This document shows positions 1-64,000 of a stretch of DNA of 64,000 bases, one piece after another. This DNA is from Psychrosphaera aestuarii (GTDB lineage Bacteria > Pseudomonadota > Gammaproteobacteria > Enterobacterales > Alteromonadaceae), in NCBI RefSeq assembly GCF_017948405.1, contig NZ_CP072844.1, positions 2,356,001 through 2,420,000 of the forward strand. Direction: 5' to 3'. The notes beneath the pieces are model-generated. The model ran no database searches. It had not been told where the DNA came from and was given only the letters and a program-made list of their open reading frames with translations. The number at the start of each line of letters is the position of its first letter. Position 1 is the stretch's first letter. The position numbers and the translations under genes were made by a program.

Positions 1-708
1 GCGGATCTCCACTTGTGTCCAAGCAGACCTGAAATTACGGACTGCTTTTTTCGCTTTTTAACGGAAAATTTAGACCAGCATGACGCCTTATATATTTTAG
101 GTGATCTGTTTGAAGCTTGGATTGGTGACGATGACAAGAGTGAGTTTAATTTGTCGGTTGCAAACGCAATCAAAGCCTTTAGTTCAAATACTCCCGTCTA
201 TTTTATTCATGGTAATAGAGATTTTTTAATTGGCCATGAGTTTGCAAAGCGTAGCGGGATGAAGCTATTACCGGAAAATTACAAAACGACATTATATGAT
301 CGTCCTGTATTATTCATGCATGGTGATCAACTTTGTCTTGATGACATTGATTATCAAGCCTTCAGAAAGCGCAGTCGCTCGTGGTGGTGGAAAAAATTAA
401 TGTTGATTTTGCCTCTTAAAAAACGCAAAAAGATTGCCGCTAATATTCGCAAAAAGAGTAAAGAAAGCCAGCTGAACAAATCTATCAATATCATGGATGT
501 CGCAGAGCGAGAAGTAAACCGTGTTGTAGATTACTACCAGTGTGATTGGCTTATTCATGGCCACACTCACCGCCCTAATATTCACCAATTGGCAAATAGC
601 AAAAAGCGCATGGTCGTAGGCGATTGGTACGAACAAGGCTCTGTTCTGATCATCACCAAAGAAAAAGGCCAGTTATCAACGCTTCCTTTTCGTAAACACG
701 CTAATTAA
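1..708 (+). CDS. lpxH: UDP-2,3-diacylglucosamine diphosphatase LpxH, 5' end cut by window
   Basis: Hydrolyses UDP-2,3-diacylglucosamine to lipid X in lipid A synthesis at the inner-membrane face. The frame is open from base 1, which reads A-D-L-H-L, the D-x-H metal motif of calcineurin-like phosphoesterases. The TTG at 13 is therefore an internal leucine and roughly six residues lie outside the window, judged against E. coli LpxH. Further motifs in order are GDLFEAWIGDD, HGNRDF, MHGD and HGHTHRP, all metal or catalytic loops. The C-terminus is complete at about family length. No strong terminator follows before the convergent chemotaxis gene. Confidence 0.95.
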   Translation, partial: ADLHLCPSRPEITDCFFRFLTENLDQHDALYILGDLFEAWIGDDDKSEFNLSVANAIKAFSSNTPVYFIHGNRDFLIGHEFAKRSGMKLLPENYKTTLYDRPVLFMHGDQLCLDDIDYQAFRKRSRSWWWKKLMLILPLKKRKKIAANIRKKSKESQLNKSINIMDVAEREVNRVVDYYQCDWLIHGHTHRPNIHQLANSKKRMVVGDWYEQGSVLIITKEKGQLSTLPFRKHAN

Positions 709-750
709 CTGACCTCCTGTTAGAGTTGCAATTTAGTCTACCTTACATCT

Positions 751-2787
751 CTACGTTTTAAATTTCTCAAGCATAGACTCTAATTTAGCGACAAACTTAC
801 CTAAGCTATTTGTGGCTGCAATTGAATCCCTCACATTTTGATCGGTAACTTCAGACGTTTTGCTAATAGATGATAAGCTTTGCTCGATTTCCTTCGCAAT
901 GACTTGTTGCCTTTGTGTTGCCTGTTCAGTTGCAACGTTTTGCTCACTAATTTGCTCTACCGACATACTGATATGATCAAGCGCTGTTTCTAACTTGGCA
1001 GACTCTTCAATCGTTTTTAAAGCCTGCTCATCTGAGCGAGTCATAGCTTGAACCGCATTTTGAACGCCACTTTGTAAACTATGAATCGTGCTTTGTATTT
1101 CTTCAGTAGAGTCTTGTGTACGTTTTGCCAAGCCTCGCACTTCATCAGCTACTACGGCAAAACCACGACCTTGTTCACCCGCTCGAGCAGCCTCAATTGC
1201 GGCATTTAAAGCCAATAGGTTAGTTTGCTCTGCGATGCCTTTGATAACGGCAAGAACATCATTAATACTCTCACTCTGTTGTGATAACTTATTAATAACA
1301 TCTACTGAGTGTTTAATTTCACGACCTAATTCATCAGTTGCATGTCGAGCATCTGCTAATGTTAATCGCCCCTGTTGGGTTTGTTCTGTCGCACTATTTA
1401 ATGAATGCACAACTGTCGCACTATTTTCTGACACAACAGATACGGCTTCTATTAGCGACTCAATTGCCGAAGTAATTGTTTGTGTATCGCCAAGTTGAGA
1501 CGCCACGGCTTGGCCGGTCTGATGTGCAAGTTCTTCTACCGATTGAGCTTGGTTTGTCACGCCATGCGACGCTTCTTGAACTGCTTCAACCAATTGGTGA
1601 ACGTTTTTTGCCATTTGATTAAACGCTTTAATGGCTTCTGCCAGTTCGTCTTTTGTTCTTACTTTGGCAGAAACTCGAGTATCGCCCTCGGCTAAGCTCG
1701 TCGCCACTCGAGTTAAACTTTTTGTAGTGATAGAAATAGACAAACTCATTCCAACGAATAAATACACAACGAGTAATAATGACACAACGACTAATGTAAC
1801 TAGGATGTAAAAGTCTTGTCGATTATTATCGATACGGGAATTCAAACGTAACTCAAACTCTTGGAATAACCCTTCTTTACTTTTATAGTATTTTGTCAGT
1901 TCAGCGGCAAAATGTGTTTCAAATTGATTTTTTGTTTGAGTAATTTCATCAGCAATTAAGAATTGTTCTTCTAAGTACATCAACGCATCATTCATAATTG
2001 CATCTAGTGTTGCAACATCATTGGTTACGGCTTCTTTTAATGCATCATCTTGATCGCTTACTAGATTTTCTAGTTCTGCAATTTTTGGCAATTCCGCGGC
2101 AAGTTCATCTGACGCTAAACTTAAACTATCGAAGGTTGCCGAAGACACCTGCGGTTCACCAATAGCATACAAGGCCAAGCCATAACCCGACAGCAGTTGC
2201 TTGAGCGCGGCTTGCCGTTTTTCAATAATTAAACGATTTAGTAAAACAGTGTCGATATCAGGATCGTTAGTAAGGCCTTTTATATTGGCCACCAACGGAT
2301 AAAGATTATTATATTGATCAAGAATAGACATTAAATAGGTCATTTTATCAGTCGGTGAACGCCAGACCGCTGAACCTATAGTGCTGGTTTTTTCAAGAAT
2401 TGTTTTTTTTATTTCGTTAACCTGAGCTTGCACTTGTTCTAAGTCTTGTTCTTCAAACACATCGACAACATTTAATGCATTTAATTGATCAACATAAGCT
2501 TTTATTCGTTTAGTTTGATCTTGCGGAATCGTTTGACCAGAGCGCCAGTGCATATCGCTAGCAATCAATGCCACTAACTTTTGCTGTTGTGCATCAATTT
2601 GTTTTATATATGACAAAGCCTGTAACTCGTTTTCACTGTGAACTATCTCAGTTTTTACTAAGTTAACGTATTTATTTGCCAGAATAATAAACGGCACGAA
2701 AAATAAAATAACGATAAGGGTAAATTTGTGCCCAAACCGTAACTGGTTCATAAAAGATGTAGCGGGTCTAAACAAAATTTTAAACAT
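751..2787 (-). CDS. Methyl-accepting chemotaxis protein
   Basis: Transmembrane chemoreceptor of 678 residues signalling to CheA/CheW. A first membrane helix lies near residues 20-42, a long predicted periplasmic helical sensor runs to about 325, a second helix lies near 328-350, then HAMP (about 350-403) and the cytoplasmic signalling domain. The conserved hairpin tip ([20 protein letters not shown], then [18 protein letters not shown]) is near residues 517-555. No CheR/CheB-tethering pentapeptide is seen at the C-terminus. The ligand cannot be read from sequence. It stands alone and is preceded by a FliA-type promoter, which ties it to the flagellar regulon. Confidence 0.95.
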
Positions 2788-2877
2788 AAGGCTCGTATTC
2801 TTTCTTTTTGTTATTATGAATATAGAAGTTATATTGCAGAACGTCTAAATAATTAAGTCATTCTGATTAACCAACTT

Positions 2878-2904
2878 TTATCGGAATTATTACCTATTTC
2901 TTTA
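2878..2904 (-). promoter_or_regulatory. Sigma-28 (FliA) promoter of the chemoreceptor gene
   Basis: Read on the minus strand there is TAAA (2904-2901), a 15-base spacer, then TCCGATAA (2885-2878). The FliA consensus is TAAA-N15-GCCGATAA, so only one base differs and spacing is exact. It lies about 90 bases upstream of the receptor start and points the right way. Assignment is by consensus match, supported by the gene's flagellar/chemotaxis role. Confidence 0.8.
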
Positions 2905-2971
2905 ACATTTAACCACATTAAAGTGTTTTTTTGTTAATTTTAACTGAACTATAAGAGCTAGAGGCTCACTT

Positions 2972-3676
2972 TTGGATACTAAACACACAATTGAACCAAT
3001 AGGTTTCATACAAACGCCTTTTAAAGAAAAATTTGGTATACCTCGACAACCTAATTTGTGCGCGGCAAAAGGGACCATTGTACTTGACGAGACTTTGTTC
3101 TCAGCTGATTCGGTGAATGGATTGCTATCTCATTCCCATATTTGGTTGCTGTTTTTGTTTGACCAGAATATAGAAAAAGGTTGGAAAGAGAATGTTCGCC
3201 CGCCTCGCTTAGGTGGTAATAAGAAAATTGGAGTATTTGCCACTCGCTCAACTTTTAGACCAAATGCAATCGGAATGTCAGTCGTTAAATTATTGAGCGT
3301 CGAACAAGTAGATAAACAGTTGCATATTGGTGTTCAAGGTGTCGACTTAGTTAATAATACGCCTATTGTTGATATTAAACCTTACATACCCTATTCAGAT
3401 GCCATCATTGATGCCACATCGAGTTTGGCCAATGACGAACCATTACAAACGTTAAATGTGGATTTTTCTGTTGATGCTGAAGCCTCGTTAAAAAACCTCA
3501 AAATAACAGACGAAACAAGAAAACTAATGGTCGATGTGTTGTCGCAAGATCCCAGGCCGTCATATAAAAAAAATAAACTTGATTCAAAAATATATGGCAT
3601 CACATTAGACAATATAAATATTACGTGGCAAGTAACTAACGAAGTTTGTGAGGTGATTGATGTTAAAGCAATTTAA
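2972..3676 (+). CDS. trmO: tRNA (t6A37) N6-methyltransferase TrmO
   Basis: SAM-dependent enzyme that methylates N6-threonylcarbamoyladenosine at position 37 of tRNAs reading ACY codons. The 234 residues match E. coli TrmO (YaeB) in length and carry the TsaA/UPF0066 signatures FKEKFGIPRQPNL, RPPRLGGN, GVFATRSTFRPN, VDIKPYIPY and DPRPSYKK. The start is TTG with GAGG-like ribosome binding bases about seven bases upstream. This start gives an N-terminus aligned with the family (IEPIGFIQTPFKEKF) and no better ATG is available. The last codons overlap the start of the kelch gene, suggesting translational coupling. Confidence 0.93.
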   Translation: MDTKHTIEPIGFIQTPFKEKFGIPRQPNLCAAKGTIVLDETLFSADSVNGLLSHSHIWLLFLFDQNIEKGWKENVRPPRLGGNKKIGVFATRSTFRPNAIGMSVVKLLSVEQVDKQLHIGVQGVDLVNNTPIVDIKPYIPYSDAIIDATSSLANDEPLQTLNVDFSVDAEASLKNLKITDETRKLMVDVLSQDPRPSYKKNKLDSKIYGITLDNINITWQVTNEVCEVIDVKAI

Positions 3677-4862
3677 CGTATTAATATTTATTGCATTTGG
3701 TTTTATATCGAGCTCGGTACCGGCTAGCTCCCAGACTACTTTCTCTATCAATGCTCAAGCCACCCCAGCTGACGACCTGGTATTATCTAATGATATAAAT
3801 ATGACTAGGAATGCTGATGAGCCTAGTGAGCTCACAAAAAAAGACAGTCTGTTTGTCCTTCCCCCTTTACCCATACCTACAACGGCCAATGCATCTGTCG
3901 CCGTGAGCAATAACAGCAAAACTTTCATATATAGCTTTATGGGACTTGAGCAAACCGACAGTGGTTTAGACGTTAGTAGTAAAGCGTGGAAGCTAGATCT
4001 ATCGGAGACTCCCCAGCAATGGAAGGCCATTTCAGCGGTACCAACAATTCAAAAACAAAAAGGCCGGTTTGCCACAACGGCTACCGCTTTAGATAATTTT
4101 ATTTATCTACTTGGTGGCTATAGTACCAATAGCGTAACTCGACCTAAACTCAGCCCAAACTTACAAAATGTCACTGACTTTTATAGTTACGACCCAGTAA
4201 ATGATACCTATCAGCAGCTGGCCGACATGCCGGTTCCTGTAGATGATACCGTTATTCTTCCATATCAAAATCGCTACTTATATGTAGTGTCCGGTTGGCA
4301 TAAAGACGGAGCGGTAAATTTGGTGCAAGTCTTCGACACTCACAAAAACAGCTGGTTCCAAGCTAGCCCGTTATTAGGGAATGGGCGTTTTGGTCATGCA
4401 GCGGGCATTATAGATAATCAAATAGTCGTTTGTGATGGTATGGAGCAAACGCCACAGCTAGCTTCAACGCCAGTTCTTAACATTCAAGCGTCATGTTTAT
4501 TAGGTGAAATAAATGCGATGGACCCAAGTAAAATAACCTGGTTTCAGTGGGTGCATCCAACAGACTCGGGCCGCTTTCGTATGGCCGCGTTTAGTGACAT
4601 TGATAATGGTTCTATCAGTTTTATTGGTGGTTCCACAAAACCCTACGATATTAACGGCAAGATCAGTAGTTCTCAATTAGCAGAGCCGAACGCTGATATA
4701 TGGACTTACCATGCTGATAAACGCAGTTGGAGTATTGCCGAGTCAAGCAACCCAGTCTTTGATATTAAAAACGTTGTAAAATTAAATAACCAACTCCTAA
4801 CGATAGGTGGTCGCGAGTCTACTGGTATTTCCAATAAAGTACTGAATCATAGTGAGCGTTAA
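3660..4862 (+). CDS. Exported kelch-type beta-propeller protein of unknown function
   Basis: About 400 residues with an N-terminal signal peptide (hydrophobic core near residues 5-20, then SVPASSQ). The rest contains kelch-like blades marked by LLGGY, YVVSGW, FIGGS and TIGGR, with aromatic W/F spacing. Kelch propellers occur in sialic acid mutarotase (NanM), galactose-oxidase-like proteins and carbohydrate binders, but no catalytic set specific to any of these is recognised. ATG 3660 is preferred over the adjacent TTG 3657, because AGGTGA upstream then has sensible spacing. It overlaps the end of trmO by 17 bases, an odd partnership of a cytoplasmic tRNA enzyme with an exported protein. Confidence 0.75.
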   Translation: MLKQFNVLIFIAFGFISSSVPASSQTTFSINAQATPADDLVLSNDINMTRNADEPSELTKKDSLFVLPPLPIPTTANASVAVSNNSKTFIYSFMGLEQTDSGLDVSSKAWKLDLSETPQQWKAISAVPTIQKQKGRFATTATALDNFIYLLGGYSTNSVTRPKLSPNLQNVTDFYSYDPVNDTYQQLADMPVPVDDTVILPYQNRYLYVVSGWHKDGAVNLVQVFDTHKNSWFQASPLLGNGRFGHAAGIIDNQIVVCDGMEQTPQLASTPVLNIQASCLLGEINAMDPSKITWFQWVHPTDSGRFRMAAFSDIDNGSISFIGGSTKPYDINGKISSSQLAEPNADIWTYHADKRSWSIAESSNPVFDIKNVVKLNNQLLTIGGRESTGISNKVLNHSER

Positions 4863-4896
4863 CCATGGCAATGCACTAATTTCATGGTTTTAGTTA
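4862..4896 (+). terminator. Possible weak terminator after the kelch gene
   Basis: AACCATG (4862-4868) can pair with CATGGTT (4884-4890) around a 15-base loop, followed by a broken T-rich tract. The stem is short and AT-rich at its base, so this is a weak candidate. Confidence 0.3.
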
Positions 4897-4937
4897 GTTT
4901 TTAAATTGAGGTTGAAACTTAACTTTATTTTGAACGG

Positions 4938-5702
4938 CTACTGCCAGTTCCAGCTAATATTCGATAATAACTTGCACGAGTCACATTTAAAATCAAACAA
5001 ACCAAATAAGGGTTTATTCACTCGCCAATGACTATCACAACTTGGGCAGCGTCTTGTTGTTTCTTGCTCAAAGCTGTCACCACCAACACGGTACAAATAT
5101 TGAAAACATGGTCTACCCGTTATCGACTCAATTTGGTCGAGTAGTTCGCGACCTTTTAAAGACAACTGGCTGTTAGGCAAAGAAAGCTGCTCCAACATAA
5201 CGGCTTCAATTTCTGACAGTTCATTCATTTGTAACTGGTCGCATGCTGCCTGACTTTCTTGCCATTTTATTAACGGCTTGCGGACCACCTCGGGTAATTT
5301 ATACAAGGGAATTGGCATAAAATGTTCGCTACAGCGAATTGGCGAACAAGACTGAACAAAAGTAGAGTATAGGATATAGCCCTTTGGCGATTGGCACACG
5401 TCGGTAAAGTCCGACTGACTTTCTAGGCCAGTTACTTCAATGTAAGGCCCCGCGATGCCTAAGTCTTTTAACTCAGCAACAATTTCTTCTATTATCGGAG
5501 TAAAGTATTTAGAGTCCATGGCGTCTTGTTCTGGACAAACCAAATGACAAACAAACGCTTGGTTCGTTAAGGTGAGAGCAAACTCTCGTCCTAGGATTTG
5601 GCCGTTATACCTAAGTTCATCCAATAACTCAGAGATGACAGTTTGAGCTTGTTCAAGCGATATTTCTCGCTGACAAACAAATTTAACTTGGCAGACAACC
5701 AT
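4938..5702 (-). CDS. DUF2310 zinc-ribbon protein, possibly nucleic-acid binding
   Basis: A 254-residue protein of the DUF2310 family known from Vibrio, Shewanella and relatives. A long N-terminal region has no recognised fold. The C-terminal 40 residues hold a zinc ribbon with two CxxC pairs, RRCPSCDSHWRV and FKCDSCKLL. Two further cysteines in QSCSPIRCSEH lie mid-protein. Family annotation suggests nucleic-acid binding but no biochemical role is established. It is divergent from proS, with about 120 bases between them that include an inverted repeat. Confidence 0.8.
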   Translation of the reverse strand: MVVCQVKFVCQREISLEQAQTVISELLDELRYNGQILGREFALTLTNQAFVCHLVCPEQDAMDSKYFTPIIEEIVAELKDLGIAGPYIEVTGLESQSDFTDVCQSPKGYILYSTFVQSCSPIRCSEHFMPIPLYKLPEVVRKPLIKWQESQAACDQLQMNELSEIEAVMLEQLSLPNSQLSLKGRELLDQIESITGRPCFQYLYRVGGDSFEQETTRRCPSCDSHWRVNKPLFGLFDFKCDSCKLLSNISWNWQ

Positions 5703-5751
5703 TAATTCGCCTTTTATTTTATATTAGTTATTTAATCCGATGCATTTGATT

Positions 5752-5775
5752 GCTAGAATCCTTGCCCATTCTAGC
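5752..5775. repeat. Perfect 8-bp inverted repeat in the DUF2310/proS divergent region
   Basis: GCTAGAAT (5752-5759) and ATTCTAGC (5768-5775) are exact reverse complements separated by eight bases. The element sits about 50 bases upstream of proS and 50 bases upstream of the divergent gene. It could be an operator or an RNA hairpin in a leader. No poly-T run follows, so it is not a terminator. Confidence 0.4.
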
Positions 5776-5825
5776 CCATTTTTGTGGCAACTAATTAAGT
5801 AAATTTAATACGAGAGCAAAATCCA

Positions 5826-7544
5826 ATGCGTACTAGTGATTATATTATCGCAACATTAAAAGAAACGCCGTCCGATGCTGAAGTCATTAGCCATCAGCTA
5901 ATGTTACGTGCCGGCATGATCCGAAAGTTAGCATCTGGATTGTACACTTGGTTACCGACAGGCTTAAAAGTCGTGCGTAAAGTTGAACAAGTTGTTCGTG
6001 AGGAGCTTGAGAAAGCCGGCGCAATTGAAATGTTAATGCCTGTTGTACAACCTGCTGATTTATGGGAAGAGTCTGGTCGTTGGCAGGAGTACGGCCCTGA
6101 GTTGCTTCGTATTAAGGATCGTCACAATCGTGACTTTGCGTTAGGCCCAACGCATGAAGAAGTGGTTACAGAGTTTGTAAGAAAAGAAATAAATAGCTAC
6201 AAACAGCTGCCGTTAAATCTTTACCAAATTCAAACTAAGTTCCGTGATGAAGTGAGACCTCGCTTTGGTGTCATGCGATCTCGCGAATTCATCATGAAAG
6301 ATGCATATTCATTTCACCTTACGACAGAATGCTTGCAACAAACGTATGACCGCATGCACAAAGCCTACTGTAATATATTTGAGCGCTTGGGTTTAGATTA
6401 TCGTCCAGTATTGGCTGACACGGGCTCTATTGGTGGCGATGCATCACACGAATTCCATGTGCTAGCGGAATCTGGTGAAGATGCAATTGCCTTCTCAACA
6501 GTAAGTCAATACGCTGCCAACGTTGAAAAAGCAGAAGCGGTTGCACTTAAAGCGGAGGCTGATGCACCTACCCTAGAAAAAACACTCGTTGATACTCCAA
6601 ATACAAAAACAATTGCCGATTTGGTTGGCAACTTTGATGTAAACATTGAAAACACTTTAAAAACGTTAGTGGTAAAAGCATCTGATGCCGTTGACAGTGA
6701 ATTTGTCGCATTAGTGCTTCGTGGAGATCATGAACTTAATGAAATCAAAGCTGAAAACTTAGCGCAGGTTTTTGAACCGTTAACCATGGCTAGCGAAGAA
6801 GAAATTGTGAAAGTAATGGGTGCAGCGCCAGGCTCATTAGGCCCGGTTAACAGCCCTATTCCTGTTATTGTTGACAGAACTGCAGCAGTAACATCTGACT
6901 TTGCTGTGGGTGCCAATGAAGATGGTAAACATTACTTTGGCGTTAACTGGTCTCGCGATCTTGAGTTAGGCGAAGTAGCTGACATTCGTAACGTTGTTGA
7001 AGGTGACCCTAGTCCTTGTGGTGAAGGTACATTAACCATTAAACGTGGTATTGAAGTAGGACACATCTTCCAACTAGGCACTAAATACTCTAAAGCGATG
7101 AACGCAGGTGTATTAACCGAGTCTGGTAAACATCAAGTTCTAGAAATGGGTTGTTACGGTATTGGTATTACGCGTATTGTGGCTTCAGCAATTGAACAAA
7201 ACCATGATAAATTTGGTATCAAGTGGCCTGCGGCACTAGCCCCATTCAGTGTTGCAATTGTACCTATGAATATGCACAAATCTCATCGTATTCCAGCTAT
7301 CGCTGAAGCCGTCTATGAAAAGCTAAAAGCAGCAGGTGTTGAAGTTTTATTTGATGATCGTAAAGAGCGCCCTGGCGTTATGTTTAACGATATGGAGCTG
7401 ATCGGTATTCCACATCAAATTGTTATCGGTGAACGCAACTTAGATAACAATCAAATTGAATATAAAAATCGTCACACTGGTGAAAAAGCCCTTCTGTCGG
7501 TTGATGAAGCCGTTGATTTTGTGCTGAAGCAAATAAAAGCGTAA
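5826..7544 (+). CDS. proS: Prolyl-tRNA synthetase
   Basis: Charges tRNA-Pro with proline in the cytoplasm. At 572 residues it is the bacterial type, with the editing domain inserted between class II catalytic motifs. The N-terminus [20 protein letters not shown] and motifs [40 protein letters not shown] and [13 protein letters not shown] mark the catalytic core. The insertion domain covers roughly 225-405 and contains YFGVNWSRD. The anticodon-binding domain begins near residue 470 (VAIVPMN) and retains [27 protein letters not shown] ribosome site precedes ATG 5826. It is followed after 20 bases by hisIE, probably co-transcribed. Confidence 0.98.
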
Positions 7545-7564
7545 TAGAAGTACGCAGGATTAAT

Positions 7565-8188
7565 ATGAAATTATCATTAAACAACATTAGCCAAGTTGAT
7601 TGGCAAAAGATGGATGACTTAGTGCCAGCTATTGTTCAAGATGCAACAAGTGGCACCTTGTTAATGCAAGGCTACATGAACAAAGTCGCCTTAGAAACAA
7701 CCTTTGAGAAAGGCTTAGTAACTTTCTTTAGTCGCAGTAAACAACGCTTATGGACCAAAGGTGAAACGTCAAACAATACCTTAGAGCTTGTCAGCGCGCA
7801 CGTAGACTGTGATAACGACAGTATTCTTGTCTTGGCTAACCCAAATGGACCAACGTGCCATAAAGGCACAGAGAGCTGCTGGCAAGATAGCGAGGCAACA
7901 CCTACTGTTGGTTTTATTGCCGATCTGGAGCGTGTTATTGCAAGTCGTAAAGGTGCAGATGCCGACTCATCCTATACAGCGTCACTTTACGCAAGTGGCA
8001 TTAAACGTATCGCACAAAAAGTAGGTGAAGAAGGTGTAGAGACAGCGCTTGCTGCGACTGTTAAAGATCTTGAAGAGTTAAAAAATGAAAGTGCTGACTT
8101 GCTTTATCATTTGTTGGTATTGCTGCAAGCAAGTGATTTGTCGTTAAACGATGTTATAGACGTACTGAAAAAGCGTCATCAAAAGTAG
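7565..8188 (+). CDS. hisI: Bifunctional phosphoribosyl-AMP cyclohydrolase / phosphoribosyl-ATP pyrophosphatase
   Basis: Catalyses steps two and three of histidine synthesis. The N-terminal HisI domain (about 1-115) carries [32 protein letters not shown] and the zinc-site cysteines in [12 protein letters not shown]. The C-terminal HisE domain (about 115-207) carries [22 protein letters not shown] followed by VETALAA and the [12 protein letters not shown] helix. Length of 207 equals the usual fused HisIE. No other his gene is in the window. It sits directly behind proS and ahead of a strong terminator, so this copy is outside a his operon as far as can be seen here. A second copy elsewhere cannot be excluded. 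Confidence 0.95.
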
Positions 8189-8226
8189 CGTATTAACAAA
8201 AAGGTTAACACTTTTCTTAGCCGAAT

Positions 8227-8270
8227 AAAAAAAAGAGCGTGTTGGTTAAACCTAACACGCTCTTTTTTTA
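8227..8270. terminator. Strong bidirectional terminator between hisIE and the GGDEF gene
   Basis: GAGCGTGTTGG (8235-8245) is followed, after a short loop, by the near-complement CCTAACACGCTC (8251-8262). The stem is flanked by A8 on one side and T7 on the other. It works in both directions and separates two convergent operons. Confidence 0.9.
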
Positions 8271-8283
8271 TTCTACTGCATAG

Positions 8284-9261
8284 TTAAGCTTTGTGGACAT
8301 AAGCTCGAACTTGGTTACGACCATTACTTTTTGCCACATATAGCGCGCTATCTGCAGCCTCAATCCATTTCTGGTGTGAATTAAAGTCACTGTGGAATTC
8401 CGCGATACCTAAACTAACCGTGAATTTAATTTCAACTTCGTTAAATATAACCGTGGAGGCTTCAACTGAACGTCTCACACGTTCAGCAAATACGGCGGCA
8501 TGTCGTGCATCAGTCTCTGGTAAAATAACGGCAAACTCTTCGCCACCGTATCGACCACCAATATCGGTTTCACGCAAGTTTTGCTTCAGTACTTTTGCTA
8601 AGTGGAGTATTGCTTCATCTCCGGCTGCATGGCCGTAGCTATCATTGACATTTTTAAAGTGATCAATATCGAATATTAATAGCGAGCTGATGTTATGCGT
8701 TCTACGCTGTCGTTGAAACTCTTTTTTCAAACACTCTTCCCAAAAGCCTCGATTGTTTAGATTTGTTAAACGATCCGTTTGGCTAAGACGCTTCAACTCT
8801 GTGTTTACTTCTTCTAGCTCAAGCTTTGACACCGCAACATCAGTAACATCGTAGATAATGATACAAATATGAGTAACCGCACCCATAGTGTTTGTAAGCG
8901 GAATAAAAGTCGCGTTTTGATACATAAACGGCGCGACACTGGTAATTGGCCGATAATTCTTAAATTTAAAAATATGCGGTGTCTGTTCCCATATCGTAAA
9001 TGCTCTGTTTTTTAATACAAATACGGGATCCGTTTTTTGTCGAAGCCATGTCTCGTTTAGCTCTGGAAATGTTTCAAATAGCGACTGGTTACGAACGTCA
9101 TAAGGCGAACGACCGCTATGATTTTCCATAAATCCATTCCAAACTTGAATTCGATAATGATCGTCTAGTACGACTAAACCAACATCAACCGATTGGAACA
9201 TATCCATCAACCAGTGTATTTCTGATACTTCAATTTGTGCTGTTTGGTTTTGATCACTCAT
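8284..9261 (-). CDS. PAS-GGDEF diguanylate cyclase
   Basis: A soluble 325-residue protein that should make c-di-GMP from two GTP. A PAS-like domain covers about 10-130 (HWLMDMFQSVDVGLVVLDD then a WNGF core), followed by a short coiled linker and a GGDEF domain (about 155-325). The active loop is GGEEF at about 238-242, a permitted variant. RETD lies five residues before it, the RxxD inhibitory site for product feedback. DRLTNLNNRGFW and FDIDHFKNVNDSYGH are also intact. It is the second gene of a pair, two bases after the REC-CheC gene, so the two should be co-translated and share a pathway. Confidence 0.93.
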   Translation of the reverse strand: MSDQNQTAQIEVSEIHWLMDMFQSVDVGLVVLDDHYRIQVWNGFMENHSGRSPYDVRNQSLFETFPELNETWLRQKTDPVFVLKNRAFTIWEQTPHIFKFKNYRPITSVAPFMYQNATFIPLTNTMGAVTHICIIIYDVTDVAVSKLELEEVNTELKRLSQTDRLTNLNNRGFWEECLKKEFQRQRRTHNISSLLIFDIDHFKNVNDSYGHAAGDEAILHLAKVLKQNLRETDIGGRYGGEEFAVILPETDARHAAVFAERVRRSVEASTVIFNEVEIKFTVSLGIAEFHSDFNSHQKWIEAADSALYVAKSNGRNQVRAYVHKA

Positions 9262-9263
9262 GA

Positions 9264-10268
9264 TTATTCATCAAATAAAAAGTTTAGTTTATTACGAAGT
9301 GTAGGAATTGAGTCTTCAGTTATAAGTAATAGTAAGTCGCAGGTCACATTAAGACCTTCTAGACCATAACTAATTTCTACCGTTAAAGTTTTTTTCCAAT
9401 GTGTAGAGTTAGTATAAATTAACTCAGATACATTGCAGTGTTGCCCAAGTACAACAGGGTGACCTTGGCTGAAATTTAAATCGAGTTGCTCCGACAGCCC
9501 TTTTAATACTGAGCCGATTAGAATATTGGCAATATCCATCAACAACTCTAGCTCTATGGTATCGTTTATTTGGCCTTCGTATTTCATTAGCTTAGCTAGA
9601 TCTTTAAAGCCAGAATCACCTAAGATTAATAACGCCTCTCCAGCAACACCACCACTTATAAAACCTTGGCATACCCCTGAAGTCGATAAATTAGACTCCA
9701 CCGACTGCAGGGCCATCGATAGTTCACTAACTTCAAGAATATTTACGTTTGGAATTGGCAGCTTTACAAATACCTGTAACACTTCTGCAAGTAAACTACC
9801 CGCCTGTCCCATGGCAACATTAGTGACCTCCTGCAAGACATCGCGCATTTCCTCATCGAGCACAGTATCAACCGAGGCACCGCGTTTGGTGAGATCCGCC
9901 TCGCTACTCACACCATACTTAGTCAATAAATCTTGAAGTTTGTCTTTATCTATCGGCTTTTTAATAAAGTCGAGTGCACCAAGAGATTTTACTCTTTCAT
10001 GTGCTTCTTTTTGAATGTCACCGGATACAACGATAGTTAAAACTGGAAGGTTTTCTTTTTTAATCGCCTCTAACACGCCATATCCATCAAGAATAGGCAT
10101 GTTTAAATCAAGAAATAATACACTACCCAGTCCTTTGCGTAGTTTGTCCATAGCATCTTCACCATTTACAGCAAAGGTAATATCCACTTCCCAATCATCC
10201 GGTAAGGATCGAGCCATTTGTTTTCTGGCAAGGTTTGAGTCGTCACAAATGACTACCGACGTTTTCAT
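9264..10268 (-). CDS. Response regulator with C-terminal CheC/CheX-like domain
   Basis: 334 residues. The REC receiver occupies 1-120 with acidic pair D9/D10, phosphoacceptor D54 (LFLDLNMP), the VVSGD switch residue and the FIKKP lysine. Residues about 140-334 resemble the CheC-phosphatase/CheX fold, with EEMRDVLQEVTNVAMGQAGS and ELELLMDIANILIGSVLKGL forming the paired helices that carry catalytic E and N residues. CheC-type domains remove phosphate from CheY. Fused to its own receiver it may act on itself or a partner receiver. It heads an operon with the PAS-GGDEF cyclase, so it may couple phosphorelay state to c-di-GMP production. The cognate kinase is not in the window. Confidence 0.88.
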   Translation of the reverse strand: MKTSVVICDDSNLARKQMARSLPDDWEVDITFAVNGEDAMDKLRKGLGSVLFLDLNMPILDGYGVLEAIKKENLPVLTIVVSGDIQKEAHERVKSLGALDFIKKPIDKDKLQDLLTKYGVSSEADLTKRGASVDTVLDEEMRDVLQEVTNVAMGQAGSLLAEVLQVFVKLPIPNVNILEVSELSMALQSVESNLSTSGVCQGFISGGVAGEALLILGDSGFKDLAKLMKYEGQINDTIELELLMDIANILIGSVLKGLSEQLDLNFSQGHPVVLGQHCNVSELIYTNSTHWKKTLTVEISYGLEGLNVTCDLLLLITEDSIPTLRNKLNFLFDE

Positions 10269-10350
10269 AGTTAAAATTCAATCCATTAGCTAACAGTTAA
10301 AGGCATTATCAAATATTCAAAAATGTTTATAGAAAAACTATAGCAGTTAG

Positions 10351-10379
10351 TTAACAATAGTATCTAGTAAAATTATTTT
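10351..10379 (+). promoter_or_regulatory. Candidate sigma-70 promoter of the Tpx-like gene
   Basis: TTAACA (10351-10356), a 17-base spacer and TATTTT (10374-10379) lie 27 bases upstream of the ATG. Five of six and four of six bases match the consensus. The surrounding AT-richness lowers specificity. Confidence 0.4.
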
Positions 10380-10405
10380 ATTTCTCATTACGTTGGTAAA
10401 TTTTT

Positions 10406-11053
10406 ATGAAGAAAGCTCTGATCTCTTCTCTTATGTTCGTATCTACACTCAGTTTTGCATACGACATCCAGAAGAACCTGCCGATAAACTTAGATATTGT
10501 TAAGGCAAATGGCAAAGCGGTAGTACTATTAGGTAACCAGGTACAAGTAGGGGACATTGCACCTGACTTTAAAGTTGTTGATGCCAACTTTTCTTTAAAA
10601 ACAAAAGCGGACTTCTCTGGCAAGCCTCTGTTAATTAGCGCAGTACCTAGTTTAGATACCGGTGTTTGCAGTATTCAAACCAAGCGATTTAATGAAGAAG
10701 TCGATAACTTACCGCAAGATGTTGTCATGTTAACAGTAAGTGCGGATTTGCCATTTGCGCAAAAACGTTTCTGCCAAGCTGAAGATATTGACAAGTTAAT
10801 GACGTTATCTGACTCAGTTTGGCGCGATTTCGCAATGAACTATGGGTTACTAATAAAAGACATGGGATTATTAGCGAGAGCCATCTTTGTTATAAGTCCT
10901 GATGATAAAATTGTATATAAAGAAGTTGTATCCGAATTATCAGAACAACCGAATTATGATGCCGCACTTGCGGTGTTAAGAAGTATTTCGGAGCAACAAA
11001 CGGAATCTGACGCCTCTTCAGAACAACCGGACGTTGTTGTTATTGAACAGTAG
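10406..11053 (+). CDS. Tpx-like thiol peroxidase with an N-terminal signal sequence
   Basis: Thioredoxin-fold peroxidase of the Tpx (atypical 2-Cys peroxiredoxin) family that reduces peroxides. The core matches E. coli Tpx. PSLDTGVCSIQTKRFN carries the peroxidatic cysteine C88, SADLPFAQKRFCQAE carries the resolving cysteine C123, and EQPNYDAALAVL matches the family C-terminus. At 215 residues it exceeds the usual 165-170. The excess is an N-terminal MKKALISSLMFVSTLSFAYD leader that looks like a cleavable signal peptide, plus an acidic, Gln/Ser-rich tail of about 20 residues. Export to the periplasm is inferred. The reductant there is unknown. Confidence 0.85.
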   Translation: MKKALISSLMFVSTLSFAYDIQKNLPINLDIVKANGKAVVLLGNQVQVGDIAPDFKVVDANFSLKTKADFSGKPLLISAVPSLDTGVCSIQTKRFNEEVDNLPQDVVMLTVSADLPFAQKRFCQAEDIDKLMTLSDSVWRDFAMNYGLLIKDMGLLARAIFVISPDDKIVYKEVVSELSEQPNYDAALAVLRSISEQQTESDASSEQPDVVVIEQ

Positions 11054-11110
11054 TAACTTCAAATAAAAAATAACATTTTCAATTAGATAAAAATTAATCA
11101 CTTTTTTTTA

Positions 11111-11138
11111 CTTGAAAATAAATGCTCTGTCCTTACAT
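11111..11138 (+). promoter_or_regulatory. RpoH (sigma-32) promoter of ibpA
   Basis: CTTGAAA (11111-11117) is an exact match to the sigma-32 -35 element. After 13 bases comes CCTTACAT (11131-11138), matching five positions of the CCCCATNT -10 element. Predicted transcription would start near 11145, giving a leader of about 105 bases ahead of the small heat-shock gene. Confidence 0.75.
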
Positions 11139-11143
11139 AAGTA

Positions 11144-11250
11144 GTGAGCTTGAAATGATGCCATTAGGGTCAACAAGCTCACCGACGTGTTCATAAGAAA
11201 TGTCGGCATTAATTAATAACTTATTGCTTAAAAACAAAAGGATAAGACAA
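11144..11250 (+). promoter_or_regulatory. ROSE-type RNA thermometer in the ibpA 5' leader
   Basis: Three stacked hairpins can be drawn. Hairpin I pairs 11144-11152 with 11174-11182 (nine base pairs). Hairpin II pairs CGACGT (11183-11188) with ATGTCG (11200-11205). Hairpin III pairs CTTATTGCTT (11220-11229) with AAGGATAAG (11238-11246), leaving G11226 bulged. This places TTGCT opposite the Shine-Dalgarno AGGA with a bulged G, the hallmark of ROSE elements in gammaproteobacterial ibpA leaders. The ribosome site would be masked at low temperature and freed on heating. Confidence 0.75.
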
Positions 11251-11688
11251 ATGAGAAACATCGATCTATCACCACTTTACCGTTCTTTTATTGGCTTTGA
11301 TCAATTAGCTTCAAAATTAGATGCTGCAAATCGTAGCGACAAAAATACTGGCTATCCTCCATATAACATTGAATCAATCGCGGACGACAAATACAGAATT
11401 ACTATGGCGGTTGCAGGCTTCGTAGAGTCTGAATTAGAAATTGAATCTGAGAATAATAGTCTCATTGTTAAAGGTATTAAAGCCGAAGACAAGGAAACTA
11501 AAAACTATTTATACCAAGGCATTGCTGAACGAAACTTTGAGCGTCGCTTTCAACTAGGTGATTACATTAAGGTCATTGATGCTTACATGGAGCATGGCCT
11601 GTTACATGTGAACCTAGAACGCGAAGTTCCTGAGGCGTTAAAGCCAAGAAAAATCGCAATTGGTAAAAACAACTTAATTGAACAGTAA
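11251..11688 (+). CDS. ibpA: Small heat-shock chaperone, IbpA/Hsp20 family
   Basis: ATP-independent holdase that binds unfolding proteins and passes them to DnaK/ClpB. The 145 residues begin MRNIDLSPLYRSFIGFDQLAS, closely matching the E. coli IbpA N-terminus. The alpha-crystallin domain spans about 35-130 with YRITMAVAGF, ESENNSLIVKG, IAERNFERRFQLGDYI and the HGLLHVNLEREVPE strand. An upstream in-frame ATG at 11200 is rejected, since AAGGA at 11238-11242 is spaced eight bases from 11251 and the family starts here. Expression is predicted to be controlled by RpoH and by a leader thermometer. A hairpin terminator follows. Confidence 0.93.
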   Translation: MRNIDLSPLYRSFIGFDQLASKLDAANRSDKNTGYPPYNIESIADDKYRITMAVAGFVESELEIESENNSLIVKGIKAEDKETKNYLYQGIAERNFERRFQLGDYIKVIDAYMEHGLLHVNLEREVPEALKPRKIAIGKNNLIEQ

Positions 11689-11727
11689 ACGTCTTTCCCT
11701 AGATTGTTAATCAATTAAGCTAAAAGT

Positions 11728-11754
11728 AAGCCCAGTTTTGAACTGGGCTTTTTT
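11728..11754 (+). terminator. Rho-independent terminator after ibpA
   Basis: AAGCCCAGTT (11728-11737), a three-base loop and AACTGGGCTT (11741-11750), followed by a T-rich tail. A ten-pair perfect stem. It also lies just past the convergent glnB stop and may serve both. Confidence 0.9.
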
Positions 11755-11755
11755 A

Positions 11756-12103
<348 letters not shown>

Positions 12104-12186
12104 TCAATTTGTAGTTTACAACTAGTGGCTTAAGTTCAATTGTCATAGAATACGCTTACCAGACAAACATGAGAAGTTTTAAATCT

Positions 12187-13020
12187 ATGAACGCCAATGA
12201 AATTCGCAACGAAATGAGAGTGCTTCCTGAAATAGACGCAGCCTTTGAAGTAAGACGAAGAGTTGATTTTATAAAAAAAACCTTAGTTGAGTCGGGCTCA
12301 AAATTTTTAGTTTTAGGCATCAGCGGTGGTGTTGACTCTTCAACTTGTGGCCGTTTAGCACAATTAGCTACTGACGAGCTTAACAACGAGACAAACTCGG
12401 CTTATAAATTTATTGCCGTAAGACTGCCATACGATGTTCAAGCTGACGAAGATGAAGCGCAGCTAGCGTTAAGTTTTATACAGCCCAGTGAAGTTGTTAC
12501 CGTTAACGTTAAAGGCGGTGTAGATGGCATTCACAATGAAGTAATGAATGTTTTACCCGCCTCTTTGAAATCAAATCTTAATCAAGCAAAAGTAGACTTT
12601 GTGAAGGGCAACGTAAAAGCTCGAGCTCGCATGGTTGCCCAATATGAAATTGCAGGTTTACTAAATGGCCTTGTTTTAGGCACAGATCACTCTGCTGAAA
12701 ATATTACTGGGTTTTATACTAAATGGGGTGATGGTGCCTGTGACTTAATTCCTTTATTTGGCTTATGTAAACGACAAGTAAGAGCTATAGCAAAGCATCT
12801 AGGTGCGCCTTCAATATTAGTAGAAAAAGCGCCTACCGCTGATTTAGAGGAGCTATCTCCGGGTAAAAAAGATGAAGATGCGTTAGGTATGAGTTATGAC
12901 GATATTGACAATTTTTTAGAAGGCAAAGCCGTATCTCAAGAAGTTGAAGATAAATTAGTTGCGATTTTTAATGCTACTCAACATAAAAGAAAGCCTATTC
13001 CTACGATATATGATGAGTAG
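12187..13020 (+). CDS. nadE: Ammonia-dependent NAD+ synthetase
   Basis: Final step of NAD synthesis, amidating nicotinic acid adenine dinucleotide using ATP and ammonia. The P-loop SGGVDSS (in [17 protein letters not shown]), [51 protein letters not shown] and [17 protein letters not shown] are all present. No glutaminase domain is fused, so it is the short NH3-type enzyme like E. coli NadE. ATG 12187 is chosen over 12169, because GAGAAG lies ten bases upstream and the N-terminus then matches E. coli length. The 3' end contributes to a hairpin likely used by the convergent pilin operon. Confidence 0.95.
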
Positions 13021-13027
13021 GTAGGCT
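12992..13027 (-). terminator. Terminator of the minor-pilin operon inside the nadE 3' end
   Basis: On the minus strand AGCCTACCTAC (13027-13017) pairs with GTAGG plus TAGGCT (13004-12992) with two bulged bases and a 12-base loop. It is followed by TTTCTTTTATG. It overlaps the last codons of convergent nadE. Direction is inferred from the U-rich side. Confidence 0.5.
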
Positions 13028-13041
13028 GTCTTTATTAACGT

Positions 13042-13578
13042 TTAAGCTGAGCAGTCAATGTCCGCCGGGTCTCGAACTATTCGAACTCGGCCCACATTTG
13101 ATAACACCAGAGCTCGGGCAAATGCACTATCCCCCTCTTGAGGACAGATCCTGATGGTGGTATTTACCGTTTGAGCAGTATTTACGGGTGCAAAACGAAT
13201 CAGGTTGCGAGTTGATTTAATAAAATATCCTTTTACCATATCTGCACTACCAATCACTTCTTCATTCGCACCTAAGCTATCGTCACCATCTTCATCAATA
13301 AAAATCATCTTTGTTAGATTCCAATCGGTCTCACATGTTGCCATGTCGTTTGTTGGGCAAATCACGACAAAACGATTTTGCGATATCGCAGTATGTCTGG
13401 CTAATTGCAGCGCTGCACTGTGGTTGTTGACTATAGCAGCAACTTTATTTCGCTTAAAAAAATTACCGACAGAGGGTGCAACCGAAGTCGTAATGATTGC
13501 AAAAAGAGCCAACGTTACTAACACTTCAATTAATGTAAAGCCCTTACTCTTTTTCAATTGTGTTTCTTTTAATTGCAT
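13042..13578 (-). CDS. GspH/FimT-family minor pseudopilin
   Basis: A 178-residue prepilin. A 13-residue leader ending in KG precedes FTLIEVLVTLALFAII, the class III peptide cut and N-methylated by PilD, with E5 conserved. The C-terminal part has the GspH/FimT fold with AALQLARHTAISQNRFVVICP and a cysteine pair (ICPQ and DIDC near the end). It is the last gene of the minor pilin operon, three bases after pilE. In Pseudomonas fimT/fimU lead this operon, so here the order is rearranged. It probably contributes to the type IV pilus tip-initiation complex. Confidence 0.85.
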   Translation of the reverse strand: MQLKETQLKKSKGFTLIEVLVTLALFAIITTSVAPSVGNFFKRNKVAAIVNNHSAALQLARHTAISQNRFVVICPTNDMATCETDWNLTKMIFIDEDGDDSLGANEEVIGSADMVKGYFIKSTRNLIRFAPVNTAQTVNTTIRICPQEGDSAFARALVLSNVGRVRIVRDPADIDCSA

Positions 13579-13581
13579 GAG

Positions 13582-14064
13582 TTAACAATTCCAGCAATAT
13601 TCGTCAGCGGAGTAATTGCCATCTTTATTGGCATCATAAGCTTTACGACCGTCAGAGAAAATACTCATTACGCCATCAGACATAGGATCACCGTACGTTT
13701 GATTCACTGGTGTCGCTTTAATTTCGTACGAACGACCATTATTTTCTATCGCTTCAATAGTGAGTGTATATTTTTTGTCAGCTTCGGGTTTATCAGAGGG
13801 AGAGTGGGCAGCAAATATCCACGGTTCTCCAGTGTCTGCCGGTGAACCTTGAGTTCCCGCAGCTCCAGCATAACTAAAAGTTGTTGCTTTGTGACGTTCC
13901 ATAGCAGTGGCAAATTCAAGCATATCAGCTTGTGCTTGTGCTCGGTAAGAACTAACCACATAGCGCGTGTAACTTGGGTATATAACAGAACTCAAAATAC
14001 CAATAATTGCTAGGGTCACCAGCATTTCTACCAAGGTAAAGCCTTTCGCAAACTGCCTAAACAT
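13582..14064 (-). CDS. pilE: Type IV minor pilin PilE
   Basis: A 160-residue prepilin beginning MFRQFAKG, cleaved before FTLVEMLVTLAIIGILSSVIYPSYTRYV. The TlpA-like D-region carries SYEIKATPVNQTYGDPM. The C-terminal EYCWNC cysteines probably form a bond. ATG 14064 is chosen rather than the upstream 14094, which would overlap pilY1 by 29 bases and give an overlong leader. AAGGA lies about eleven bases upstream and the gene then starts one base after the pilY1 stop. PilE-type minor pilins help prime pilus assembly together with PilV, PilW, PilX and PilY1. Confidence 0.88.
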   Translation of the reverse strand: MFRQFAKGFTLVEMLVTLAIIGILSSVIYPSYTRYVVSSYRAQAQADMLEFATAMERHKATTFSYAGAAGTQGSPADTGEPWIFAAHSPSDKPEADKKYTLTIEAIENNGRSYEIKATPVNQTYGDPMSDGVMSIFSDGRKAYDANKDGNYSADEYCWNC

Positions 14065-14065
14065 A

Positions 14066-17000
14066 TTAATTATCATCCTTTGTCGTTGGTTCAATTTCTG
14101 TTGACCATGAATTTGTAAACACTTGGTTAAGGCGACTTCTTGGGCCAGATATTGTACCTAACAAAGACTTAAAGTCGTCATTTGCATCGTCGTTTGTTTG
14201 CACTGTATCCGCACATTCAGTACCCACGCACAAAGTAGGAGCTTCTGGGTCTGTAATAATTAGTCTTGGCTCTGCTGGAATACCTGATTTATCGAGCACT
14301 ACAAAGGTATCATCATAATCAATATCGCCATCACCATCATTGTCTAGCAGCGCACTGCCGTCTAATAAGTCGATGACATAAATGCGACCACCACCTTGCG
14401 CAGCTGAGCAAGTATTTTCAATTAAGCCTGCCGAACTCGGATCATATGTAGTGAAAACCAACTTACTATTGATGATAGTTACACCTGTAATAACTTTTTC
14501 GCCTCTGGTTAAATTAAATTCATAGCCATCATAAGCTGAAATATCGTCTACCGAAGGTGTACTTGCATCAAGTTGCGCTATATTCGTTAAATTGGGGAAT
14601 GTATATTTTCCATCATTCCCTTTAGCAAACACGCCTTTGTCTTTCAGCATTAATACTGAGTCATCAATATTCTCATTCAAAGGGTGTGCTCGATAACCAG
14701 ACCCGATACTAACTGCGTAATAATGCTCTTGTTTGTGAACTATTTCTGCAACATCAGGTGCATAATAAAAACGGCGGTTTTTGCTAATAGAAAAATTTTG
14801 CGACGTGGTATAAATTTTTTCGCCTTGAAACATACTACTTAAGGGCTCACCATTGTATACGTCAACACGGAACAAATTGCCACCCATGTCACCAAAATAC
14901 ATATGATCCATAAGACCATCAAAATCTCGGTCAATAACGGCGATTCGAGCTGGAATACTGTAATCCATGCCATTAACACGATGCTGACCACTATCCTTTA
15001 TCTCTGCGATTAACGCTCCATTAGAAGCATCTACTATAAATACCGAAGCGCCCTCGTTGTCACTATCTCGCAGTGTATTGCTATCTTGATTGGTGTCATA
15101 ACCACCACCAAATACTAAAACGCGTTTTACTACGCCACCTATTTCAATTTTAGTAATCGTTGGTTTAGACCAAGATTGGGCAAGCTCAACAAAATCGCCT
15201 TCACCACCTTTTATCATATATTTAAACTCAGGCTGAGTTCGATTAGTTACATCTAACACGTAGTAGTTTCTTCCACCTCGGCGTTGCCCTACAATAATGT
15301 AGCTACGATCATCTTCAGTCCATGCGTTTATCGCACCGTCCATCCCGTAGGTTTTAGAATTAAATACATTATTATTTTCATAATAGTTGTGAAGATTAGG
15401 TAGTAAATCCTCTGGTATAAATGCCCAATTTTCTTGGCCTGTTTCAGCATCAATAGACAATAAATAACCTTCGTTTGTGCCAATAAATACCGACGCTTTG
15501 TCACTATATTGAAAAAATAATGGCTCAGAGTGCAAAGGATCAGCCATCTGGTAACGGGGCTCATTTAATACGCCATCGCCATCCAAGTCAGTCGCGTCGT
15601 AGCCACGAATCCAATCAATCATAGAAAGCCTTAATGCATCCGAGTCCGGTTCGATAAGAATATCTAACTTGCTTTTAGATAACCGACTATCTCCATCGCT
15701 AAAAGGCGTATTCGGATTAGACATGTTGCTATAGACATTACGAGGAGTAGATTGACGAGCAGCGGCGCCGCCGCGGCCAACAAACGGACTATTCAATTCA
15801 CTAGAGGTGGCCCACCAGTCATGTGCTGTATCTTTAAAGAACCCGTCTGTAGAAATTGCAGGAGTACTAGAGTTATCAAGAACAACGCTATCTATTATCT
15901 TGTATTTTTTGAGATTTCCAGGCCAATATTCTGTGCTCTTCGGGTCAAATAATGCATAGTAAATATCATTCGAATGCGTGAGTCGGTTAAATTGGTTAAC
16001 TGATATACCCGGCGCTACAAAGGTACTTGCGCCTTTTTTTGCCTCAATTAAAATTGAAGTAAATGCATTAGCCAAGCCGTTAATGGTATTGTCTGAGTAA
16101 AATTCACCTTCACCTGCCGTTGCGAGATTACGTAGGTAAGTGTCGTTAAAACCCGATGAGTCAAATCCAACTGTATACGTAAATACTTGTGCGTCATTAT
16201 TATCGTTGCCTCGTTCTGAAGGCTTGGTTGCCATATACTCTGCAAGCGCATTTCCGCAACTCGTTTCACTGCAAGTAGTCCCTATTAGTGATGAGATTGC
16301 GGCTGATTCTGTGGTTGCGTTTGGATCCCCATCACTAAACAGCACTATATAGTTTGCTTGACACTGACCGACATCAGGATCTACCGGAGTATTATATATC
16401 GCATCATCTGGAGAGGCTAAAGACATAAATCGACACTCTCTTGACGATAATTTTTCAGTATCACAGTCAGCAGGAACATTGACAGTTGAACCGCTATACG
16501 TGTCAGGATGACTAACCCTCGTAACTAGGGAAGTCGAATTATTCGTATCACCTCGATTTTTCCCGGCATTTACACCTTTACCATTAATGTAAAGATATGC
16601 TTCATACATAGTATCTACCACAGGTGTAGAACCGTCGGCTACAAACTCCTCTAACAGGCTAATGAAATTATCTTTAACTTGATAATCATTGCTTGTTCCA
16701 AACGAGAGTAGCGGAGCAACCCCGCCTGATGGCATACTATACCTAACTCGTAACTGGGGCGACTTTAGCCTTTCCGAAAAGTTATTTTCGGCGCCATGAC
16801 TTAATGCTGCGTATCGGTTCAAAGCAGCCATATTGTCAGCTGCTCCAAATAGTAAAATTGGATCACCTTTTTCCCAGTTTGACTGATCGATAACTTGTTG
16901 AACAATTGGTGATAAGTCAACTGTATTGACTGGTAATCCAGCAATATCCCACGCAGGAGTTAGCCAACATACCACGCCATTGTCATTGCAGTCCTGCGCG

Positions 17001-17677
17001 GTTCCGGTTAATGAAGTATTTTTCGATGGATTATAATCTTCAAAAAATAAATCGTTAAACTCCGCTCCATTTTGAAACTCAATAGGATCATTAGCTGTAT
17101 AACCAACATATCTGAAAGAAACTGCATTACCGACCGGATTAACAGCCGAAAAATAGGTTATGTGTGCACTTTCTATTGTCGCACCTTTTGGAATTTGCAT
17201 ATCAGTAAACCGTAATGCATGTACACGGTTGTGATCTGGGTTGGCTAACCCACCAGCAGGGAAACTTGTTGCGATTGTGCCGTCATTTAATGAAACGGCA
17301 AAATCGGAGTTCCCAAATAAAGTACGTACTATTATGTTTTCATCGGACTCTGCATTGACGTCTTTAGCTTCCATCAATACAGGACCACCTTTTGATGAAA
17401 ATCTCATTAGAGAAACATTAACATCGGAGATATTGTTAATTGCTTGTTTTAACGCCTCTCGAGATTTGAACATACGACTTGACTCTGTTCCGTCTGTCTC
17501 AGCCATACTTCCAGATGTGTCGAAGATAAATATAACATTCGGGTTTACTGTTCTGTTTTGGTCTGATATGCCGTAATAAATTTCAATATCGTCGCCATAA
17601 GCTGAAAAGCCGATAACCATAGAAAGAGCAATAGACTGAGCAATTGTTTTGAGCTTAGTTAGAAATCTAATCTCCAT
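14066..17677 (-). CDS. pilY1: Type IV pilus tip adhesin/assembly factor PilY1
   Basis: A 1203-residue exported protein with a signal peptide at about 1-28. The N-terminal von Willebrand A-like domain has MIDAS FDTSGSM at 53-58. A long middle region contains DGDPNATTESA and GFNDTYLRNLATAGEG. The C-terminal half is the PilY1 beta-propeller (FIGTNEGYLLSIDAETGQEN, WAFIPEDLLPNL, VFGGGYDTNQ, YFGDMGGNLFRVDV). Acidic calcium-loop candidates are DLDGDGVLNE (near 697) and DNDGDGDIDYDD (near 1117). PilY1 caps the pilus, acts in adhesion and mechanosensing, and primes assembly with minor pilins. It sits one base after pilX, consistent with a single operon. Confidence 0.95.
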   Translation of the reverse strand: MEIRFLTKLKTIAQSIALSMVIGFSAYGDDIEIYYGISDQNRTVNPNVIFIFDTSGSMAETDGTESSRMFKSREALKQAINNISDVNVSLMRFSSKGGPVLMEAKDVNAESDENIIVRTLFGNSDFAVSLNDGTIATSFPAGGLANPDHNRVHALRFTDMQIPKGATIESAHITYFSAVNPVGNAVSFRYVGYTANDPIEFQNGAEFNDLFFEDYNPSKNTSLTGTAQDCNDNGVVCWLTPAWDIAGLPVNTVDLSPIVQQVIDQSNWEKGDPILLFGAADNMAALNRYAALSHGAENNFSERLKSPQLRVRYSMPSGGVAPLLSFGTSNDYQVKDNFISLLEEFVADGSTPVVDTMYEAYLYINGKGVNAGKNRGDTNNSTSLVTRVSHPDTYSGSTVNVPADCDTEKLSSRECRFMSLASPDDAIYNTPVDPDVGQCQANYIVLFSDGDPNATTESAAISSLIGTTCSETSCGNALAEYMATKPSERGNDNNDAQVFTYTVGFDSSGFNDTYLRNLATAGEGEFYSDNTINGLANAFTSILIEAKKGASTFVAPGISVNQFNRLTHSNDIYYALFDPKSTEYWPGNLKKYKIIDSVVLDNSSTPAISTDGFFKDTAHDWWATSSELNSPFVGRGGAAARQSTPRNVYSNMSNPNTPFSDGDSRLSKSKLDILIEPDSDALRLSMIDWIRGYDATDLDGDGVLNEPRYQMADPLHSEPLFFQYSDKASVFIGTNEGYLLSIDAETGQENWAFIPEDLLPNLHNYYENNNVFNSKTYGMDGAINAWTEDDRSYIIVGQRRGGRNYYVLDVTNRTQPEFKYMIKGGEGDFVELAQSWSKPTITKIEIGGVVKRVLVFGGGYDTNQDSNTLRDSDNEGASVFIVDASNGALIAEIKDSGQHRVNGMDYSIPARIAVIDRDFDGLMDHMYFGDMGGNLFRVDVYNGEPLSSMFQGEKIYTTSQNFSISKNRRFYYAPDVAEIVHKQEHYYAVSIGSGYRAHPLNENIDDSVLMLKDKGVFAKGNDGKYTFPNLTNIAQLDASTPSVDDISAYDGYEFNLTRGEKVITGVTIINSKLVFTTYDPSSAGLIENTCSAAQGGGRIYVIDLLDGSALLDNDGDGDIDYDDTFVVLDKSGIPAEPRLIITDPEAPTLCVGTECADTVQTNDDANDDFKSLLGTISGPRSRLNQVFTNSWSTEIEPTTKDDN

Positions 17678-17678
17678 A

Positions 17679-18332
17679 TTAATTTTCTCCTAATTCAACA
17701 GACTGTCTAGAAACCACAACAGTATTAGCCGCATTCACAACAGTGCCAGACACGTGTCCACATCCTTTAAGCATAAAGACTTCAAATATGGTCCTGTTTC
17801 TTGCGCCATCTGTATCTACAATACTAGAAACCAAGCCAGAACTTGGATCTGTTATATTTTTTAGGCCAACAAAAGCCGATTTTGACCAAGCATTAATCTC
17901 AGGTACCGTCATCATTGCACCAGCATTATTGTGTATCGCATCGTTTTGCAAACCAGCTGCATTCATACGCCGTTGTGTCCATAATGCATTTGCAATTTGA
18001 TCGCACGTTGGCAATTGGTTTAAATCAACCAAGTTATTATTCGTGATAGCACCAGAATTACGAGCAGCTGTTAATACATCTATCTCTGGATTACCCGCAC
18101 CATTCATTACGTTTCCTGCTCTCAGATTAGCAGAGCTTCCTTCGTGAATAATTCCTTCCACCGAGGCATCTGCTGCATCAAAGGCTAGCGCTACGGTATT
18201 TTGGTTACTCGCCATTTTAGTTTGCATCACACCTGATGACACCGAACTCACGCCTATTACTGTCATTGACGTCAGTATCACTAGCGCAATAATTAACGCT
18301 ATGCCTTTTTGAACAGTTATTTTAGATTTCAT
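17679..18332 (-). CDS. pilX: Type IV pilus minor pilin PilX
   Basis: 217 residues with a PilX N-terminus. A short leader ends in QKG, followed by IALIIALVILTSMTVIGVSSVSSGVMQTKMASNQN. It lacks the glutamate at +5 seen in most pilins (the residues are IALII), which is typical of PilX/GspK-type tip components. PilX family members join PilV/PilW/PilE at the tip and hold PilY1. Three bases separate it from pilW and one base from pilY1. Confidence 0.88.
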   Translation of the reverse strand: MKSKITVQKGIALIIALVILTSMTVIGVSSVSSGVMQTKMASNQNTVALAFDAADASVEGIIHEGSSANLRAGNVMNGAGNPEIDVLTAARNSGAITNNNLVDLNQLPTCDQIANALWTQRRMNAAGLQNDAIHNNAGAMMTVPEINAWSKSAFVGLKNITDPSSGLVSSIVDTDGARNRTIFEVFMLKGCGHVSGTVVNAANTVVVSRQSVELGEN

Positions 18333-18335
18333 CTA

Positions 18336-19214
18336 TCACCCACCAACAGTCAAGTGTGACCACGAATTACGGAACAATATAACAGTTTCAAAGACTCGAT
18401 ATAAACCATCATTTCGCTGTGCGAAGGCATTGTTCCCCAGCATTTTCAAACTTCGTGTATTATTAAAATTAATCTCGTCGTCATTCTTTATTAATACGGC
18501 TAATTTAATCGCGACAACAGCTGACGTTCCGTCGGGCCTATCAAATGCATTAACTCTATCAGCGGTCACCCAAGAGGTGACATAACCTGTTTCAACATTC
18601 CCCGTAGGTAAACTGATTCCATACAAAACTTGAAAATCAAACACATTTTCCAGCAAGGTTACCGATTGATTGGAGGAACCATTGCCTTTTAACCCACGTA
18701 AATATCTTCCATCATGACCACGGCATTTTAACGAATTATTATCAAGGAAGTATTCATTCACAGTATGGAACTCATCGCCTTCAACAAAATCAAAATTAGA
18801 GCCTGTGCAGCTGTCTTCCGACATAAGGTTTACAACTAAAGTGTCCGGACCTGCAGCCGCGCCATCTTCTGATCCTACATTGATATCAACTAAATAATCC
18901 CCAGGAAAAACAATTGGACTATCTTTGATGAACGCTTTTTCAATTTCAATGTCCACTGATCTATCAAGATTGGCTGCAAACTCATTGTAACGACCAACTT
19001 CCATTAAACTATTACGTAACAACGAAATAATGTATCGACCGTCTTGCTGAATGTTAGAAAGTGCATAGTTGTAGCGTTGTAAATTGTTATTACTTTGATA
19101 AATACGCACGAGTGCTGAAGTGATAATTAACCCTAAGGTGAGTGAAATCAGCAGTTCCACTAACGTAAAACCAGCTACCTTTCTTTTTTTAGAGGTAGAC
19201 CTTACAAAACTCAT
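18336..19214 (-). CDS. pilW: Type IV pilus minor pilin PilW
   Basis: 292 residues. The leader ends KRKVAG and the mature start is FTLVELLISLTLGLIITSAL with E5 present. The later region has the PilW signature RDGRYIISLLRNSLMEVGRYNEF-like segment (here QQDGRYIISLLRNSLMEVG) and a C-terminal FRVFETVILFRNS-like strand. It starts inside the pilV stop (ATGA, four-base overlap), showing translational coupling. It belongs to the tip/priming subcomplex of the type IV pilus. Confidence 0.88.
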   Translation of the reverse strand: MSFVRSTSKKRKVAGFTLVELLISLTLGLIITSALVRIYQSNNNLQRYNYALSNIQQDGRYIISLLRNSLMEVGRYNEFAANLDRSVDIEIEKAFIKDSPIVFPGDYLVDINVGSEDGAAAGPDTLVVNLMSEDSCTGSNFDFVEGDEFHTVNEYFLDNNSLKCRGHDGRYLRGLKGNGSSNQSVTLLENVFDFQVLYGISLPTGNVETGYVTSWVTADRVNAFDRPDGTSAVVAIKLAVLIKNDDEINFNNTRSLKMLGNNAFAQRNDGLYRVFETVILFRNSWSHLTVGG

Positions 19215-19921
19215 AACGAATTACCTACGATGACGTCCATGTAGACACACTCATAATCACCCTCTATCCCTTGTTCATCAAGTATATCGGTACACATTTG
19301 ATTAGCGGCTCGATCTAAGTTTTTCCAGATGGTCGCAGGCCATGCAACATAGACAGTTAAGGTAGAGTTCGGTGGCACTACGTCGCCATTCGCGCCAGGT
19401 ACTGCATTTAAAGCAACCACGCCGACTTCCATATCATCCATTACCGCGGCAGCCATGCAGCTGACTTCATAAGCGTCAAATACGGCTGACTGCTGTGCCG
19501 TACAGAGTTGTGCATCAACACCGCTTTCATCTCTGCAATTCACTATGTTGTTTGGTACGTTTTCACAAAAACATTCAAACTCAGAACGATTGCAATCGCC
19601 ATTAGCTCGAAAGTTGTAATTATTTAGCGTCGTGTACGCGTTGTCGGTTCCATCTATAGGAGGGAGTGTATTGTCATCACGGTTTTGATACTGCCGATTA
19701 ATGCGAATACGGTCGGCAAGACTTTCATTTATTATTGTGGCTTGTGATTTTACATAAGCGTCTTGGTTAGAAGTAGATACTGTAAACTGCAAACCAACTA
19801 AGCCAATTAGACCAATTGATATCACGAACAACGAAATGAGGATCTCTATTAATCCAACACCTCGTTGCTGTTTAATAAACAACTCTTTTGAATTATTTAA
19901 CGGTTTATTGTGTTTTGCCAT
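19211..19921 (-). CDS. pilV: Type IV pilus minor pilin PilV
   Basis: 236 residues from ATG 19921. A GTG at 19936 is an alternative, but AAGG lies about eight bases ahead of the ATG. The leader is longish and ends QQRG, then VGLIEILISLFVISIGLIGLVGLQ with E5. A cysteine-rich middle (CNRSEFECFCENVPNNIVNC) suggests disulfides. It is the promoter-proximal gene of the six-gene pilV-pilW-pilX-pilY1-pilE-gspH run. The 145-base gap to ispH should hold the operon promoter, but none is clear by eye. Confidence 0.87.
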   Translation of the reverse strand: MAKHNKPLNNSKELFIKQQRGVGLIEILISLFVISIGLIGLVGLQFTVSTSNQDAYVKSQATIINESLADRIRINRQYQNRDDNTLPPIDGTDNAYTTLNNYNFRANGDCNRSEFECFCENVPNNIVNCRDESGVDAQLCTAQQSAVFDAYEVSCMAAAVMDDMEVGVVALNAVPGANGDVVPPNSTLTVYVAWPATIWKNLDRAANQMCTDILDEQGIEGDYECVYMDVIVGNSL

Positions 19922-20081
19922 TGTCCGCCTTACCACTTAATCGACAGAATACTATCTGACTAAGTTTAGTTCCTTTTTAGTACCCGCTGTATACTTTTTC
20001 ATCGTACTATATAAAATTATTAATGAAAAACTATAGTTAGCGAAAAATACTGTCCCTATAACAAAAACTCTGTACCTAGTT

Positions 20082-21011
20082 CTATCTTAACTCTGCCGGC
20101 ACTGCAAATACGATATCTTCTTCTTTCCCTGGGTTTTCAACAACATTGGTCGCACCCAACTCTTTTAAGCGCTCAATTACGCCCTGAACTAAAACGTCTG
20201 GCGCTGAAGCCCCGGCTGTTACACCAATTGCAGGTTGTGTAGATAACCAATCAAGTTTAATGTCGCTGGCATCATCAATTAAGTAAGCCTTAGTGCCAAC
20301 TTTCTCTGCCAACTCTCTTAATCGATTTGAGTTAGAACTATTTGCAGCTCCGACTACTAACATCAATTCTACTTTTTGTGCCAATTGACGAACGGCATCT
20401 TGACGATTTTGCGTTGCGTAACAAATATCATCTTTTCGAGGTCCCTCAATTTTAGGAAATTTCTCTCTTAGCGCGTCAATTACATCTGCAGTATCGTCAA
20501 CCGATAACGTCGTTTGACTGCAGTAATAAAGTTCATCGGCATTTTTTACTTCAAGCGTAGCAACATCGGCCGGCGACTCTACTAAGTATATGCCTCCCTC
20601 ATCGTTGCTATATTGCCCCATAGTCCCTTCAACTTCAGGGTGCCCCTGATGGCCAATTAAGATGCATTCTATGCCCTTTCTCGATGCACGTGTTACTTCC
20701 ATATGAACTTTGGTAACTAACGGACAAGTAGCATCAAAGACTTTTAAACCTCGATGCTTAGCCTCTTGGCGAACGGCCTGAGACACTCCGTGTGCTGAAA
20801 ATATAACAATGCTATTGTCTGGCACCTCATTTAACTCGTCAACAAATACAGCACCGCGATTCTTTAAACCATTTACAACAAACTTATTATGAACGACCTC
20901 ATGACGAACGTAGATTGGCGGTTGAAAAATTTCTAATGCTCGTTCTACGATTGAGATAGCTCGATCAACTCCAGCACAAAAACCTCGTGGGTTTGCTAAT
21001 AAAATATCCAT
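20082..21011 (-). CDS. ispH: 4-hydroxy-3-methylbut-2-enyl diphosphate reductase
   Basis: Iron-sulfur enzyme for the last MEP-pathway step, giving IPP and DMAPP. At 309 residues it is full length. The three cluster cysteines are in [15 protein letters not shown] (C12), [11 protein letters not shown] (near 96) and [11 protein letters not shown] (near 197). [14 protein letters not shown] and [17 protein letters not shown] match the substrate site. It follows fkpB by nine bases in the ileS-lspA-fkpB-ispH run, the same order as in E. coli. Confidence 0.97.
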
Positions 21012-21020
21012 CGTTATCCC

Positions 21021-21485
21021 CTATCCGCCTTGTTCGGTTTGCGTTTCTGGTTGATTAACTTGTTGAATCTCGACCTCAAACGTAAGTGTTTGACCTGCTA
21101 ACGGATGATTAAAATCAACCGTAACCGATTGCCCAGCTACTTCTCTAATCAAGCCAGGCAAGTCATTGCCATCGGGTTGAGTAAAGGCCACGATTGTTCC
21201 GACCTCTGGTGTAACTTCGCTAAACTTAGTTCTGTCAACGTAGTAAATATTATCCGGGTTTGGTTGACCAAATGCTTGCTCTGGTGGCAATGTAAACGAC
21301 GCTTCTTGACCGGCTTCTAGCCCGATCAAACAATCTTCAAAGCCTTTTGTTAAACTACCATCACCAATTGTCAACTTAGCCGGTTTATTGCTTACTTTTG
21401 TACTGTCAGCAACCGAGTCATCAGATAGCTTAATAGTAAAGTGAAACACGACTTCACTGCCAGCTTGGATATTATTTTTACTCAC
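21021..21485 (-). CDS. fkpB: FKBP-type peptidyl-prolyl isomerase, SlpA/FkpB type
   Basis: 154 residues with the split FKBP/IF-insert layout. GSEVVFHFTIKLSDDSVADST opens the FKBP part, then LTIGDGSLTKGFEDCLIGLEAG, FTLPPEQAFGQPNPDNI and the insert-in-flap region ending TVDFNHPLAGQTLTFEVEI. No signal peptide, so it is a cytoplasmic chaperone/isomerase as expected for this locus. It is located between lspA and ispH, as in E. coli. Confidence 0.94.
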   Translation of the reverse strand: MSKNNIQAGSEVVFHFTIKLSDDSVADSTKVSNKPAKLTIGDGSLTKGFEDCLIGLEAGQEASFTLPPEQAFGQPNPDNIYYVDRTKFSEVTPEVGTIVAFTQPDGNDLPGLIREVAGQSVTVDFNHPLAGQTLTFEVEIQQVNQPETQTEQGG

Positions 21486-21509
21486 AATTACACCTTATAA
21501 CTATAAATC

Positions 21510-22028
21510 TTACGGCTCTTTTACAGAGTCAGTAGATTTTGAATTTTTTGCTTCTAAAATGCCGTCTAAAATTAATAACGCTGCACCACAACTAATCGCC
21601 ATATCCGCAACATTAAACGCAGGGAAGTGCCAGTTTTCATAATAGAAATGTAGGAAATCCACTACGTAACCATGCATTAAACGATCAGTAACATTACCAA
21701 TAGCACCACCTAAGATAAGTCCGTAAGACCATAATTGACGCTGCTCACGCCACGGTGTTTTGGCCATCCAGTAAATAAGTAATGCACTAATAACAAAGGC
21801 AATTCCAGTAAAGAACCAACGCTGCCACCCGCCTTGATCACTTAGAAAGCTAAAAGCAGCGCCGTAATTTCGAACATAAGTTATGTCAAAAATTGGCAAT
21901 ATATTGATATCGTAATACAGTGGAACGTTGGCTAAAATCCATAGCTTGCTGGCTTGATCAATAATAATCACCAGCAAACCTAAAACTAAAAACCATAATC
22001 CATTGGCGTTCAAATCCTTAAACGACAT
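21510..22028 (-). CDS. lspA: Lipoprotein signal peptidase (SPase II)
   Basis: Inner-membrane aspartyl protease that removes lipoprotein signal peptides. 172 residues with four hydrophobic helices. The catalytic aspartates sit in GGAIGNVTDRLMHGYVVDFL and AFNVADMAISCGA, and the IIIDQASKLW motif is near the N-terminus. The start overlaps the ileS stop by one base, so the pair is coupled. Confidence 0.96.
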   Translation of the reverse strand: MSFKDLNANGLWFLVLGLLVIIIDQASKLWILANVPLYYDINILPIFDITYVRNYGAAFSFLSDQGGWQRWFFTGIAFVISALLIYWMAKTPWREQRQLWSYGLILGGAIGNVTDRLMHGYVVDFLHFYYENWHFPAFNVADMAISCGAALLILDGILEAKNSKSTDSVKEP

Positions 22029-24865
22029 TACGCAAACTTCCTTACTTCACCAGCGCCTTCTACGTTCTCAATACAGCGACCACATAAGTCTTTATGTTCT
22101 TCATTTTGGCCAACTGACTCCACATGGTGCCAACAACGCTCACATTTTTCAGCCGAACTTGCAGCAACGCTAATGAATAAGCCATCAACTTCTGAATCAA
22201 AGGCATCATCCGTTTTTTCTGATAGTGGCGCAATTGATACTGTTGAAGTAATTAGAACAAACCTAAGCTCGTCTTCTAGCGTTAGCAGAACATCTTTAAT
22301 CTGATCACTGACATAAAGTGTCACGTCAGCGGCTAACGAAGCGCCCACTAGCTTGTCTTTTTTTGCAATTTCTAGAGCACGGTTTACTTGCTCTTTAACT
22401 GCTAATACTTGAGACCAGTAGTCGTCACCTAATTCGCCATCAGAAGCAAATTTCTCAATTCCTTCGTACCAAACACCTGTGAATACAAACTCTTCACGCT
22501 CACCTGGAAGCTCTTGCCAAATTTCTTGTGCAGTAAATGACAATACCGGTGCCATCCAACGCGTCATTGCTTCTGCAATGTAGTAAAGCGCTGTTTGACA
22601 AGAACGACGAGCTGTAGAATCTGCTTTCGCAGTGTATTGACGGTCTTTGATAACATCTAAGTAGAAGCTACCTAAGTCTACTGAACAGAAGTTCATTAGC
22701 TTTTGCATAACGTTATGGAATTGGTACTTGTCATAAGCCGTTACGATTTCGTTTTGCAAACGTGCAGCCTTACTTACAATCCAGCGATCAAGTGCCACCA
22801 TATTTTGTTCAGCAACTAAATCCGTTTCTGGATTAAAGCCATTTAAGTTAGCTAATAAGAAACGAGACGTGTTACGAATACGACGGTAAGTATCTGCCGA
22901 GCGTTTGAAAATTTCTTTATCAACGGTCATTTCGCCAGTGTAGTCTGTTGAGGCTACCCATAAACGAAGAATATCGGCACCGTACACATCCGTGATTTCT
23001 TTTGGCGCAATGATGTTGCCTAATGATTTAGACATTTTATGGCCGTTTTTATCAACGGTAAAACCATGCGTTAATACTTGATTATATGGCGCTTTGCCAT
23101 TCATCGCAGTACCTGTCATTAACGACGACATAAACCAACCACGGTGTTGGTCTGAGCCTTCTAAATATAGATCTGGAGCGGTATCAAACTCATCACGCTG
23201 ATCGACCACAAAGTAATGTGTTACGCCTGAATCAAACCAAACGTCTAGCGTATCTTCTACTTTGCGATATTGACTTGCTTCTTCACCAAGTAACTCAGCT
23301 GAATCAAGATCCCACCAAGCTTGAATACCTTCTTTTTCAACACGTTGAGCAACCTTTTCCATTAGCTCTATGCTATTTGGGTGCAACTCATCTGTTTCAT
23401 TATGAATGAATAGAGTAATTGGCACGCCCCAAGTACGTTGACGTGAAATACACCAATCTGGACGACCTTCAACCATTCCTTTTATGCGGCCTTCACCCCA
23501 TTCAGGCAACCACTCTACGTTTTTAATCTGTTCGATAGATTGCTGACGAAGACCGGCTTTGTCCATGCTGATAAACCACTGAGGTGTTGCACGGAAAATA
23601 ATTGGTGTTTTATGTCTCCAACAATGTGGGTAGCTATGTTCGAAGGCTACATGCTTAAGTAACTTGCCTTTTTCTGTCAACAAAGCAACAACGTTATCGT
23701 TTGCTTTAAAGACGTGCTGACCCTCAAAAAATTCAGTACCTGGTACGTAGACTCCATTTGGCCCAACTGGGTTTGCTACTTCAATGTTGTACTGTAAACC
23801 AACCGTGAAGTCTTCTTGACCATGCCCAGGTGCAGTATGTACACAACCTGTACCCGCGTCAGTGGTAACATGATCACCTAAGATCATTGGGATAGAAAAA
23901 TCATAGAATGGGTGATTAGCTTGAACTAACTCTAAATCAGCCCCTTTACAATGACCTAAAACACTAAATTCAGTGATATCAAAACGTGCCATACAATCCG
24001 CAACTAAGTCAGTTGCTAGTACTAATCTAAATGGCTTATCAAAACCTTCAGCAGACTTAACTTGAACTAGAGAATACTCAACACCTCCGCCTAAAGAGAT
24101 GGCACGGTTAGCAGGAAGTGTCCAAGGAGTGGTTGTCCAGATTACAAAAGATACATCACCCTCGCCTTTTCCGGCGTCTAGTTCTGAAAACTTAGCTGCA
24201 ACAGCGTCACTGTCTACCGCGGTAAACATAACATCGATTGCAGGAGATACTTTGTCTTGATATTCAACTTCGGCTTCAGCAAGCGCCGAACCGCAGTCTG
24301 TACACCAGTGAACAGGCTTAGCACCTTTTTGTAGATGGTCGTTATCAATGATTTTACTTAACGCACGAATAATATTAGCTTCAGAGCCGAAATCCATTGT
24401 TTTATATGGGTTGTTCCAGTCACCTAAAACACCTAAGCGAACAAAACTGGTTAGCTGACCGTCAATTTGCTTTTGCGCGTATTCACGGCACTTCTGACGG
24501 AATGTTGCAGCGTCTACCTTCTTACCAGGCTTACCTACTTTTTTCTCAACCATTAACTCAATTGGAAGACCATGACAGTCCCAACCTGGTACATAAGGCG
24601 AATTAAAATCAGATAGCGTTTTAGACTTTACAATAATGTCTTTTAAAATTTTATTAACTGAGTGACCTAAGTGAATATCACCGTTTGCATATGGAGGGCC
24701 GTCATGCAAAATGAAGCTCTTTTTACCTTTTTTTGCAGCACGAATTTGACCGTACAAATCTTTGTTGGTCCATTCGTCTAACATTTTTGGCTCACGCTGT
24801 GCCAAGTTACCGCGCATAGGGAACGCAGTTTCAGGTAAATTAAGAGTATGTTTATAATCACTCAT
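22028..24865 (-). CDS. ileS: Isoleucyl-tRNA synthetase
   Basis: 945-residue class I enzyme charging tRNA-Ile. HIGH motif in [18 protein letters not shown] (about 57-73), a CP1 editing domain containing [14 protein letters not shown] and [20 protein letters not shown] in [10 protein letters not shown] (about 600), and a C-terminal zinc site CERCWHHV...CGRCI. It is the bacterial type expected for gammaproteobacteria. Two bases separate it from ribF upstream, giving a ribF-ileS-lspA-fkpB-ispH operon. Confidence 0.98.
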
Positions 24866-24867
24866 GG

Positions 24868-25803
24868 TTATTTGATTCCATATTGACTTAGTTTGGATTT
24901 AGCCGTTGCTACATCCAGTTTAATTTGAGAAATGAGTTGTTCTATCGACTCGAACTTTTGTTCGTCTCTAATTTTACTTAGAGGTTTAATCGATAACCTT
25001 TGCCCATACACTTGTTGGTCAAAGTTAAATATATTTACTTCTAACACCGGCTTTACGCCATCTAACGTTGGCTTATTGCCAATATTTGCAACGCCATAAA
25101 AGATCTGCTTGTTCAATTCAACTTCAACAACAAACACACCTTTGATAGGTAGCACTTTCCTTTTCACAGCAATGTTCGCCGTAGGAAAACCAAATTTACG
25201 ACCATTTTTTTGGCCATGTATCACACGGCCCTGCATCACAAATGGTTCACCGAGTAAATCTTCCGCTGCTTTAAAATCAGCGTCTTGTAAATACTTTCGA
25301 ATTGCCGTGCTGCTGGCTCTTTGGTCTGAATAGTTAAACGTTTTTGTATCTTCAACACTAAAACCACAAAGCTCTGACTCTTTTTGCAGTAATGCAAAGT
25401 CGCCACTGCGTTTCACACCAAACTTAAAATCATCACCAACAATTAAGTGTTTTACACCTAATTGCTCCACTAACAAAGACTCAATAAACTCGTCCGCTGC
25501 CATCGCTGCAAACTCTTTGTTAAAACGGACACATATGAGACGGTCAATTCCGAGTTTTTCTAACTTTTTAAACTTATCTCTAAAGGTCAACACTCGCGCA
25601 GCGGCTTTATCACCTAAAAACACTTCCTGCGGTTGAGGTTCAAAAATCATCACGGCAGATGGAACACCATGCTTTTTAGATTCAGTTTTCAGCTTGTCCA
25701 ACACATGTTGATGGCCCATGTGTACACCGTCAAAATTACCTATCGTTAAAACACAGTTTTTGTGTTTTTCGGATAAATTGACTAAACCTCTAACTAACTC
25801 CAT
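24868..25803 (-). CDS. ribF: Bifunctional riboflavin kinase / FAD synthetase
   Basis: 311 residues. The N-terminal FMN adenylyltransferase domain has [17 protein letters not shown], the [11 protein letters not shown] loop and [10 protein letters not shown]. The C-terminal riboflavin kinase domain has [18 protein letters not shown] and [13 protein letters not shown]. It makes FMN then FAD. It lies upstream of ileS as in E. coli. Confidence 0.97.
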
Positions 25804-25917
25804 TTGACCTTCATAAACTGTTAAAAAAAACCCAAGAATTATAACGGCAAAGCTAGGCTAATTACTACCCAGAGCGTTCGATAAAGCAACAATTATGTAA
25901 TATAAATTGAGATTAAA

Positions 25918-27468
25918 TTAAGCGCCCTGTCTAAAATGCCGTTTACGTGTTCCAAATAAAATTAAACTCACAAAATAAACCACTACAGCAACACCAATTA
26001 ATGAAAACAGCATCACTGATTCTTGCCAAAACGACTCCGTAGCAAACCAACCTGAGCGTTTAATATATTCAAGAGCGGCTACCATAAAAATGGTTGCAGC
26101 CACTAAACGAGCAATCCAACTCATCGTAGCTTTTGATAGCTTATACACGCCCTGTTGATGTAATCCCCAATATAACATGCCGGCATTTAATGTTGCTGAC
26201 ATAGCCGTAGCAATTGCTAAGCCTACAAAACCATAAAATGGCGCCAGCATAAAGTTGAAAACTATATTGGATAACATCGCAATAATGCCTAGCCGAACCG
26301 GTGTTTTGGTATCTTGTCTAGCAAAATAGCCTGGTGCGAGAACCTTAACGGTCATATAACTAACCAATCCTGATGCATAACCCATGAGGGCAAAATAAAC
26401 TTGCTGGCCATCGGTAGCAGTAAACTCACCATGCGTATACAAAATTTTAATAATTAAAGGACCTAAAACAATTAAGCCTGCAAGTGCAGGAAACGCCATT
26501 AATAGCACCATTTTTAACGCCCAATCCATGGTTTCTTGAAACTTCGCTGGATTATTGGTGCTATGTAGTTTTGACAAGCTTGGCAGAATAACCGTGGCGA
26601 TACCGATTCCAAACAGCCCTAGAGGAAATTCAATTAACCGATCTGCGTAATACAACCAACTAATAGAGCCCGTCATTAAAAAAGAAGCGATAACCGTATC
26701 AACTAGTGCATTTAATTGATGAACCGACACACCTAATATCGCCGGCAACATAAGAAGACGGATGCGCTTAACATGCTCATCATTCCATCCCCATTTGGGC
26801 CTGACTAACAAACCAGCCTTAGCTAAAAACGGCCACTGGAAAAAAAACTGGACTAACCCGCCAACAAACACGCCTATGGCAAGGGCATAAGCGGTATCAC
26901 TAAAAGTGTCTTTAAACAGAATGGCACAGGCAATAATAGAAATATTGAGGAATACCGGTGTAAATGCAGCCACAGCAAATTTATTATAAACATTTAAGAC
27001 TGCGCCAGATAAAGCAACAAAGGTAATAAAAAATAAATATGGAAACGTGATTTTTAATAATGCAGAGGCCATATCAAATTTAGCGGCATCTTCGCCGCCT
27101 TGCCACCAATCAATAAACCAACCAGTACCAAAAACCATGACAATAATTGGCGAGGCGACAATCGCAAAAGCGGTTAAGCCCAAAACAATCACGCCTAGCG
27201 TGCCAGAAACCTTAGCCACTAGCTCTCGAACCGCATCGTCTCCATGTTTTTCTTTTACTTCTGATAAAACAGGGACAAACGCCTGAGCAAACGCACCTTC
27301 GGCAAACAAGCGCCTTAGAAAATTAGGAATGCGATTAGCAAATAAATAAACATCAGCGTTAACGCCCGCACCTACAAAGGTAGCAATGACAACATCCCTG
27401 ACTAATCCTAATACCCTTGATATAAGAGTCATGAACGAAACGATCAGACTCGACTTTAATAACGCCAA
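25918..27468 (-). CDS. murJ: Lipid II flippase MurJ
   Basis: 516-residue MATE-like membrane protein with about 14 helices that flips lipid II across the inner membrane. Signature stretches are RVLGLVRDVVIATFVGAGVNADVY, FLRRLFAEGAFAQAFVPVL and a second-half WLYYADRLIEFPLGLFGIGIATV. The start codon is TTG at 27468 with AAAGGA six bases upstream, and this gives the E. coli-like N-terminus (M-x-LLKSxxxVSxMT). It is divergent from rpsT, as in many gammaproteobacteria. Confidence 0.95.
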   Translation of the reverse strand: MALLKSSLIVSFMTLISRVLGLVRDVVIATFVGAGVNADVYLFANRIPNFLRRLFAEGAFAQAFVPVLSEVKEKHGDDAVRELVAKVSGTLGVIVLGLTAFAIVASPIIVMVFGTGWFIDWWQGGEDAAKFDMASALLKITFPYLFFITFVALSGAVLNVYNKFAVAAFTPVFLNISIIACAILFKDTFSDTAYALAIGVFVGGLVQFFFQWPFLAKAGLLVRPKWGWNDEHVKRIRLLMLPAILGVSVHQLNALVDTVIASFLMTGSISWLYYADRLIEFPLGLFGIGIATVILPSLSKLHSTNNPAKFQETMDWALKMVLLMAFPALAGLIVLGPLIIKILYTHGEFTATDGQQVYFALMGYASGLVSYMTVKVLAPGYFARQDTKTPVRLGIIAMLSNIVFNFMLAPFYGFVGLAIATAMSATLNAGMLYWGLHQQGVYKLSKATMSWIARLVAATIFMVAALEYIKRSGWFATESFWQESVMLFSLIGVAVVVYFVSLILFGTRKRHFRQGA

Positions 27469-27557
27469 AATATTTCCTTTAACCGCAACATAATAAAACT
27501 CGCATAGCTTGCCAGACTTTTAGTCATTTATAAATTAGCTTTTCCATTTAAAATGAT

Positions 27558-27586
27558 TTGACAAAAGCGTTACAAAAAGGCAAACT
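27558..27586 (+). promoter_or_regulatory. Candidate rpsT promoter with GC-rich discriminator
   Basis: TTGACA (27558-27563), 17-base spacer and CAAACT (27581-27586), followed by CCTCGGCC. The -35 is perfect and the -10 weak. The GC-rich segment between -10 and the start site is typical of ppGpp-controlled ribosomal promoters. Assignment is by inspection. Confidence 0.45.
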
Positions 27587-27638
27587 CCTCGGCCTTAAAA
27601 AACCGGTTATTTGAATTAAAAAAGTTTAGGAGTCAGCC

Positions 27639-27899
27639 TTGGCTAACATTAAGTCTGCTAAGAAACGCGTTATAACTTCTGAGAAGGCTCGTCGTCACAA
27701 TGCAAGCCGTCGTTCTATGATGCGTACTTTCATGAAAAAAGTTGTAACAGCTATCGAAGCTGGTCAAAAAGAAACTGCACAAGAAGCATTCACTGCACTT
27801 GTTCCAGTTCTTGACCGTTATGCAACTAAAGGTCTAATTCACAAAAACAAAGCAGCACGTCATAAGAGTCGTTTAAACGCTCAAATTAACGCGCTATAA
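27639..27899 (+). CDS. rpsT: Ribosomal protein S20
   Basis: 86-residue basic protein of the 30S subunit that binds 16S r[24 protein letters not shown], then [15 protein letters not shown] and [15 protein letters not shown]. It starts with TTG at 27639, with AGGAG seven bases upstream. E. coli rpsT also uses a UUG start, which is part of its autoregulation, so the unusual start appears conserved. Monocistronic, with a terminator right after. Confidence 0.97.
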
Positions 27900-27920
27900 T
27901 TTTTGTAATTATACTTTTTA

Positions 27921-27948
27921 AAAAACCGGAACTCGTTCCGGTTTTTTT
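27921..27948 (+). terminator. Terminator of rpsT
   Basis: AACCGGAA (27924-27931), CTCG loop and TTCCGGTT (27936-27943), flanked by A and T runs. A strong symmetric hairpin 20-odd bases past the stop codon. Confidence 0.9.
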
Positions 27949-27982
27949 ATATCTAAAATTTGGCTTTGCTATAGGCGCTAGT

Positions 27983-28028
27983 AAACACCAATACCTGAAC
28001 AAACACCAATACCTGAACAAACACCAAT
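27983..28028. repeat. Short tandem repeat, 18-bp unit, about 2.6 copies
   Basis: The unit AAACACCAATACCTGAAC occurs at 27983-28000 and 28001-28018, with its first ten bases again at 28019-28028. Copies are identical. It lies in the gap between the rpsT terminator and the 3' end of the MAPEG gene and has no coding role. Confidence 0.9.
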
Positions 28029-28049
28029 AAATCACTAAATGTCAAAAAT

Positions 28050-28436
28050 CTAATAAACCGCTAGAATATTTAACAACGCGGCCGCTAACATCATCAAATA
28101 AGTTAATATCCCACCAACAGTACGGGCAATTGACGTACCAGCGCTTTTACCTAAACCCATTGCATGAAACAAACGTCCAATTAGTAACGCCGTTCCTAAA
28201 ATATTAAGCACCCAAACCTCTGCCTTGTTAAGCTCTAAAAAAGCTAGTAACAATAAAGCCAATGGTACATATTCAGCAAAATTAGCATGAACTCTAATTG
28301 CCCGGTGCAACGTATTAGACTCACCATGACCAATACCAACTTTGTGTACTAGTCGTAGCTTTATAATACGAAACGACAGAGCTACATAAAACACGGCTAA
28401 CATACCGGCATAAAATGCAGTGTATTTAATTATCAT
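28050..28436 (-). CDS. MAPEG-family membrane protein
   Basis: 128 residues with four hydrophobic helices (about 5-25, 55-70, 75-90, 105-127). HRAIRVHANFAEYVPLALLLLAF is the MAPEG signature (the E-x-x-x-N-x-x-E-Y-x-P type), resembling E. coli YecN and glutathione-transferase-like membrane proteins. The substrate is unknown. It is separated from adk by a terminator hairpin, so it is probably transcribed on its own. Confidence 0.87.
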   Translation of the reverse strand: MIIKYTAFYAGMLAVFYVALSFRIIKLRLVHKVGIGHGESNTLHRAIRVHANFAEYVPLALLLLAFLELNKAEVWVLNILGTALLIGRLFHAMGLGKSAGTSIARTVGGILTYLMMLAAALLNILAVY

Positions 28437-28461
28437 TATGATTCCCCTTTTCTTCTAAAAC

Positions 28462-28490
28462 AAAAAAACGCCACATATGCGGCGTTTTTT
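28462..28490 (-). terminator. Terminator of adk
   Basis: AAAAAACGCC (28463-28472) and GGCGTTTTTT (28481-28490) form a ten-pair stem around an eight-base near-palindromic loop. It lies 20 bases beyond the adk stop. T-tracts flank both sides, so it may act in both directions. Confidence 0.85.
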
Positions 28491-28510
28491 ATTACTAGTT
28501 AGCGTTAGGT

Positions 28511-29194
<684 letters not shown>

Positions 29195-29300
29195 TTATAG
29201 CCAGAATCTTGGCACAATAACCCATTGATAACAAGCCGATATGGTAAGGATTCATTCACCGTTTTGTTAATTTTACTTTGCATGCTTATAAATTGAGCAT

Positions 29301-29329
29301 AAAAAAGGGGCAACCGAAGCTTCCCCTTT
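29301..29329 (-). terminator. Terminator of htpG with UUCG tetraloop
   Basis: On the minus strand AAAGGGG...CCCCTTT forms a seven-pair stem. Inside it, after one mismatch, three more pairs close a C(TTCG)G tetraloop, followed by six T. The UUCG loop adds stability. Confidence 0.88.
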
Positions 29330-29387
29330 CATTTAAAACTATTTTTATTTCATAAAGCTAACGTTATTAGCGTCGCTTTTTAAACAA

Positions 29388-31316
29388 TTACTTTGCTAAA
29401 GACAGCATCAACGTATTTAGACGCTTAACAAATGCTCCTGGATCTTTAATCGTTCCTCTTTCAGCCAAAGTAGCTTGGTCAAGTAACACTTCAACCCATT
29501 GTTTGTATTGCTCTTCGTCTTGCACTTGATCAACATGCTTCACTAATTCGTGCTCCATGTTAACTTCAAATACAGGCTTAACATCTGGTACTTCTTGACC
29601 CATTTGCTTCATCAGCTCAATCATTTGTGGGCTCATGTCGCTATTGCCCGTTACAATACAAGCTGGCGAATCAGTTAGACGGTGAGATACTTTCACTTCT
29701 TTAACTTTTCCGTCAAGTGCTGTTTGGAAGCGCTCAATGCTTGACGCAAATGCTTTATCAGACTCTTCTTGAGCTTTTTTAGACTCTTCGTCTTCTAAGT
29801 CACCTAAATCAAGATCGCCACGCGTAACAGAAACAAGTTGTTTACCATCAAAGTCAGTTAAATGTGACATTAACCACTCATCGATACGATCAACCATGAG
29901 TATCACTTCGATACCTTTCTTACGGAAGATTTCAAGCGCTGGGTTATTTGCAGCAGCTTCAAATGTATCCGCAACAAGATAATAAATTTTATCTTGGCCC
30001 TCTTTCATACGCTCTACGTAATCTGGGAAGGAGACAGATTGAGTTGCATCATCATTGTGAGTTGACGCAAATCGTAATAACTTAGCAATTGCTTCTTTAT
30101 TTGCGAAGTCTTCTGCTGGACCTTCTTTAAGGACTTGGCCAAATTCGTTCCAGAACACTTGATAGTTTTCTTTATCGTTTTTGCCCATACGATCAAGCAT
30201 TTTTATAACGCGAGAAGTACACGCTTTACGTAATGCTTGAGTTACCTTGTTATCTTGTAAAATTTCACGAGAAACGTTTAGTGGTAAATCATTTGAATCA
30301 ATTAAGCCTTTTACAAAACGTAAGTACGTTGGCATAAACTGTTCAGCGTCGTCCATAATGAAAACACGTTGAACATATAATTTCAGACCACGTTGTTTAT
30401 CTCGATTCCAAAGATCAAATGGTGCTTTCTTAGGAATATATAATAGTGATGTGTACTCATTAGTACCTTCAACTTTGTTGTGAGCCCACGTTAGTGGATC
30501 TTCAAAGTCGTGGCTAATGTGCTTGTAAAACTCTTTATAGTCTTTGTCTTCGAGCTCAGACTTATCTAATGTCCAAAGCGCATCCGCTTTATTGATAACT
30601 TCCCACTCGCCTGGCGTTGCTACGATTTTTTCACCATCTTCACCTTCAGATTCTGGTGTGCCCTCTTTCCACATCTCTACTGGTGTTGAGATATGATCTG
30701 AGTATTTTTTTATAATTTGGCGAAGTTTATAATCTTCAGCAAACTCTTTTTCATCTTCTTTTAAGAATAATGTAATTTCTGTGCCACGAGTCGCTTTCTC
30801 AATCGTTTCGATTGTATATTCGCCTTCACCTTCACTTGTCCACTCAACGCCATTATCTTTGCTGTCACCGGCCTTGCGAGAGCGAACAGTTACTTTATCG
30901 GCAACAATAAATGCCGAGTAAAAGCCAACACCAAACTGACCAATAAGTTGCGAATCACGTGCCTTATCACCCGTTAGGTTTTTAAAGAAATCAGCTGTGC
31001 CTGACTTTGCGATTGTACCTAAGTGGTTAGCAGCATCTTCAGCATTCATACCAATACCATTATCTTCAATCGTTACGGTATTTTTTTCGGCATCAAAACT
31101 TACACGAACACGCAGTTGTCCGTCATTTTCGTATAGATCATTGTTAGATAACGCTTCAAAACGAAGCTTATCTGCTGCATCGGCTGCGTTGGAGATAAGT
31201 TCACGCAAGAAAATCTCTTTGTTTGAGTACAAAGAGTGGATCATTAATTGTAATAGTTGTTTTACTTCGGTTTGAAAACCGTGAGTTTGTTTACCTTGAG
31301 TGGCTGCTTCTGCCAT
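29388..31316 (-). CDS. htpG: Hsp90 chaperone HtpG
   Basis: 642-residue dimeric ATP-driven chaperone. The GHKL ATPase N-domain carries [57 protein letters not shown] and [11 protein letters not shown]. The middle domain has the catalytic arginine segment [13 protein letters not shown], and the C-domain ends without an MEEVD tail, as in bacteria. AGGAGA lies nine or so bases ahead of the ATG. An RpoH-type promoter upstream predicts heat induction, as in E. coli. Confidence 0.97.
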
Positions 31317-31371
31317 GGTCAGGGTCTCCTTTATGTTTTACGTATTAAGACTTTAATCGTTTGATGACAAG

Positions 31372-31401
31372 TAAATAGGAGTGCACCTTAGGGTTTTCAA
31401 G
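31372..31401 (-). promoter_or_regulatory. RpoH (sigma-32) promoter of htpG
   Basis: On the minus strand CTTGAAA (31401-31395) is a perfect -35 and, after 15 bases, CCTATTTA (31379-31372) stands at -10. It is about 55 bases upstream of the htpG start. E. coli htpG is a sigma-32 gene, which supports the call. Confidence 0.75.
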
Positions 31402-31465
31402 GTCTATAAAAGTTTATTCTTGAAAAAAATGATATTTAATTTAAAAAAACGGGGGAGGTTCAAAT

Positions 31466-32083
31466 TTAGAATTGTTTACGGCCCATTAACGCATGGCTCA
31501 TTGTTGATGTATCGACCATTTCTAATTCGCCACCAACTGGAATTCCATGGGCAATACGTGTAATTGAGACATTATTAGACTTGCAGATATCTGCAATGTA
31601 ATGAGATGTTGCTTCGCCTTCTACACTTGGGTTTAGCGCGAGAATAACTTCTTCTACTGCTGGTTTTGTTGGGTCAGTTCCATCACTTGCTAATACTTCC
31701 TCTAACTGAGATAAGCCAAGCTCCTGTGGACCAATTCCGTCTATCGGCGATAAACAACCGTGTAACACAAAGTACCGACCTGAATAATGACCACTTTGTT
31801 CAACCGCAGCCAAATCTGATACTGACTCTACAATACATAATAAGGCATTTTGAGTTCGACGAGTATTAGTGCATATATCACACAGCTCTAACTCTGTGTA
31901 ATTTCGGCATTGCTGGCACTGACCGATATCTGCCAACCCCTTCGCTAATGTATTAGCTAATTCAGTACCCGCTTGACGCTTATGCTGCAGTAAATGATAA
32001 GCCATGCGTTGTGCCGTTTTTGGACCTACGCCGGGTAAACACTGTAATTGCTCAATCATTTTCTGTAATAAACTAGCTTGCAC
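31466..32083 (-). CDS. recR: Recombination mediator RecR
   Basis: 205 residues. Acts with RecF/RecO to load RecA on gapped DNA. N-terminal helix-hairpin-helix (LQCLPGVGPKTAQRMAYHLL), four-cysteine zinc finger (CQQCRNYTELELCDIC), TOPRIM domain (LLCIVESVSDLAAVEQSGHY, LNPSVEGEATSHYIA) and C-terminal RIAHGIPVGGELEMVDTSTM. It is 40 bases downstream of ybaB, the standard dnaX-ybaB-recR order. Confidence 0.97.
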   Translation of the reverse strand: MQASLLQKMIEQLQCLPGVGPKTAQRMAYHLLQHKRQAGTELANTLAKGLADIGQCQQCRNYTELELCDICTNTRRTQNALLCIVESVSDLAAVEQSGHYSGRYFVLHGCLSPIDGIGPQELGLSQLEEVLASDGTDPTKPAVEEVILALNPSVEGEATSHYIADICKSNNVSITRIAHGIPVGGELEMVDTSTMSHALMGRKQF

Positions 32084-32123
32084 TGAATTAACCTCTTAAT
32101 TTACATGTAATCTATCTTGTGGC

Positions 32124-32450
32124 TTAAAACGGCATCTTCATGCCTGGAGGCATGCCCATTCCACCTGTCAATTTACCCATTTGCTCTTTATTCATTTCTT
32201 CAACACGACGTACTGCGTCGTTCACAGCGGCCGCTAACAGATCTTCAATCATGTCTTTGTCGTCTTCCATTAAAGACTCGTCTAACTCAACACGTTTGAC
32301 GTTGTGGCTTCCTAGCATAGTTACTTTAACAAGACCTGCACCAGACTCACCAACCACTTCCATTTTTGCCAAGTCTTCTTGCATCTTTTGCATTTTTTCT
32401 TGCATTTGTTGGGCTTGTTTCATGATGTTGCCCATTCCGCCTTTAAACAT
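32124..32450 (-). CDS. ybaB: YbaB/EbfC nucleoid-associated protein
   Basis: 108 residues. A DNA-binding dimer found with dnaX and recR across bacteria. [27 protein letters not shown] forms the long N-terminal helix, and [19 protein letters not shown] is the central sheet. The C-terminus is glycine/methionine rich ([18 protein letters not shown]), typical of the family. Confidence 0.95.
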
Positions 32451-32520
32451 AATATTTTCCTCTCAATTTTATCCGCTTAGTATGCGGTCTAATTTGTGTA
32501 AAACAAGGTTTTGTCCCTTG

Positions 32521-34647
32521 CTATAAAGGTTTAATTGAATTGTCGATTAATTTTGCGCCGAATTCGTTAATCAATGTGTTCACCATTGGATCTTGGTGAA
32601 TACTATCTTCTGCGCGCTGTTGTCTATTTAAGTTAATATTTTGCTGAATATCAGCTGGGGCTGTTGTTGTAATAGCGCTTTTGTTAATTATAAATTCAGA
32701 AGCCGGCGCTAGTTGTGCAACTACAGCTGTTAATTCTTGTTCAGACTTTTCATTTAGTAAGTGAGCGAATTCTTGGCGAACTATCAATTCTATTCGCTCA
32801 CCATCTATATTAACTTCACTATTTAATGCCAGTTGGCGACCTAAGCCTTGTAGATGAGATTGCTCTATCATCGCCGCCCAACGGTCAACTTCGTGCGCAT
32901 AACGCACTGATTCACTCTCTACGTCTTGTAAACTGGACTCATCAATTACTTGAACGTGTTCGGCTTCTACTAAATTTGCATTATGTTTCGCATTTTGCTC
33001 AGAGCTTAATGTTTCAATTGGCGCATTTTCACTTGCCAAAGTAGCATTTTGTTCACTTGTTTGATGAAGAACTTCTTCTGTAGCTTGATGTTCGGAGTTT
33101 TTTATATTTGTCTGTTCAGCTAAATCTGTTTTAGCTTTGTTGACGTTCCCTAAGTCTATGCCTCGACTTGCTAATATAGCGAGAACAGGGTTTTGCTCAG
33201 CACCATCAGGAAATACAGGATTTTCTGAAGCTAGTGGTTGCTCGGAGTATGCATTGCCCTGTGATGCAGTATCCAAATTAGAGTCGACAACAGGATCATT
33301 GCCAAACGAATCGCTATTTTGATATTGGTACTGTTCGCTGACATCATTTTCATCATACATGACATGACCGTAATCTGGGACAGGTTCAGCAGGTTCAGCA
33401 GGTTCAGCAGGTTCAGCAGGTTCAGCAGGTTCACTCTCAGATTGAACTGATTTATTTGCAACCGCTACTTGCTCTATTTCATGCAAAACCTCAGGAACTT
33501 TAACCTTAACTTGGCTTGGCGAAGCTACCTCATTAAGGTTTTTTTTTTCTAGCTCTTGAGGCTGTGCAGGGCTGAATGCTAACAACCTTAAACACGCCAT
33601 TTCCAGCGCTGAGGCTGGGTCTGAGCTATAAGGCAGTTCTTTTTTGCTTTGAATGAGAAGCTGATAGTTTACTTGAATTTGCTGTGCCGATACGGCTAAC
33701 GCTAAAGACTTTATTAAATCTTCGTTCGTTTCGCTTAATTGGGCAGCACTAGGAAGTAACTGACACATAGCAATTTGGTGCGTCAACGTGAGAAGATCGT
33801 CAAATATTTTTTCAAAATCTGGCTGTTGTTGTCGTAATCGAGAGAACAGGTCAACGAGTTGTGCAGAATCCTTATTTGCTATCAAACATAAGATTTGCTG
33901 ACTCCATGTTTGATCTACCGTACCTAACATTTGTTGCACTATAGACAGTGTGACATTTTGTCCTGATTGAGCAATCGCTTGGTCAGTTAGACTCAAACCA
34001 TCACGCATACTTCCCCTAGCATACTTCGCTAGCAGCACAAGTGCTTCAGGCTCATAAGGGATTTTTTCTGCATTTAATATATAAGTAAGTTGATCGCCAA
34101 TTTGTTGAATTGATAGGGCTTGTAAGTTGAATTGCAAACACCTAGATAAAATAGTCACTGGTAGCTTTTGCGGATCCGTAGTCGCAAATAAAAATTTTAC
34201 GTGCTCCGGAGGCTCTTCAAGCGTCTTTAATAACGCGTTAAAGCTATGACGCGATAACATGTGGACTTCATCGATTAAATAAATCTTATATCGACCACGC
34301 GTAGGGGCGTACTGAACATTATCTAAAATTTCGCGAGTATCACCAACTTTAGTTCTTGACGCGGCATCTATCTCGATTAAATCAACAAAACGGCCTGCAT
34401 CAACATCCAAACAAACCGGACATTGCCCACAAGGCTCTGCAGAAATACCGGCCTCGCAATTTAAACTTTTAGCAAATATTCGAGCGATTGTAGTTTTACC
34501 AACACCTCTTGTACCAGTAAATAAATAAGCATGATGAGTGCGTTGTTGAGTTAACCCGTTAATAATTGCCGACTTAACATGATCTTGACCAACAAGTTCA
34601 GAAAACTTAGTGGGCCGCCATTTTCTTGCTAATACTTGATAACTCAT
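32521..34647 (-). CDS. dnaX: DNA polymerase III tau subunit (possibly also gamma by frameshifting)
   Basis: 708 residues. Clamp-loader ATPase: Walker A GTRGVGKTT near 45-53, zinc module CEAGISAEPCGQCPVC, Walker B LIDEVHML, sensor region FATTDPQKLPVTILSRCLQF, then domain III to about residue 365. Beyond this lies a long low-conservation linker with five EPA repeats (about 407-421) and a C-terminal domain that in tau binds DnaB and the alpha subunit. A run of ten A at codons 367-370 could give a -1 product ending at residue 371 (see separate entry). Gene order apt-dnaX-ybaB-recR is conserved. Confidence 0.96.
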   Translation of the reverse strand: MSYQVLARKWRPTKFSELVGQDHVKSAIINGLTQQRTHHAYLFTGTRGVGKTTIARIFAKSLNCEAGISAEPCGQCPVCLDVDAGRFVDLIEIDAASRTKVGDTREILDNVQYAPTRGRYKIYLIDEVHMLSRHSFNALLKTLEEPPEHVKFLFATTDPQKLPVTILSRCLQFNLQALSIQQIGDQLTYILNAEKIPYEPEALVLLAKYARGSMRDGLSLTDQAIAQSGQNVTLSIVQQMLGTVDQTWSQQILCLIANKDSAQLVDLFSRLRQQQPDFEKIFDDLLTLTHQIAMCQLLPSAAQLSETNEDLIKSLALAVSAQQIQVNYQLLIQSKKELPYSSDPASALEMACLRLLAFSPAQPQELEKKNLNEVASPSQVKVKVPEVLHEIEQVAVANKSVQSESEPAEPAEPAEPAEPAEPVPDYGHVMYDENDVSEQYQYQNSDSFGNDPVVDSNLDTASQGNAYSEQPLASENPVFPDGAEQNPVLAILASRGIDLGNVNKAKTDLAEQTNIKNSEHQATEEVLHQTSEQNATLASENAPIETLSSEQNAKHNANLVEAEHVQVIDESSLQDVESESVRYAHEVDRWAAMIEQSHLQGLGRQLALNSEVNIDGERIELIVRQEFAHLLNEKSEQELTAVVAQLAPASEFIINKSAITTTAPADIQQNINLNRQQRAEDSIHQDPMVNTLINEFGAKLIDNSIKPL
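33383..33433. repeat. 9-bp tandem repeat inside dnaX
   Basis: GGTTCAGCA is repeated exactly five times (33383-33427) and then begins a sixth time. On the coding strand it gives E-P-A repeats in the tau linker. Identical 9-mers are prone to slip in replication, so copy number may vary between strains without breaking the frame. Confidence 0.95.
33502..33549 (-). other. Predicted dnaX slippage site: A10 run plus hairpin
   Basis: The coding strand has ten consecutive A (33548-33539) spanning E367-K368-K369-N370. A -1 shift reads K-P-stop (AAA CCT TAA), a +1 shift also stops within five codons. Directly 3' AACCTTAA (33540-33533) can pair with TTAAGGTT (33509-33502), with inner GCTT/AAGC. The product of the -1 shift would be 371 residues, ending where clamp-loader domain III ends, the size expected of a gamma-like subunit. 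Confidence 0.6.
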
Positions 34648-34670
34648 GACAGCTCACCCTTCATAAACAA

Positions 34671-35204
34671 TTACTCACCTTCAAATGAAGTTAAGCTATA
34701 ACAATCGATATCAAGCTTTGACAGTCGCGATTCACCACCGATATCGGGTAAATTAACCACAAAACAGGCATCTGAAACATTCGCACCTAATTTTCTTATC
34801 AACTTCATGGTAGCTTCAATTGTGCCACCCGTTGCTAATAAATCATCAACCATCAGAACTTTATCTGTTTCTGTTAGTGCGTCAGTATGAAGCTCTAGAA
34901 TGTCTTCACCATATTCTAATTGATAAGCCTGTGAATAAACTGCTCTAGGTAACTTGCCAGGCTTTCTAACAGGAATAAACGAGACGTTCAGCTTGTAGGC
35001 TAACGGCGCGCCAAAAATAAAGCCTCTTGCTTCTGTTCCAACAATAGCGGTAATACCCGAATCTTTATAACGCTCATAAAATGCGTTAATTGTGGCTGAA
35101 AATGCCTCGGCATTCTGCATGAGGGACGTAACATCTCTAAACTGAATACCTGGCTTTGGATAGTCTGGTATTGTTTTAATACTATTTTTAATCAAATCCG
35201 ACAT
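34671..35204 (-). CDS. apt: Adenine phosphoribosyltransferase
   Basis: 177 residues. Salvages adenine to AMP using PRPP. The PRPP motif is [21 protein letters not shown], with the [14 protein letters not shown] and [18 protein letters not shown] segments typical of Apt. It lies 23 bases ahead of dnaX, as in E. coli, and is probably co-transcribed with it. Confidence 0.96.
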
Positions 35205-35257
35205 TTCGGCTCTCTTTGACTTAACTTAAGGCAAGTATGCCAGAAGCCTTTGATATG

Positions 35258-35283
35258 AAAAATACCTTTGCAAAGATATTTTT
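35258..35283. terminator. Hairpin directly after hvfC
   Basis: AAAAATACCTT and AAGATATTTTT form an eleven-pair stem (one wobble) around TGCA, immediately next to the hvfC stop codon. The stem is AT-rich with T-runs in its arm. Likely a terminator of the hvf operon and possibly a shield for apt on the same strand. Confidence 0.5.
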
Positions 35284-36066
35284 CTATTCGATTACAATTA
35301 CGCCTTTATCGGAAAAATCTTTCAGCGCTGAACGCAAGAAATTTGATATTTTTTCAGGATCAGAGTCTTGCTCATTTGATTGAAAATAGGAAAATAAATC
35401 GTTAAATGTCGCGTTGTTTCGTTGTTCAATATAATTGAGCAAATAGATTGAAGCGTGATTAGTATGTAAAAAGCACACCTCACCCTGGTGATCTAAATAC
35501 ACAACAAGACAAGTGGCTATTGGTTTAAGCTCAGCGATGCGCTCTGCTTTAATTGTATGAACAGGATAATGATAGGCCAATGCCCATGTTGAGTCCGGAA
35601 CATTCAAAGTGCTACGTTCATGCCATTCATCATTTTTTGTGGGTGGTTCTTGCAATGAAACGGTTAATTCTACCCATTCATAGTGAGCTAATTCATGTAA
35701 ATACGGAGGTACAACCACTCCACTTTCTTTGACATGCTGTCCTGTTAAAAATAGCAAAAACTGCTCGGCAATATCCACAAAGTAAGGCGATGATTTTTCA
35801 CCATAAATTAAAAACGCTCGAATAAGACTATGCCACTGTGCGTCTGTGAATACTGTCTTTAGTACGGGAAATGCATTAGCACAAAAGCCTTCCGCATTGT
35901 TAAACACAAGCTCTTGGTAAACTTTTAAACGCCTCGCCTCAAAGTGATTAGACTCTGCGGGGTTAATAATGGCTTCGGTTAAAGACTTTTGTAATTCACG
36001 AAAACCTAAAGACTGGCTACTCGAACTTTTAGCAGATTGTGAAAGGTTTTTATGATCATTTTTCAT
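35284..36066 (-). CDS. hvfC: HvfC, DUF2063 partner protein of the MNIO enzyme
   Basis: 260 residues. The N-terminal half matches the DUF2063 (putative DNA-binding) family: LQKSLTEAIINPAESNHFEARRLKVYQELVFNN, FCANAFPVLKTVF, and LHELAHYEWVEL. In copper-peptide clusters the DUF2063 protein is thought to bring the precursor to the DUF692 enzyme rather than bind DNA. The C-terminal half is a less conserved domain with a winged-helix look (LLNYIEQRNNATFNDLFSYF). Its start overlaps the hvfB stop by four bases, so the two are coupled. Substrate recruitment is inferred from homologues. Confidence 0.85.
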   Translation of the reverse strand: MKNDHKNLSQSAKSSSSQSLGFRELQKSLTEAIINPAESNHFEARRLKVYQELVFNNAEGFCANAFPVLKTVFTDAQWHSLIRAFLIYGEKSSPYFVDIAEQFLLFLTGQHVKESGVVVPPYLHELAHYEWVELTVSLQEPPTKNDEWHERSTLNVPDSTWALAYHYPVHTIKAERIAELKPIATCLVVYLDHQGEVCFLHTNHASIYLLNYIEQRNNATFNDLFSYFQSNEQDSDPEKISNFLRSALKDFSDKGVIVIE

Positions 36067-36890
36067 ACCGAGGATGGTCGCTTACTAAACTTGTTTTGAA
36101 TTGCACTAATTTGGCCTGTTTCACCTAACATTTCTGATAATTCTGGAATATTAAAATCGCGTTCTAATAACGTAGGAAATACACCGTGACATTGGTAAGC
36201 ATACTCTAAAAGAGACCAAACTTCGGGCTTAACTGCACTACCATGAGTGTCTATTTTTAAGTCATCATCTTCATCATAATGTCCAGCTATATGACCACAT
36301 AAAATGGCAGTTGAGGGCATAGCTTGAATAAACGATTTGGCATCATAATTATGATTAATACTATTTACGTAAACATTATTCACGTCGAGCAACAAATCAC
36401 ACTTCGCCTCCTCTAATACAATTTGAGTGAACTCTATTTCATTTAATTCATTAGATGGCGATAAATAATAGGATACATTTTCTATTGCTATTTTTCGCTC
36501 GAGTATATCTTGGACTTGTTGAATTCGTTTTGCTACATAACGAGCAGCATCATACGTAAATGGTATGGGCATTAAGTCATAAACATGACCATTAGACGAA
36601 CAGTAACTTAAGTGTTCAGAATAAGATTCAACGTTATAAGCGTCTAAAAAAGATTTTACATTTTTTACAAATTCAATATCTAGTGGATCAGGGCTACCTA
36701 AAGAAAGTGATAAGCCGTGTGTAGATAAGGGTATATTTTCGGTGAGCTCCTTTAATGGTTTTTGATATAAGCTATTCATTCGCATCCAATTCTCTGGCGC
36801 GACTTCAACGTAATCGATATTAGCCGATAAAATTTCTTTATTCATACTAACCATTTCGCGTCGATAACCTAATCCAACTCCCTTAACCAT
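36063..36890 (-). CDS. hvfB: HvfB, multinuclear non-heme iron oxidase (DUF692/MbnB family)
   Basis: 275 residues with the DUF692 TIM-barrel signatures in order: GVGLGYRREMV, DYVEVAPENWMR, STHGLSLSLGSPDPLD, YSEHLSYC, ENVSYYLSP, LLLDVNNVYVNSINH, GHIAGHYDEDDD, DTHGSAVKPEVWSLLEYA and TLLERDFNIPEL. The H, E, D and N residues in these motifs are the iron ligands in MbnB/HvfB-type enzymes, which turn cysteines into oxazolone-thioamide or related copper-binding groups using O2. Its likely substrate is the EGKCG peptide encoded 64 bases upstream. A terminator-like hairpin between the genes would lower its expression relative to the precursor. Confidence 0.9.
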   Translation of the reverse strand: MVKGVGLGYRREMVSMNKEILSANIDYVEVAPENWMRMNSLYQKPLKELTENIPLSTHGLSLSLGSPDPLDIEFVKNVKSFLDAYNVESYSEHLSYCSSNGHVYDLMPIPFTYDAARYVAKRIQQVQDILERKIAIENVSYYLSPSNELNEIEFTQIVLEEAKCDLLLDVNNVYVNSINHNYDAKSFIQAMPSTAILCGHIAGHYDEDDDLKIDTHGSAVKPEVWSLLEYAYQCHGVFPTLLERDFNIPELSEMLGETGQISAIQNKFSKRPSSV

Positions 36891-36908
36891 TACTGCCCCT
36901 TTAAAATT

Positions 36909-36935
36909 AAAAAAGCAGCCAGCAAGGCTGACTGC
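36909..36935 (-). terminator. Intercistronic terminator/attenuator between hvfA and hvfB
   Basis: On the minus strand CAGCC (36930-36926), loop TTGCT and GGCTG (36920-36916) are followed by C and six T (36914-36909). It lies 24 bases after the hvfA stop and before the hvfB start. The short GC stem suggests partial termination. Confidence 0.6.
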
Positions 36936-36954
36936 AACTTAAGGTCCAACTCAG

Positions 36955-37416
36955 TTAGAGTGTGCCGCCACATTTACCTTCGCCGCACTTACCTTCTTTA
37001 GCCTTGTTAGCTTTGTCTTTCATTTTACCTTTCATTTTGTCAGCACCGCATTTGCCTTCGCCGCACTTACCTTCTTTAGCCTTGTTAGCTTTGTCTTTCA
37101 TTTTTTCTTTCATTTTGTCAGCGCCACATTTGCCTTCGCCGCACTTACCCTCTTTAGCTTTTTTAGCTTTGTCTTTCATTTTGTCTGCGCCGCATTTACC
37201 TTCGCCGCACTTACCCTCTTTAGCCTTTTTAGCTTTGTCTTTCATTTTATCTGCGCCGCATTTACCTTCACCGCACTTACCTTCCATATTTTCTATCTGA
37301 TAACCAGTTTCAAGTGTTGTTGCTTGAAAAGACATTGATTGAGCAGAAGCGATTGAAGATGTAGCTAAAGCAGCCAGACCTAATGCTGCCAGTGTTGCTT
37401 TTTTATTAGTATTCAT
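36955..37416 (-). CDS. hvfA: HvfA-type copper-binding peptide precursor with ten EGKCG cores
   Basis: 153 residues from ATG 37416, chosen over the upstream in-frame 37482 because GGGA precedes it and MNTNKKATLAALGLAALATSSIASA is then a clean signal peptide. The mature part contains five EGKCGEGKCG pairs (ten cysteines) linked by lysine-rich ADKMKDKAKKAK spacers. The only cysteines are in these cores. HvfA/bufferin-type peptides of this design are modified on cysteine by the DUF692 enzyme next door and bind copper in the periplasm. The function is inferred from motif and neighbours. Ten cores exceed the usual few, so this is a long example. Confidence 0.88.
   Translation of the reverse strand: MNTNKKATLAALGLAALATSSIASAQSMSFQATTLETGYQIENMEGKCGEGKCGADKMKDKAKKAKEGKCGEGKCGADKMKDKAKKAKEGKCGEGKCGADKMKEKMKDKANKAKEGKCGEGKCGADKMKGKMKDKANKAKEGKCGEGKCGGTL
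36964..37292. repeat. Imperfect tandem repeats of 66 and 78 bp coding the HvfA cores
   Basis: Four near-identical units plus a partial fifth. Two encode 22 residues and two encode 26 residues, the longer ones having an extra MKEK or MKGK-type insert in the spacer. Differences are mostly third-position changes, showing recent duplication. Recombination among them could change core number. Confidence 0.9.
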
Positions 37417-37442
37417 ATTAATCCCGTTTATTTTATTTAGTC

Positions 37443-37492
37443 GAAATATTAGATAGTTATTAAAAAGACCGACAAATACCAACTAATATTTC
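37443..37492. promoter_or_regulatory. Perfect 10-bp inverted repeat bracketing the hvfA promoter
   Basis: GAAATATTAG (37443-37452) and CTAATATTTC (37483-37492) are exact reverse complements, 30 bases apart and 40 bases centre to centre, close to four helical turns. One arm overlaps the predicted -10 and the other lies just upstream of the -35. This is the layout of a two-site operator. The regulator is unknown. Confidence 0.5.
37448..37475 (-). promoter_or_regulatory. Candidate hvfA promoter
   Basis: On the minus strand TTGTCG (37475-37470), a 16-base spacer and TCTAAT (37453-37448) lie about 32 bases before the hvfA ATG. Four and five of six consensus bases match. Confidence 0.45.
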
Positions 37493-37582
37493 ATTATCAT
37501 CTATAGTTTTATTTAAATGAAAAAAATAGCAAGTGTTTAATATTGACTATAATTAGTTAATTAGGCATTAGCGAGGTTTCAT

Positions 37583-38089
37583 ATGATCTTTAACCATTTA
37601 GATACGTCTTTTAGAGACCGTTTATCGGGTTTATACAGCGAGGAATACTTTGTTCAAGTATTTCATCGTGAATGGCATAGGATGTTACGCGAGAAAGATG
37701 CTCTGTCAGTATTAATAATTCACCCGCACTTAAATACAAACCGAGAAGACGATAAATTAGCATTTAAACTTGTATCAGAGTCAATTAAACGCAGTACAAA
37801 ACGATCTACGGACTTAGTGTGTCGTTTTCACTCAAATGAAATTGCGATAGGATTATTTAATCTTGACGAAAGTGGCACTGAAGCTGTAGTAAAACGTATC
37901 ATCAGCGATATAAATGAAAGCTTAGGGAATTTTACCTACCCTATCGATTTGTCCATTGGTGCACTCAATCTTTTTCCATCACCCACCATTGATTTAGAAG
38001 AAGTATTTTTAAAAACGGAAAAGTTGGCTGACGCAGCAGAGCTTGAAGGAAAAAATGCATATAAACTGGAATACTTGAGCTTACATTAG
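37583..38089 (+). CDS. Degenerate GGDEF-domain protein, probably inactive
   Basis: 168 residues that thread onto a GGDEF domain with no extra sensor. DRLSGLYSEEYFVQVFHREW matches the DxLTGLxNRRxF start of GGDEF domains, LSVLIIHPHLN replaces the usual FDIDxFKxIND, and the active loop reads FHSNEIAIGLFN instead of GGDEF. LSIGALNLFPS and the closing KLADAAELEGKNAYKL match the domain end. The metal and GTP residues are lost, so cyclase activity is unlikely; a c-di-GMP or protein-binding role is possible. It is divergent from hvfA and has a perfect TATAAT (37548-37553) upstream. A link to the hvf genes is only positional. Confidence 0.8.
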   Translation: MIFNHLDTSFRDRLSGLYSEEYFVQVFHREWHRMLREKDALSVLIIHPHLNTNREDDKLAFKLVSESIKRSTKRSTDLVCRFHSNEIAIGLFNLDESGTEAVVKRIISDINESLGNFTYPIDLSIGALNLFPSPTIDLEEVFLKTEKLADAAELEGKNAYKLEYLSLH

Positions 38090-38195
38090 CTGGATCATAT
38101 TTTAAGGTTCTTGAAAAGGTTTTGAAGATTGGCGTTTATGTAACAAGGTACCGATCGTTAATTGAATGTGCATCATAAGGTTGAATAATTTGATA

Positions 38196-38226
38196 TAAAA
38201 AAACCGCCTGAAGGCGGTTTTTTTTT
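38196..38226. terminator. Bidirectional terminator
   Basis: AAAAAAACCGCC, TGAA loop and GGCGGTTTTTTTTT. A strong GC stem with long A/T flanks between the degenerate GGDEF gene and the convergent TonB operon. It serves both. Confidence 0.93.
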
Positions 38227-38241
38227 ACATTAACGGTGAAA

Positions 38242-39510
38242 TTAAAGTTTTACGCCATCGCGTTCAGCTGCTTCACGAATATACGCTTCCCAGCTAGCTG
38301 CAGACTTTGCAGTGTTCTTTTCTTTCATTGCTAACTTTATAGCTTTGTGAGCTTGTTTCCACTGGCGCTGATAAAAGTGAGCTTCAGCAATCGCCATGTA
38401 GACAACACCCTTGCGCTCAACTCCAGCATCTAGTGCTTTATTATACGCAACAACGGCTTCTTTATTCTTTTCTAAAGCCAAAAGCATATTACCTTGGTCT
38501 TTATAAAGGTCGCCATCATTAGCCAATTGTGCTGCTTGACCATAATACTCGGCCGCTTTTGCAAATTCTTTTGCATTACGGTAAGTGCTGGCTAAAACAG
38601 ACAGTGACTGTCTAGACTTTTTAATCAAACCCTCTTTCAAGTGTTTCTCTTGAACAACTGCAGATTTGTAAGGAATACCGTTAGTTGAATATAATTGAGC
38701 TAGCTGTTTAATCTGGTTTTCTGTTTCCAAGAAACCCTGTTTATAAGCTAATTCAAGTGTAGACAAACCACGCTCGTAGTCCTCTGTAGTCATATAAAAA
38801 GAGCCAAGCTGAGTCCACCACTTAGGGTTTTCTGGGAACACCTTAACAAGGTCTTCTACTGCTTTTGTAGCTTCTTTATACTTTTTAGACTCGTAGTACG
38901 ATGCCATGATGATAATGTACGGATTTTGGTTTGGTGTCTCAAACAATTCAATCGCACGACGAGCAGGCTTAATCGCCTTATCGTACTCTTTCATTTCGTA
39001 TAACACGTTCGCCATTCTCAAGTAAGTTGTAGGATCTTCATCTAATGAAAAATCTAAAAACTCTTGGTAATGTTTTAATGCCGTCTCAAAATCACGTTCT
39101 TGAAGAGACAAGTCCGCGATAAGCTTTATCGTTGCAGCATGGTCAGTGAACGGCAATACATCAGCTTTTTTCGCTTTTTTTAATCTCTCAAGAGCTACTG
39201 GAGCTTTACCTTCAATGCCGGCATACATGTTACCGATAAAACGATCAACATAAGCTTTGTCAAATGCGCCTTTTGGTTCAATCTCAAGAAGCAATTCTAG
39301 TGCTTCATTGACTTTATCTTCTGAGTACAACTCAAAAGCGGCGCCAATTTTTTTACCTACACGTTGTCCTAAAACCTGTCCACCACGCTCCTTCTTACGG
39401 CGCTCAACTTCTTCTAACTTATCGTTAGGAACTTTAGCACTCGCTGGAAGTGTAGCAAAGATAGATAATGCAGTTAATGAAACTGTTAGAAACTTAATTA
39501 CAGAATTCAT
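38242..39510 (-). CDS. Periplasmic TPR protein of the TonB operon
   Basis: 422 residues. A signal peptide (MNSVIKFLTVSLTALSIFATLPASA) is followed by about ten TPR-like helix pairs from residue 45 to the end (ALKHYQEFLDFSLDEDPTTY, EYDKAIKPARRAIELF, EFAKAAEYYGQAAQLA and others). ATG 39510 is chosen over 39525, since the upstream start would overlap tonB and add MGAIN ahead of the signal. TPR proteins close alternative TonB (TonB2-type) operons in Vibrio, Shewanella and relatives and support TonB-dependent uptake. One base separates it from tonB. Confidence 0.87.
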   Translation of the reverse strand: MNSVIKFLTVSLTALSIFATLPASAKVPNDKLEEVERRKKERGGQVLGQRVGKKIGAAFELYSEDKVNEALELLLEIEPKGAFDKAYVDRFIGNMYAGIEGKAPVALERLKKAKKADVLPFTDHAATIKLIADLSLQERDFETALKHYQEFLDFSLDEDPTTYLRMANVLYEMKEYDKAIKPARRAIELFETPNQNPYIIIMASYYESKKYKEATKAVEDLVKVFPENPKWWTQLGSFYMTTEDYERGLSTLELAYKQGFLETENQIKQLAQLYSTNGIPYKSAVVQEKHLKEGLIKKSRQSLSVLASTYRNAKEFAKAAEYYGQAAQLANDGDLYKDQGNMLLALEKNKEAVVAYNKALDAGVERKGVVYMAIAEAHFYQRQWKQAHKAIKLAMKEKNTAKSAASWEAYIREAAERDGVKL

Positions 39511-39511
39511 A

Positions 39512-40129
39512 TTAATTGCCCCCATCTAGATTGAAGTCTAACTGAACTTGAAGACCAGTCTGACGCTGTGGTTTTCCATCTACAACTTTAGGCTTATATT
39601 TCCATCTTTGAAGTGCACGTCTTGCTTCTCTATCGAAAACACGGCGCGGTTCTGAGTTGATAACTTGAACATTCTCAACTCCACCGACTTCATTAATTTC
39701 AAAACTAAGTTGTACCCAACCTGAAATGCCGTCTCGTTGCGCTTTCGCAGGAAACTTAGGCTCAATTCGAACGATCGGTGTTGCGTCACCGTCTCGTATA
39801 AGAGCGCCTGGGCCATTCAAACCAGCACTTGCACCACCTACATCAACAGAAGGCATATTAAAGCTAATACCTCCGGCATCTGAAATCTGTGGTTCAGGAT
39901 CAGGTTGCTGCGGTTTAGGCGGTTGTTTAGGTGGTGGAGGCGGCGGCGGCGGAACACGATTACGTTTCTGCGCTTTGCTCTCCGGCGGCGTAGTATTTAT
40001 TTCGACTATGATATTCTCGAATTCATTCTGGTTGGACTTACCTCCACTAGAGATAAGTTCAGCCATGAATACGAACAAGCCGAATGTGATTACTACACCA
40101 ACTATTATTGATGCAATAAATCTCAACAT
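39512..40129 (-). CDS. tonB: TonB-family energy transducer (TonB2 type)
   Basis: 205 residues, short like TonB2. An N-terminal membrane anchor (about 5-27, FIASIIVGVVITFGLFVFMA), a proline-rich span beginning with eight prolines near residue 60, then the TonB C-terminal domain: VRIEPKFPAKAQRDGISGWV, VQLSFEINEVGGVENVQVI and REARRALQRWKYKPKVVDG. It transfers proton-motive energy from ExbB/ExbD to outer-membrane receptors. No receptor gene is in the window. The genes around it form a six-gene operon. Confidence 0.93.
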   Translation of the reverse strand: MLRFIASIIVGVVITFGLFVFMAELISSGGKSNQNEFENIIVEINTTPPESKAQKRNRVPPPPPPPPKQPPKPQQPDPEPQISDAGGISFNMPSVDVGGASAGLNGPGALIRDGDATPIVRIEPKFPAKAQRDGISGWVQLSFEINEVGGVENVQVINSEPRRVFDREARRALQRWKYKPKVVDGKPQRQTGLQVQLDFNLDGGN

Positions 40130-40130
40130 A

Positions 40131-40535
40131 CTACTTCTTCTCCGCTGCGATTGAAATTTTCTCTATACCAGCAGACTTAATCGCATCCATTACTTTAACA
40201 ACTACACCATGTTTTGCTTCTTTATCAGCTTGGATAATAACTGTATCCGTTGGCTGTTCAGCAATCATACGCTCAATGTTTGCTGCAACACGTTCTACGT
40301 CTACTTGACGCTTATCCATGTGCACTTCACCATTTGGCTTGATTGCGATAAAGATATTCGCTGATGGCTTATTGGTTGCGTTAGAAGCTTTTGGCTTCAA
40401 TACATCAATACCGGCCTCTTTTACAAAAGACGTGGTAACAATAAAGAAGATAAGCATGATAAATACGATGTCTAACATCGGTGTCATATCAATTGCTGCA
40501 TCGTCGTCATCACGAAAACGTTGTTTACGTGCCAT
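40131..40535 (-). CDS. exbD: Biopolymer transport protein ExbD
   Basis: 134 residues with one N-terminal membrane helix (IDMTPMLDIVFIMLIFFIVTTSF) bearing the proton-path aspartate near residue 22, and a periplasmic TolR-like domain ending VMDAIKSAGIEKISIAAEKK. It works with the ExbB protein encoded 11 bases upstream. Confidence 0.95.
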   Translation of the reverse strand: MARKQRFRDDDDAAIDMTPMLDIVFIMLIFFIVTTSFVKEAGIDVLKPKASNATNKPSANIFIAIKPNGEVHMDKRQVDVERVAANIERMIAEQPTDTVIIQADKEAKHGVVVKVMDAIKSAGIEKISIAAEKK

Positions 40536-40546
40536 AGTTCAATCTC

Positions 40547-41074
40547 CTAGTGATGTGGCAAGCTATCTACTAGCTTCTCTTTTGCCACTTTAACTCTTGT
40601 TTCAAGCCTTGAGCTGAAAAATATTCCAGATAAAGCTGCAACCATTCCAGCCATTGTAGGGATAGTTGCCATGGAAATACCAGCAGCCATTAGGCGTGGA
40701 TTACCAGTTCCTTGTGATGCCATAGTGTCAAATACAGTTATCATACCTGTTACCGTACCTAAAAGGCCGATTAGAGGACACATTGCAACAAGAGTTTTAA
40801 TAATTAACATTCTTGCATTTAATAGTTCGGATGCTTCAGAAACCCAAGCTTCACGGATTCTATGAGCACTCCAAGATGTGGTATCTGCTCGAGCGTCCCA
40901 GCTTGCGATTATATTATCGCGAACTTTAGGAAATTCAGCGGTTAAAAACCACCAACGCTCAATCATTAACGCCCACATAATTAGAAGAGCTGCGGCGACA
41001 AAGTAAAGTACAAAGCCGCCCGTGCCGATAAAATCCCTGACAGATTCCCATAGGCCTATCAGGTAAATCATCAT
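40547..41074 (-). CDS. exbB: ExbB-type MotA/TolQ proton channel protein
   Basis: 175 residues, shorter than ExbB1. Three membrane helices: about 16-36, then around 88-112 (MLIIKTLVAMCPLIGLLGTVTGMITVF) and about 128-150 (AAGISMATIPTMAGMVAALSGIFF). The G-T-V-T-G-M channel motif is intact. Forms the pentamer around ExbD. Its start shares one base with the preceding stop. Confidence 0.94.
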   Translation of the reverse strand: MMIYLIGLWESVRDFIGTGGFVLYFVAAALLIMWALMIERWWFLTAEFPKVRDNIIASWDARADTTSWSAHRIREAWVSEASELLNARMLIIKTLVAMCPLIGLLGTVTGMITVFDTMASQGTGNPRLMAAGISMATIPTMAGMVAALSGIFFSSRLETRVKVAKEKLVDSLPHH

Positions 41075-42435
41075 TACGCTTTCTCCTTCTCAGCATGTGC
41101 TGCAATGATGCCTGCGCTTTGTTCATCTAGTACATGAACAATTGATTTAGCGCGTGCTGCTACAACACTGTGCACGAAGATTAATGGTAATGCTGCGATG
41201 ATACCCATAGCTGTTGTTACCAATGCCATAGAGATTGAACCAGCCATTAGTTTCGGGTCACCCGTACCGAATAACGTGATTTGTTGGAAAGTTTCGATCA
41301 TACCAACAACCGTACCTAGTAGACCTAAAAGAGGAGCTACTGCTGCAAGGATCTTAATAGTATTGATACCGCTTTCTATGCGAGGAGTTTCACGTAGAAT
41401 AGCTTCATCTAATTTAAGTTCTAAATTCTCAACATCAGAGTCTTTATTTTCTTGGTATATTTTAAGAATACGGCCAAGAGCATTATTATCTTTAGGTGTT
41501 GAAGTATCTTTAAGCTGAGCTTTCATCTTAGAACCTTCACCTAGTGTGATTACTAAGCTACGCAATGCTAATAAGAAACCAAATGCTAAAACAACCGTAA
41601 TTACATAACCTGGAGTACCACCTTGGTGATAACGATCTTCAAGTGTTGCTTTTTGAGTGTTTAGACGCAAGATACCACCGCGTGAAGGGTCAACGTAAAA
41701 CGCAACTAATTCACCAGGAGTAGCATTCGCAAGATCTTCTGCAGATGAACGGTAGTGAGATTCAGCAGCTTTACCTAAGTGCTGAACGATTTGCACGTCA
41801 GAATTGTAGATAACATAGTCACCAGATTCTGTTACTAAGTTAAATGCACCAACTCGAGTTAGTTTTTCAACAGCAGAACCACCAGCAGTTGCCGATACTT
41901 CTTTGTCAAAAGATACAACTTTTGCAGACTCAGTCATTTCAGTCTGTAAAGCGATCCATAATTCTTCTAATTCACGCGTAGTAGGAAGTTTTTTAGCTTC
42001 AGCTAGCTCTGTTAATAGCTCAGCACGACCAGGGTACTGTGCAGAAATAATAGATGCTGAAACAGAACCCATAGTGTCACCAGCTGCTTGACGAACAACA
42101 CCAAACATCTCACCTAGAGTACCTTTAGCGTTTTCTAGTTCTTGAGCACGAACCGCTAGTGTTTTTTCGTTTTGATTATATTGCTTTTGTAAACGAACAC
42201 CACGATCTTTCTCGTCAGCTAGTTCTTTTTTAGCTTTGTTTAATAAACCTTGCTTGTCTGCTTTAAGAGCATTGAATTCTTGCTCACGTTTTTTATTTAA
42301 AGCGCCTTCAGAAATTCGGTCTTGTTTTACTTGCTTTAACAAGTCATCTAACTTGCCTTCAGCGCTTACATTAGCTACGAAGCCAGCTGATGAAACTACA
42401 GCCGCTAAAACCAATGAATTAAAAATCTTTTTCAT
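41074..42435 (-). CDS. Long TolQ/ExbB-like protein (TtpC type)
   Basis: 453 residues. A signal peptide (about 1-25) and a periplasmic coiled-coil (about 30-115, LKADKQGLLNKAKKELADEKDR), a non-coiled middle to about 265, then three helices: near 268-290, near 355-385 (KILAAVAPLLGLLGTVVGMIETF) and near 400-425 (SISMALVTTAMGIIAALPLI). This fused form is the extra ExbB-like part of TonB2 systems of marine gammaproteobacteria, where it is needed for energy transduction. It precedes the short ExbB. Confidence 0.9.
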   Translation of the reverse strand: MKKIFNSLVLAAVVSSAGFVANVSAEGKLDDLLKQVKQDRISEGALNKKREQEFNALKADKQGLLNKAKKELADEKDRGVRLQKQYNQNEKTLAVRAQELENAKGTLGEMFGVVRQAAGDTMGSVSASIISAQYPGRAELLTELAEAKKLPTTRELEELWIALQTEMTESAKVVSFDKEVSATAGGSAVEKLTRVGAFNLVTESGDYVIYNSDVQIVQHLGKAAESHYRSSAEDLANATPGELVAFYVDPSRGGILRLNTQKATLEDRYHQGGTPGYVITVVLAFGFLLALRSLVITLGEGSKMKAQLKDTSTPKDNNALGRILKIYQENKDSDVENLELKLDEAILRETPRIESGINTIKILAAVAPLLGLLGTVVGMIETFQQITLFGTGDPKLMAGSISMALVTTAMGIIAALPLIFVHSVVAARAKSIVHVLDEQSAGIIAAHAEKEKA

Positions 42436-42441
42436 GTGTTA

Positions 42442-43209
42442 TTACTCCGCGGCAAAGATTGGTAATTTGATTAACTCATATGGCGCTTGCTTACGAGCCA
42501 TACGTATTGTCAATGTCACATCTTTTAGGTACTCATCACCTAGTTTAGTCCAACCGCGAACGCTGTTGTCCCAAACCCAAGCACTTTTAAGATCTTTCGA
42601 CTGTGCAATCAGTGCAATTCTGCCTACGTGAACGAAGTCTGCTGTAATTTCTTGGCCGCCTAAGTTCTCAGTAGCTTCCCAAGCTTCAACAGCTGTACCG
42701 TAATCTTTTTCAATTTGGTAAGCTTCTAATACTTGGCGGTACTTTTCTGAAGTACTCACGTTAGGGTTGATCATAGTTGCACGAAGTTTTTCAACACGAG
42801 CTACTCGGCGATCTAGTTTGATAGGCATATCAGCTTCAACAAACTTTTCTAGCATATCGATCATGCGATACATTAATGGAACAACGTTACGCTTTGTATT
42901 TTCAATCTCAGCGATTTGATCTTCTAAAGATTTGATCTCATCGTTCTGAGCAGCAACAAGCTTTGCTACGTGGTCGTTGTAAACTTTGTTAATTTCAGTT
43001 TCTGCAACAACATCACGGTATTCAAACATTAACTCGGTAGTTTGCTCTTGAATAGCGTTTATTTTTGTTTGTGATTTAGCAGCCGCTTTATGAATTGTGC
43101 GCTCTGCAGCGTGTATTTGCTCTAGAGGATCAGCAGCTAGTGCAGAACCGGCAAATGCAACCGCCCCTACGAGAGCTGAAGCTACTAGACTTAGTTTCAT
43201 CTTTGACAT
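42442..43209 (-). CDS. DUF3450 periplasmic coiled-coil protein
   Basis: 255 residues. ATG 43209 is used instead of the upstream TTG 43218, with GGGA before it. The signal peptide is MKLSLVASALVGAVAFAGSALA within the first 25 residues. A long coiled-coil (about 30-115) is followed by VPLMYRMIDMLEKFVEADMP and an alpha/beta tail (WDNSVRGWTKLGDEYLKDV). DUF3450 proteins lead TonB2-type operons in Alteromonadales and Vibrionales. The detailed role is not known. Confidence 0.87.
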   Translation of the reverse strand: MSKMKLSLVASALVGAVAFAGSALAADPLEQIHAAERTIHKAAAKSQTKINAIQEQTTELMFEYRDVVAETEINKVYNDHVAKLVAAQNDEIKSLEDQIAEIENTKRNVVPLMYRMIDMLEKFVEADMPIKLDRRVARVEKLRATMINPNVSTSEKYRQVLEAYQIEKDYGTAVEAWEATENLGGQEITADFVHVGRIALIAQSKDLKSAWVWDNSVRGWTKLGDEYLKDVTLTIRMARKQAPYELIKLPIFAAE

Positions 43210-43261
43210 AGTTCCCAACCAATGTATGTGTTTAAATTTCTATTTTAGAGTATTAACTCCG

Positions 43262-43287
43262 TATTTGCGGGATAACACCCACAAATA
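43262..43287 (-). promoter_or_regulatory. 5'-end hairpin in the TonB operon leader
   Basis: On the minus strand TATTTGTGGG pairs with CCCGCAAATA around TGTTAT, ten pairs with one G-U. That pair is a wobble only if the RNA is read on the minus strand, supporting direction. If the predicted promoter is right, this would sit at the very 5' end and could protect the long mRNA. Confidence 0.5.
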
Positions 43288-43297
43288 ATCACTATGG

Positions 43298-43326
43298 AGT
43301 GTCCCAAACATATTCGTGAATGTCAA
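43298..43326 (-). promoter_or_regulatory. Candidate promoter of the DUF3450-TonB operon
   Basis: Minus-strand TTGACA (43326-43321) is a perfect -35. A 17-base spacer leads to GACACT (43303-43298), a weak -10 with three matches. Confidence 0.35.
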
Positions 43327-43543
43327 TTCACTATATTGTATCTATTCGCATTTTTATAAAGTGTGCATTTCAGCATCAATAAACGACTAAAATATGCACT
43401 TTGACGTTTAACATAATCAATATGCATTCATATTTTCATAGCTTTAGTATAGAAAAGAATTACAGAATTAGTGACTGATACGATTGAATTTAAAACAATA
43501 TGCTCAACAGAGCTCATTTCTTTTCGTTCAGAATTTAACTTTG

Positions 43544-46045
43544 TTAAAAAAGCAATGTCATTTGTTGCTTAAAAACACCCAGTACATCAGCTTCTTTATT
43601 AACTAGAATTGATTCCGCAATAGGATAAAGTTGTTTAGATATGTAATGTTCATAATCTAATGCATTGTCGTTAGAGTTATATTCCACAGGGCCTGTAATG
43701 GATATTACGTACTGAATTAACGAGCCTTTTTGATAAACATCACGCTGATAGTATCGGTTAGCTAACCTTGCTGCTTTAATTTGTGGTGGCGTAGTTTTGA
43801 CATATTCCGACAAATGTTGCCGTATTCGTTTTCGATATACACATAAATCATCAAGCTTGCCATCCCGTAAATCTTTAATCGTATTTTCGACAAACTCACG
43901 ACAAGGCTGTCCATCGAATATAAGTTCAAATAGTGTACGTTGAAATGACTTAGCGAGAGGTGTCCAATCACTGCGGACAGACTCTAATCCCTTAAAGATA
44001 ATTTCGCTTGTACCGTCGTGATGTTGCTTTTTACCTGCATAGCGTTTTTTTGAGCCTGCTTCTGTGCCTCGGATAGTGGGCATGAAAAATGGTGAGTAAT
44101 ACGTTTCAAATTCCATCTCAAGTTTACTATCAAGTCCGAAGTCACTTTCTATTTTTTTCTTCCACCAAGCGTTTAATTTTGATTCCAATACCTTTCCATC
44201 GCTATAGGTATAATTAGAGTTCGCTAAACTAATAAATACAGAATCCGTATCACCATAAATTACCTCTAACCCGTTTTCGTGAAACCATGCTTTAGACTCA
44301 TTTAAGACCCAATGGCCTCGCATCGTAATTGAACTAGCTAACTTAGTGTCATAAAACCTGCAGCCTGCTGAGCCTAACACGCCATAAAAACTATTCATTA
44401 TGATTTTGATGGCATTAGAGTGTATTAAATTTTGATTCTTTTTAGCCGTTTCTCTTGCCGTCCACAAGGTGTCCAACATTGACGACAAAATACTTTTATT
44501 GCGAGTAAACTTACCGCCTCTAAAGCCAGGAATCAAAGTGTCATTCTCATTGTCATTGTCATTGTCTGTATGTGTCGCCTCTACGAGAGTAATAGGATCG
44601 ATATTGAAAGTCCTAATAATACTTGGATAAAGGCTTTTAAAATCAAAAACCAATACATCAGAGTGAATACCCGGAATTGAGTCCATTACAAATCCTCCAG
44701 GACTGTGAACGTAATCGGACATATTCACTAAATTTGGCGCAACCCACCCCCTTCGATGCATTTCAGGCATATATAAATTGGTAAATGCAGCCACGGAGCC
44801 ACCCGTCTTATCAAGCTCTAAACCTGTTAGTTTAGTCCGTGTTATCAAATATTGAACCAGCTGTTCTTGCGAGAAAATTCGAGATACAAGTTTAGCGTCC
44901 TGCAAATTATATTTAGCCAATTTGAGCGGGGCTTGTCGGTATAAACGTTTTATTTCTTCTAATTTATCACCGCCCTCTTCTGTTAAAGTTAACTTTTTAT
45001 CGTCTAATAATTCACTGGCGACGTTATCTAAAGAAAAACTCGCGAAGTGATACGTGGCATTTTTCATGACATCGATGCCATCAAGCACGAGTCTTCCAGC
45101 GACGTATGCTCTATCAGGGAATCGTTGGAGGCCTTTTTGACCATCAATAAATTGCAATAAAGAGACATCACGGCCTAGTGCGAGTGTTACGCCATTACGC
45201 TCACATGCTCGAACAATTAAGCGAATATCAAAACTAATAAAGTTCCAACCGACCATACAGTCAGGATCTAGTTTTTGGACTTCTTGAACAAACCGCTCTA
45301 GTAACTCTTTTTCTGTGGGTAACCACTCAATGAATTGAAGGTCGCCAACTTTTTGTTCTAAAACAGCTTCGTTCAAAGCTGTGTCATTTACACCCGTCGT
45401 GTTATAAAGGACTTTCTGATATTCATTTATTGCAGGCTTGCCTTCTGCAACAGTCCCATTATTTTCAAAGAGTTGGTGTAAGCCGATAGAAAACAGCTCC
45501 CCTTTTTCATTACACTCAATGTCAATTGACAGTACGCTTAAATTCAGGTCTTGAGACTCTGCGGCTTTTACCTTGACCTTATCAAACGCTAAGTAGCCAA
45601 TTTGTTGCGGAAGCATTTCACCAACAAATGTTAGACCGCCTTTAATAAAACGCTCCATTAAATATCTGTCTATCGGTTTTACGTCCGCCTCAAACAGTTC
45701 AATTTGATAGGTTTGGGCTACTTGTTTAACTTTGTAGTAGTTACGTAAAGAGCTACTGTATATTGCTGCCATAGGCTCATTATCGAAACTTTTAAGTGAT
45801 ATTGTTTTATATCGTACATGTATATTCTGTGCATTCATCGCTTCTTGAATAGCACTCATGTCTTGGAGTCGAACAAAACACACCGCGTCTTGATCTCTTA
45901 CTAACAGCTTTATTAATTGGGAAGGCTTATCAAAGGTCTTTACCCAAATTTCAAATACAAGTTTACCCGCCAAATCATATTGATTTCGAGTAATTATAAA
46001 ACCGTGTGATGGAATAGATTGATATAAGTGAGTCGACATCGGCAT
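43544..46045 (-). CDS. polB: DNA polymerase II (family B)
   Basis: 833 residues, somewhat longer than E. coli Pol II. The 3'-5' exonuclease motifs are SIDIECN, GWNFISFDIRLI and LAKYNLQDAKLV. Polymerase motif A is FDFKSLYPSIIRTFNIDP, motif B KIIMNSFYGVLG and motif C VIYGDTDSVF. It repairs and bypasses lesions and restarts forks. E. coli polB is SOS-induced, but no LexA box is visible here in the 80 bases upstream. A candidate promoter is listed separately. It is divergent from the TSUP gene. Confidence 0.96.
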   Translation of the reverse strand: MPMSTHLYQSIPSHGFIITRNQYDLAGKLVFEIWVKTFDKPSQLIKLLVRDQDAVCFVRLQDMSAIQEAMNAQNIHVRYKTISLKSFDNEPMAAIYSSSLRNYYKVKQVAQTYQIELFEADVKPIDRYLMERFIKGGLTFVGEMLPQQIGYLAFDKVKVKAAESQDLNLSVLSIDIECNEKGELFSIGLHQLFENNGTVAEGKPAINEYQKVLYNTTGVNDTALNEAVLEQKVGDLQFIEWLPTEKELLERFVQEVQKLDPDCMVGWNFISFDIRLIVRACERNGVTLALGRDVSLLQFIDGQKGLQRFPDRAYVAGRLVLDGIDVMKNATYHFASFSLDNVASELLDDKKLTLTEEGGDKLEEIKRLYRQAPLKLAKYNLQDAKLVSRIFSQEQLVQYLITRTKLTGLELDKTGGSVAAFTNLYMPEMHRRGWVAPNLVNMSDYVHSPGGFVMDSIPGIHSDVLVFDFKSLYPSIIRTFNIDPITLVEATHTDNDNDNENDTLIPGFRGGKFTRNKSILSSMLDTLWTARETAKKNQNLIHSNAIKIIMNSFYGVLGSAGCRFYDTKLASSITMRGHWVLNESKAWFHENGLEVIYGDTDSVFISLANSNYTYSDGKVLESKLNAWWKKKIESDFGLDSKLEMEFETYYSPFFMPTIRGTEAGSKKRYAGKKQHHDGTSEIIFKGLESVRSDWTPLAKSFQRTLFELIFDGQPCREFVENTIKDLRDGKLDDLCVYRKRIRQHLSEYVKTTPPQIKAARLANRYYQRDVYQKGSLIQYVISITGPVEYNSNDNALDYEHYISKQLYPIAESILVNKEADVLGVFKQQMTLLF

Positions 46046-46068
46046 ATCAAAAGTTTGAGATGACCGTT

Positions 46069-46096
46069 ATAATACCCTTAAGAATTAGGTATTCAA
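46069..46096 (-). promoter_or_regulatory. Candidate polB promoter
   Basis: Minus-strand TTGAAT (46096-46091), 16-base spacer and TATTAT (46074-46069), 24 bases ahead of the polB start. Four and five matches to consensus. Confidence 0.4.
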
Positions 46097-46128
46097 CTAT
46101 TGCCTGATAGTATAAGTGGAGAAGTCTT

Positions 46129-46926
46129 TTGGAGAGGTTGCTTAACCTTTTTGAATTTACTGAATTGCCAAATAGTATAATTGCCTTGTTATTGGTGTCA
46201 GCCTTTTTAGCTGGTTTTATTGATGCTATTGCCGGTGGCGGTGGTTTACTGACAGTCCCAGCCTTATTAGCCTCTGGTTTGCCGCCTCATGTAGCCTTGG
46301 GTACCAATAAACTGGCCGCTACATTTGGTTCACTTACAGCAAGTTATGCTTTTTATAAAAAGAAGTTGTTTTCGCCTAGCTTTTGGCGTCTAAGCCTCAT
46401 TGCAACAGCTGTCGGTGCAGTGCTTGGCACTGTAATGGTGTCATTTATTGATGCTAATTTGCTTAACAAGATACTGCCTTTCCTCATTGGCTTTAGCGCG
46501 CTTTACACTTTGCTAAACCCAATTAAACCAACGGGAAACACTCAACTTCCTGAAAAATGCCAAGGCTTAACTATCAAAAAAGTCTCACAAGGTTTAACGC
46601 TTGGTTTTTATGATGGTTTTGCTGGCCCGGGAACCGGCGCCTTTTGGACAGTAAGCAATCTGTTTTTGTATAAAATGAATCTACTTATGTCTTGTGGCGT
46701 TGCTCGAGCTATGAACTTTGTTAGCAATATTTGCTCTTTAGTTGCTTTTATTATTCTTGGCCACGTCAACTTTGCTATTGGAATCGCTATGGGTGCCTTA
46801 TTAATGTTGGGTTCATACACTGGCGCTCATTCTGCTATTCATTTTGGTAACAAATTTATTCGCCCGATTTTTACTATTGTAGTTTCGGTAATGGCGGTTA
46901 AACTAGCTGTTGATGCTTGGTTGTAA
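46129..46926 (+). CDS. TSUP/TauE-SafE family membrane transporter
   Basis: 265 residues, about eight helices, resembling E. coli YfcA. Signatures are AGFIDAIAGGGGLLTVPALLASGLPP, ALGTNKLAATFGS and, in the second half, GFYDGFAGPGTGAFW. The family exports sulfur-containing organic anions such as sulfoacetate or takes up sulfite-like ions. The substrate here is unknown. It starts with TTG 46129, preceded by GGAGAAG, and heads a run with priC. Confidence 0.88.
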   Translation: MERLLNLFEFTELPNSIIALLLVSAFLAGFIDAIAGGGGLLTVPALLASGLPPHVALGTNKLAATFGSLTASYAFYKKKLFSPSFWRLSLIATAVGAVLGTVMVSFIDANLLNKILPFLIGFSALYTLLNPIKPTGNTQLPEKCQGLTIKKVSQGLTLGFYDGFAGPGTGAFWTVSNLFLYKMNLLMSCGVARAMNFVSNICSLVAFIILGHVNFAIGIAMGALLMLGSYTGAHSAIHFGNKFIRPIFTIVVSVMAVKLAVDAWL

Positions 46927-46947
46927 TTTAACTTAGGAATACGAAAC

Positions 46948-47538
46948 GTGTCAGTGCAACAATCTATTGCAAATTTACAGTCGCAGTTGGCCATACTTGA
47001 ACATGATGTAAAACAGAGTAAGTTGACTCAGCAAAACTGGTTTCGTTCTTCTGACATATTTAACTCAAGTAGTTTTCATACTCAAAGTGATGAGATTGTT
47101 GATTACCTAAAAGAGCTAAAAAATAACATCAACCGATTGGCGACAGTAAAAGAGCAGTCGCACGCAGATTACCTCAGCGAAAAGATCACAAATCAGTTTA
47201 ATTGCTTTAAGAATCTTTTGAATTCAAGCAAACTTAATTCAAAATACGCAGCCCATAGAGGCAAGCATATTAAGCTTGAACAACGTGTAAAAAAAATTGC
47301 TCAACAAGCGACACAAACCAGCCAGTCATTATACGAAGAACTCTCTCAGCTGCATGAGTATGAAAGACGATTACTTGATATGGTCGCAGACAAACAGACT
47401 ATGTTGAATCAATATAGTGGCTCCGAGAAAAGCCATCTTCAGCAACAAGTATTATTAACACAACAACGATTAGGTCGATGTCGACAAGCCATTACTGGTG
47501 TAGAAGATAAAATTCAAAAATTAGATAGTCGTCAGTAA
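46948..47538 (+). CDS. priC: Primosomal replication protein PriC
   Basis: 196 residues, all helical. The C-terminal part aligns with E. coli PriC: HEYERRLLDMVADKQ and QQQVLLTQQRLGRCRQAITGVEDKIQKL. PriC loads DnaB at stalled forks via SSB. The start is GTG 46948 with TAGGAA upstream. It is followed one base later by the HDAC gene, while in E. coli ybaM is its neighbour. Here ybaM lies two genes further on. Confidence 0.85.
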   Translation: MSVQQSIANLQSQLAILEHDVKQSKLTQQNWFRSSDIFNSSSFHTQSDEIVDYLKELKNNINRLATVKEQSHADYLSEKITNQFNCFKNLLNSSKLNSKYAAHRGKHIKLEQRVKKIAQQATQTSQSLYEELSQLHEYERRLLDMVADKQTMLNQYSGSEKSHLQQQVLLTQQRLGRCRQAITGVEDKIQKLDSRQ

Positions 47539-47539
47539 T

Positions 47540-48451
47540 ATGAAACAGTTACAAACGGTTTTTCACCCAATATATAGTCAATTAACACTCCCTAAAAACC
47601 ACCGGTTTCCTATCCAAAAATATCAATCGTTACATGATCGCTGTTTGAAGGAGTTTCCGACTAAAATTAATGTGAATTTAGTTGAAAAAAAAGTAACTAA
47701 AAGTGAGTTACTGTTAATCCATGATGAACGCTACATAAATGACTTTTTAACTGGTCAAATTAGTGAAAAGGAAATGAAACGCATTGGTTTTCCTTGGTCT
47801 CAACAGTTTGTTGCCAGAACTTGCCATGCTGTTGCGGGGACAATTAAAACGGCTAAGCTCGCCAGCGAGTTTGGCGTTGCGGTTAACTTTACCGGTGGTT
47901 ACCATCATGCCCACCTAGATTTTGGTTCGGGGTTTTGCGTTTTTAACGATTTAGCACTTGCTGCCAAAGTCGCCATTAATGAGCAACTGGCGCATAGAGT
48001 ATTGATTTTTGACTGCGACGTTCACCAAGGCGATGGAACGGCAATCTGTGTAGCAAACGAGCCTGATATATTTAGCGTATCAGTCCATTGCGAAAAAAAT
48101 TTTCCGTCTCGTAAGCAGACAAGCGATTTAGACCTAGGATTAGATAAGTATCTAACTGACAGCGACTATTTAGCAGCTATCGAAGACACACTAGAAGCAT
48201 GTGTTCACGGTTTTAAACCAGATTTAATTATTTATGATGCTGGTGTTGATATTCACGAGAATGATGACTTAGGTCACCTTAATATAAGCACACAGGGCAT
48301 TTATAAACGAGACCTATTATTATTCCAAACCGCCAAAAAACTGAACATCCCTATTATGGCTGTTATCGGTGGAGGTTATCAGCGGGATATTGAAGCCTTA
48401 ACAGAAGTTCACTTTCAGCTCATTAAAGCTGCGTGTCATACATTTTTGTAA
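47540..48451 (+). CDS. Histone deacetylase-like amidohydrolase
   Basis: 303 residues of the arginase/deacetylase fold, similar to class IV HDAC and bacterial AcuC-like proteins. The catalytic histidine pair is in GGYHHAH, zinc ligands in FDCDVHQGDGTA and GVDIHENDDLGHL, and GGGYQRDIEAL closes the domain. Substrates may be acetyl-lysine proteins or acetylated polyamines. Position one base behind priC suggests co-transcription. Confidence 0.9.
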   Translation: MKQLQTVFHPIYSQLTLPKNHRFPIQKYQSLHDRCLKEFPTKINVNLVEKKVTKSELLLIHDERYINDFLTGQISEKEMKRIGFPWSQQFVARTCHAVAGTIKTAKLASEFGVAVNFTGGYHHAHLDFGSGFCVFNDLALAAKVAINEQLAHRVLIFDCDVHQGDGTAICVANEPDIFSVSVHCEKNFPSRKQTSDLDLGLDKYLTDSDYLAAIEDTLEACVHGFKPDLIIYDAGVDIHENDDLGHLNISTQGIYKRDLLLFQTAKKLNIPIMAVIGGGYQRDIEALTEVHFQLIKAACHTFL

Positions 48452-48513
48452 TTTTTGCCCATTTCTCTAATTCAGTGTTATGTTTATAAACAGAAATTAA
48501 AAAGGAAATCGCA

Positions 48514-48786
48514 ATGCAACTATCAACAGACATTCATAATTACTACGAAAAATTAGTCATTGACTATATTGCATATAATAAACTGGACGATAAATATAGC
48601 GAAGAGTTTATCGCAGATATGTGCTGTATTGTATTAAACCAGCTACCGTCTAAATACATCCGCCATGAAGTCGATATGGCCTTTTACTTACCGCAAGCCG
48701 AGCGTTACGAAATGGAGATGCAAGTTAGAGAAGCCATAGGCCGCGCACTAGAGTTCATGAACTCCAGAGAAAATAGAGAAATATAA
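48514..48786 (+). CDS. ComFB-family protein
   Basis: 90 residues matching the late-competence ComFB family (PF10719): DIHNYYEKLVIDYI, then ADMCCIVLNQLPSKYIRHEVDM and VREAIGRALEFM. ComFB proteins were recently recognised as receptors of cyclic dinucleotides in cyanobacteria and others; whether this one binds one is unknown. AAAGGA stands ten bases before the ATG. It may be co-transcribed with the HDAC gene and ybaM. Confidence 0.85.
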   Translation: MQLSTDIHNYYEKLVIDYIAYNKLDDKYSEEFIADMCCIVLNQLPSKYIRHEVDMAFYLPQAERYEMEMQVREAIGRALEFMNSRENREI

Positions 48787-48798
48787 GGTTATTCCACG

Positions 48799-48966
48799 TT
48801 GTCCGATATTGAAGTAGCAGAAAACCCATTAGCAAATGCACCTGAACACGTTCAACTGGCTGTCGATTTAATTATGCTATTAGAAAATAACAATGTTGAT
48901 AACCACATTGCATTACAAGCTATCGAGATTGTTAAAGCTGATTTACTCAGAAAAGTAGAAAAGTAA
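48799..48966 (+). CDS. ybaM: YbaM/DUF2496 small protein
   Basis: 55 residues, beginning TTG 48799 (MSDIEVAENPLANAPEHVQL then AVDLIMLLENNNVDNHIALQ). The central NAPEHVQLAVDLIMLLE is the YbaM/DUF2496 signature, and the rest agrees with E. coli YbaM in length. AAGGTT lies eight bases upstream. In E. coli ybaM is next to priC, so this links with the priC gene nearby. Function not established. Confidence 0.82.
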   Translation: MSDIEVAENPLANAPEHVQLAVDLIMLLENNNVDNHIALQAIEIVKADLLRKVEK

Positions 48967-48999
48967 TTCGTAAAGATTCCATTTGGAGTTTTTATAAAG

Positions 49000-49027
49000 A
49001 AAAAGCACAGCCTTGCTGTGCTTTTTT
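49000..49027. terminator. Terminator after ybaM, convergent with the ABC operon
   Basis: AAAAGCACAGC, short loop, GCTGTGCTTTTTT. A long stem with A and T flanks that can serve both sides. Confidence 0.9.
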
Positions 49028-49063
49028 ATATCAGAGGTCACTCTGCCTAAATGAATACTTCCA

Positions 49064-50233
49064 CTATAGACCAAGTACTACCTTTTCAGAGCGTAAAGAC
49101 TTTGAAGTAAATAGCACCAAGCCATAAACAAACAATAAAGTTACAACAAACCCACCGATTACTGGAGTTAAATCTGTTAACTCGCCTCTTATTAACTTAC
49201 TAATGGCCTGCTGCTGCGCAACTATTGGTAAATAGTCTAATGCCGCATGCTTATATTTACTGAACTCCAATGCCATTGGCACAATTAGCGGTAACATTAT
49301 CGTATATTGAATATACGTTTGAGCTTCTTTAAACGATTTAGCATGGAACGTAGTAACTAGCTGAAACGCGGCTGCAAAAAAGGCTAACGGGAAGATGATT
49401 ACCCACATTGTTAATGCCACCTCAAGATCAAAATTAAACGCCATACCTATTTTATGAAGCGGAATAAACGGCACAACAACAGCAGTTAAAGCGATGCTTA
49501 ACGTACCTGCAAATAAACCAAACAATCCGGTATTTATTGTTTTAGATGCTACTACATCAAAAGTGGATACGGGTTGCATCAGTAATAACTCTAATGAATT
49601 CCGTTCACGCTCACCTGCAGAACAGTCAATCGCAACATTTGTTGAAGAGACAAAAACTGAAAATAAGATAAATACACCCAGCATACCTAATATAATTGCC
49701 GACTTAGAACCTGGTGTACTGGTATCTTGTTCATCTAAGTCAACGACATTTGTTAACACTGGAGAAACACCTCGTGCAATTAAACGCATGTTTACAACAG
49801 CACCTTCATATTGTTCCAGAACTCTTTTAACGCGACGTATACTTGCAGATCGCTCCTGATCTGAATAGTCCGCATTCAGCGTAACCAGCGCAGGTTGACC
49901 ATTAGATAACTGAGCATCAAAGTCTTCATCAAAAGTTAACGTAATTTTTGAATGCTCATGCTTTTCGCCATCAAGCTCAAAGGTTTTTCCTTTTTCTGGG
50001 GTTGGCGCGTTATAAATATTTTCGCGATTTAGAAGTTCGACAATTTGTGGTGCTAACTCCGCATTGTTTATCTCGATATAGATATCGTCTACTGAGCGAG
50101 CTTTTTCGATGTTAAACGTCATCATGGCCGCAAATAACAATGGTGTGAATAATGCTCCAAACAGCGCGGCAAATACGGATCTTTTATCACGAATAGTGTC
50201 AATAAATTCCTTTTTAAATAATGCTTTAATCAT
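49064..50233 (-). CDS. ABC-2 family exporter permease (NatB-like)
   Basis: 389 residues. An N-terminal helix (about 20-38), a large external loop to about 165, then five further helices. DCSAGERERNSLELLLMQPV is the ABC-2/NatB signature, contacting the ATPase. The transported molecule is unknown; NatAB homologues export sodium in Bacillus. The start overlaps the ATPase stop by four bases. Confidence 0.85.
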   Translation of the reverse strand: MIKALFKKEFIDTIRDKRSVFAALFGALFTPLLFAAMMTFNIEKARSVDDIYIEINNAELAPQIVELLNRENIYNAPTPEKGKTFELDGEKHEHSKITLTFDEDFDAQLSNGQPALVTLNADYSDQERSASIRRVKRVLEQYEGAVVNMRLIARGVSPVLTNVVDLDEQDTSTPGSKSAIILGMLGVFILFSVFVSSTNVAIDCSAGERERNSLELLLMQPVSTFDVVASKTINTGLFGLFAGTLSIALTAVVVPFIPLHKIGMAFNFDLEVALTMWVIIFPLAFFAAAFQLVTTFHAKSFKEAQTYIQYTIMLPLIVPMALEFSKYKHAALDYLPIVAQQQAISKLIRGELTDLTPVIGGFVVTLLFVYGLVLFTSKSLRSEKVVLGL

Positions 50234-50964
50234 GCTGCAATCCCCTCATCACTGCCAATTAGTGTCACAAATGCTTCTTCTAACGATTCTTTTCCTGTGC
50301 GTTCACAAAGCTCAGAAGGTGTTCCTTCGTCAGCAATTTTGCCGTCAGCTATAACGATAACTTTGTCACACAATGCTGCAACTTCTTGCATCACGTGTGA
50401 AGAAAACAGAATACATGTTCCTTGCGCTTTTAAGTCGATAAGTATGTCTCTCAAAATCCGCGTGCTCATCACATCTAAACCGCGAGTTGGCTCATCAAGA
50501 ATTAGGTTTTTAGGCTCATGGACTAAGCTCTGCGCTAACACAACTTTCATTCTTTGACCTTGAGAAAAACCAGCACAACGGCGATCAATAATGTCACCTA
50601 TGTCTAGGCGGGCGATTACTTTCTCAATCGCCTGATGTTTCTTATCACCATTTAAGCCATGTAAATCGGCAAAATAAGCAATTTGCTCACGAGCAGTTAA
50701 TCGCTCATACAAGCCAAATTTATCTGGGAAAATGCCAATTTCACGTCTCGCGCCGATTGGGTCAACTTGGCTATCAATACCATTGATAAAACCAACTCCC
50801 TGGTCTGCTTTTAGTAAACCATAAAGTACTCTAAGTGCCGTTGTTTTACCGGCACCATTAGGACCAAGCAGCCCTGTAATCTGTCCATCTTGGGCGCTAA
50901 AGCTTAAATCTTTTAACGCTTCAACATCACCAAACTTTTTGACTAGATTTTTAACTTCTAACAT
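50230..50964 (-). CDS. ABC transporter ATP-binding protein (NatA-like)
   Basis: 244 residues. Walker A GLLGPNGAGKTTALRVLYG, signature AGFSQGQRMKVVLAQSLVHEP, Walker B NLILDEPTRGLD and the SSHVMQEV switch histidine. The partner of the permease encoded four bases overlapping downstream. The S33 peptidase gene ends nine bases upstream, so a three-gene operon is likely. Confidence 0.93.
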   Translation of the reverse strand: MLEVKNLVKKFGDVEALKDLSFSAQDGQITGLLGPNGAGKTTALRVLYGLLKADQGVGFINGIDSQVDPIGARREIGIFPDKFGLYERLTAREQIAYFADLHGLNGDKKHQAIEKVIARLDIGDIIDRRCAGFSQGQRMKVVLAQSLVHEPKNLILDEPTRGLDVMSTRILRDILIDLKAQGTCILFSSHVMQEVAALCDKVIVIADGKIADEGTPSELCERTGKESLEEAFVTLIGSDEGIAA

Positions 50965-50973
50965 ACCGTTTCC

Positions 50974-52446
50974 TTACTTAATTTGGTTCATGTTGGTAAA
51001 GAATAGCTGCGGACGAACTTCTTCAGCGCAACTAAAATCCAAGTTTTCTAACGAAGAGGTTTTTAAGAACTCTTGAATTGGCTCTAAGCAGGTTCTAAAT
51101 GAAGCAACATGAGAACCTTGTTCGATTACAATATGTTTCGCATTTTCAAGTGTCTCCATCGCCATATCACCATACTCAGGAGGTGTTACAGGATCATATT
51201 TACCAGAGAAAAGAAGTACTGGAACAGAGGTTTTTAATGGCTTATTAAAATCGGCATCAACCGCCCAGCGTGGCCAATATTCGCAATACGTGCTCAATGC
51301 AGAATAACCGCGCTCACCGTTAAAGTAGTTATCCGCATCATTCTGATAATCTGAATCTGAAGCTCGAGAAAAGTCTTCATTACATAAAATATTAATAGTC
51401 AACCCGGCATATAATTGACCTGGCGCTCTTTTAGGATCATCAGTCTGACCTATCATGGCGGCAATAGCTCGATAATCACCATTAGCGGCTTTATTCACCG
51501 CGTATGGAAGGATAACGCGCGAGCCTAGCGCATATAAGGTACTTCGAAGTGCATCGGTAACTTTATCGCGGGTCAGTACCATATCGACTGGTTTGCCACT
51601 TAACGGATGATAAATACGTTCAGTGACAGGCTGTTCTTTTAGGCGACTAACTAATGTTAAATAATCATTTTTAAGATCAGGAAACGATTTGTTGCATTCT
51701 TCATGTGCTTTGCAATCTTCCACTAATAAATCAAAAGCTCGCTCAGACGTTTTACCAAAGAAACCAATGACTAGTTGCATCGGTGCATTACTGTCTAATG
51801 TTGCCGTTTCAATAGACTCTGGAAATTGCTGTAAATATGTAAAACCAGCTCGAGTGCCGTAAGACCCCCCAAAAATATGAACTTTTTTATGGCCCAATGC
51901 TTCTCTCACTGCCTCTATGTCTTTGATTGAGTCAATAGAGTTATAACTCGGTAAATGCTTACCTTTGGCCGAATCTACGCATTTAGCGACTTCTTTGGCT
52001 AAATCAATTTTTCTCTCGTCAAAAGATAACGGTTCGATACCCTCTTGATCACACGCTATTGGTGAAGACTTTCCTGTACCACGCTGATCGACCAGAATAA
52101 TGTCATGTTGTTGTCTTACATCATTTAGCATCATGTTAAGACCACCAGCAAGTTCGGTTGCTGCTTGTCCTGGTCCGCCTGCTAAAAACACAACGGGTAG
52201 TGCTTTACTCTCTTCTTTAAACCTTGGCAGTACAACAACATTTAAGTCTATTTTATTGTCGTTTGATAATGCTTTGGCTCTATTCTCCGGTACCGTATAA
52301 GTGCCGCATAGTGCTTTACTTTTTACACCATCCACAAAACACTTTTCTAAGTTTAAACTCGCTGTTGCATTTAATGCATGACCAAATGGCGAGATTACAA
52401 ATGCTGCACTCAAGAGTACAAAAGCTCGTAATTTAGCAGGGTTCAT
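50974..52446 (-). CDS. Exported alpha/beta-hydrolase, S33 (TAP-like) peptidase
   Basis: 490 residues from ATG 52446, not TTG 52455, as AAGGAAG lies nine bases ahead. The signal peptide is within MNPAKLRAFVLLSAAFVISP. An oxyanion segment VFLAGGPGQAAT, nucleophile GGSYGTRAG, and a C-terminal TAP-like domain with FSGKYDPVTPPEYG (acid) and QGSHVAS (histidine). Likely an aminopeptidase releasing N-terminal residues or proline. It precedes the ABC exporter genes. Confidence 0.87.
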   Translation of the reverse strand: MNPAKLRAFVLLSAAFVISPFGHALNATASLNLEKCFVDGVKSKALCGTYTVPENRAKALSNDNKIDLNVVVLPRFKEESKALPVVFLAGGPGQAATELAGGLNMMLNDVRQQHDIILVDQRGTGKSSPIACDQEGIEPLSFDERKIDLAKEVAKCVDSAKGKHLPSYNSIDSIKDIEAVREALGHKKVHIFGGSYGTRAGFTYLQQFPESIETATLDSNAPMQLVIGFFGKTSERAFDLLVEDCKAHEECNKSFPDLKNDYLTLVSRLKEQPVTERIYHPLSGKPVDMVLTRDKVTDALRSTLYALGSRVILPYAVNKAANGDYRAIAAMIGQTDDPKRAPGQLYAGLTINILCNEDFSRASDSDYQNDADNYFNGERGYSALSTYCEYWPRWAVDADFNKPLKTSVPVLLFSGKYDPVTPPEYGDMAMETLENAKHIVIEQGSHVASFRTCLEPIQEFLKTSSLENLDFSCAEEVRPQLFFTNMNQIK

Positions 52447-52684
52447 AACGGACAACTTCCTTTCATTGTTATAGTTTTTTACTGGGTCACTTTATATTTA
52501 TTGTACTGCAATGGCAATCTGATACACACTATTGGCATTGATATTGATACTTGTTTTTGTAACAAAGTATGGCTAATTGTTTTGTAAACAATTTTGTCCA
52601 ATCTATAACTATATATCGTAAGCTAAATACTTGTATTTATTAGTCAGAATATCATTCTTAAACCTTATTCAAAGAGGACAGCAA

Positions 52685-53344
52685 ATGCAGCAATACACGG
52701 TTATTGGATTAGGTCGATTTGGACTAGCAGCAAGTCAGGAGTTAATTAGACTTGGACATCAAGTTATTGGCATTGATTTTAGTGAAAAACTTATCAACAA
52801 AGTCGCAGACAAGCTGACAGTTGCAGCCGTTATCGACGCGACCGATGAAGAAGCCCTAAAAGAACTAAACGTAAACGCTTCCGACGCTGTTTTAGTTGCC
52901 ATTGGTGAAAATTTAGAAGCAAGTATGTTGTGTGTACTTACATTAAAAACCATGGGCGTAGAAGAAATATGGGTTAAAGCGACGTCTAAACAGCATCATA
53001 TGATTTTAAGTAAACTCGGCGTGGCAAGAGTGATTCACCCGGAAGAAGAGATGGGTATTCGCGTTGCACAATCTCTAAACTATCCAATGGTTAATCAATA
53101 CATGAGCATTGGCCATCAGCAATATTTAGTTGAAGTTATTGTCACTGAAAAACAGGATGGCTCAAAACTAAAAGAGTTAATTGAGGTCAAGCAAAACAAT
53201 ATTTCGGCGTTAACGGTGCAGAGAAAAACTGACGCTTATAATCACCCTGATAGTGATTTTATACTTAATTGTGGCGACTCTTTAATACTCTCGGGCTCCA
53301 TCAATGCATTAAAAGGCATTGCCCCTAAGTTACTAAATAAATGA
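52685..53344 (+). CDS. ktrA: Potassium-channel regulatory subunit KtrA
   Basis: 219 residues from ATG 52685 (AGAGGA upstream), so an upstream in-frame start at 52631 is rejected. N-terminal RCK domain with Rossmann motif VIGLGRFGLAAS, GIDFSEKLI, and a C-terminal TrkA-C domain (about 135-219, VEVIVTEKQDGSKLKELIE). Binds ATP/ADP to gate KtrB. The stop overlaps the ktrB start by four bases. Confidence 0.93.
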   Translation: MQQYTVIGLGRFGLAASQELIRLGHQVIGIDFSEKLINKVADKLTVAAVIDATDEEALKELNVNASDAVLVAIGENLEASMLCVLTLKTMGVEEIWVKATSKQHHMILSKLGVARVIHPEEEMGIRVAQSLNYPMVNQYMSIGHQQYLVEVIVTEKQDGSKLKELIEVKQNNISALTVQRKTDAYNHPDSDFILNCGDSLILSGSINALKGIAPKLLNK

Positions 53345-54708
53345 AAAACTGGGATCCAAACTACTTACCTTATCAACCGAGCCCAAAGATTCCATCAAAG
53401 TGCCGAACTATCAGTCCGCCACTCGTCTTATTTTGGGGGTTTTCGACAGTAATACTTATTGGCGCGTTACTATTAATGATGCCATTTTCTTATGTAACCC
53501 CAATATCCTGGAATCAGGCTATTTTTACAGCTGCATCCGCGGTGACGGTAACAGGCTTAGTGGTGGTTGACACCGGTTCACAGTTTACTATTTGGGGCCA
53601 AACCATCATAGCTTTACTCATTCAAATTGGTGGACTCGGCTTTGTTACTTTCGCTATCCTTGCAGCCACTAGTGTTGGTGCTAAATTTAACATTGGCCGT
53701 ATGAAAGTTGCTCAAGAGGCTCTCGGCCAGACTAGTCTCGAACAGATTACCAACATTGCTAAATTTGTAATAATCATAGCGTTAGTGATTGAGTTCATTG
53801 GGTTTGTCTTACTTACATTGCTATTTTTACAAAAACAATCAATTGGTGACGCCACCTACAATGCATTCTTTTATACTATCTCAGCATTTAATAATGCCGG
53901 TTTTGCATTAAGCGCCGATAGTCTTACCGCCTTTCGAGGTGATGCTGGAATTAACTTAGTCATAACCTCGTTATTTATCATTGGTGGATTGGGTTTTATT
54001 GTATTAATCGATATTAAAGACAATCGCCGTTGGTTTAAATTCACAGTGAATACTAAGGTCGTATTGTTAGCAACCCTGATAATTAATGCTCTTGCGTTTC
54101 TACTTTTTTGGTTAATTGAAAAAAACAATCCTGCGACGCTTGCGACGCTTCCTTTTTCGGAACAATTATGGGCTTCTTGGTTTCAAGCGGTCACCCCCAG
54201 AACAGCCGGGTTTAATACTCTGCCAATAGAGCAGCTAGAAAACAGTAGTACCTTATTAGTTATTTTATTGATGTTTATCGGTGGTGGTTCGTTAAGTACC
54301 GCGAGTGGGTTAAAATTAGGAACTTTTGTTATTTTACTATTAGCGACTTATCACTTTTTACGACAGCGCGCTCAAGTCACGATATTTTCTCGAAGTGTTA
54401 AAAACAAAGCTATCTTTACTGCGCTTTCACTATTTGTCGTTTATATATTTTTAATCTTTGCAGGGATCTTTTTATTAACATTAACCGAAGATGCTCCCTT
54501 TCTTGATATCGTATTTGAAACGGTGTCGGCAATTGGCACTGTTGGCCTATCACGCGGCTTAACAGGAACGTTGAGTATTTATGGCCAATTTATAATAATT
54601 TTTTTGATGTTGGTAGGTCGAGTTGGGCCGTTAAGCTTTATGTACCTGCTTGCGACTTCTAAACGAAAACACGTAACTTATGCTTCTACATCTATCAAAG
54701 TGGGTTAA
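53341..54708 (+). CDS. ktrB: Potassium transporter KtrB
   Basis: 455 residues, TrkH/KtrB fold with four pore repeats. The first filter is ASAVTVTGLVVVDT, others are in ISAFNNAGFALSADSL, QAVTPRTAGFNTLPIE and FETVSAIGTVGLSRGLT, each centred on a conserved glycine. With KtrA it takes up potassium coupled to sodium. Part of a two-gene operon. Confidence 0.95.
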   Translation: MKNWDPNYLPYQPSPKIPSKCRTISPPLVLFWGFSTVILIGALLLMMPFSYVTPISWNQAIFTAASAVTVTGLVVVDTGSQFTIWGQTIIALLIQIGGLGFVTFAILAATSVGAKFNIGRMKVAQEALGQTSLEQITNIAKFVIIIALVIEFIGFVLLTLLFLQKQSIGDATYNAFFYTISAFNNAGFALSADSLTAFRGDAGINLVITSLFIIGGLGFIVLIDIKDNRRWFKFTVNTKVVLLATLIINALAFLLFWLIEKNNPATLATLPFSEQLWASWFQAVTPRTAGFNTLPIEQLENSSTLLVILLMFIGGGSLSTASGLKLGTFVILLLATYHFLRQRAQVTIFSRSVKNKAIFTALSLFVVYIFLIFAGIFLLTLTEDAPFLDIVFETVSAIGTVGLSRGLTGTLSIYGQFIIIFLMLVGRVGPLSFMYLLATSKRKHVTYASTSIKVG

Positions 54709-54736
54709 TTGAAGATTATTATCACTGAGGAATTCA

Positions 54737-54849
54737 GGTGGCAACCTCACCAGCGACATCTCGGCACACGAATCACTAGCTATGGCTGCTCCCTTCCGGG
54801 CCTGACCAAGTTTACCAGCTATCGTTGCGAGAGAACCAATGAGGTCACC
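54737..54849 (-). ncRNA. ffs: Signal recognition particle 4.5S RNA
   Basis: Minus-strand sequence folds as the bacterial small SRP RNA. The tip GGTCAGGCCCGGAAGGGAGC with AGCAGCC, the GGTTCTCTCGCAACG arm and GTGTGCCGAGATGT match E. coli 4.5S RNA, and the two ends (GGTGACCTCA / TGAGG...CACC) pair. Length about 113 bases. With Ffh it forms the SRP. Ends are estimated from the terminal helix and the gene sits between two plus-strand genes. Confidence 0.95.
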
Positions 54850-55063
54850 ATAACGAACTGTTGAGCTAAATTACCCTAACTCAACGTCGCGAATTATTAC
54901 GCAAACCAATAGTAGTTGCAAGGTGTAAAAGGAAAACTGCGGTTAATTGGTCAATAATTGAGTCGCCCTGTTTTTGTGTTATTTTATATCATAGCGGGCT
55001 GTCGTTAAGGTACACTGTGTTAACAAAAGTAAATGCTCGTTATGATAAGGATAAACTGGCCCC

Positions 55064-56230
55064 ATGCTTTTTAATCAAACTAAAGACCCAAAACAAATTG
55101 CCTTGGTTTTAACAGGCGGCGGTGCTCGTGCTGCTTATCAAATTGGGGTTCTAAAGGCAATCACGGCTCATTTACCTCGTAACCAAAAAATACCATTTAA
55201 AATTATTTGTGGTACATCTGCGGGTGCCATTAATGCAGTTACGTTATCAACGCATGCCTCTTGTTTTCATTTAGGCGTAAAGAAAACCGAGTGGGTTTGG
55301 AAACACTTTACGACTGATCAGGTCTACGTTAGCTCCTGGACTGGCGTATTTACTTACCTGTTTAAAAACTTTTTATCGCGCTTTACTAAGCGAGGCCTAG
55401 ATAGAGCGACCAGCCTATTAAACAACGAGCCTTTACGTAATTTGCTAAAACAAGTCATAAACTTTCAGCGAATTGATCGAAACATTTTAAGTGACCACCT
55501 CACCGCAATTTCAGTATCAGCATCAAGCTATAGTAATGGCGACTCTATTTCTTTTTTTCAGTCAAGTGAAGGTGAAGAGTGGCAGCGGGCAAAGCGTCAA
55601 GGGGTTAAAACCGTATTAACAACACGACATTTAATGGCGTCGTCGGCAATTCCACTCATGTTTCCTAGTATAAAAATAGGTGAAAGCTACTATGGCGATG
55701 GGGCAATTCATCAATTAAGTCCCTTGAGTCCTGCGATACATTTAGGAGCTGATAAAATATTAATCATTGGTGTCGAGCAACCGAATAAAGACAAGTATTA
55801 CGGCCAGTCTGAATTCCACCCAAACTCAGCGGCTATTACTGGACACCTACTCGATACTGTTTTTACCGACTCCATGAACGCAGATTTAGAGCGATTACAA
55901 CGAATAAACAAAACGCTTGAATATGCGCCAACTGAAAAAACAGGACTGAGAAAGGTGGATACACTTCTCATCAACCCTTCAAGAAATTTTAATAAACTTG
56001 CTCGCCATTACTATAAAAACTTACCACCGGCGATTAAGTTTCTTATGCGATTTTTTGGTGTAAAACAAAATGCCGAGTCAGCATTATTAAGTTATATTTT
56101 GTTTGAAAAGCCGTTTACCGAAAAGTTAATCCAAATTGGTTACGAAGATGGTTTGGAACGTATTGACGAAATTCTTGAGTTTCTCGAGTTAGAAGCCAAC
56201 CCTAAAGCTATGACAAAGATGACAGGCTAG
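55064..56230 (+). CDS. Patatin-like phospholipase
   Basis: 388 residues. The oxyanion glycine string is LVLTGGGARAAYQIGVL near 15-31, nucleophile GTSAG (in CGTSAGAINAVTL) and the catalytic aspartate YYGDGAIHQLSPLSPAI. No signal peptide. Bacterial patatins cleave membrane phospholipids or act in lipid storage. Related to the RssA/YjjU group. Its end overlaps the convergent antiporter gene by four bases. Confidence 0.9.
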   Translation: MLFNQTKDPKQIALVLTGGGARAAYQIGVLKAITAHLPRNQKIPFKIICGTSAGAINAVTLSTHASCFHLGVKKTEWVWKHFTTDQVYVSSWTGVFTYLFKNFLSRFTKRGLDRATSLLNNEPLRNLLKQVINFQRIDRNILSDHLTAISVSASSYSNGDSISFFQSSEGEEWQRAKRQGVKTVLTTRHLMASSAIPLMFPSIKIGESYYGDGAIHQLSPLSPAIHLGADKILIIGVEQPNKDKYYGQSEFHPNSAAITGHLLDTVFTDSMNADLERLQRINKTLEYAPTEKTGLRKVDTLLINPSRNFNKLARHYYKNLPPAIKFLMRFFGVKQNAESALLSYILFEKPFTEKLIQIGYEDGLERIDEILEFLELEANPKAMTKMTG

Positions 56231-58206
56231 CCTGTCATCAAAAATCGTTCAATTCTCTCTACTCTTCTAGGTTTACCCTTCACTACGATAATATCTTGAG
56301 CTTGCACAATTGTATTTAAGTCTGGATTGGATATTTCTTGTCTATCTCGACGTAGGCCAACAATATCAACGCGTCGTTCAACGATACCCAGCTCCGACAG
56401 TGTTTTGCCTATAGAATATGCGCCTGCTGGAATAGCAATAGCATGAATAAACTCAAGTAAATCTCTTTTATCGTTCGATACTTCGGTACCCTCTCCTTGA
56501 TAAAAGCCGTGCATCTGGCCGTAGCGGTTTTCACGTTCCTTGCGTATACGTCGTAATACTCGAGACATAGGCACGCCTGATTCAAATAAAACCTGTGATA
56601 CCAACATTAAGCTACCTTCAATTGCCTCAGGAACAACTTGATCCGCACCTTCCTCTAATATAAATGCCATATGCTCATCTGATTTGGTGCGCACCATAAT
56701 TCTGGCTGATGTAACACATTGCTTTACATTGTTAATAACAGTTTGAGTTTTAGCTAAATCTCCAAACGTAATAACAACGAGTTTCGCCGCCTCTATTTTT
56801 ACCGCTTTTAATATAGCCTTATCTCGAGCATGTCCGTATTGCACGTTTTCACCGGCGGCCTGTGCCTCTGCTACTCGAACCGGGTCGACATCTAATACCA
56901 CATATGGCACAGCTTCAGATTTTAAAAAGCGACTTACTGTTTGGCCAACGCGTCCAAAGCCACAAATAATTACGTGATCTTTCAAATCCGTTTCAAACTC
57001 TGCCTCGGCTGTCTCTATATGTTCTTGTTCTGTGTTACCAAAGAAACGACTACCCGCCAGAACTAACCTTTTGTCATTGCTAATTATAGTTGGTGTTACC
57101 GCCATACTCAGCACGCCGATACCTAACAATGCCGCAGCCAACTCAGACGAGATAAGATCAAACTGTTGAGCTAACGCGACTAATACAAAGCCAAATTCAC
57201 CCATTTGAAAAAGCATAAGACCTGCAGACCAACCATCGGCGCTTGTCTCGCCAGCTAAAACGGCGACATGTCGAATCAAAATAGTCTTTATAAGTAACAT
57301 GATGACTATGCCTGATAGAATAAATACCCATTGGTGTAACATTGCTTGAATATTCAATTCCATACCAACAGAGATAAAGAACAGCCCCATTAAGATGTCA
57401 CGAAAAGGACGAATGTCAGCTTCGAGTTGATGTTTATACTGACTCTCACTAAGCATCATACCGGCAAGAAATGCTCCCAAAGCCATAGATAAGCCAAAAA
57501 AGCTGGTTAGCGTGCCGGCTAAAACCGTGACCAAAATAGCGGTTAATACAAATAACTCATCGGTGCGCACTTGCGCGACCTGATTAAAGATTCTCGGTAA
57601 AACCCACTTTCCTACCGACAGTAAAATAGTGACGACCAAAGCCCCTTTTGCTAATGCGATGGCAATTGTAGCTAATACGCTTGTTTCACCGTCACCGCCA
57701 AGAATAGGGATAGCAATTAAGAAGGCGACAACAGCAATATCTTGAAACAGTAAAATACTGATGGCTATTTGTCCGCGCTTTGTTTGTGTTAAGCCACTTT
57801 CATTGAGTGATTTTACAACAACGGCGGTAGACGATAGTGCGAAAATACTGCCAATAATAAACGCACTTTCCCAGGTTTGATCTAGGCCAACAAACATCAA
57901 CATAAATATAATAAGAGTCAGGACGACCTGCGCACTACCGACCCCAAATACCAAGTGTCTCATGGCTACTAATTTAGGCACCGAAAACTCTAAGCCTAAA
58001 CTGAATAACAAAAATACAATGCCAAGCTCTGCTACCAAAACCAAATCTTTAGGCTCTGCAATGATACTGAAAACCTGGGGGCCGGCGATAACACCAGCAA
58101 TTAAATAGGCTAAAATTGCTGGTAACTTTAATCGTTTGAAAAGCCAAACCAAAAACACCGAAGTGGCCAATAAAAAAATTAATTCAAGAAAAACACCATG
58201 GCCCAT
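56227..58206 (-). CDS. CPA2-family cation:proton antiporter (KefB/KefC-like)
   Basis: 659 residues. About twelve membrane helices (1-385), with LFSLGLEFS, FALSSTAVVVKSL, LFQDIAVV and FFISVGMELN motifs. An RCK/TrkA-N domain (from about 410, DHVIICGFGRVGQTVSRFL) and a TrkA-C domain (about 575-655). Likely K+ or Na+/H+ exchange; Kef proteins are glutathione-gated but no glutathione site is certain here. The patatin gene ends within its stop. Confidence 0.9.
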   Translation of the reverse strand: MGHGVFLELIFLLATSVFLVWLFKRLKLPAILAYLIAGVIAGPQVFSIIAEPKDLVLVAELGIVFLLFSLGLEFSVPKLVAMRHLVFGVGSAQVVLTLIIFMLMFVGLDQTWESAFIIGSIFALSSTAVVVKSLNESGLTQTKRGQIAISILLFQDIAVVAFLIAIPILGGDGETSVLATIAIALAKGALVVTILLSVGKWVLPRIFNQVAQVRTDELFVLTAILVTVLAGTLTSFFGLSMALGAFLAGMMLSESQYKHQLEADIRPFRDILMGLFFISVGMELNIQAMLHQWVFILSGIVIMLLIKTILIRHVAVLAGETSADGWSAGLMLFQMGEFGFVLVALAQQFDLISSELAAALLGIGVLSMAVTPTIISNDKRLVLAGSRFFGNTEQEHIETAEAEFETDLKDHVIICGFGRVGQTVSRFLKSEAVPYVVLDVDPVRVAEAQAAGENVQYGHARDKAILKAVKIEAAKLVVITFGDLAKTQTVINNVKQCVTSARIMVRTKSDEHMAFILEEGADQVVPEAIEGSLMLVSQVLFESGVPMSRVLRRIRKERENRYGQMHGFYQGEGTEVSNDKRDLLEFIHAIAIPAGAYSIGKTLSELGIVERRVDIVGLRRDRQEISNPDLNTIVQAQDIIVVKGKPRRVERIERFLMTG

Positions 58207-58383
58207 AACTAATCTACTCTCACCCTAATTTGGCAACCCATTGCCGACAGTATTTTGTCAGTGTAGCAGAACAAAATTCAGTCATGTCATTTTTCTATAT
58301 TTATCAGCTTATTGCATAAGTGGCACGACTTTCGCTTATACCAGTCAGGTTTACATTTTTATTATTTATTTACGGAGGCATCA

Positions 58384-59277
58384 GTGGATTATATTAGTCA
58401 TTTAGACGTTATTAACCCTGACTCAAATGCTGCCTTATTGACGAATTGGTCAGGCTACAATACCTCATACGGTGATCAGGTTTCACTGGTAGAGCAGTTA
58501 CAAACGACGCTAGATATTTCGCAGCAACTGTCTATATTTCTGCATGCCTTATCAAATAGCTTTAAAATTACTGGTATTGAATTAGAAACCTACCATGGAA
58601 AATTTGAGGCTGGAAATGCAAGCGATGATAATGAAAGGCTTTCATTACCTATTCGTATTCATGACCAGTTAATGGGTAGAGTAATTTACTACTCGCAAAA
58701 GCCGATTACTGACATCTTTTTGTCGTCACTAAGTAATTTTCAAAAGCGCTTAGTTTTTCCATTACGTAATGCATTGGCGTTCTGGCAATTGCAACAACTT
58801 GCATTGCAAGACTCATTAACTGGTATTGGAAACCGAGCTAGTTATAACGATGGTATTGGCAGAGCTTTGTTACAAGCTAAGCGTCACCAGCAACCTTTTG
58901 CATTGTTAGTTCTGGATTTAGATAACTTTAAACAAGTTAACGATCAATACGGCCATCAGATTGGCGATGATTTACTCATTCAATTTGTTGCTTTAACAAA
59001 TGATTGTTTGAGAGGAACTGACCAGTTCTTTCGATTTGGTGGTGATGAATTTGCTATTATCCTAGAGCATGATAATCATAACTCAGCATCGGTAGTCACA
59101 AAGCGCTTACTAGATACGTTAACTGCTTCACCTGTCGTCAAAAAGTATGATGTCAGCGTTAGTATAGGTTGCTCATATTATAAAGACGGTGACACTGAAG
59201 CTAGTTTATTTGCTCGCGCAGACAAAGCGTTATATCAAGCAAAAACGGCGGGTAAAAACCGCGTAGAATTTGCTTAA
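58384..59277 (+). CDS. Diguanylate cyclase with N-terminal sensor
   Basis: 297 residues from GTG 58384, preceded by GGAGG at five bases; the longer TTG 58312 reading is rejected. The N-terminal 140 residues form a GAF-like sensory domain (LPIRIHDQLMGRVIYYSQKP). The GGDEF domain (about 150-297) has DSLTGIGNRASYND, LDLDNFKQVNDQYGH, RFGGDEFAII, and inhibitory RGTD five residues ahead of GGDEF, so it should be active with product inhibition. The end overlaps convergent tilS by four bases. Confidence 0.92.
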   Translation: MDYISHLDVINPDSNAALLTNWSGYNTSYGDQVSLVEQLQTTLDISQQLSIFLHALSNSFKITGIELETYHGKFEAGNASDDNERLSLPIRIHDQLMGRVIYYSQKPITDIFLSSLSNFQKRLVFPLRNALAFWQLQQLALQDSLTGIGNRASYNDGIGRALLQAKRHQQPFALLVLDLDNFKQVNDQYGHQIGDDLLIQFVALTNDCLRGTDQFFRFGGDEFAIILEHDNHNSASVVTKRLLDTLTASPVVKKYDVSVSIGCSYYKDGDTEASLFARADKALYQAKTAGKNRVEFA

Positions 59278-60686
59278 CGCGAAAAATCAAGCTCAATATG
59301 CGATTGAAATGGATACGCAATCGCATAACCAATGACTGACACCAACTCATCATTCAAATATAACAGCGGTACACGACTTCTCAACCAAGCTGGACAGCCC
59401 AGTTGTTTTAGTAGCTCACTGACTTTTTTGTTTCCAGAAGACTGGTTAGGCTGTATTTTATCGCCAACCTGACCCCACCTAACAACTAGGGTATTTGACT
59501 CATTTAACGTGATACTGTTGTGCAGTTTAATTTCAATTCTTTTATTTTGATACAAACTACCCTCTGGAAATACAAAATGAGAGTGAACTACAGAGCTATT
59601 TCCGCTGATGTTGCTGGGTGAACAAGACATTAATTGAGGTAATGGCGCCTGTTCAATTTGTTCACAATATAGCTTATTTTTAAATCTTCTTATGGTGAAG
59701 TCCGACATAACGACTTTCGGCTGACTATCATCTTTACTCGCGATAACATTAGACATTACTTCCGCTAAAACGTTTCTTGATGGCGCACGACTCGTTCTAT
59801 GTTTGATAAAAACACGAATCAGCTCAGCTTGCTTAAGTGTTTGTAATTTTTCCCACTTTTCTAAATTTAGTGCCTCAAAGCCATATACTCCAGGTTCAAG
59901 TAATTGCGCTAGTTCTTCACTAAGGTAAATTCCAAGTAATTCATTTTCTTTAGATAGCAATTCGGTGGAAGTTTTGATGGATGAGCCTATTTTAGGCCAG
60001 CGTTTTTCTAGAACTGGAGTGAGTTCATGGCGAATGTAATTGCGATCAAAATGAGTATCTTGATTACTTTCATCTTCAATCCACTCAAGAAATTGTGACT
60101 GCGCATAACTCTGTAACTGTCCCTTTGATAACGATAACAAAGGACGAACAAGTTTTATTTGTTTGCGTTTGCCCTGATGATTAGGTAAATCACTAATTGC
60201 AGTCATAGAAGCCAAGCCTTTGCTACCAGAACCTCTTGCTAATCTGAGAAAAAAGGTTTCCGTTTGATCTTGTAAATGGTGTCCTGTAAACACTAACGTG
60301 TTCGATGGCAGTGCCTCGGCAAAAAGTGCATAACGAGCGTCTCTAGCAATTTGCTCTAGTGAACGTTGAGGTGCTTTTTCTATAGACAATTTATGTGATT
60401 GCAATGGAATTTGGTTTATCTCGCAATACTTTTCGACACTGCGTTGCCAATCATCTGCATTAATACTCAAACCATGATGAACGTGAATAGCACTAAATTG
60501 AATATCATACTGATAACGTAATTCCAACATTAACCGTAACATCACCATGGAGTCTAATCCGCCACTTAGTGCCACTACAAAATTACTGCAATTACCGAGT
60601 TGATCAATCTGTAAATGGTTTAACTTAATAAACCGATACAGCTCTTTTGCATCAGGTGAAGTCATAGAGGTGCTTGTTTGTTTCAT
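59274..60686 (-). CDS. tilS: tRNA(Ile)-lysidine synthetase
   Basis: 470 residues. Adds lysine to C34 of the tRNA-Ile that reads AUA. ATP motif VALSGGLDSMVMLRLM, AIHVHHGLS, GHHLQDQTETFFLRLARGSGSKGL, and DESNQDTHFDRNYIRHELTP. The C-terminal TilS domain has RWGQVGDKIQPNQSSGNKKVSELLKQ. Gene order dnaE-accA-tilS corresponds to E. coli. Confidence 0.96.
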   Translation of the reverse strand: MKQTSTSMTSPDAKELYRFIKLNHLQIDQLGNCSNFVVALSGGLDSMVMLRLMLELRYQYDIQFSAIHVHHGLSINADDWQRSVEKYCEINQIPLQSHKLSIEKAPQRSLEQIARDARYALFAEALPSNTLVFTGHHLQDQTETFFLRLARGSGSKGLASMTAISDLPNHQGKRKQIKLVRPLLSLSKGQLQSYAQSQFLEWIEDESNQDTHFDRNYIRHELTPVLEKRWPKIGSSIKTSTELLSKENELLGIYLSEELAQLLEPGVYGFEALNLEKWEKLQTLKQAELIRVFIKHRTSRAPSRNVLAEVMSNVIASKDDSQPKVVMSDFTIRRFKNKLYCEQIEQAPLPQLMSCSPSNISGNSSVVHSHFVFPEGSLYQNKRIEIKLHNSITLNESNTLVVRWGQVGDKIQPNQSSGNKKVSELLKQLGCPAWLRSRVPLLYLNDELVSVIGYAIAYPFQSHIELDFSR

Positions 60687-60730
60687 TTAATTAGGGTCTT
60701 GTATGGTGCATTACATTAAAATTTAGGCAT

Positions 60731-60756
60731 AAAAAAAGCCATCATGTTGACGGCTT
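60731..60756 (-). terminator. Terminator of accA
   Basis: Minus-strand AAGCCGTCA, ACA loop, TGATGGCTT (one G-U) followed by seven T. Located 20 bases beyond the accA stop, before tilS. Confidence 0.8.
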
Positions 60757-60777
60757 AATAATACGATAATTTTTTAT

Positions 60778-61734
60778 TTATAAATAGCCAAACGCCATTA
60801 AACGATTATAACGCTTATCGAGTAACTCTTCTTTCGATAGGGTTTTTAAGTCTGTTAGATCTTGCTTTATACGTTGCTTTAAATTAGCCGCCATCTTATC
60901 CATATCGCGGTGAGCGCCGCCTAACGGCTCTTTCACGATATTATCAATTAAGTCTAACTCTTTGATCTTAGTTGCAGTAATACCCATAGCTTCAGCTGCT
61001 TCAGGCGCTTTAGCCGCGCTCTTCCATAAAATAGAAGCACAACCTTCTGGCGAAATAACGGAATACGTAGAGTATTGCAACATATTAACTCTATCGCCAA
61101 CACCTATCGCTAAAGCTCCACCAGAACCACCTTCGCCAATAACAGTACAAACAACTGGTACTTTTAATCCTGACATTACTTTTAGATTACGAGCAATTGC
61201 TTCACTTTGACCGCGTTCTTCTGCACCAATGCCAGGGTATGCTCCTGGTGTATCAATAAAGGTAATAATTGGCATATTAAAACGCTCTGCCATCTCCATT
61301 AAGCGCAGTGCTTTACGGTACCCTTCCGGTTTTGGCATACCAAAGTTACGTTTGATTTTTTCAGCCGTATCACGACCTTTTTGCTGACCTATAACCATGA
61401 CTGGCTCATCGTCCAATCTTGCGATGCCACCAACAATCGCTAAATCGTTTGCGTAGGTTCTATCACCAGCTAACTCATCAAATTCAGTAAAAATACGTTC
61501 AATGTAATCTTTTGTATAAGGGCGTAAAGGGTGTCTTGCGATTTGCGCAACTTGCCACGCCCCTAAGTTGCCAAAAATTTTCTCAGTTAATTCACGGTTT
61601 TTGTCTTTTAGATTTGAAATTTCTTGCTCTAGTCCTAAATCTAATTCACCACCACGATTAACGTTTTGTAGCTCATTAATTTTTGCTTCTAGTTCTGCAA
61701 TCGGTTGTTCAAACTCAAGATAATTGAGACTCAT
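60778..61734 (-). CDS. accA: Acetyl-CoA carboxylase carboxyltransferase subunit alpha
   Basis: 318 residues. Works with AccD to transfer CO2 from biotin to acetyl-CoA, the first step of fatty acid synthesis. The N-terminal coiled region [19 protein letters not shown] is family-typical, followed by [54 protein letters not shown] and [15 protein letters not shown]. It is 53 bases after dnaE. Confidence 0.97.
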
Positions 61735-61787
61735 TGTTCCACCAGTATTTACTTTAATTTTCTATCCATGATTCAAAGCATGAATAA

Positions 61788-64000
61788 TTAGAATTCTAAT
61801 TTAGGCTCAATAGCCAAGTTCTCGTTGATGTCTATAAACAACTGCTCATCGGGTGTAACCCGCCATGCTGTTCCTAGCTCCAATTCGGCACTTGCCAATT
61901 CATTTTGATAGCCAATTCGTATTGGTGTTGTTCCGTCTTTGTATGGCAATAAAATTCGTTTTAAATGTTGTTTAAGGCTTGTCGCTTGTGCCTCTCCTGC
62001 AACATTTAATTTAATGTTTCGAACAAATTTTTCTCTTGCCATAGTCAATGACATAACATCACGCCCGGTCATTGTATTGCCGTCACTGTAATTATCAAAG
62101 CTGACCTGTCCAGAAACGACTACAATTTCACCACTTTGCAGTAAATCTTTGAATTGTTCAAACTGTTCTGGGAATAATCTGAAGTCTAATCGTCCACTTT
62201 TGTCATCCAATGTGACCAAGGCCCATTGGTTTCCCTTTTTATTAACTAGCACTCTCATGTCTATAATTAATCCACAAACAGTGACAGTTTGATCACGGCG
62301 AGTGGGTTCGACTTCCGATAGTTTTAGCTTTGTGTAATGCCTTAACTCTTTTCGATAGGCATTTATTGGGTGACCCGTTAAAAATAGTCCTAACGTATCT
62401 TTTTCACCCTGCAACCAAATTGCATCAGGCCATAAGGTTGCTTCTTTAAATTGTGGCTTTACCTCTTCATGCTCTGTAGCGAACAAGCCGAATAAGTCCG
62501 ACTGCCCTAAATCTGCATTTTTGGCATGTTGCGTGGCTGCCTTCATCGCATCTTCAAGGGAGGCCATAATAATGGCTCTATTCTCTTGAGTATGTGGTTC
62601 TGGTCCAAGTTGATCAAGTGCTCCGGCTAAAACAAGCTTTTCCATTACACGCTTGTTTATTCGCTTCACGTCAACTCGAGCACAAAAATCAAATAAGTCA
62701 GTGAACTTACCACCTTCATTACGAGCTTCCAAAATGGCTTCAACAGGCCCTTCCCCTACGCCTTTTATTGCGCCGATGCCATAGACGATATGTCCTTCGT
62801 CATTTACGGTAAACTTATATGAGCCTGAATTAACATCTGGCGGCTCAATAGTTAGCTTCATGCGATCGCATTCATCGACCAAAGTAACAATCTTATCCGT
62901 GTTATCCATATCTGCAGACATTACTGCCGCCATAAATTCTGATGGATAATGGCACTTCATCCATAGAGTTTGGTAGGAAACTAACGCATATGCTGCTGAG
63001 TGAGACTTGTTAAATCCGTAGCCAGCAAACTTTTCTACTAAGTCAAAGATTTTCATCGCCAATTCTGGGTCGATGTTATTGTTCTTTGAACCTTCCGCAA
63101 ATGATGAGCGTTGCTTTTCCATCTCTTCAGGCTTTTTCTTACCCATCGCACGACGTAACAAGTCAGCGCCGCCTAACGAGTAACCTGCCATTTCCTGGGC
63201 GATCTGCATGACTTGTTCTTGATATAAAATAATGCCGTAGGTTGGCTCTAAGATTTCTTTGAGGCATTCATGCTGATATTCATGATCCGGATAAGCGACC
63301 TCTTCTCGACCGTGTTTACGCTCAATAAAGTTATCTACCATGCCCGAGTCCAGTGGGCCCGGTCTAAATAAAGCAACTAGTGCGATAATATCTTCAAAGC
63401 AGTCAGGTTGGAGCTTTTTGATTAGACTTTTCATTCCTGAAGATTCTAGCTGGAATACAGCCGTCGTTTCAGCATTCATCAACATTCTAAAACTAGCTGC
63501 GTCAGCCATATCTATAGAGGCAATATCAACGTGTTGCTCTGGATCATCAATACGGCTATTGGCCATATCAATGGCCCATTGCAATATAGTAAGTGTTCTT
63601 AACCCTAAAAAGTCGAATTTAACGAGCCCTGCAGTCTCAACATCATTTTTGTCAAACTGCGTAACAGGGTTTTTACCTTCATCGTCACAATATAGCGGTG
63701 CAAAGTCGGTGATTTTAGTCGGTGCGATTACAACGCCACCTGCGTGTTTACCAGCACCTCGAGTCACACCCTCAAGCTTTCGGGCCATATCAATCAGCTC
63801 GCGAACTTCTTCGTCTTGATTGTACAGTTGCTCTAACTGAGGCTCGGCTTTAAATGCCTTTTCTAACGTAATACCAGGATCGCCTGGGACTAGTTTTGAG
63901 ATTCGATCGAAAAAACCAAATGGCTGACCAAGGACACGACCTACAGACTGAATAACGGCTTTGGCAGCCAAAGTACCAAATGTAATGATCTGTGATACTG
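61788..64000 (-). CDS. dnaE: DNA polymerase III alpha subunit, C-terminal part (5' end beyond window)
   Basis: Only about 735 C-terminal residues are in the window; the frame stays open to base 64000, reading [15 protein letters not shown] as in the E. coli polymerase core. The codon at 63971 is an internal leucine, not a start. Visible parts are the palm/finger region ([70 protein letters not shown]), the helix-hairpin-helix ([20 protein letters not shown]) and OB domain ([21 protein letters not shown]). The active-site aspartates lie upstream, out of view. Confidence 0.96.

Follow-up and report, generated by a model that had tools for sequence, protein, structure and literature searches.

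The hvfABC locus and its products

The window, that is, the whole 64 kb stretch of DNA that was analysed, contains a three-gene cluster, hvfABC, whose features are collected in Table 1 together with a sigma gene found elsewhere in the host genome.

Table 1. Features of the hvfABC locus and the distant sigma gene (window coordinates unless stated)
Feature	Position	Strand	Description	Basis
hvfC	35284-36066	-	DUF2063 partner (RiPP recognition element), 260 aa	Pfam, NCBIfam
hvfB	36063-36890	-	MNIO (DUF692) enzyme, 275 aa	Pfam, NCBIfam, conserved residues
hvfA/hvfB hairpin	36915-36935	-	Intrinsic-terminator-like; 9 bp stem, 3 nt loop, then T6	
hvfA	36955-37416	-	Secreted precursor, 153 aa, ATG at 37416	ORF and translation
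HvfA core region	36967-37284	-	Five EGKCGEGKCG pairs, Lys-rich linkers of 12 and 16 residues	
HvfA leader motif	37300-37329	-	F-x7-GY (F30 to Y39), possible recognition element	
HvfA signal peptide	37342-37416	-	Predicted, Sec type, about 25 residues, ending in IASA before Q	Read by eye
hvfA promoter, ECF type	37465-37493	-	TGAAAT-N17-GGTCTT, 48 nt upstream of the hvfA start codon	Putative, motif
ECF sigma gene	1178385-1178897 (contig C1 of the host genome)	-	NF009170 subfamily	

All ten KCG motifs of HvfA have the form EGKCG and are arranged as five pairs, and their ten cysteines are the only ones in the protein; translation and motif count thus bear out what the initial annotation had read from the sequence. 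In a pattern scan of the host genome, with up to one mismatch allowed, hvfA was the sole match. HvfA has no match in Pfam. It is recognised by the NCBIfam HvfA domain model NF050137 (102 bits, cut-off 19.5), and its score against the equivalog model NF050188 (84.3 bits) is under the cut-off of 95, so that it belongs to the HvfA family without being a strict equivalog. The DNA repeat units of the gene are 66 and 78 bp long and match at 93%. The leader motif F-x7-GY, a possible recognition element, was present in 61 of 63 HvfA leaders, AY replacing GY in the remaining two, and F30, G38 and Y39 were invariant in 16 aligned sequences. An AlphaFold2 model of HvfA, built with 16 sequences, had a mean pLDDT of 38 and no assigned secondary structure, and was set aside; being neutral either way, it leaves the lysine-rich helices once proposed for the linkers unconfirmed.

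HvfB matches PF05114 (324.9 bits) and NF003818 (411 bits, cut-off 360). Ten residues that we take to form its metal site (H58, H93, E137, D169, N171, N172, H200, D214, H216 and E243) were identical in all 72 aligned sequences, including the aligned part of PDB 3BWW, with which HvfB shares 44% identity. This conservation agrees with the earlier description of a DUF692/MNIO enzyme with all motif residues. Activity of the Haemophilus influenzae HvfB requires N175, D242 and H244 (PMC13419390), which appear, by motif only, to match the LDVNN and DTHG stretches of the present enzyme. HvfC is recognised by PF09836, PF22106 and NF050145 (206 bits, cut-off 142), and a search among solved structures brought up a single relative, 3DEE (E = 3e-4). 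As had also been stated, the DUF2063 gene overlaps the DUF692 gene, the two sharing 4 bp.

Family assignment and core number

EGKCG repeats behind a signal peptide (the latter judged by eye), an adjoining HvfB-type MNIO and a DUF2063/HvfC partner were all found. As judged from sequence, hvfABC is an ordinary member of the oxazolin/captophorin (HvfA-type, EGKCG) RiPP family, a kind already published, in which cysteines are converted into copper-binding 5-thiooxazoles (PMC12668002; PMC13419390). Both the family models and the published chemistry of relatives (PMC12668002; PMC12538549; PMC13419390) support the initial view that these genes make a copper peptide in the HvfABC manner. Two other identities found no support in the models used: bufferin (Buf1/Buf2), defined by a DUF2282 or Buf_6/12Cys precursor with a BufB maturase, with HvfA unmatched in Pfam and NF050167 scoring 254 bits against a cut-off of 310, and methanobactin, defined by an MbnB equivalog with its small precursor, with HvfB scoring 48.5 against the MbnB model TIGR04159 (cut-off 325).

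The same annotation considered a ten-core precursor unusually long. Core counts among relatives refute this: for the 64 precursors adjoining hvfB in the same taxonomic family (the present one included), the median was 12 motifs and the range 4 to 26, with more than ten motifs in 37 precursors, exactly ten in 4 and fewer in 23. A member of the EGKCG family with 58 cysteines has been published (PMC12452194). A high copper capacity of HvfA is plausible, but the authors of PMC12668002 suspect that EGKCG peptides bind Cu stochastically, and gonophorin carried one or two Cu, which speaks against a ratio of one Cu to each pair of rings.

The absence of a DoxX gene next to hvfABC had been correctly remarked, yet it is the usual situation: PF07681 (DoxX) was found within 5 kb of only 2 of 71 hvfB loci, a count that weak DoxX relatives and neighbours past contig ends escape. 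The host genome has one DoxX gene, away from hvfABC.

A recurrent hairpin between hvfA and hvfB

A terminator-like hairpin, absent from the initial annotation, lies between hvfA and hvfB. Three such hairpins were found in the region against 2.2 expected, so that the one at this locus is not significant by itself. It recurs, however, in 46 of the 63 measurable hvfA-hvfB gaps, compared to 1.9 expected from shuffles; the 17 gaps without it include that of a genome of the same genus.

A two-box motif upstream of hvfA

An ECF-type promoter, likewise unmentioned before, is predicted upstream of hvfA. The pattern TGAAAT-N17-GGTCT was exact in 40 of 63 hvfA loci (the present one included), and no exact match was found in the 63 loci at spacers of 12 to 16 and 18 to 21 or on the opposite strand, nor did shuffled sequences give one. 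Across both strands of the window, the shorter pattern GAAA-N18-GGTC occurs only at this site; it is absent from the stretch of 3.3 kb that surrounds the DoxX gene of the host genome. In two genomes of the same genus, an orphan hvfA retains the motif, hvfBC being about 58 kb distant.

Other control elements were considered. A sigma-70 promoter scan of the region was uninformative (8 sites compared to 10.4 expected), and upstream of hvfA no dyad comparable with the two-box motif was found that could represent a palindromic operator. RpoE (GAACTT) and RpoE2/ChrR (TGATCC-CGTATT) were rejected as the sigma factor concerned, the published Shewanella motifs being different (PMC4336711).

A distant ECF sigma gene and its candidate regulon

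Boxes of the hvfA type also precede the ECF sigma gene of Table 1, so that target and sigma gene have the same promoter motif. The sigma gene is accompanied by a gene for a DUF3379 protein of 236 aa with one hydrophobic stretch, which we propose as its anti-sigma. Of 65 sigma loci (the present one included), 57 have GAAA-N18-GGTC upstream of the gene, and in 53 its distance to the start codon is identical.

With exceptions, the motif is present at hvfA where the sigma gene is present, and absent where it is not (sigma 'absent' meaning no match at E 1e-20). Within the family, it was found in 50 of 56 loci with the sigma gene, compared to none of 7 without. In other families, for which co-occurrence was tested after the motif had been fixed, the counts were 11 of 13 and 0 of 14, or 11 of 14 and 0 of 13 if a distant match in one genome is counted as sigma. 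The corresponding Fisher values (3e-6 and 6e-6) are overstated because the genomes are related, the seven sigma-less genomes of the family representing four genera. The exceptions include the two sigma-bearing genomes of other families that lack the motif at hvfA, and a second-type locus in one further genome (G137).

A strict form of the promoter pattern had four sites in the host genome, preceding hvfA, the sigma gene, gshA and a gene for a secreted peroxiredoxin. All four point in the correct direction and lie 7 to 57 nt ahead of the start, and the reversed pattern had no match. Over five genomes of the genus, the strict pattern was hardly enriched (23 sites compared to 18 for the reversed pattern), and 6 of the 23 were at unclear places. 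As the enrichment in bare counts is slight, what speaks for a promoter is where the sites lie, that they recur at orthologues and that they co-occur with the sigma gene. Among these five genomes, the gshA site was found in the host genome only. Further candidates for co-regulation are AhpC/TSA-type proteins and a di-haem peroxidase, and the motif is also found at a TonB-dependent receptor gene in two genomes of the genus. In one genome (G126), hvfABC, doxX, the sigma gene and the DUF3379 gene are all contiguous.

The motif might instead be bound by an activator or repressor, and shared ancestry could produce the co-occurrence of motif and sigma gene. Two boxes with one fixed spacer and one direction fit a promoter better, however, and the same boxes stand before an ECF sigma gene, mostly at a fixed distance from the start codon; we therefore hold a binding site to be improbable. 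A specific stress ECF sigma, to judge from the comparison with relatives, probably switches on hvfABC together with glutathione and peroxide-defence genes.

Proposed function and alternatives

We consider it likely that hvfABC makes a RiPP of the oxazolin/captophorin (EGKCG) family that binds copper(I) in the periplasm, and that the cluster is under the distant ECF sigma, which a membrane-anchored DUF3379 protein would hold. The genes, the motifs, the hairpin and the co-occurrence of motif and sigma gene are what the analysis itself observed. For HvfA, 5-thiooxazole chemistry and Cu(I) binding are suggested by its relatives; the anti-sigma role of DUF3379, the inducing signal, attenuation and the order of modification and export are parts of the model that we infer. 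When copper, thiol or oxidant stress affects the envelope, DUF3379 would let go of the sigma factor, and RNA polymerase would then initiate at TGAAAT-N17-GGTCT before hvfA. Most transcripts would end at the hairpin 3' of hvfA and some would continue into hvfBC, a partial read-through that we propose keeps the HvfA substrate in excess over the enzyme. HvfC would bind the HvfA leader and HvfB would convert up to ten KCG cysteines to 5-thiooxazoles prior to Sec export, after which the product would act as a periplasmic Cu(I) buffer. Expression of gshA and the secreted peroxiredoxin would be raised by this sigma as well.

The presumed periplasmic part of DUF3379 has one invariant cysteine (C157, numbered from the Met) and two nearly invariant histidines. 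On balance, we favour the broader view that the NF009170 sigma and a membrane-anchored DUF3379 anti-sigma form a dedicated sensor of envelope copper/thiol stress in the family of the window and at least three more families of its order. Its core target would be the EGKCG thiooxazole peptide. Glutathione synthesis and secreted peroxiredoxins would be induced alongside it, joined in some species by DoxX, a di-haem peroxidase and a TonB receptor. In a literature search that covered few subscription journals, so that absence is unproven, no report of an NF009170 sigma acting on EGKCG clusters was recognised, and the term DUF3379 occurred in no paper.

The nature of the co-regulated candidates (gshA, AhpC/TSA-type proteins, di-haem peroxidase) would also suit a peptide serving mainly in thiol/oxidant defence (hypochlorite, peroxide), its copper binding being secondary and the sigma answering oxidants; in H. 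influenzae exposed to hypochlorite, the hvf cluster depends on RpoE2 (PMC7907618). Relatives of the peptide, however, bind Cu(I) (PMC12538549; PMC12668002), and the comparable SigF regulon of Caulobacter is copper-induced, its mutant being copper-sensitive (PMC8224329). The two readings overlap, since copper itself stresses thiols and acts as an oxidant stress; we regard a mainly oxidant-directed role as rather unlikely.

A chalkophore, in which the modified peptide would be cut into cassettes, secreted and re-imported for copper acquisition as methanobactin is, appears quite improbable. In its favour, MNIO chemistry is common to methanobactin; TonB, ExbD and two MotA/TolQ/ExbB genes lie at 39512-42435, 2 to 5 kb from hvf (partly also beside the hvf genes of Psychrosphaera haliotis); and a TonB-dependent receptor gene has the hvfA-type motif in two genomes of the genus. 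Against this, inspection, mostly by eye, of the frames listed for 30000-43000 and the long frames of 43200-50000 revealed no receptor, protease or exporter; HvfB is far under the MbnB cut-off; the strict pattern finds no receptor site in the host genome; and the authors of PMC12538549 favour protection. It is very improbable that the cluster is a silent or decaying remnant, as might be thought since the Microbulbifer mmr products were undetected in culture (PMC12538549): every frame is open, the enzyme site of HvfB is intact, the promoter motif is present, and the corresponding place in P. haliotis holds a ten-motif cluster that likewise has the promoter and the hairpin.

With hvfABC, a family of established chemistry gains one further member. 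The new part is its control, that is, the promoter, the sigma gene, the putative anti-sigma and a short list of targets, which make the purpose of EGKCG metallophores directly testable. If the proposal is true, anti-sigmas of different construction (zinc-type HrsE, NrsF and, probably, DUF3379) have become linked to the same kind of peptide cluster in different bacteria, which would be an argument for a role of the peptide in the response to envelope stress and not in acquiring copper.

Comparison with known systems

Oxazolin HvfABC of nontypeable H. influenzae (PMC13419390; PMC7907618) resembles the present cluster in its three genes A, B and C, in a precursor with EGKCG pairs and a Sec signal peptide, in the MNIO with its DUF2063 partner, and in ECF-sigma control, as proposed here. 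It has six cysteines in three pairs compared to ten, and its operon includes a DoxX-like HvfX, whereas none adjoins the present genes. The RpoE2 anti-sigma is a cytoplasmic zinc-type protein of 67 aa, in contrast to the proposed 236-aa DUF3379 protein with its hydrophobic stretch. In the Caulobacter SigF-NrsF regulon, DUF692 clusters and a redox repair system likewise depend on an ECF sigma when copper is present; the precursor is of DUF2282 type and the anti-sigma is NrsF (PMC8224329).

The bulbicupramide system MmrABC of Microbulbifer, also from a marine host, shares the three genes without a protease and the Lys-separated EGKCG cassettes. Six cysteines are modified and a product fragment binds Cu(I); the precursors have five to eight cysteines, compared to ten and longer linkers here (PMC12538549). 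DoxX is unmentioned for this system in the accessible text of that source. Fontiphorin and the captophorins share the EGKCG repeats and an RRE-dependent MNIO, and lose 4 H per motif; FonA has seven sites compared to ten, and the accessible accounts describe no control element (PMC12668002; PMC13097082). Fontiphorin, oxazolin and gonophorin carry 5-thiooxazoles (PMC12668002). A survey of Buf_EGKCG/oxazolin peptides agrees in family definition, in variable repeats (up to 58 cysteines) and in precursor genes apart from MNIO genes; its repeats have 17 residues, those of HvfA 22 and 26, and its accessible part reports sigma genes at Buf1 clusters, with none mentioned for the EGKCG type (PMC12452194).

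The hvf locus of P. haliotis encodes an HvfB of 70% identity and ten EGKCG motifs, and its neighbours match the present ones (TonB and TPR genes, a GGDEF-like gene, apt and dnaX). CGAAAT-N17-GGTCT lies upstream of its hvfA, and a hairpin stands between A and B as here. All four linkers of its HvfA have the 16-residue form, whereas both 12- and 16-residue linkers occur in the present precursor.

The hvfABC cluster and its motif number

The initial annotation had placed three genes here, with a 4-bp overlap between hvfB and hvfC, five EGKCGEGKCG pairs and no further cysteine in the precursor, and DUF692/MNIO and DUF2063 proteins as its partners. All of this was confirmed, with the three genes on the minus strand.

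Features of the hvf region (positions in the window)
Feature	Position	Strand	Remarks
hvfC	35284-36066	minus	PF09836 and PF22106 (Pfam); NF050145 above cut-off
hvfB	36063-36890	minus	PF05114 (Pfam); NF003818 above cut-off
Terminator-like stem-loop and six T	36915-36935		between hvfA and hvfB; region scan
hvfA	36955-37416	minus	five EGKCG pairs, which make up all ten KCG motifs; no other Cys
ECF-type promoter, two boxes	37465-37493		upstream of hvfA, 48 nt before start codon
GGDEF-domain gene	37583-38089	plus	168 aa, PF00990; divergent from hvfA
Row of TPR, TonB, ExbD, two MotA/TolQ/ExbB and DUF3450 genes	38242-43218	minus	beside hvf
TonB to DUF3450 part of this row	39512-43218	minus	2 kb upstream of hvfA

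In the NCBIfam model search, HvfA scored above the cut-off of NF050137 and below that of the narrow HvfA equivalog NF050188 (84.3 versus 95 bits). All 72 aligned sequences, one of which is the aligned part of 3BWW, agree at every candidate metal-site residue of HvfB. A single MNIO match and a single DoxX match, the latter 0.49 Mb from the hvf cluster, were found in the genome (3.05 Mb, one contig); a pattern scan allowing up to one mismatch found no second EGKCG precursor in it.

The search for HvfB covered 147 genomes from the taxonomic family of the window, this genome included; 70 had a match above the cut-off, giving 71 loci. At 64 of them the adjacent precursor was uncut by a sequence end (L067, with a masked leader, among them), three precursors were cut by a contig end, and four loci had no precursor in the sequence examined (L062, L064, L072, L094); upstream DNA was short in L072, which starts with an apparent precursor end, and in L094. 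The number of KCG motifs ranged from 4 to 26 (median 12, n = 64), with fewer than ten in 23 precursors, ten in four and more than ten in 37. A survey reports precursors of 31 to 506 residues with up to 58 Cys (PMC12452194). Given this distribution and the survey range, ten motifs are ordinary. The initial annotation, which had called the precursor unusually long and proposed a comparison of core counts among relatives, was right in substance but wrong about length, and the cluster is of an ordinary kind. What varies is the linker: pairs in the window repeat every 22 or 26 residues, versus 16 or 17 in many relatives. The longest precursor found here (L096, genome G031) was a frame of 300 residues with 26 KCG motifs, mostly in regular 18-residue repeats.

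Six Cys of H. influenzae HvfA are oxidised by HvfBC, to products now assigned as 5-thiooxazoles (PMC13419390). These groups are common to fontiphorin, oxazolin and gonophorin, with 4 H lost per motif, and gonophorin carries one or two Cu, its authors suspecting stochastic binding (PMC12668002). In Microbulbifer MmrA, six Cys are modified by MmrBC, and Cu(I) binding is reported for a product of 12 residues (PMC12538549). By analogy with these relatives, a mass loss of about 40 Da would be predicted for the HvfA of the window.

A probable two-box promoter upstream of hvfA

Word counts were made over the 220 bases preceding hvfA at 63 of the 64 loci, the masked L067 being omitted. GGTCTA was present at 26 loci, versus 3.1 expected, and GTGAAATA at 10, versus 0.6 expected. 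The pair TGAAAT-N17-GGTCT was found exactly at 40 of the 63 loci, and at 51 with up to one mismatch. Spacers of 12 to 16 and 18 to 21 gave no exact match and nine one-mismatch matches in total at these loci; the reverse strand gave none with up to one mismatch, and five shuffles gave no exact match. The window copy is the sole GAAA-N18-GGTC in the 64 kb, both strands searched. With two short boxes, a fixed spacer and 48 nt to the start codon, this candidate element has the shape of an ECF-sigma promoter.

The promoter motif co-occurs with one ECF sigma gene

Among 14 sigma-type matches in the genome, an ECF gene at 1178385-1178897 (minus strand) has GGAAAT-N17-GGTCTA directly upstream. With 286.8 bits, over a cut-off of 197, it is a member of NF009170, and it overlaps the gene for a DUF3379 protein (PF11859). 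Of the 70 genomes with hvfB, 63 gave a match to this sigma at E 1e-20 and seven gave none. Where the genome carries the sigma, the core motif was found upstream of hvfA at 50 of 56 loci, versus 0 of 7 in sigma-less genomes; with two mismatches or a spacer one base shorter allowed, the proportions were 55 of 56 and 0 of 7, the lone exception being a second, EF-hand-like locus in genome G137. Because the seven sigma-less genomes fall in four genera, they represent at most about four independent cases; genus g18 has genomes of both kinds.

After the motif had been fixed, an order-wide test was carried out on 148 drawn genomes. An EGKCG precursor was present in 39, of which 31 belong to other families, and 27 of these 31, those that yielded a new locus, were examined, one locus each. 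Where a close orthologue of the sigma (≥51% identity) was present, 11 of 13 genomes had the motif, versus 0 of 14 where it was not; this counts G183, whose sigma matches reach only 38-44% identity, as sigma-less, and otherwise the proportions are 11 of 14 and 0 of 13. Another start-codon rule gives 10 instead of 11, the difference being locus L213. The 11 motif-bearing loci come from three other families (f6, f15, f20).

The sigma gene itself was examined at 65 loci (L128-L192) from 63 genomes, this one included, two weak matches being left out. GAAA-N18-GGTC lay upstream at 57, with an identical distance to the start codon in 53, where the first box is at about -36; since it is so near the start codon, the sigma transcript would have almost no leader. 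Spacers of 15 to 17 and 19 to 22 gave no match at the 65 loci, and spacer 14 gave 14, each produced by a first box with a GAAAGAAA-like run. Eight sigma genes lack the motif; four of them sit directly behind doxX (L186, L187, L190, L191), and the DoxX proteins at these four loci are 54-63% identical to the DoxX of this genome. In genome G126 the hvfABC, doxX, sigma and DUF3379 genes lie side by side.

DUF3379 relatives were found at all 30 sigma loci examined that had enough flank, the present one included. From position and build, the DUF3379 protein would be an anti-sigma factor. A single hydrophobic stretch, seen by eye, is followed by one Cys (30 of 30) and two His (29 of 30 each), namely C158, H115 and H167 when one extra residue is counted before Met. 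These invariant and nearly invariant residues, seen in the gene at 762-1472 (minus) of locus L124 and in its relatives, lie in the presumed periplasmic part; the protein is possibly a metal or thiol sensor.

Other candidate targets

The stricter pattern KGAAAT-N17-GGTCTW has four sites in the genome, and its reverse none. Two of them lie at hvfA and at the sigma gene; a third is 37 nt ahead of the start of gshA, which encodes glutamate-cysteine ligase, and the fourth 57 nt ahead of a gene for a secreted AhpC/TSA protein. Four same-genus genomes gave 19 further sites. G108 has them at hvfA, at the sigma gene and at the peroxiredoxin gene, and G134 at the sigma gene; G036 and G077 each have them at an orphan hvfA, at a di-haem peroxidase gene and at a divergent gene pair for a TonB receptor and a weakly DoxX-like protein, and G077 also at a thioredoxin-like gene. 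Pfam was run on one representative of each kind, the other being judged by its matching start. Six of the 19 (four in G134 and one each in G108 and G077) are unclear or accidental, and the plain total over the five genomes, 23 sites versus 18 for the reversed pattern, shows hardly any enrichment. The orphan hvfA genes lie about 58 kb from hvfBC on the same contig, and the promoter is kept with hvfA, which is telling. At the corresponding hvfBC loci without adjacent hvfA (L062 in G036, L064 in G077), an IS3-like transposase was seen by eye upstream in G036. In the present genome, TGTAAT-N17-GGTCTT (one mismatch; L122, minus, near 3144) precedes a thioredoxin-like frame recognised by eye; G077 has an exact match ahead of a comparable gene.

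A hairpin between hvfA and hvfB

The hairpin in the window means little alone, because three terminator-like sites were found in the region scan versus 2.2 expected. The hvfA-hvfB gap was measurable at 63 of the 71 loci; four lack an adjacent precursor, and L090 and L100-L102 were dropped since the two frames overlap under the start-codon rule used. With a fixed hairpin rule, 46 of these 63 gaps contained a hairpin, versus 1.9 expected from dinucleotide shuffles. Eight of the 17 gaps without one are at most 18 bases long; that of the same-genus G108 has 130 bases. The most natural interpretation is a putative attenuation, by which the substrate would be made in excess of the enzyme.

The loci of sigma-less genomes (L099-L102, L024, L087, L090) lack the hairpin, or have hvfA and hvfB almost touching or overlapping. 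Sigma-bearing and sigma-less hvf loci look as if they followed two regulatory designs.

Neighbourhood and comparison with known systems

The nearest named relative found, Psychrosphaera haliotis, has an HvfB 70% identical to that of the window, the same hvf gene neighbourhood and also ten motifs. The row from TPR to DUF3450 adjoins hvf there in part; no receptor gene was recognised near this row in the window. The GGDEF-domain protein is probably inactive, because SNEI replaces the expected GGDEF signature (by eye); P. haliotis has a similar frame at the matching position.

The part of these findings worth following is the regulatory link between sigma, promoter and hvfA. In the literature searched, no report was found of the DUF3379-linked sigma acting on EGKCG clusters. 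ECF control of such peptide clusters is already known in other bacteria: the hvf genes of H. influenzae depend on RpoE2 under hypochlorite, with an anti-sigma of 67 aa (PMC7907618), and DUF692 clusters of Caulobacter are under SigF-NrsF control under copper (PMC8224329). Among copper-responsive ECF sigmas, Acinetobacter SigAb has other anti-sigmas (PMC12153292), and the copper-dependent CorE acts without one (PMC10141476).
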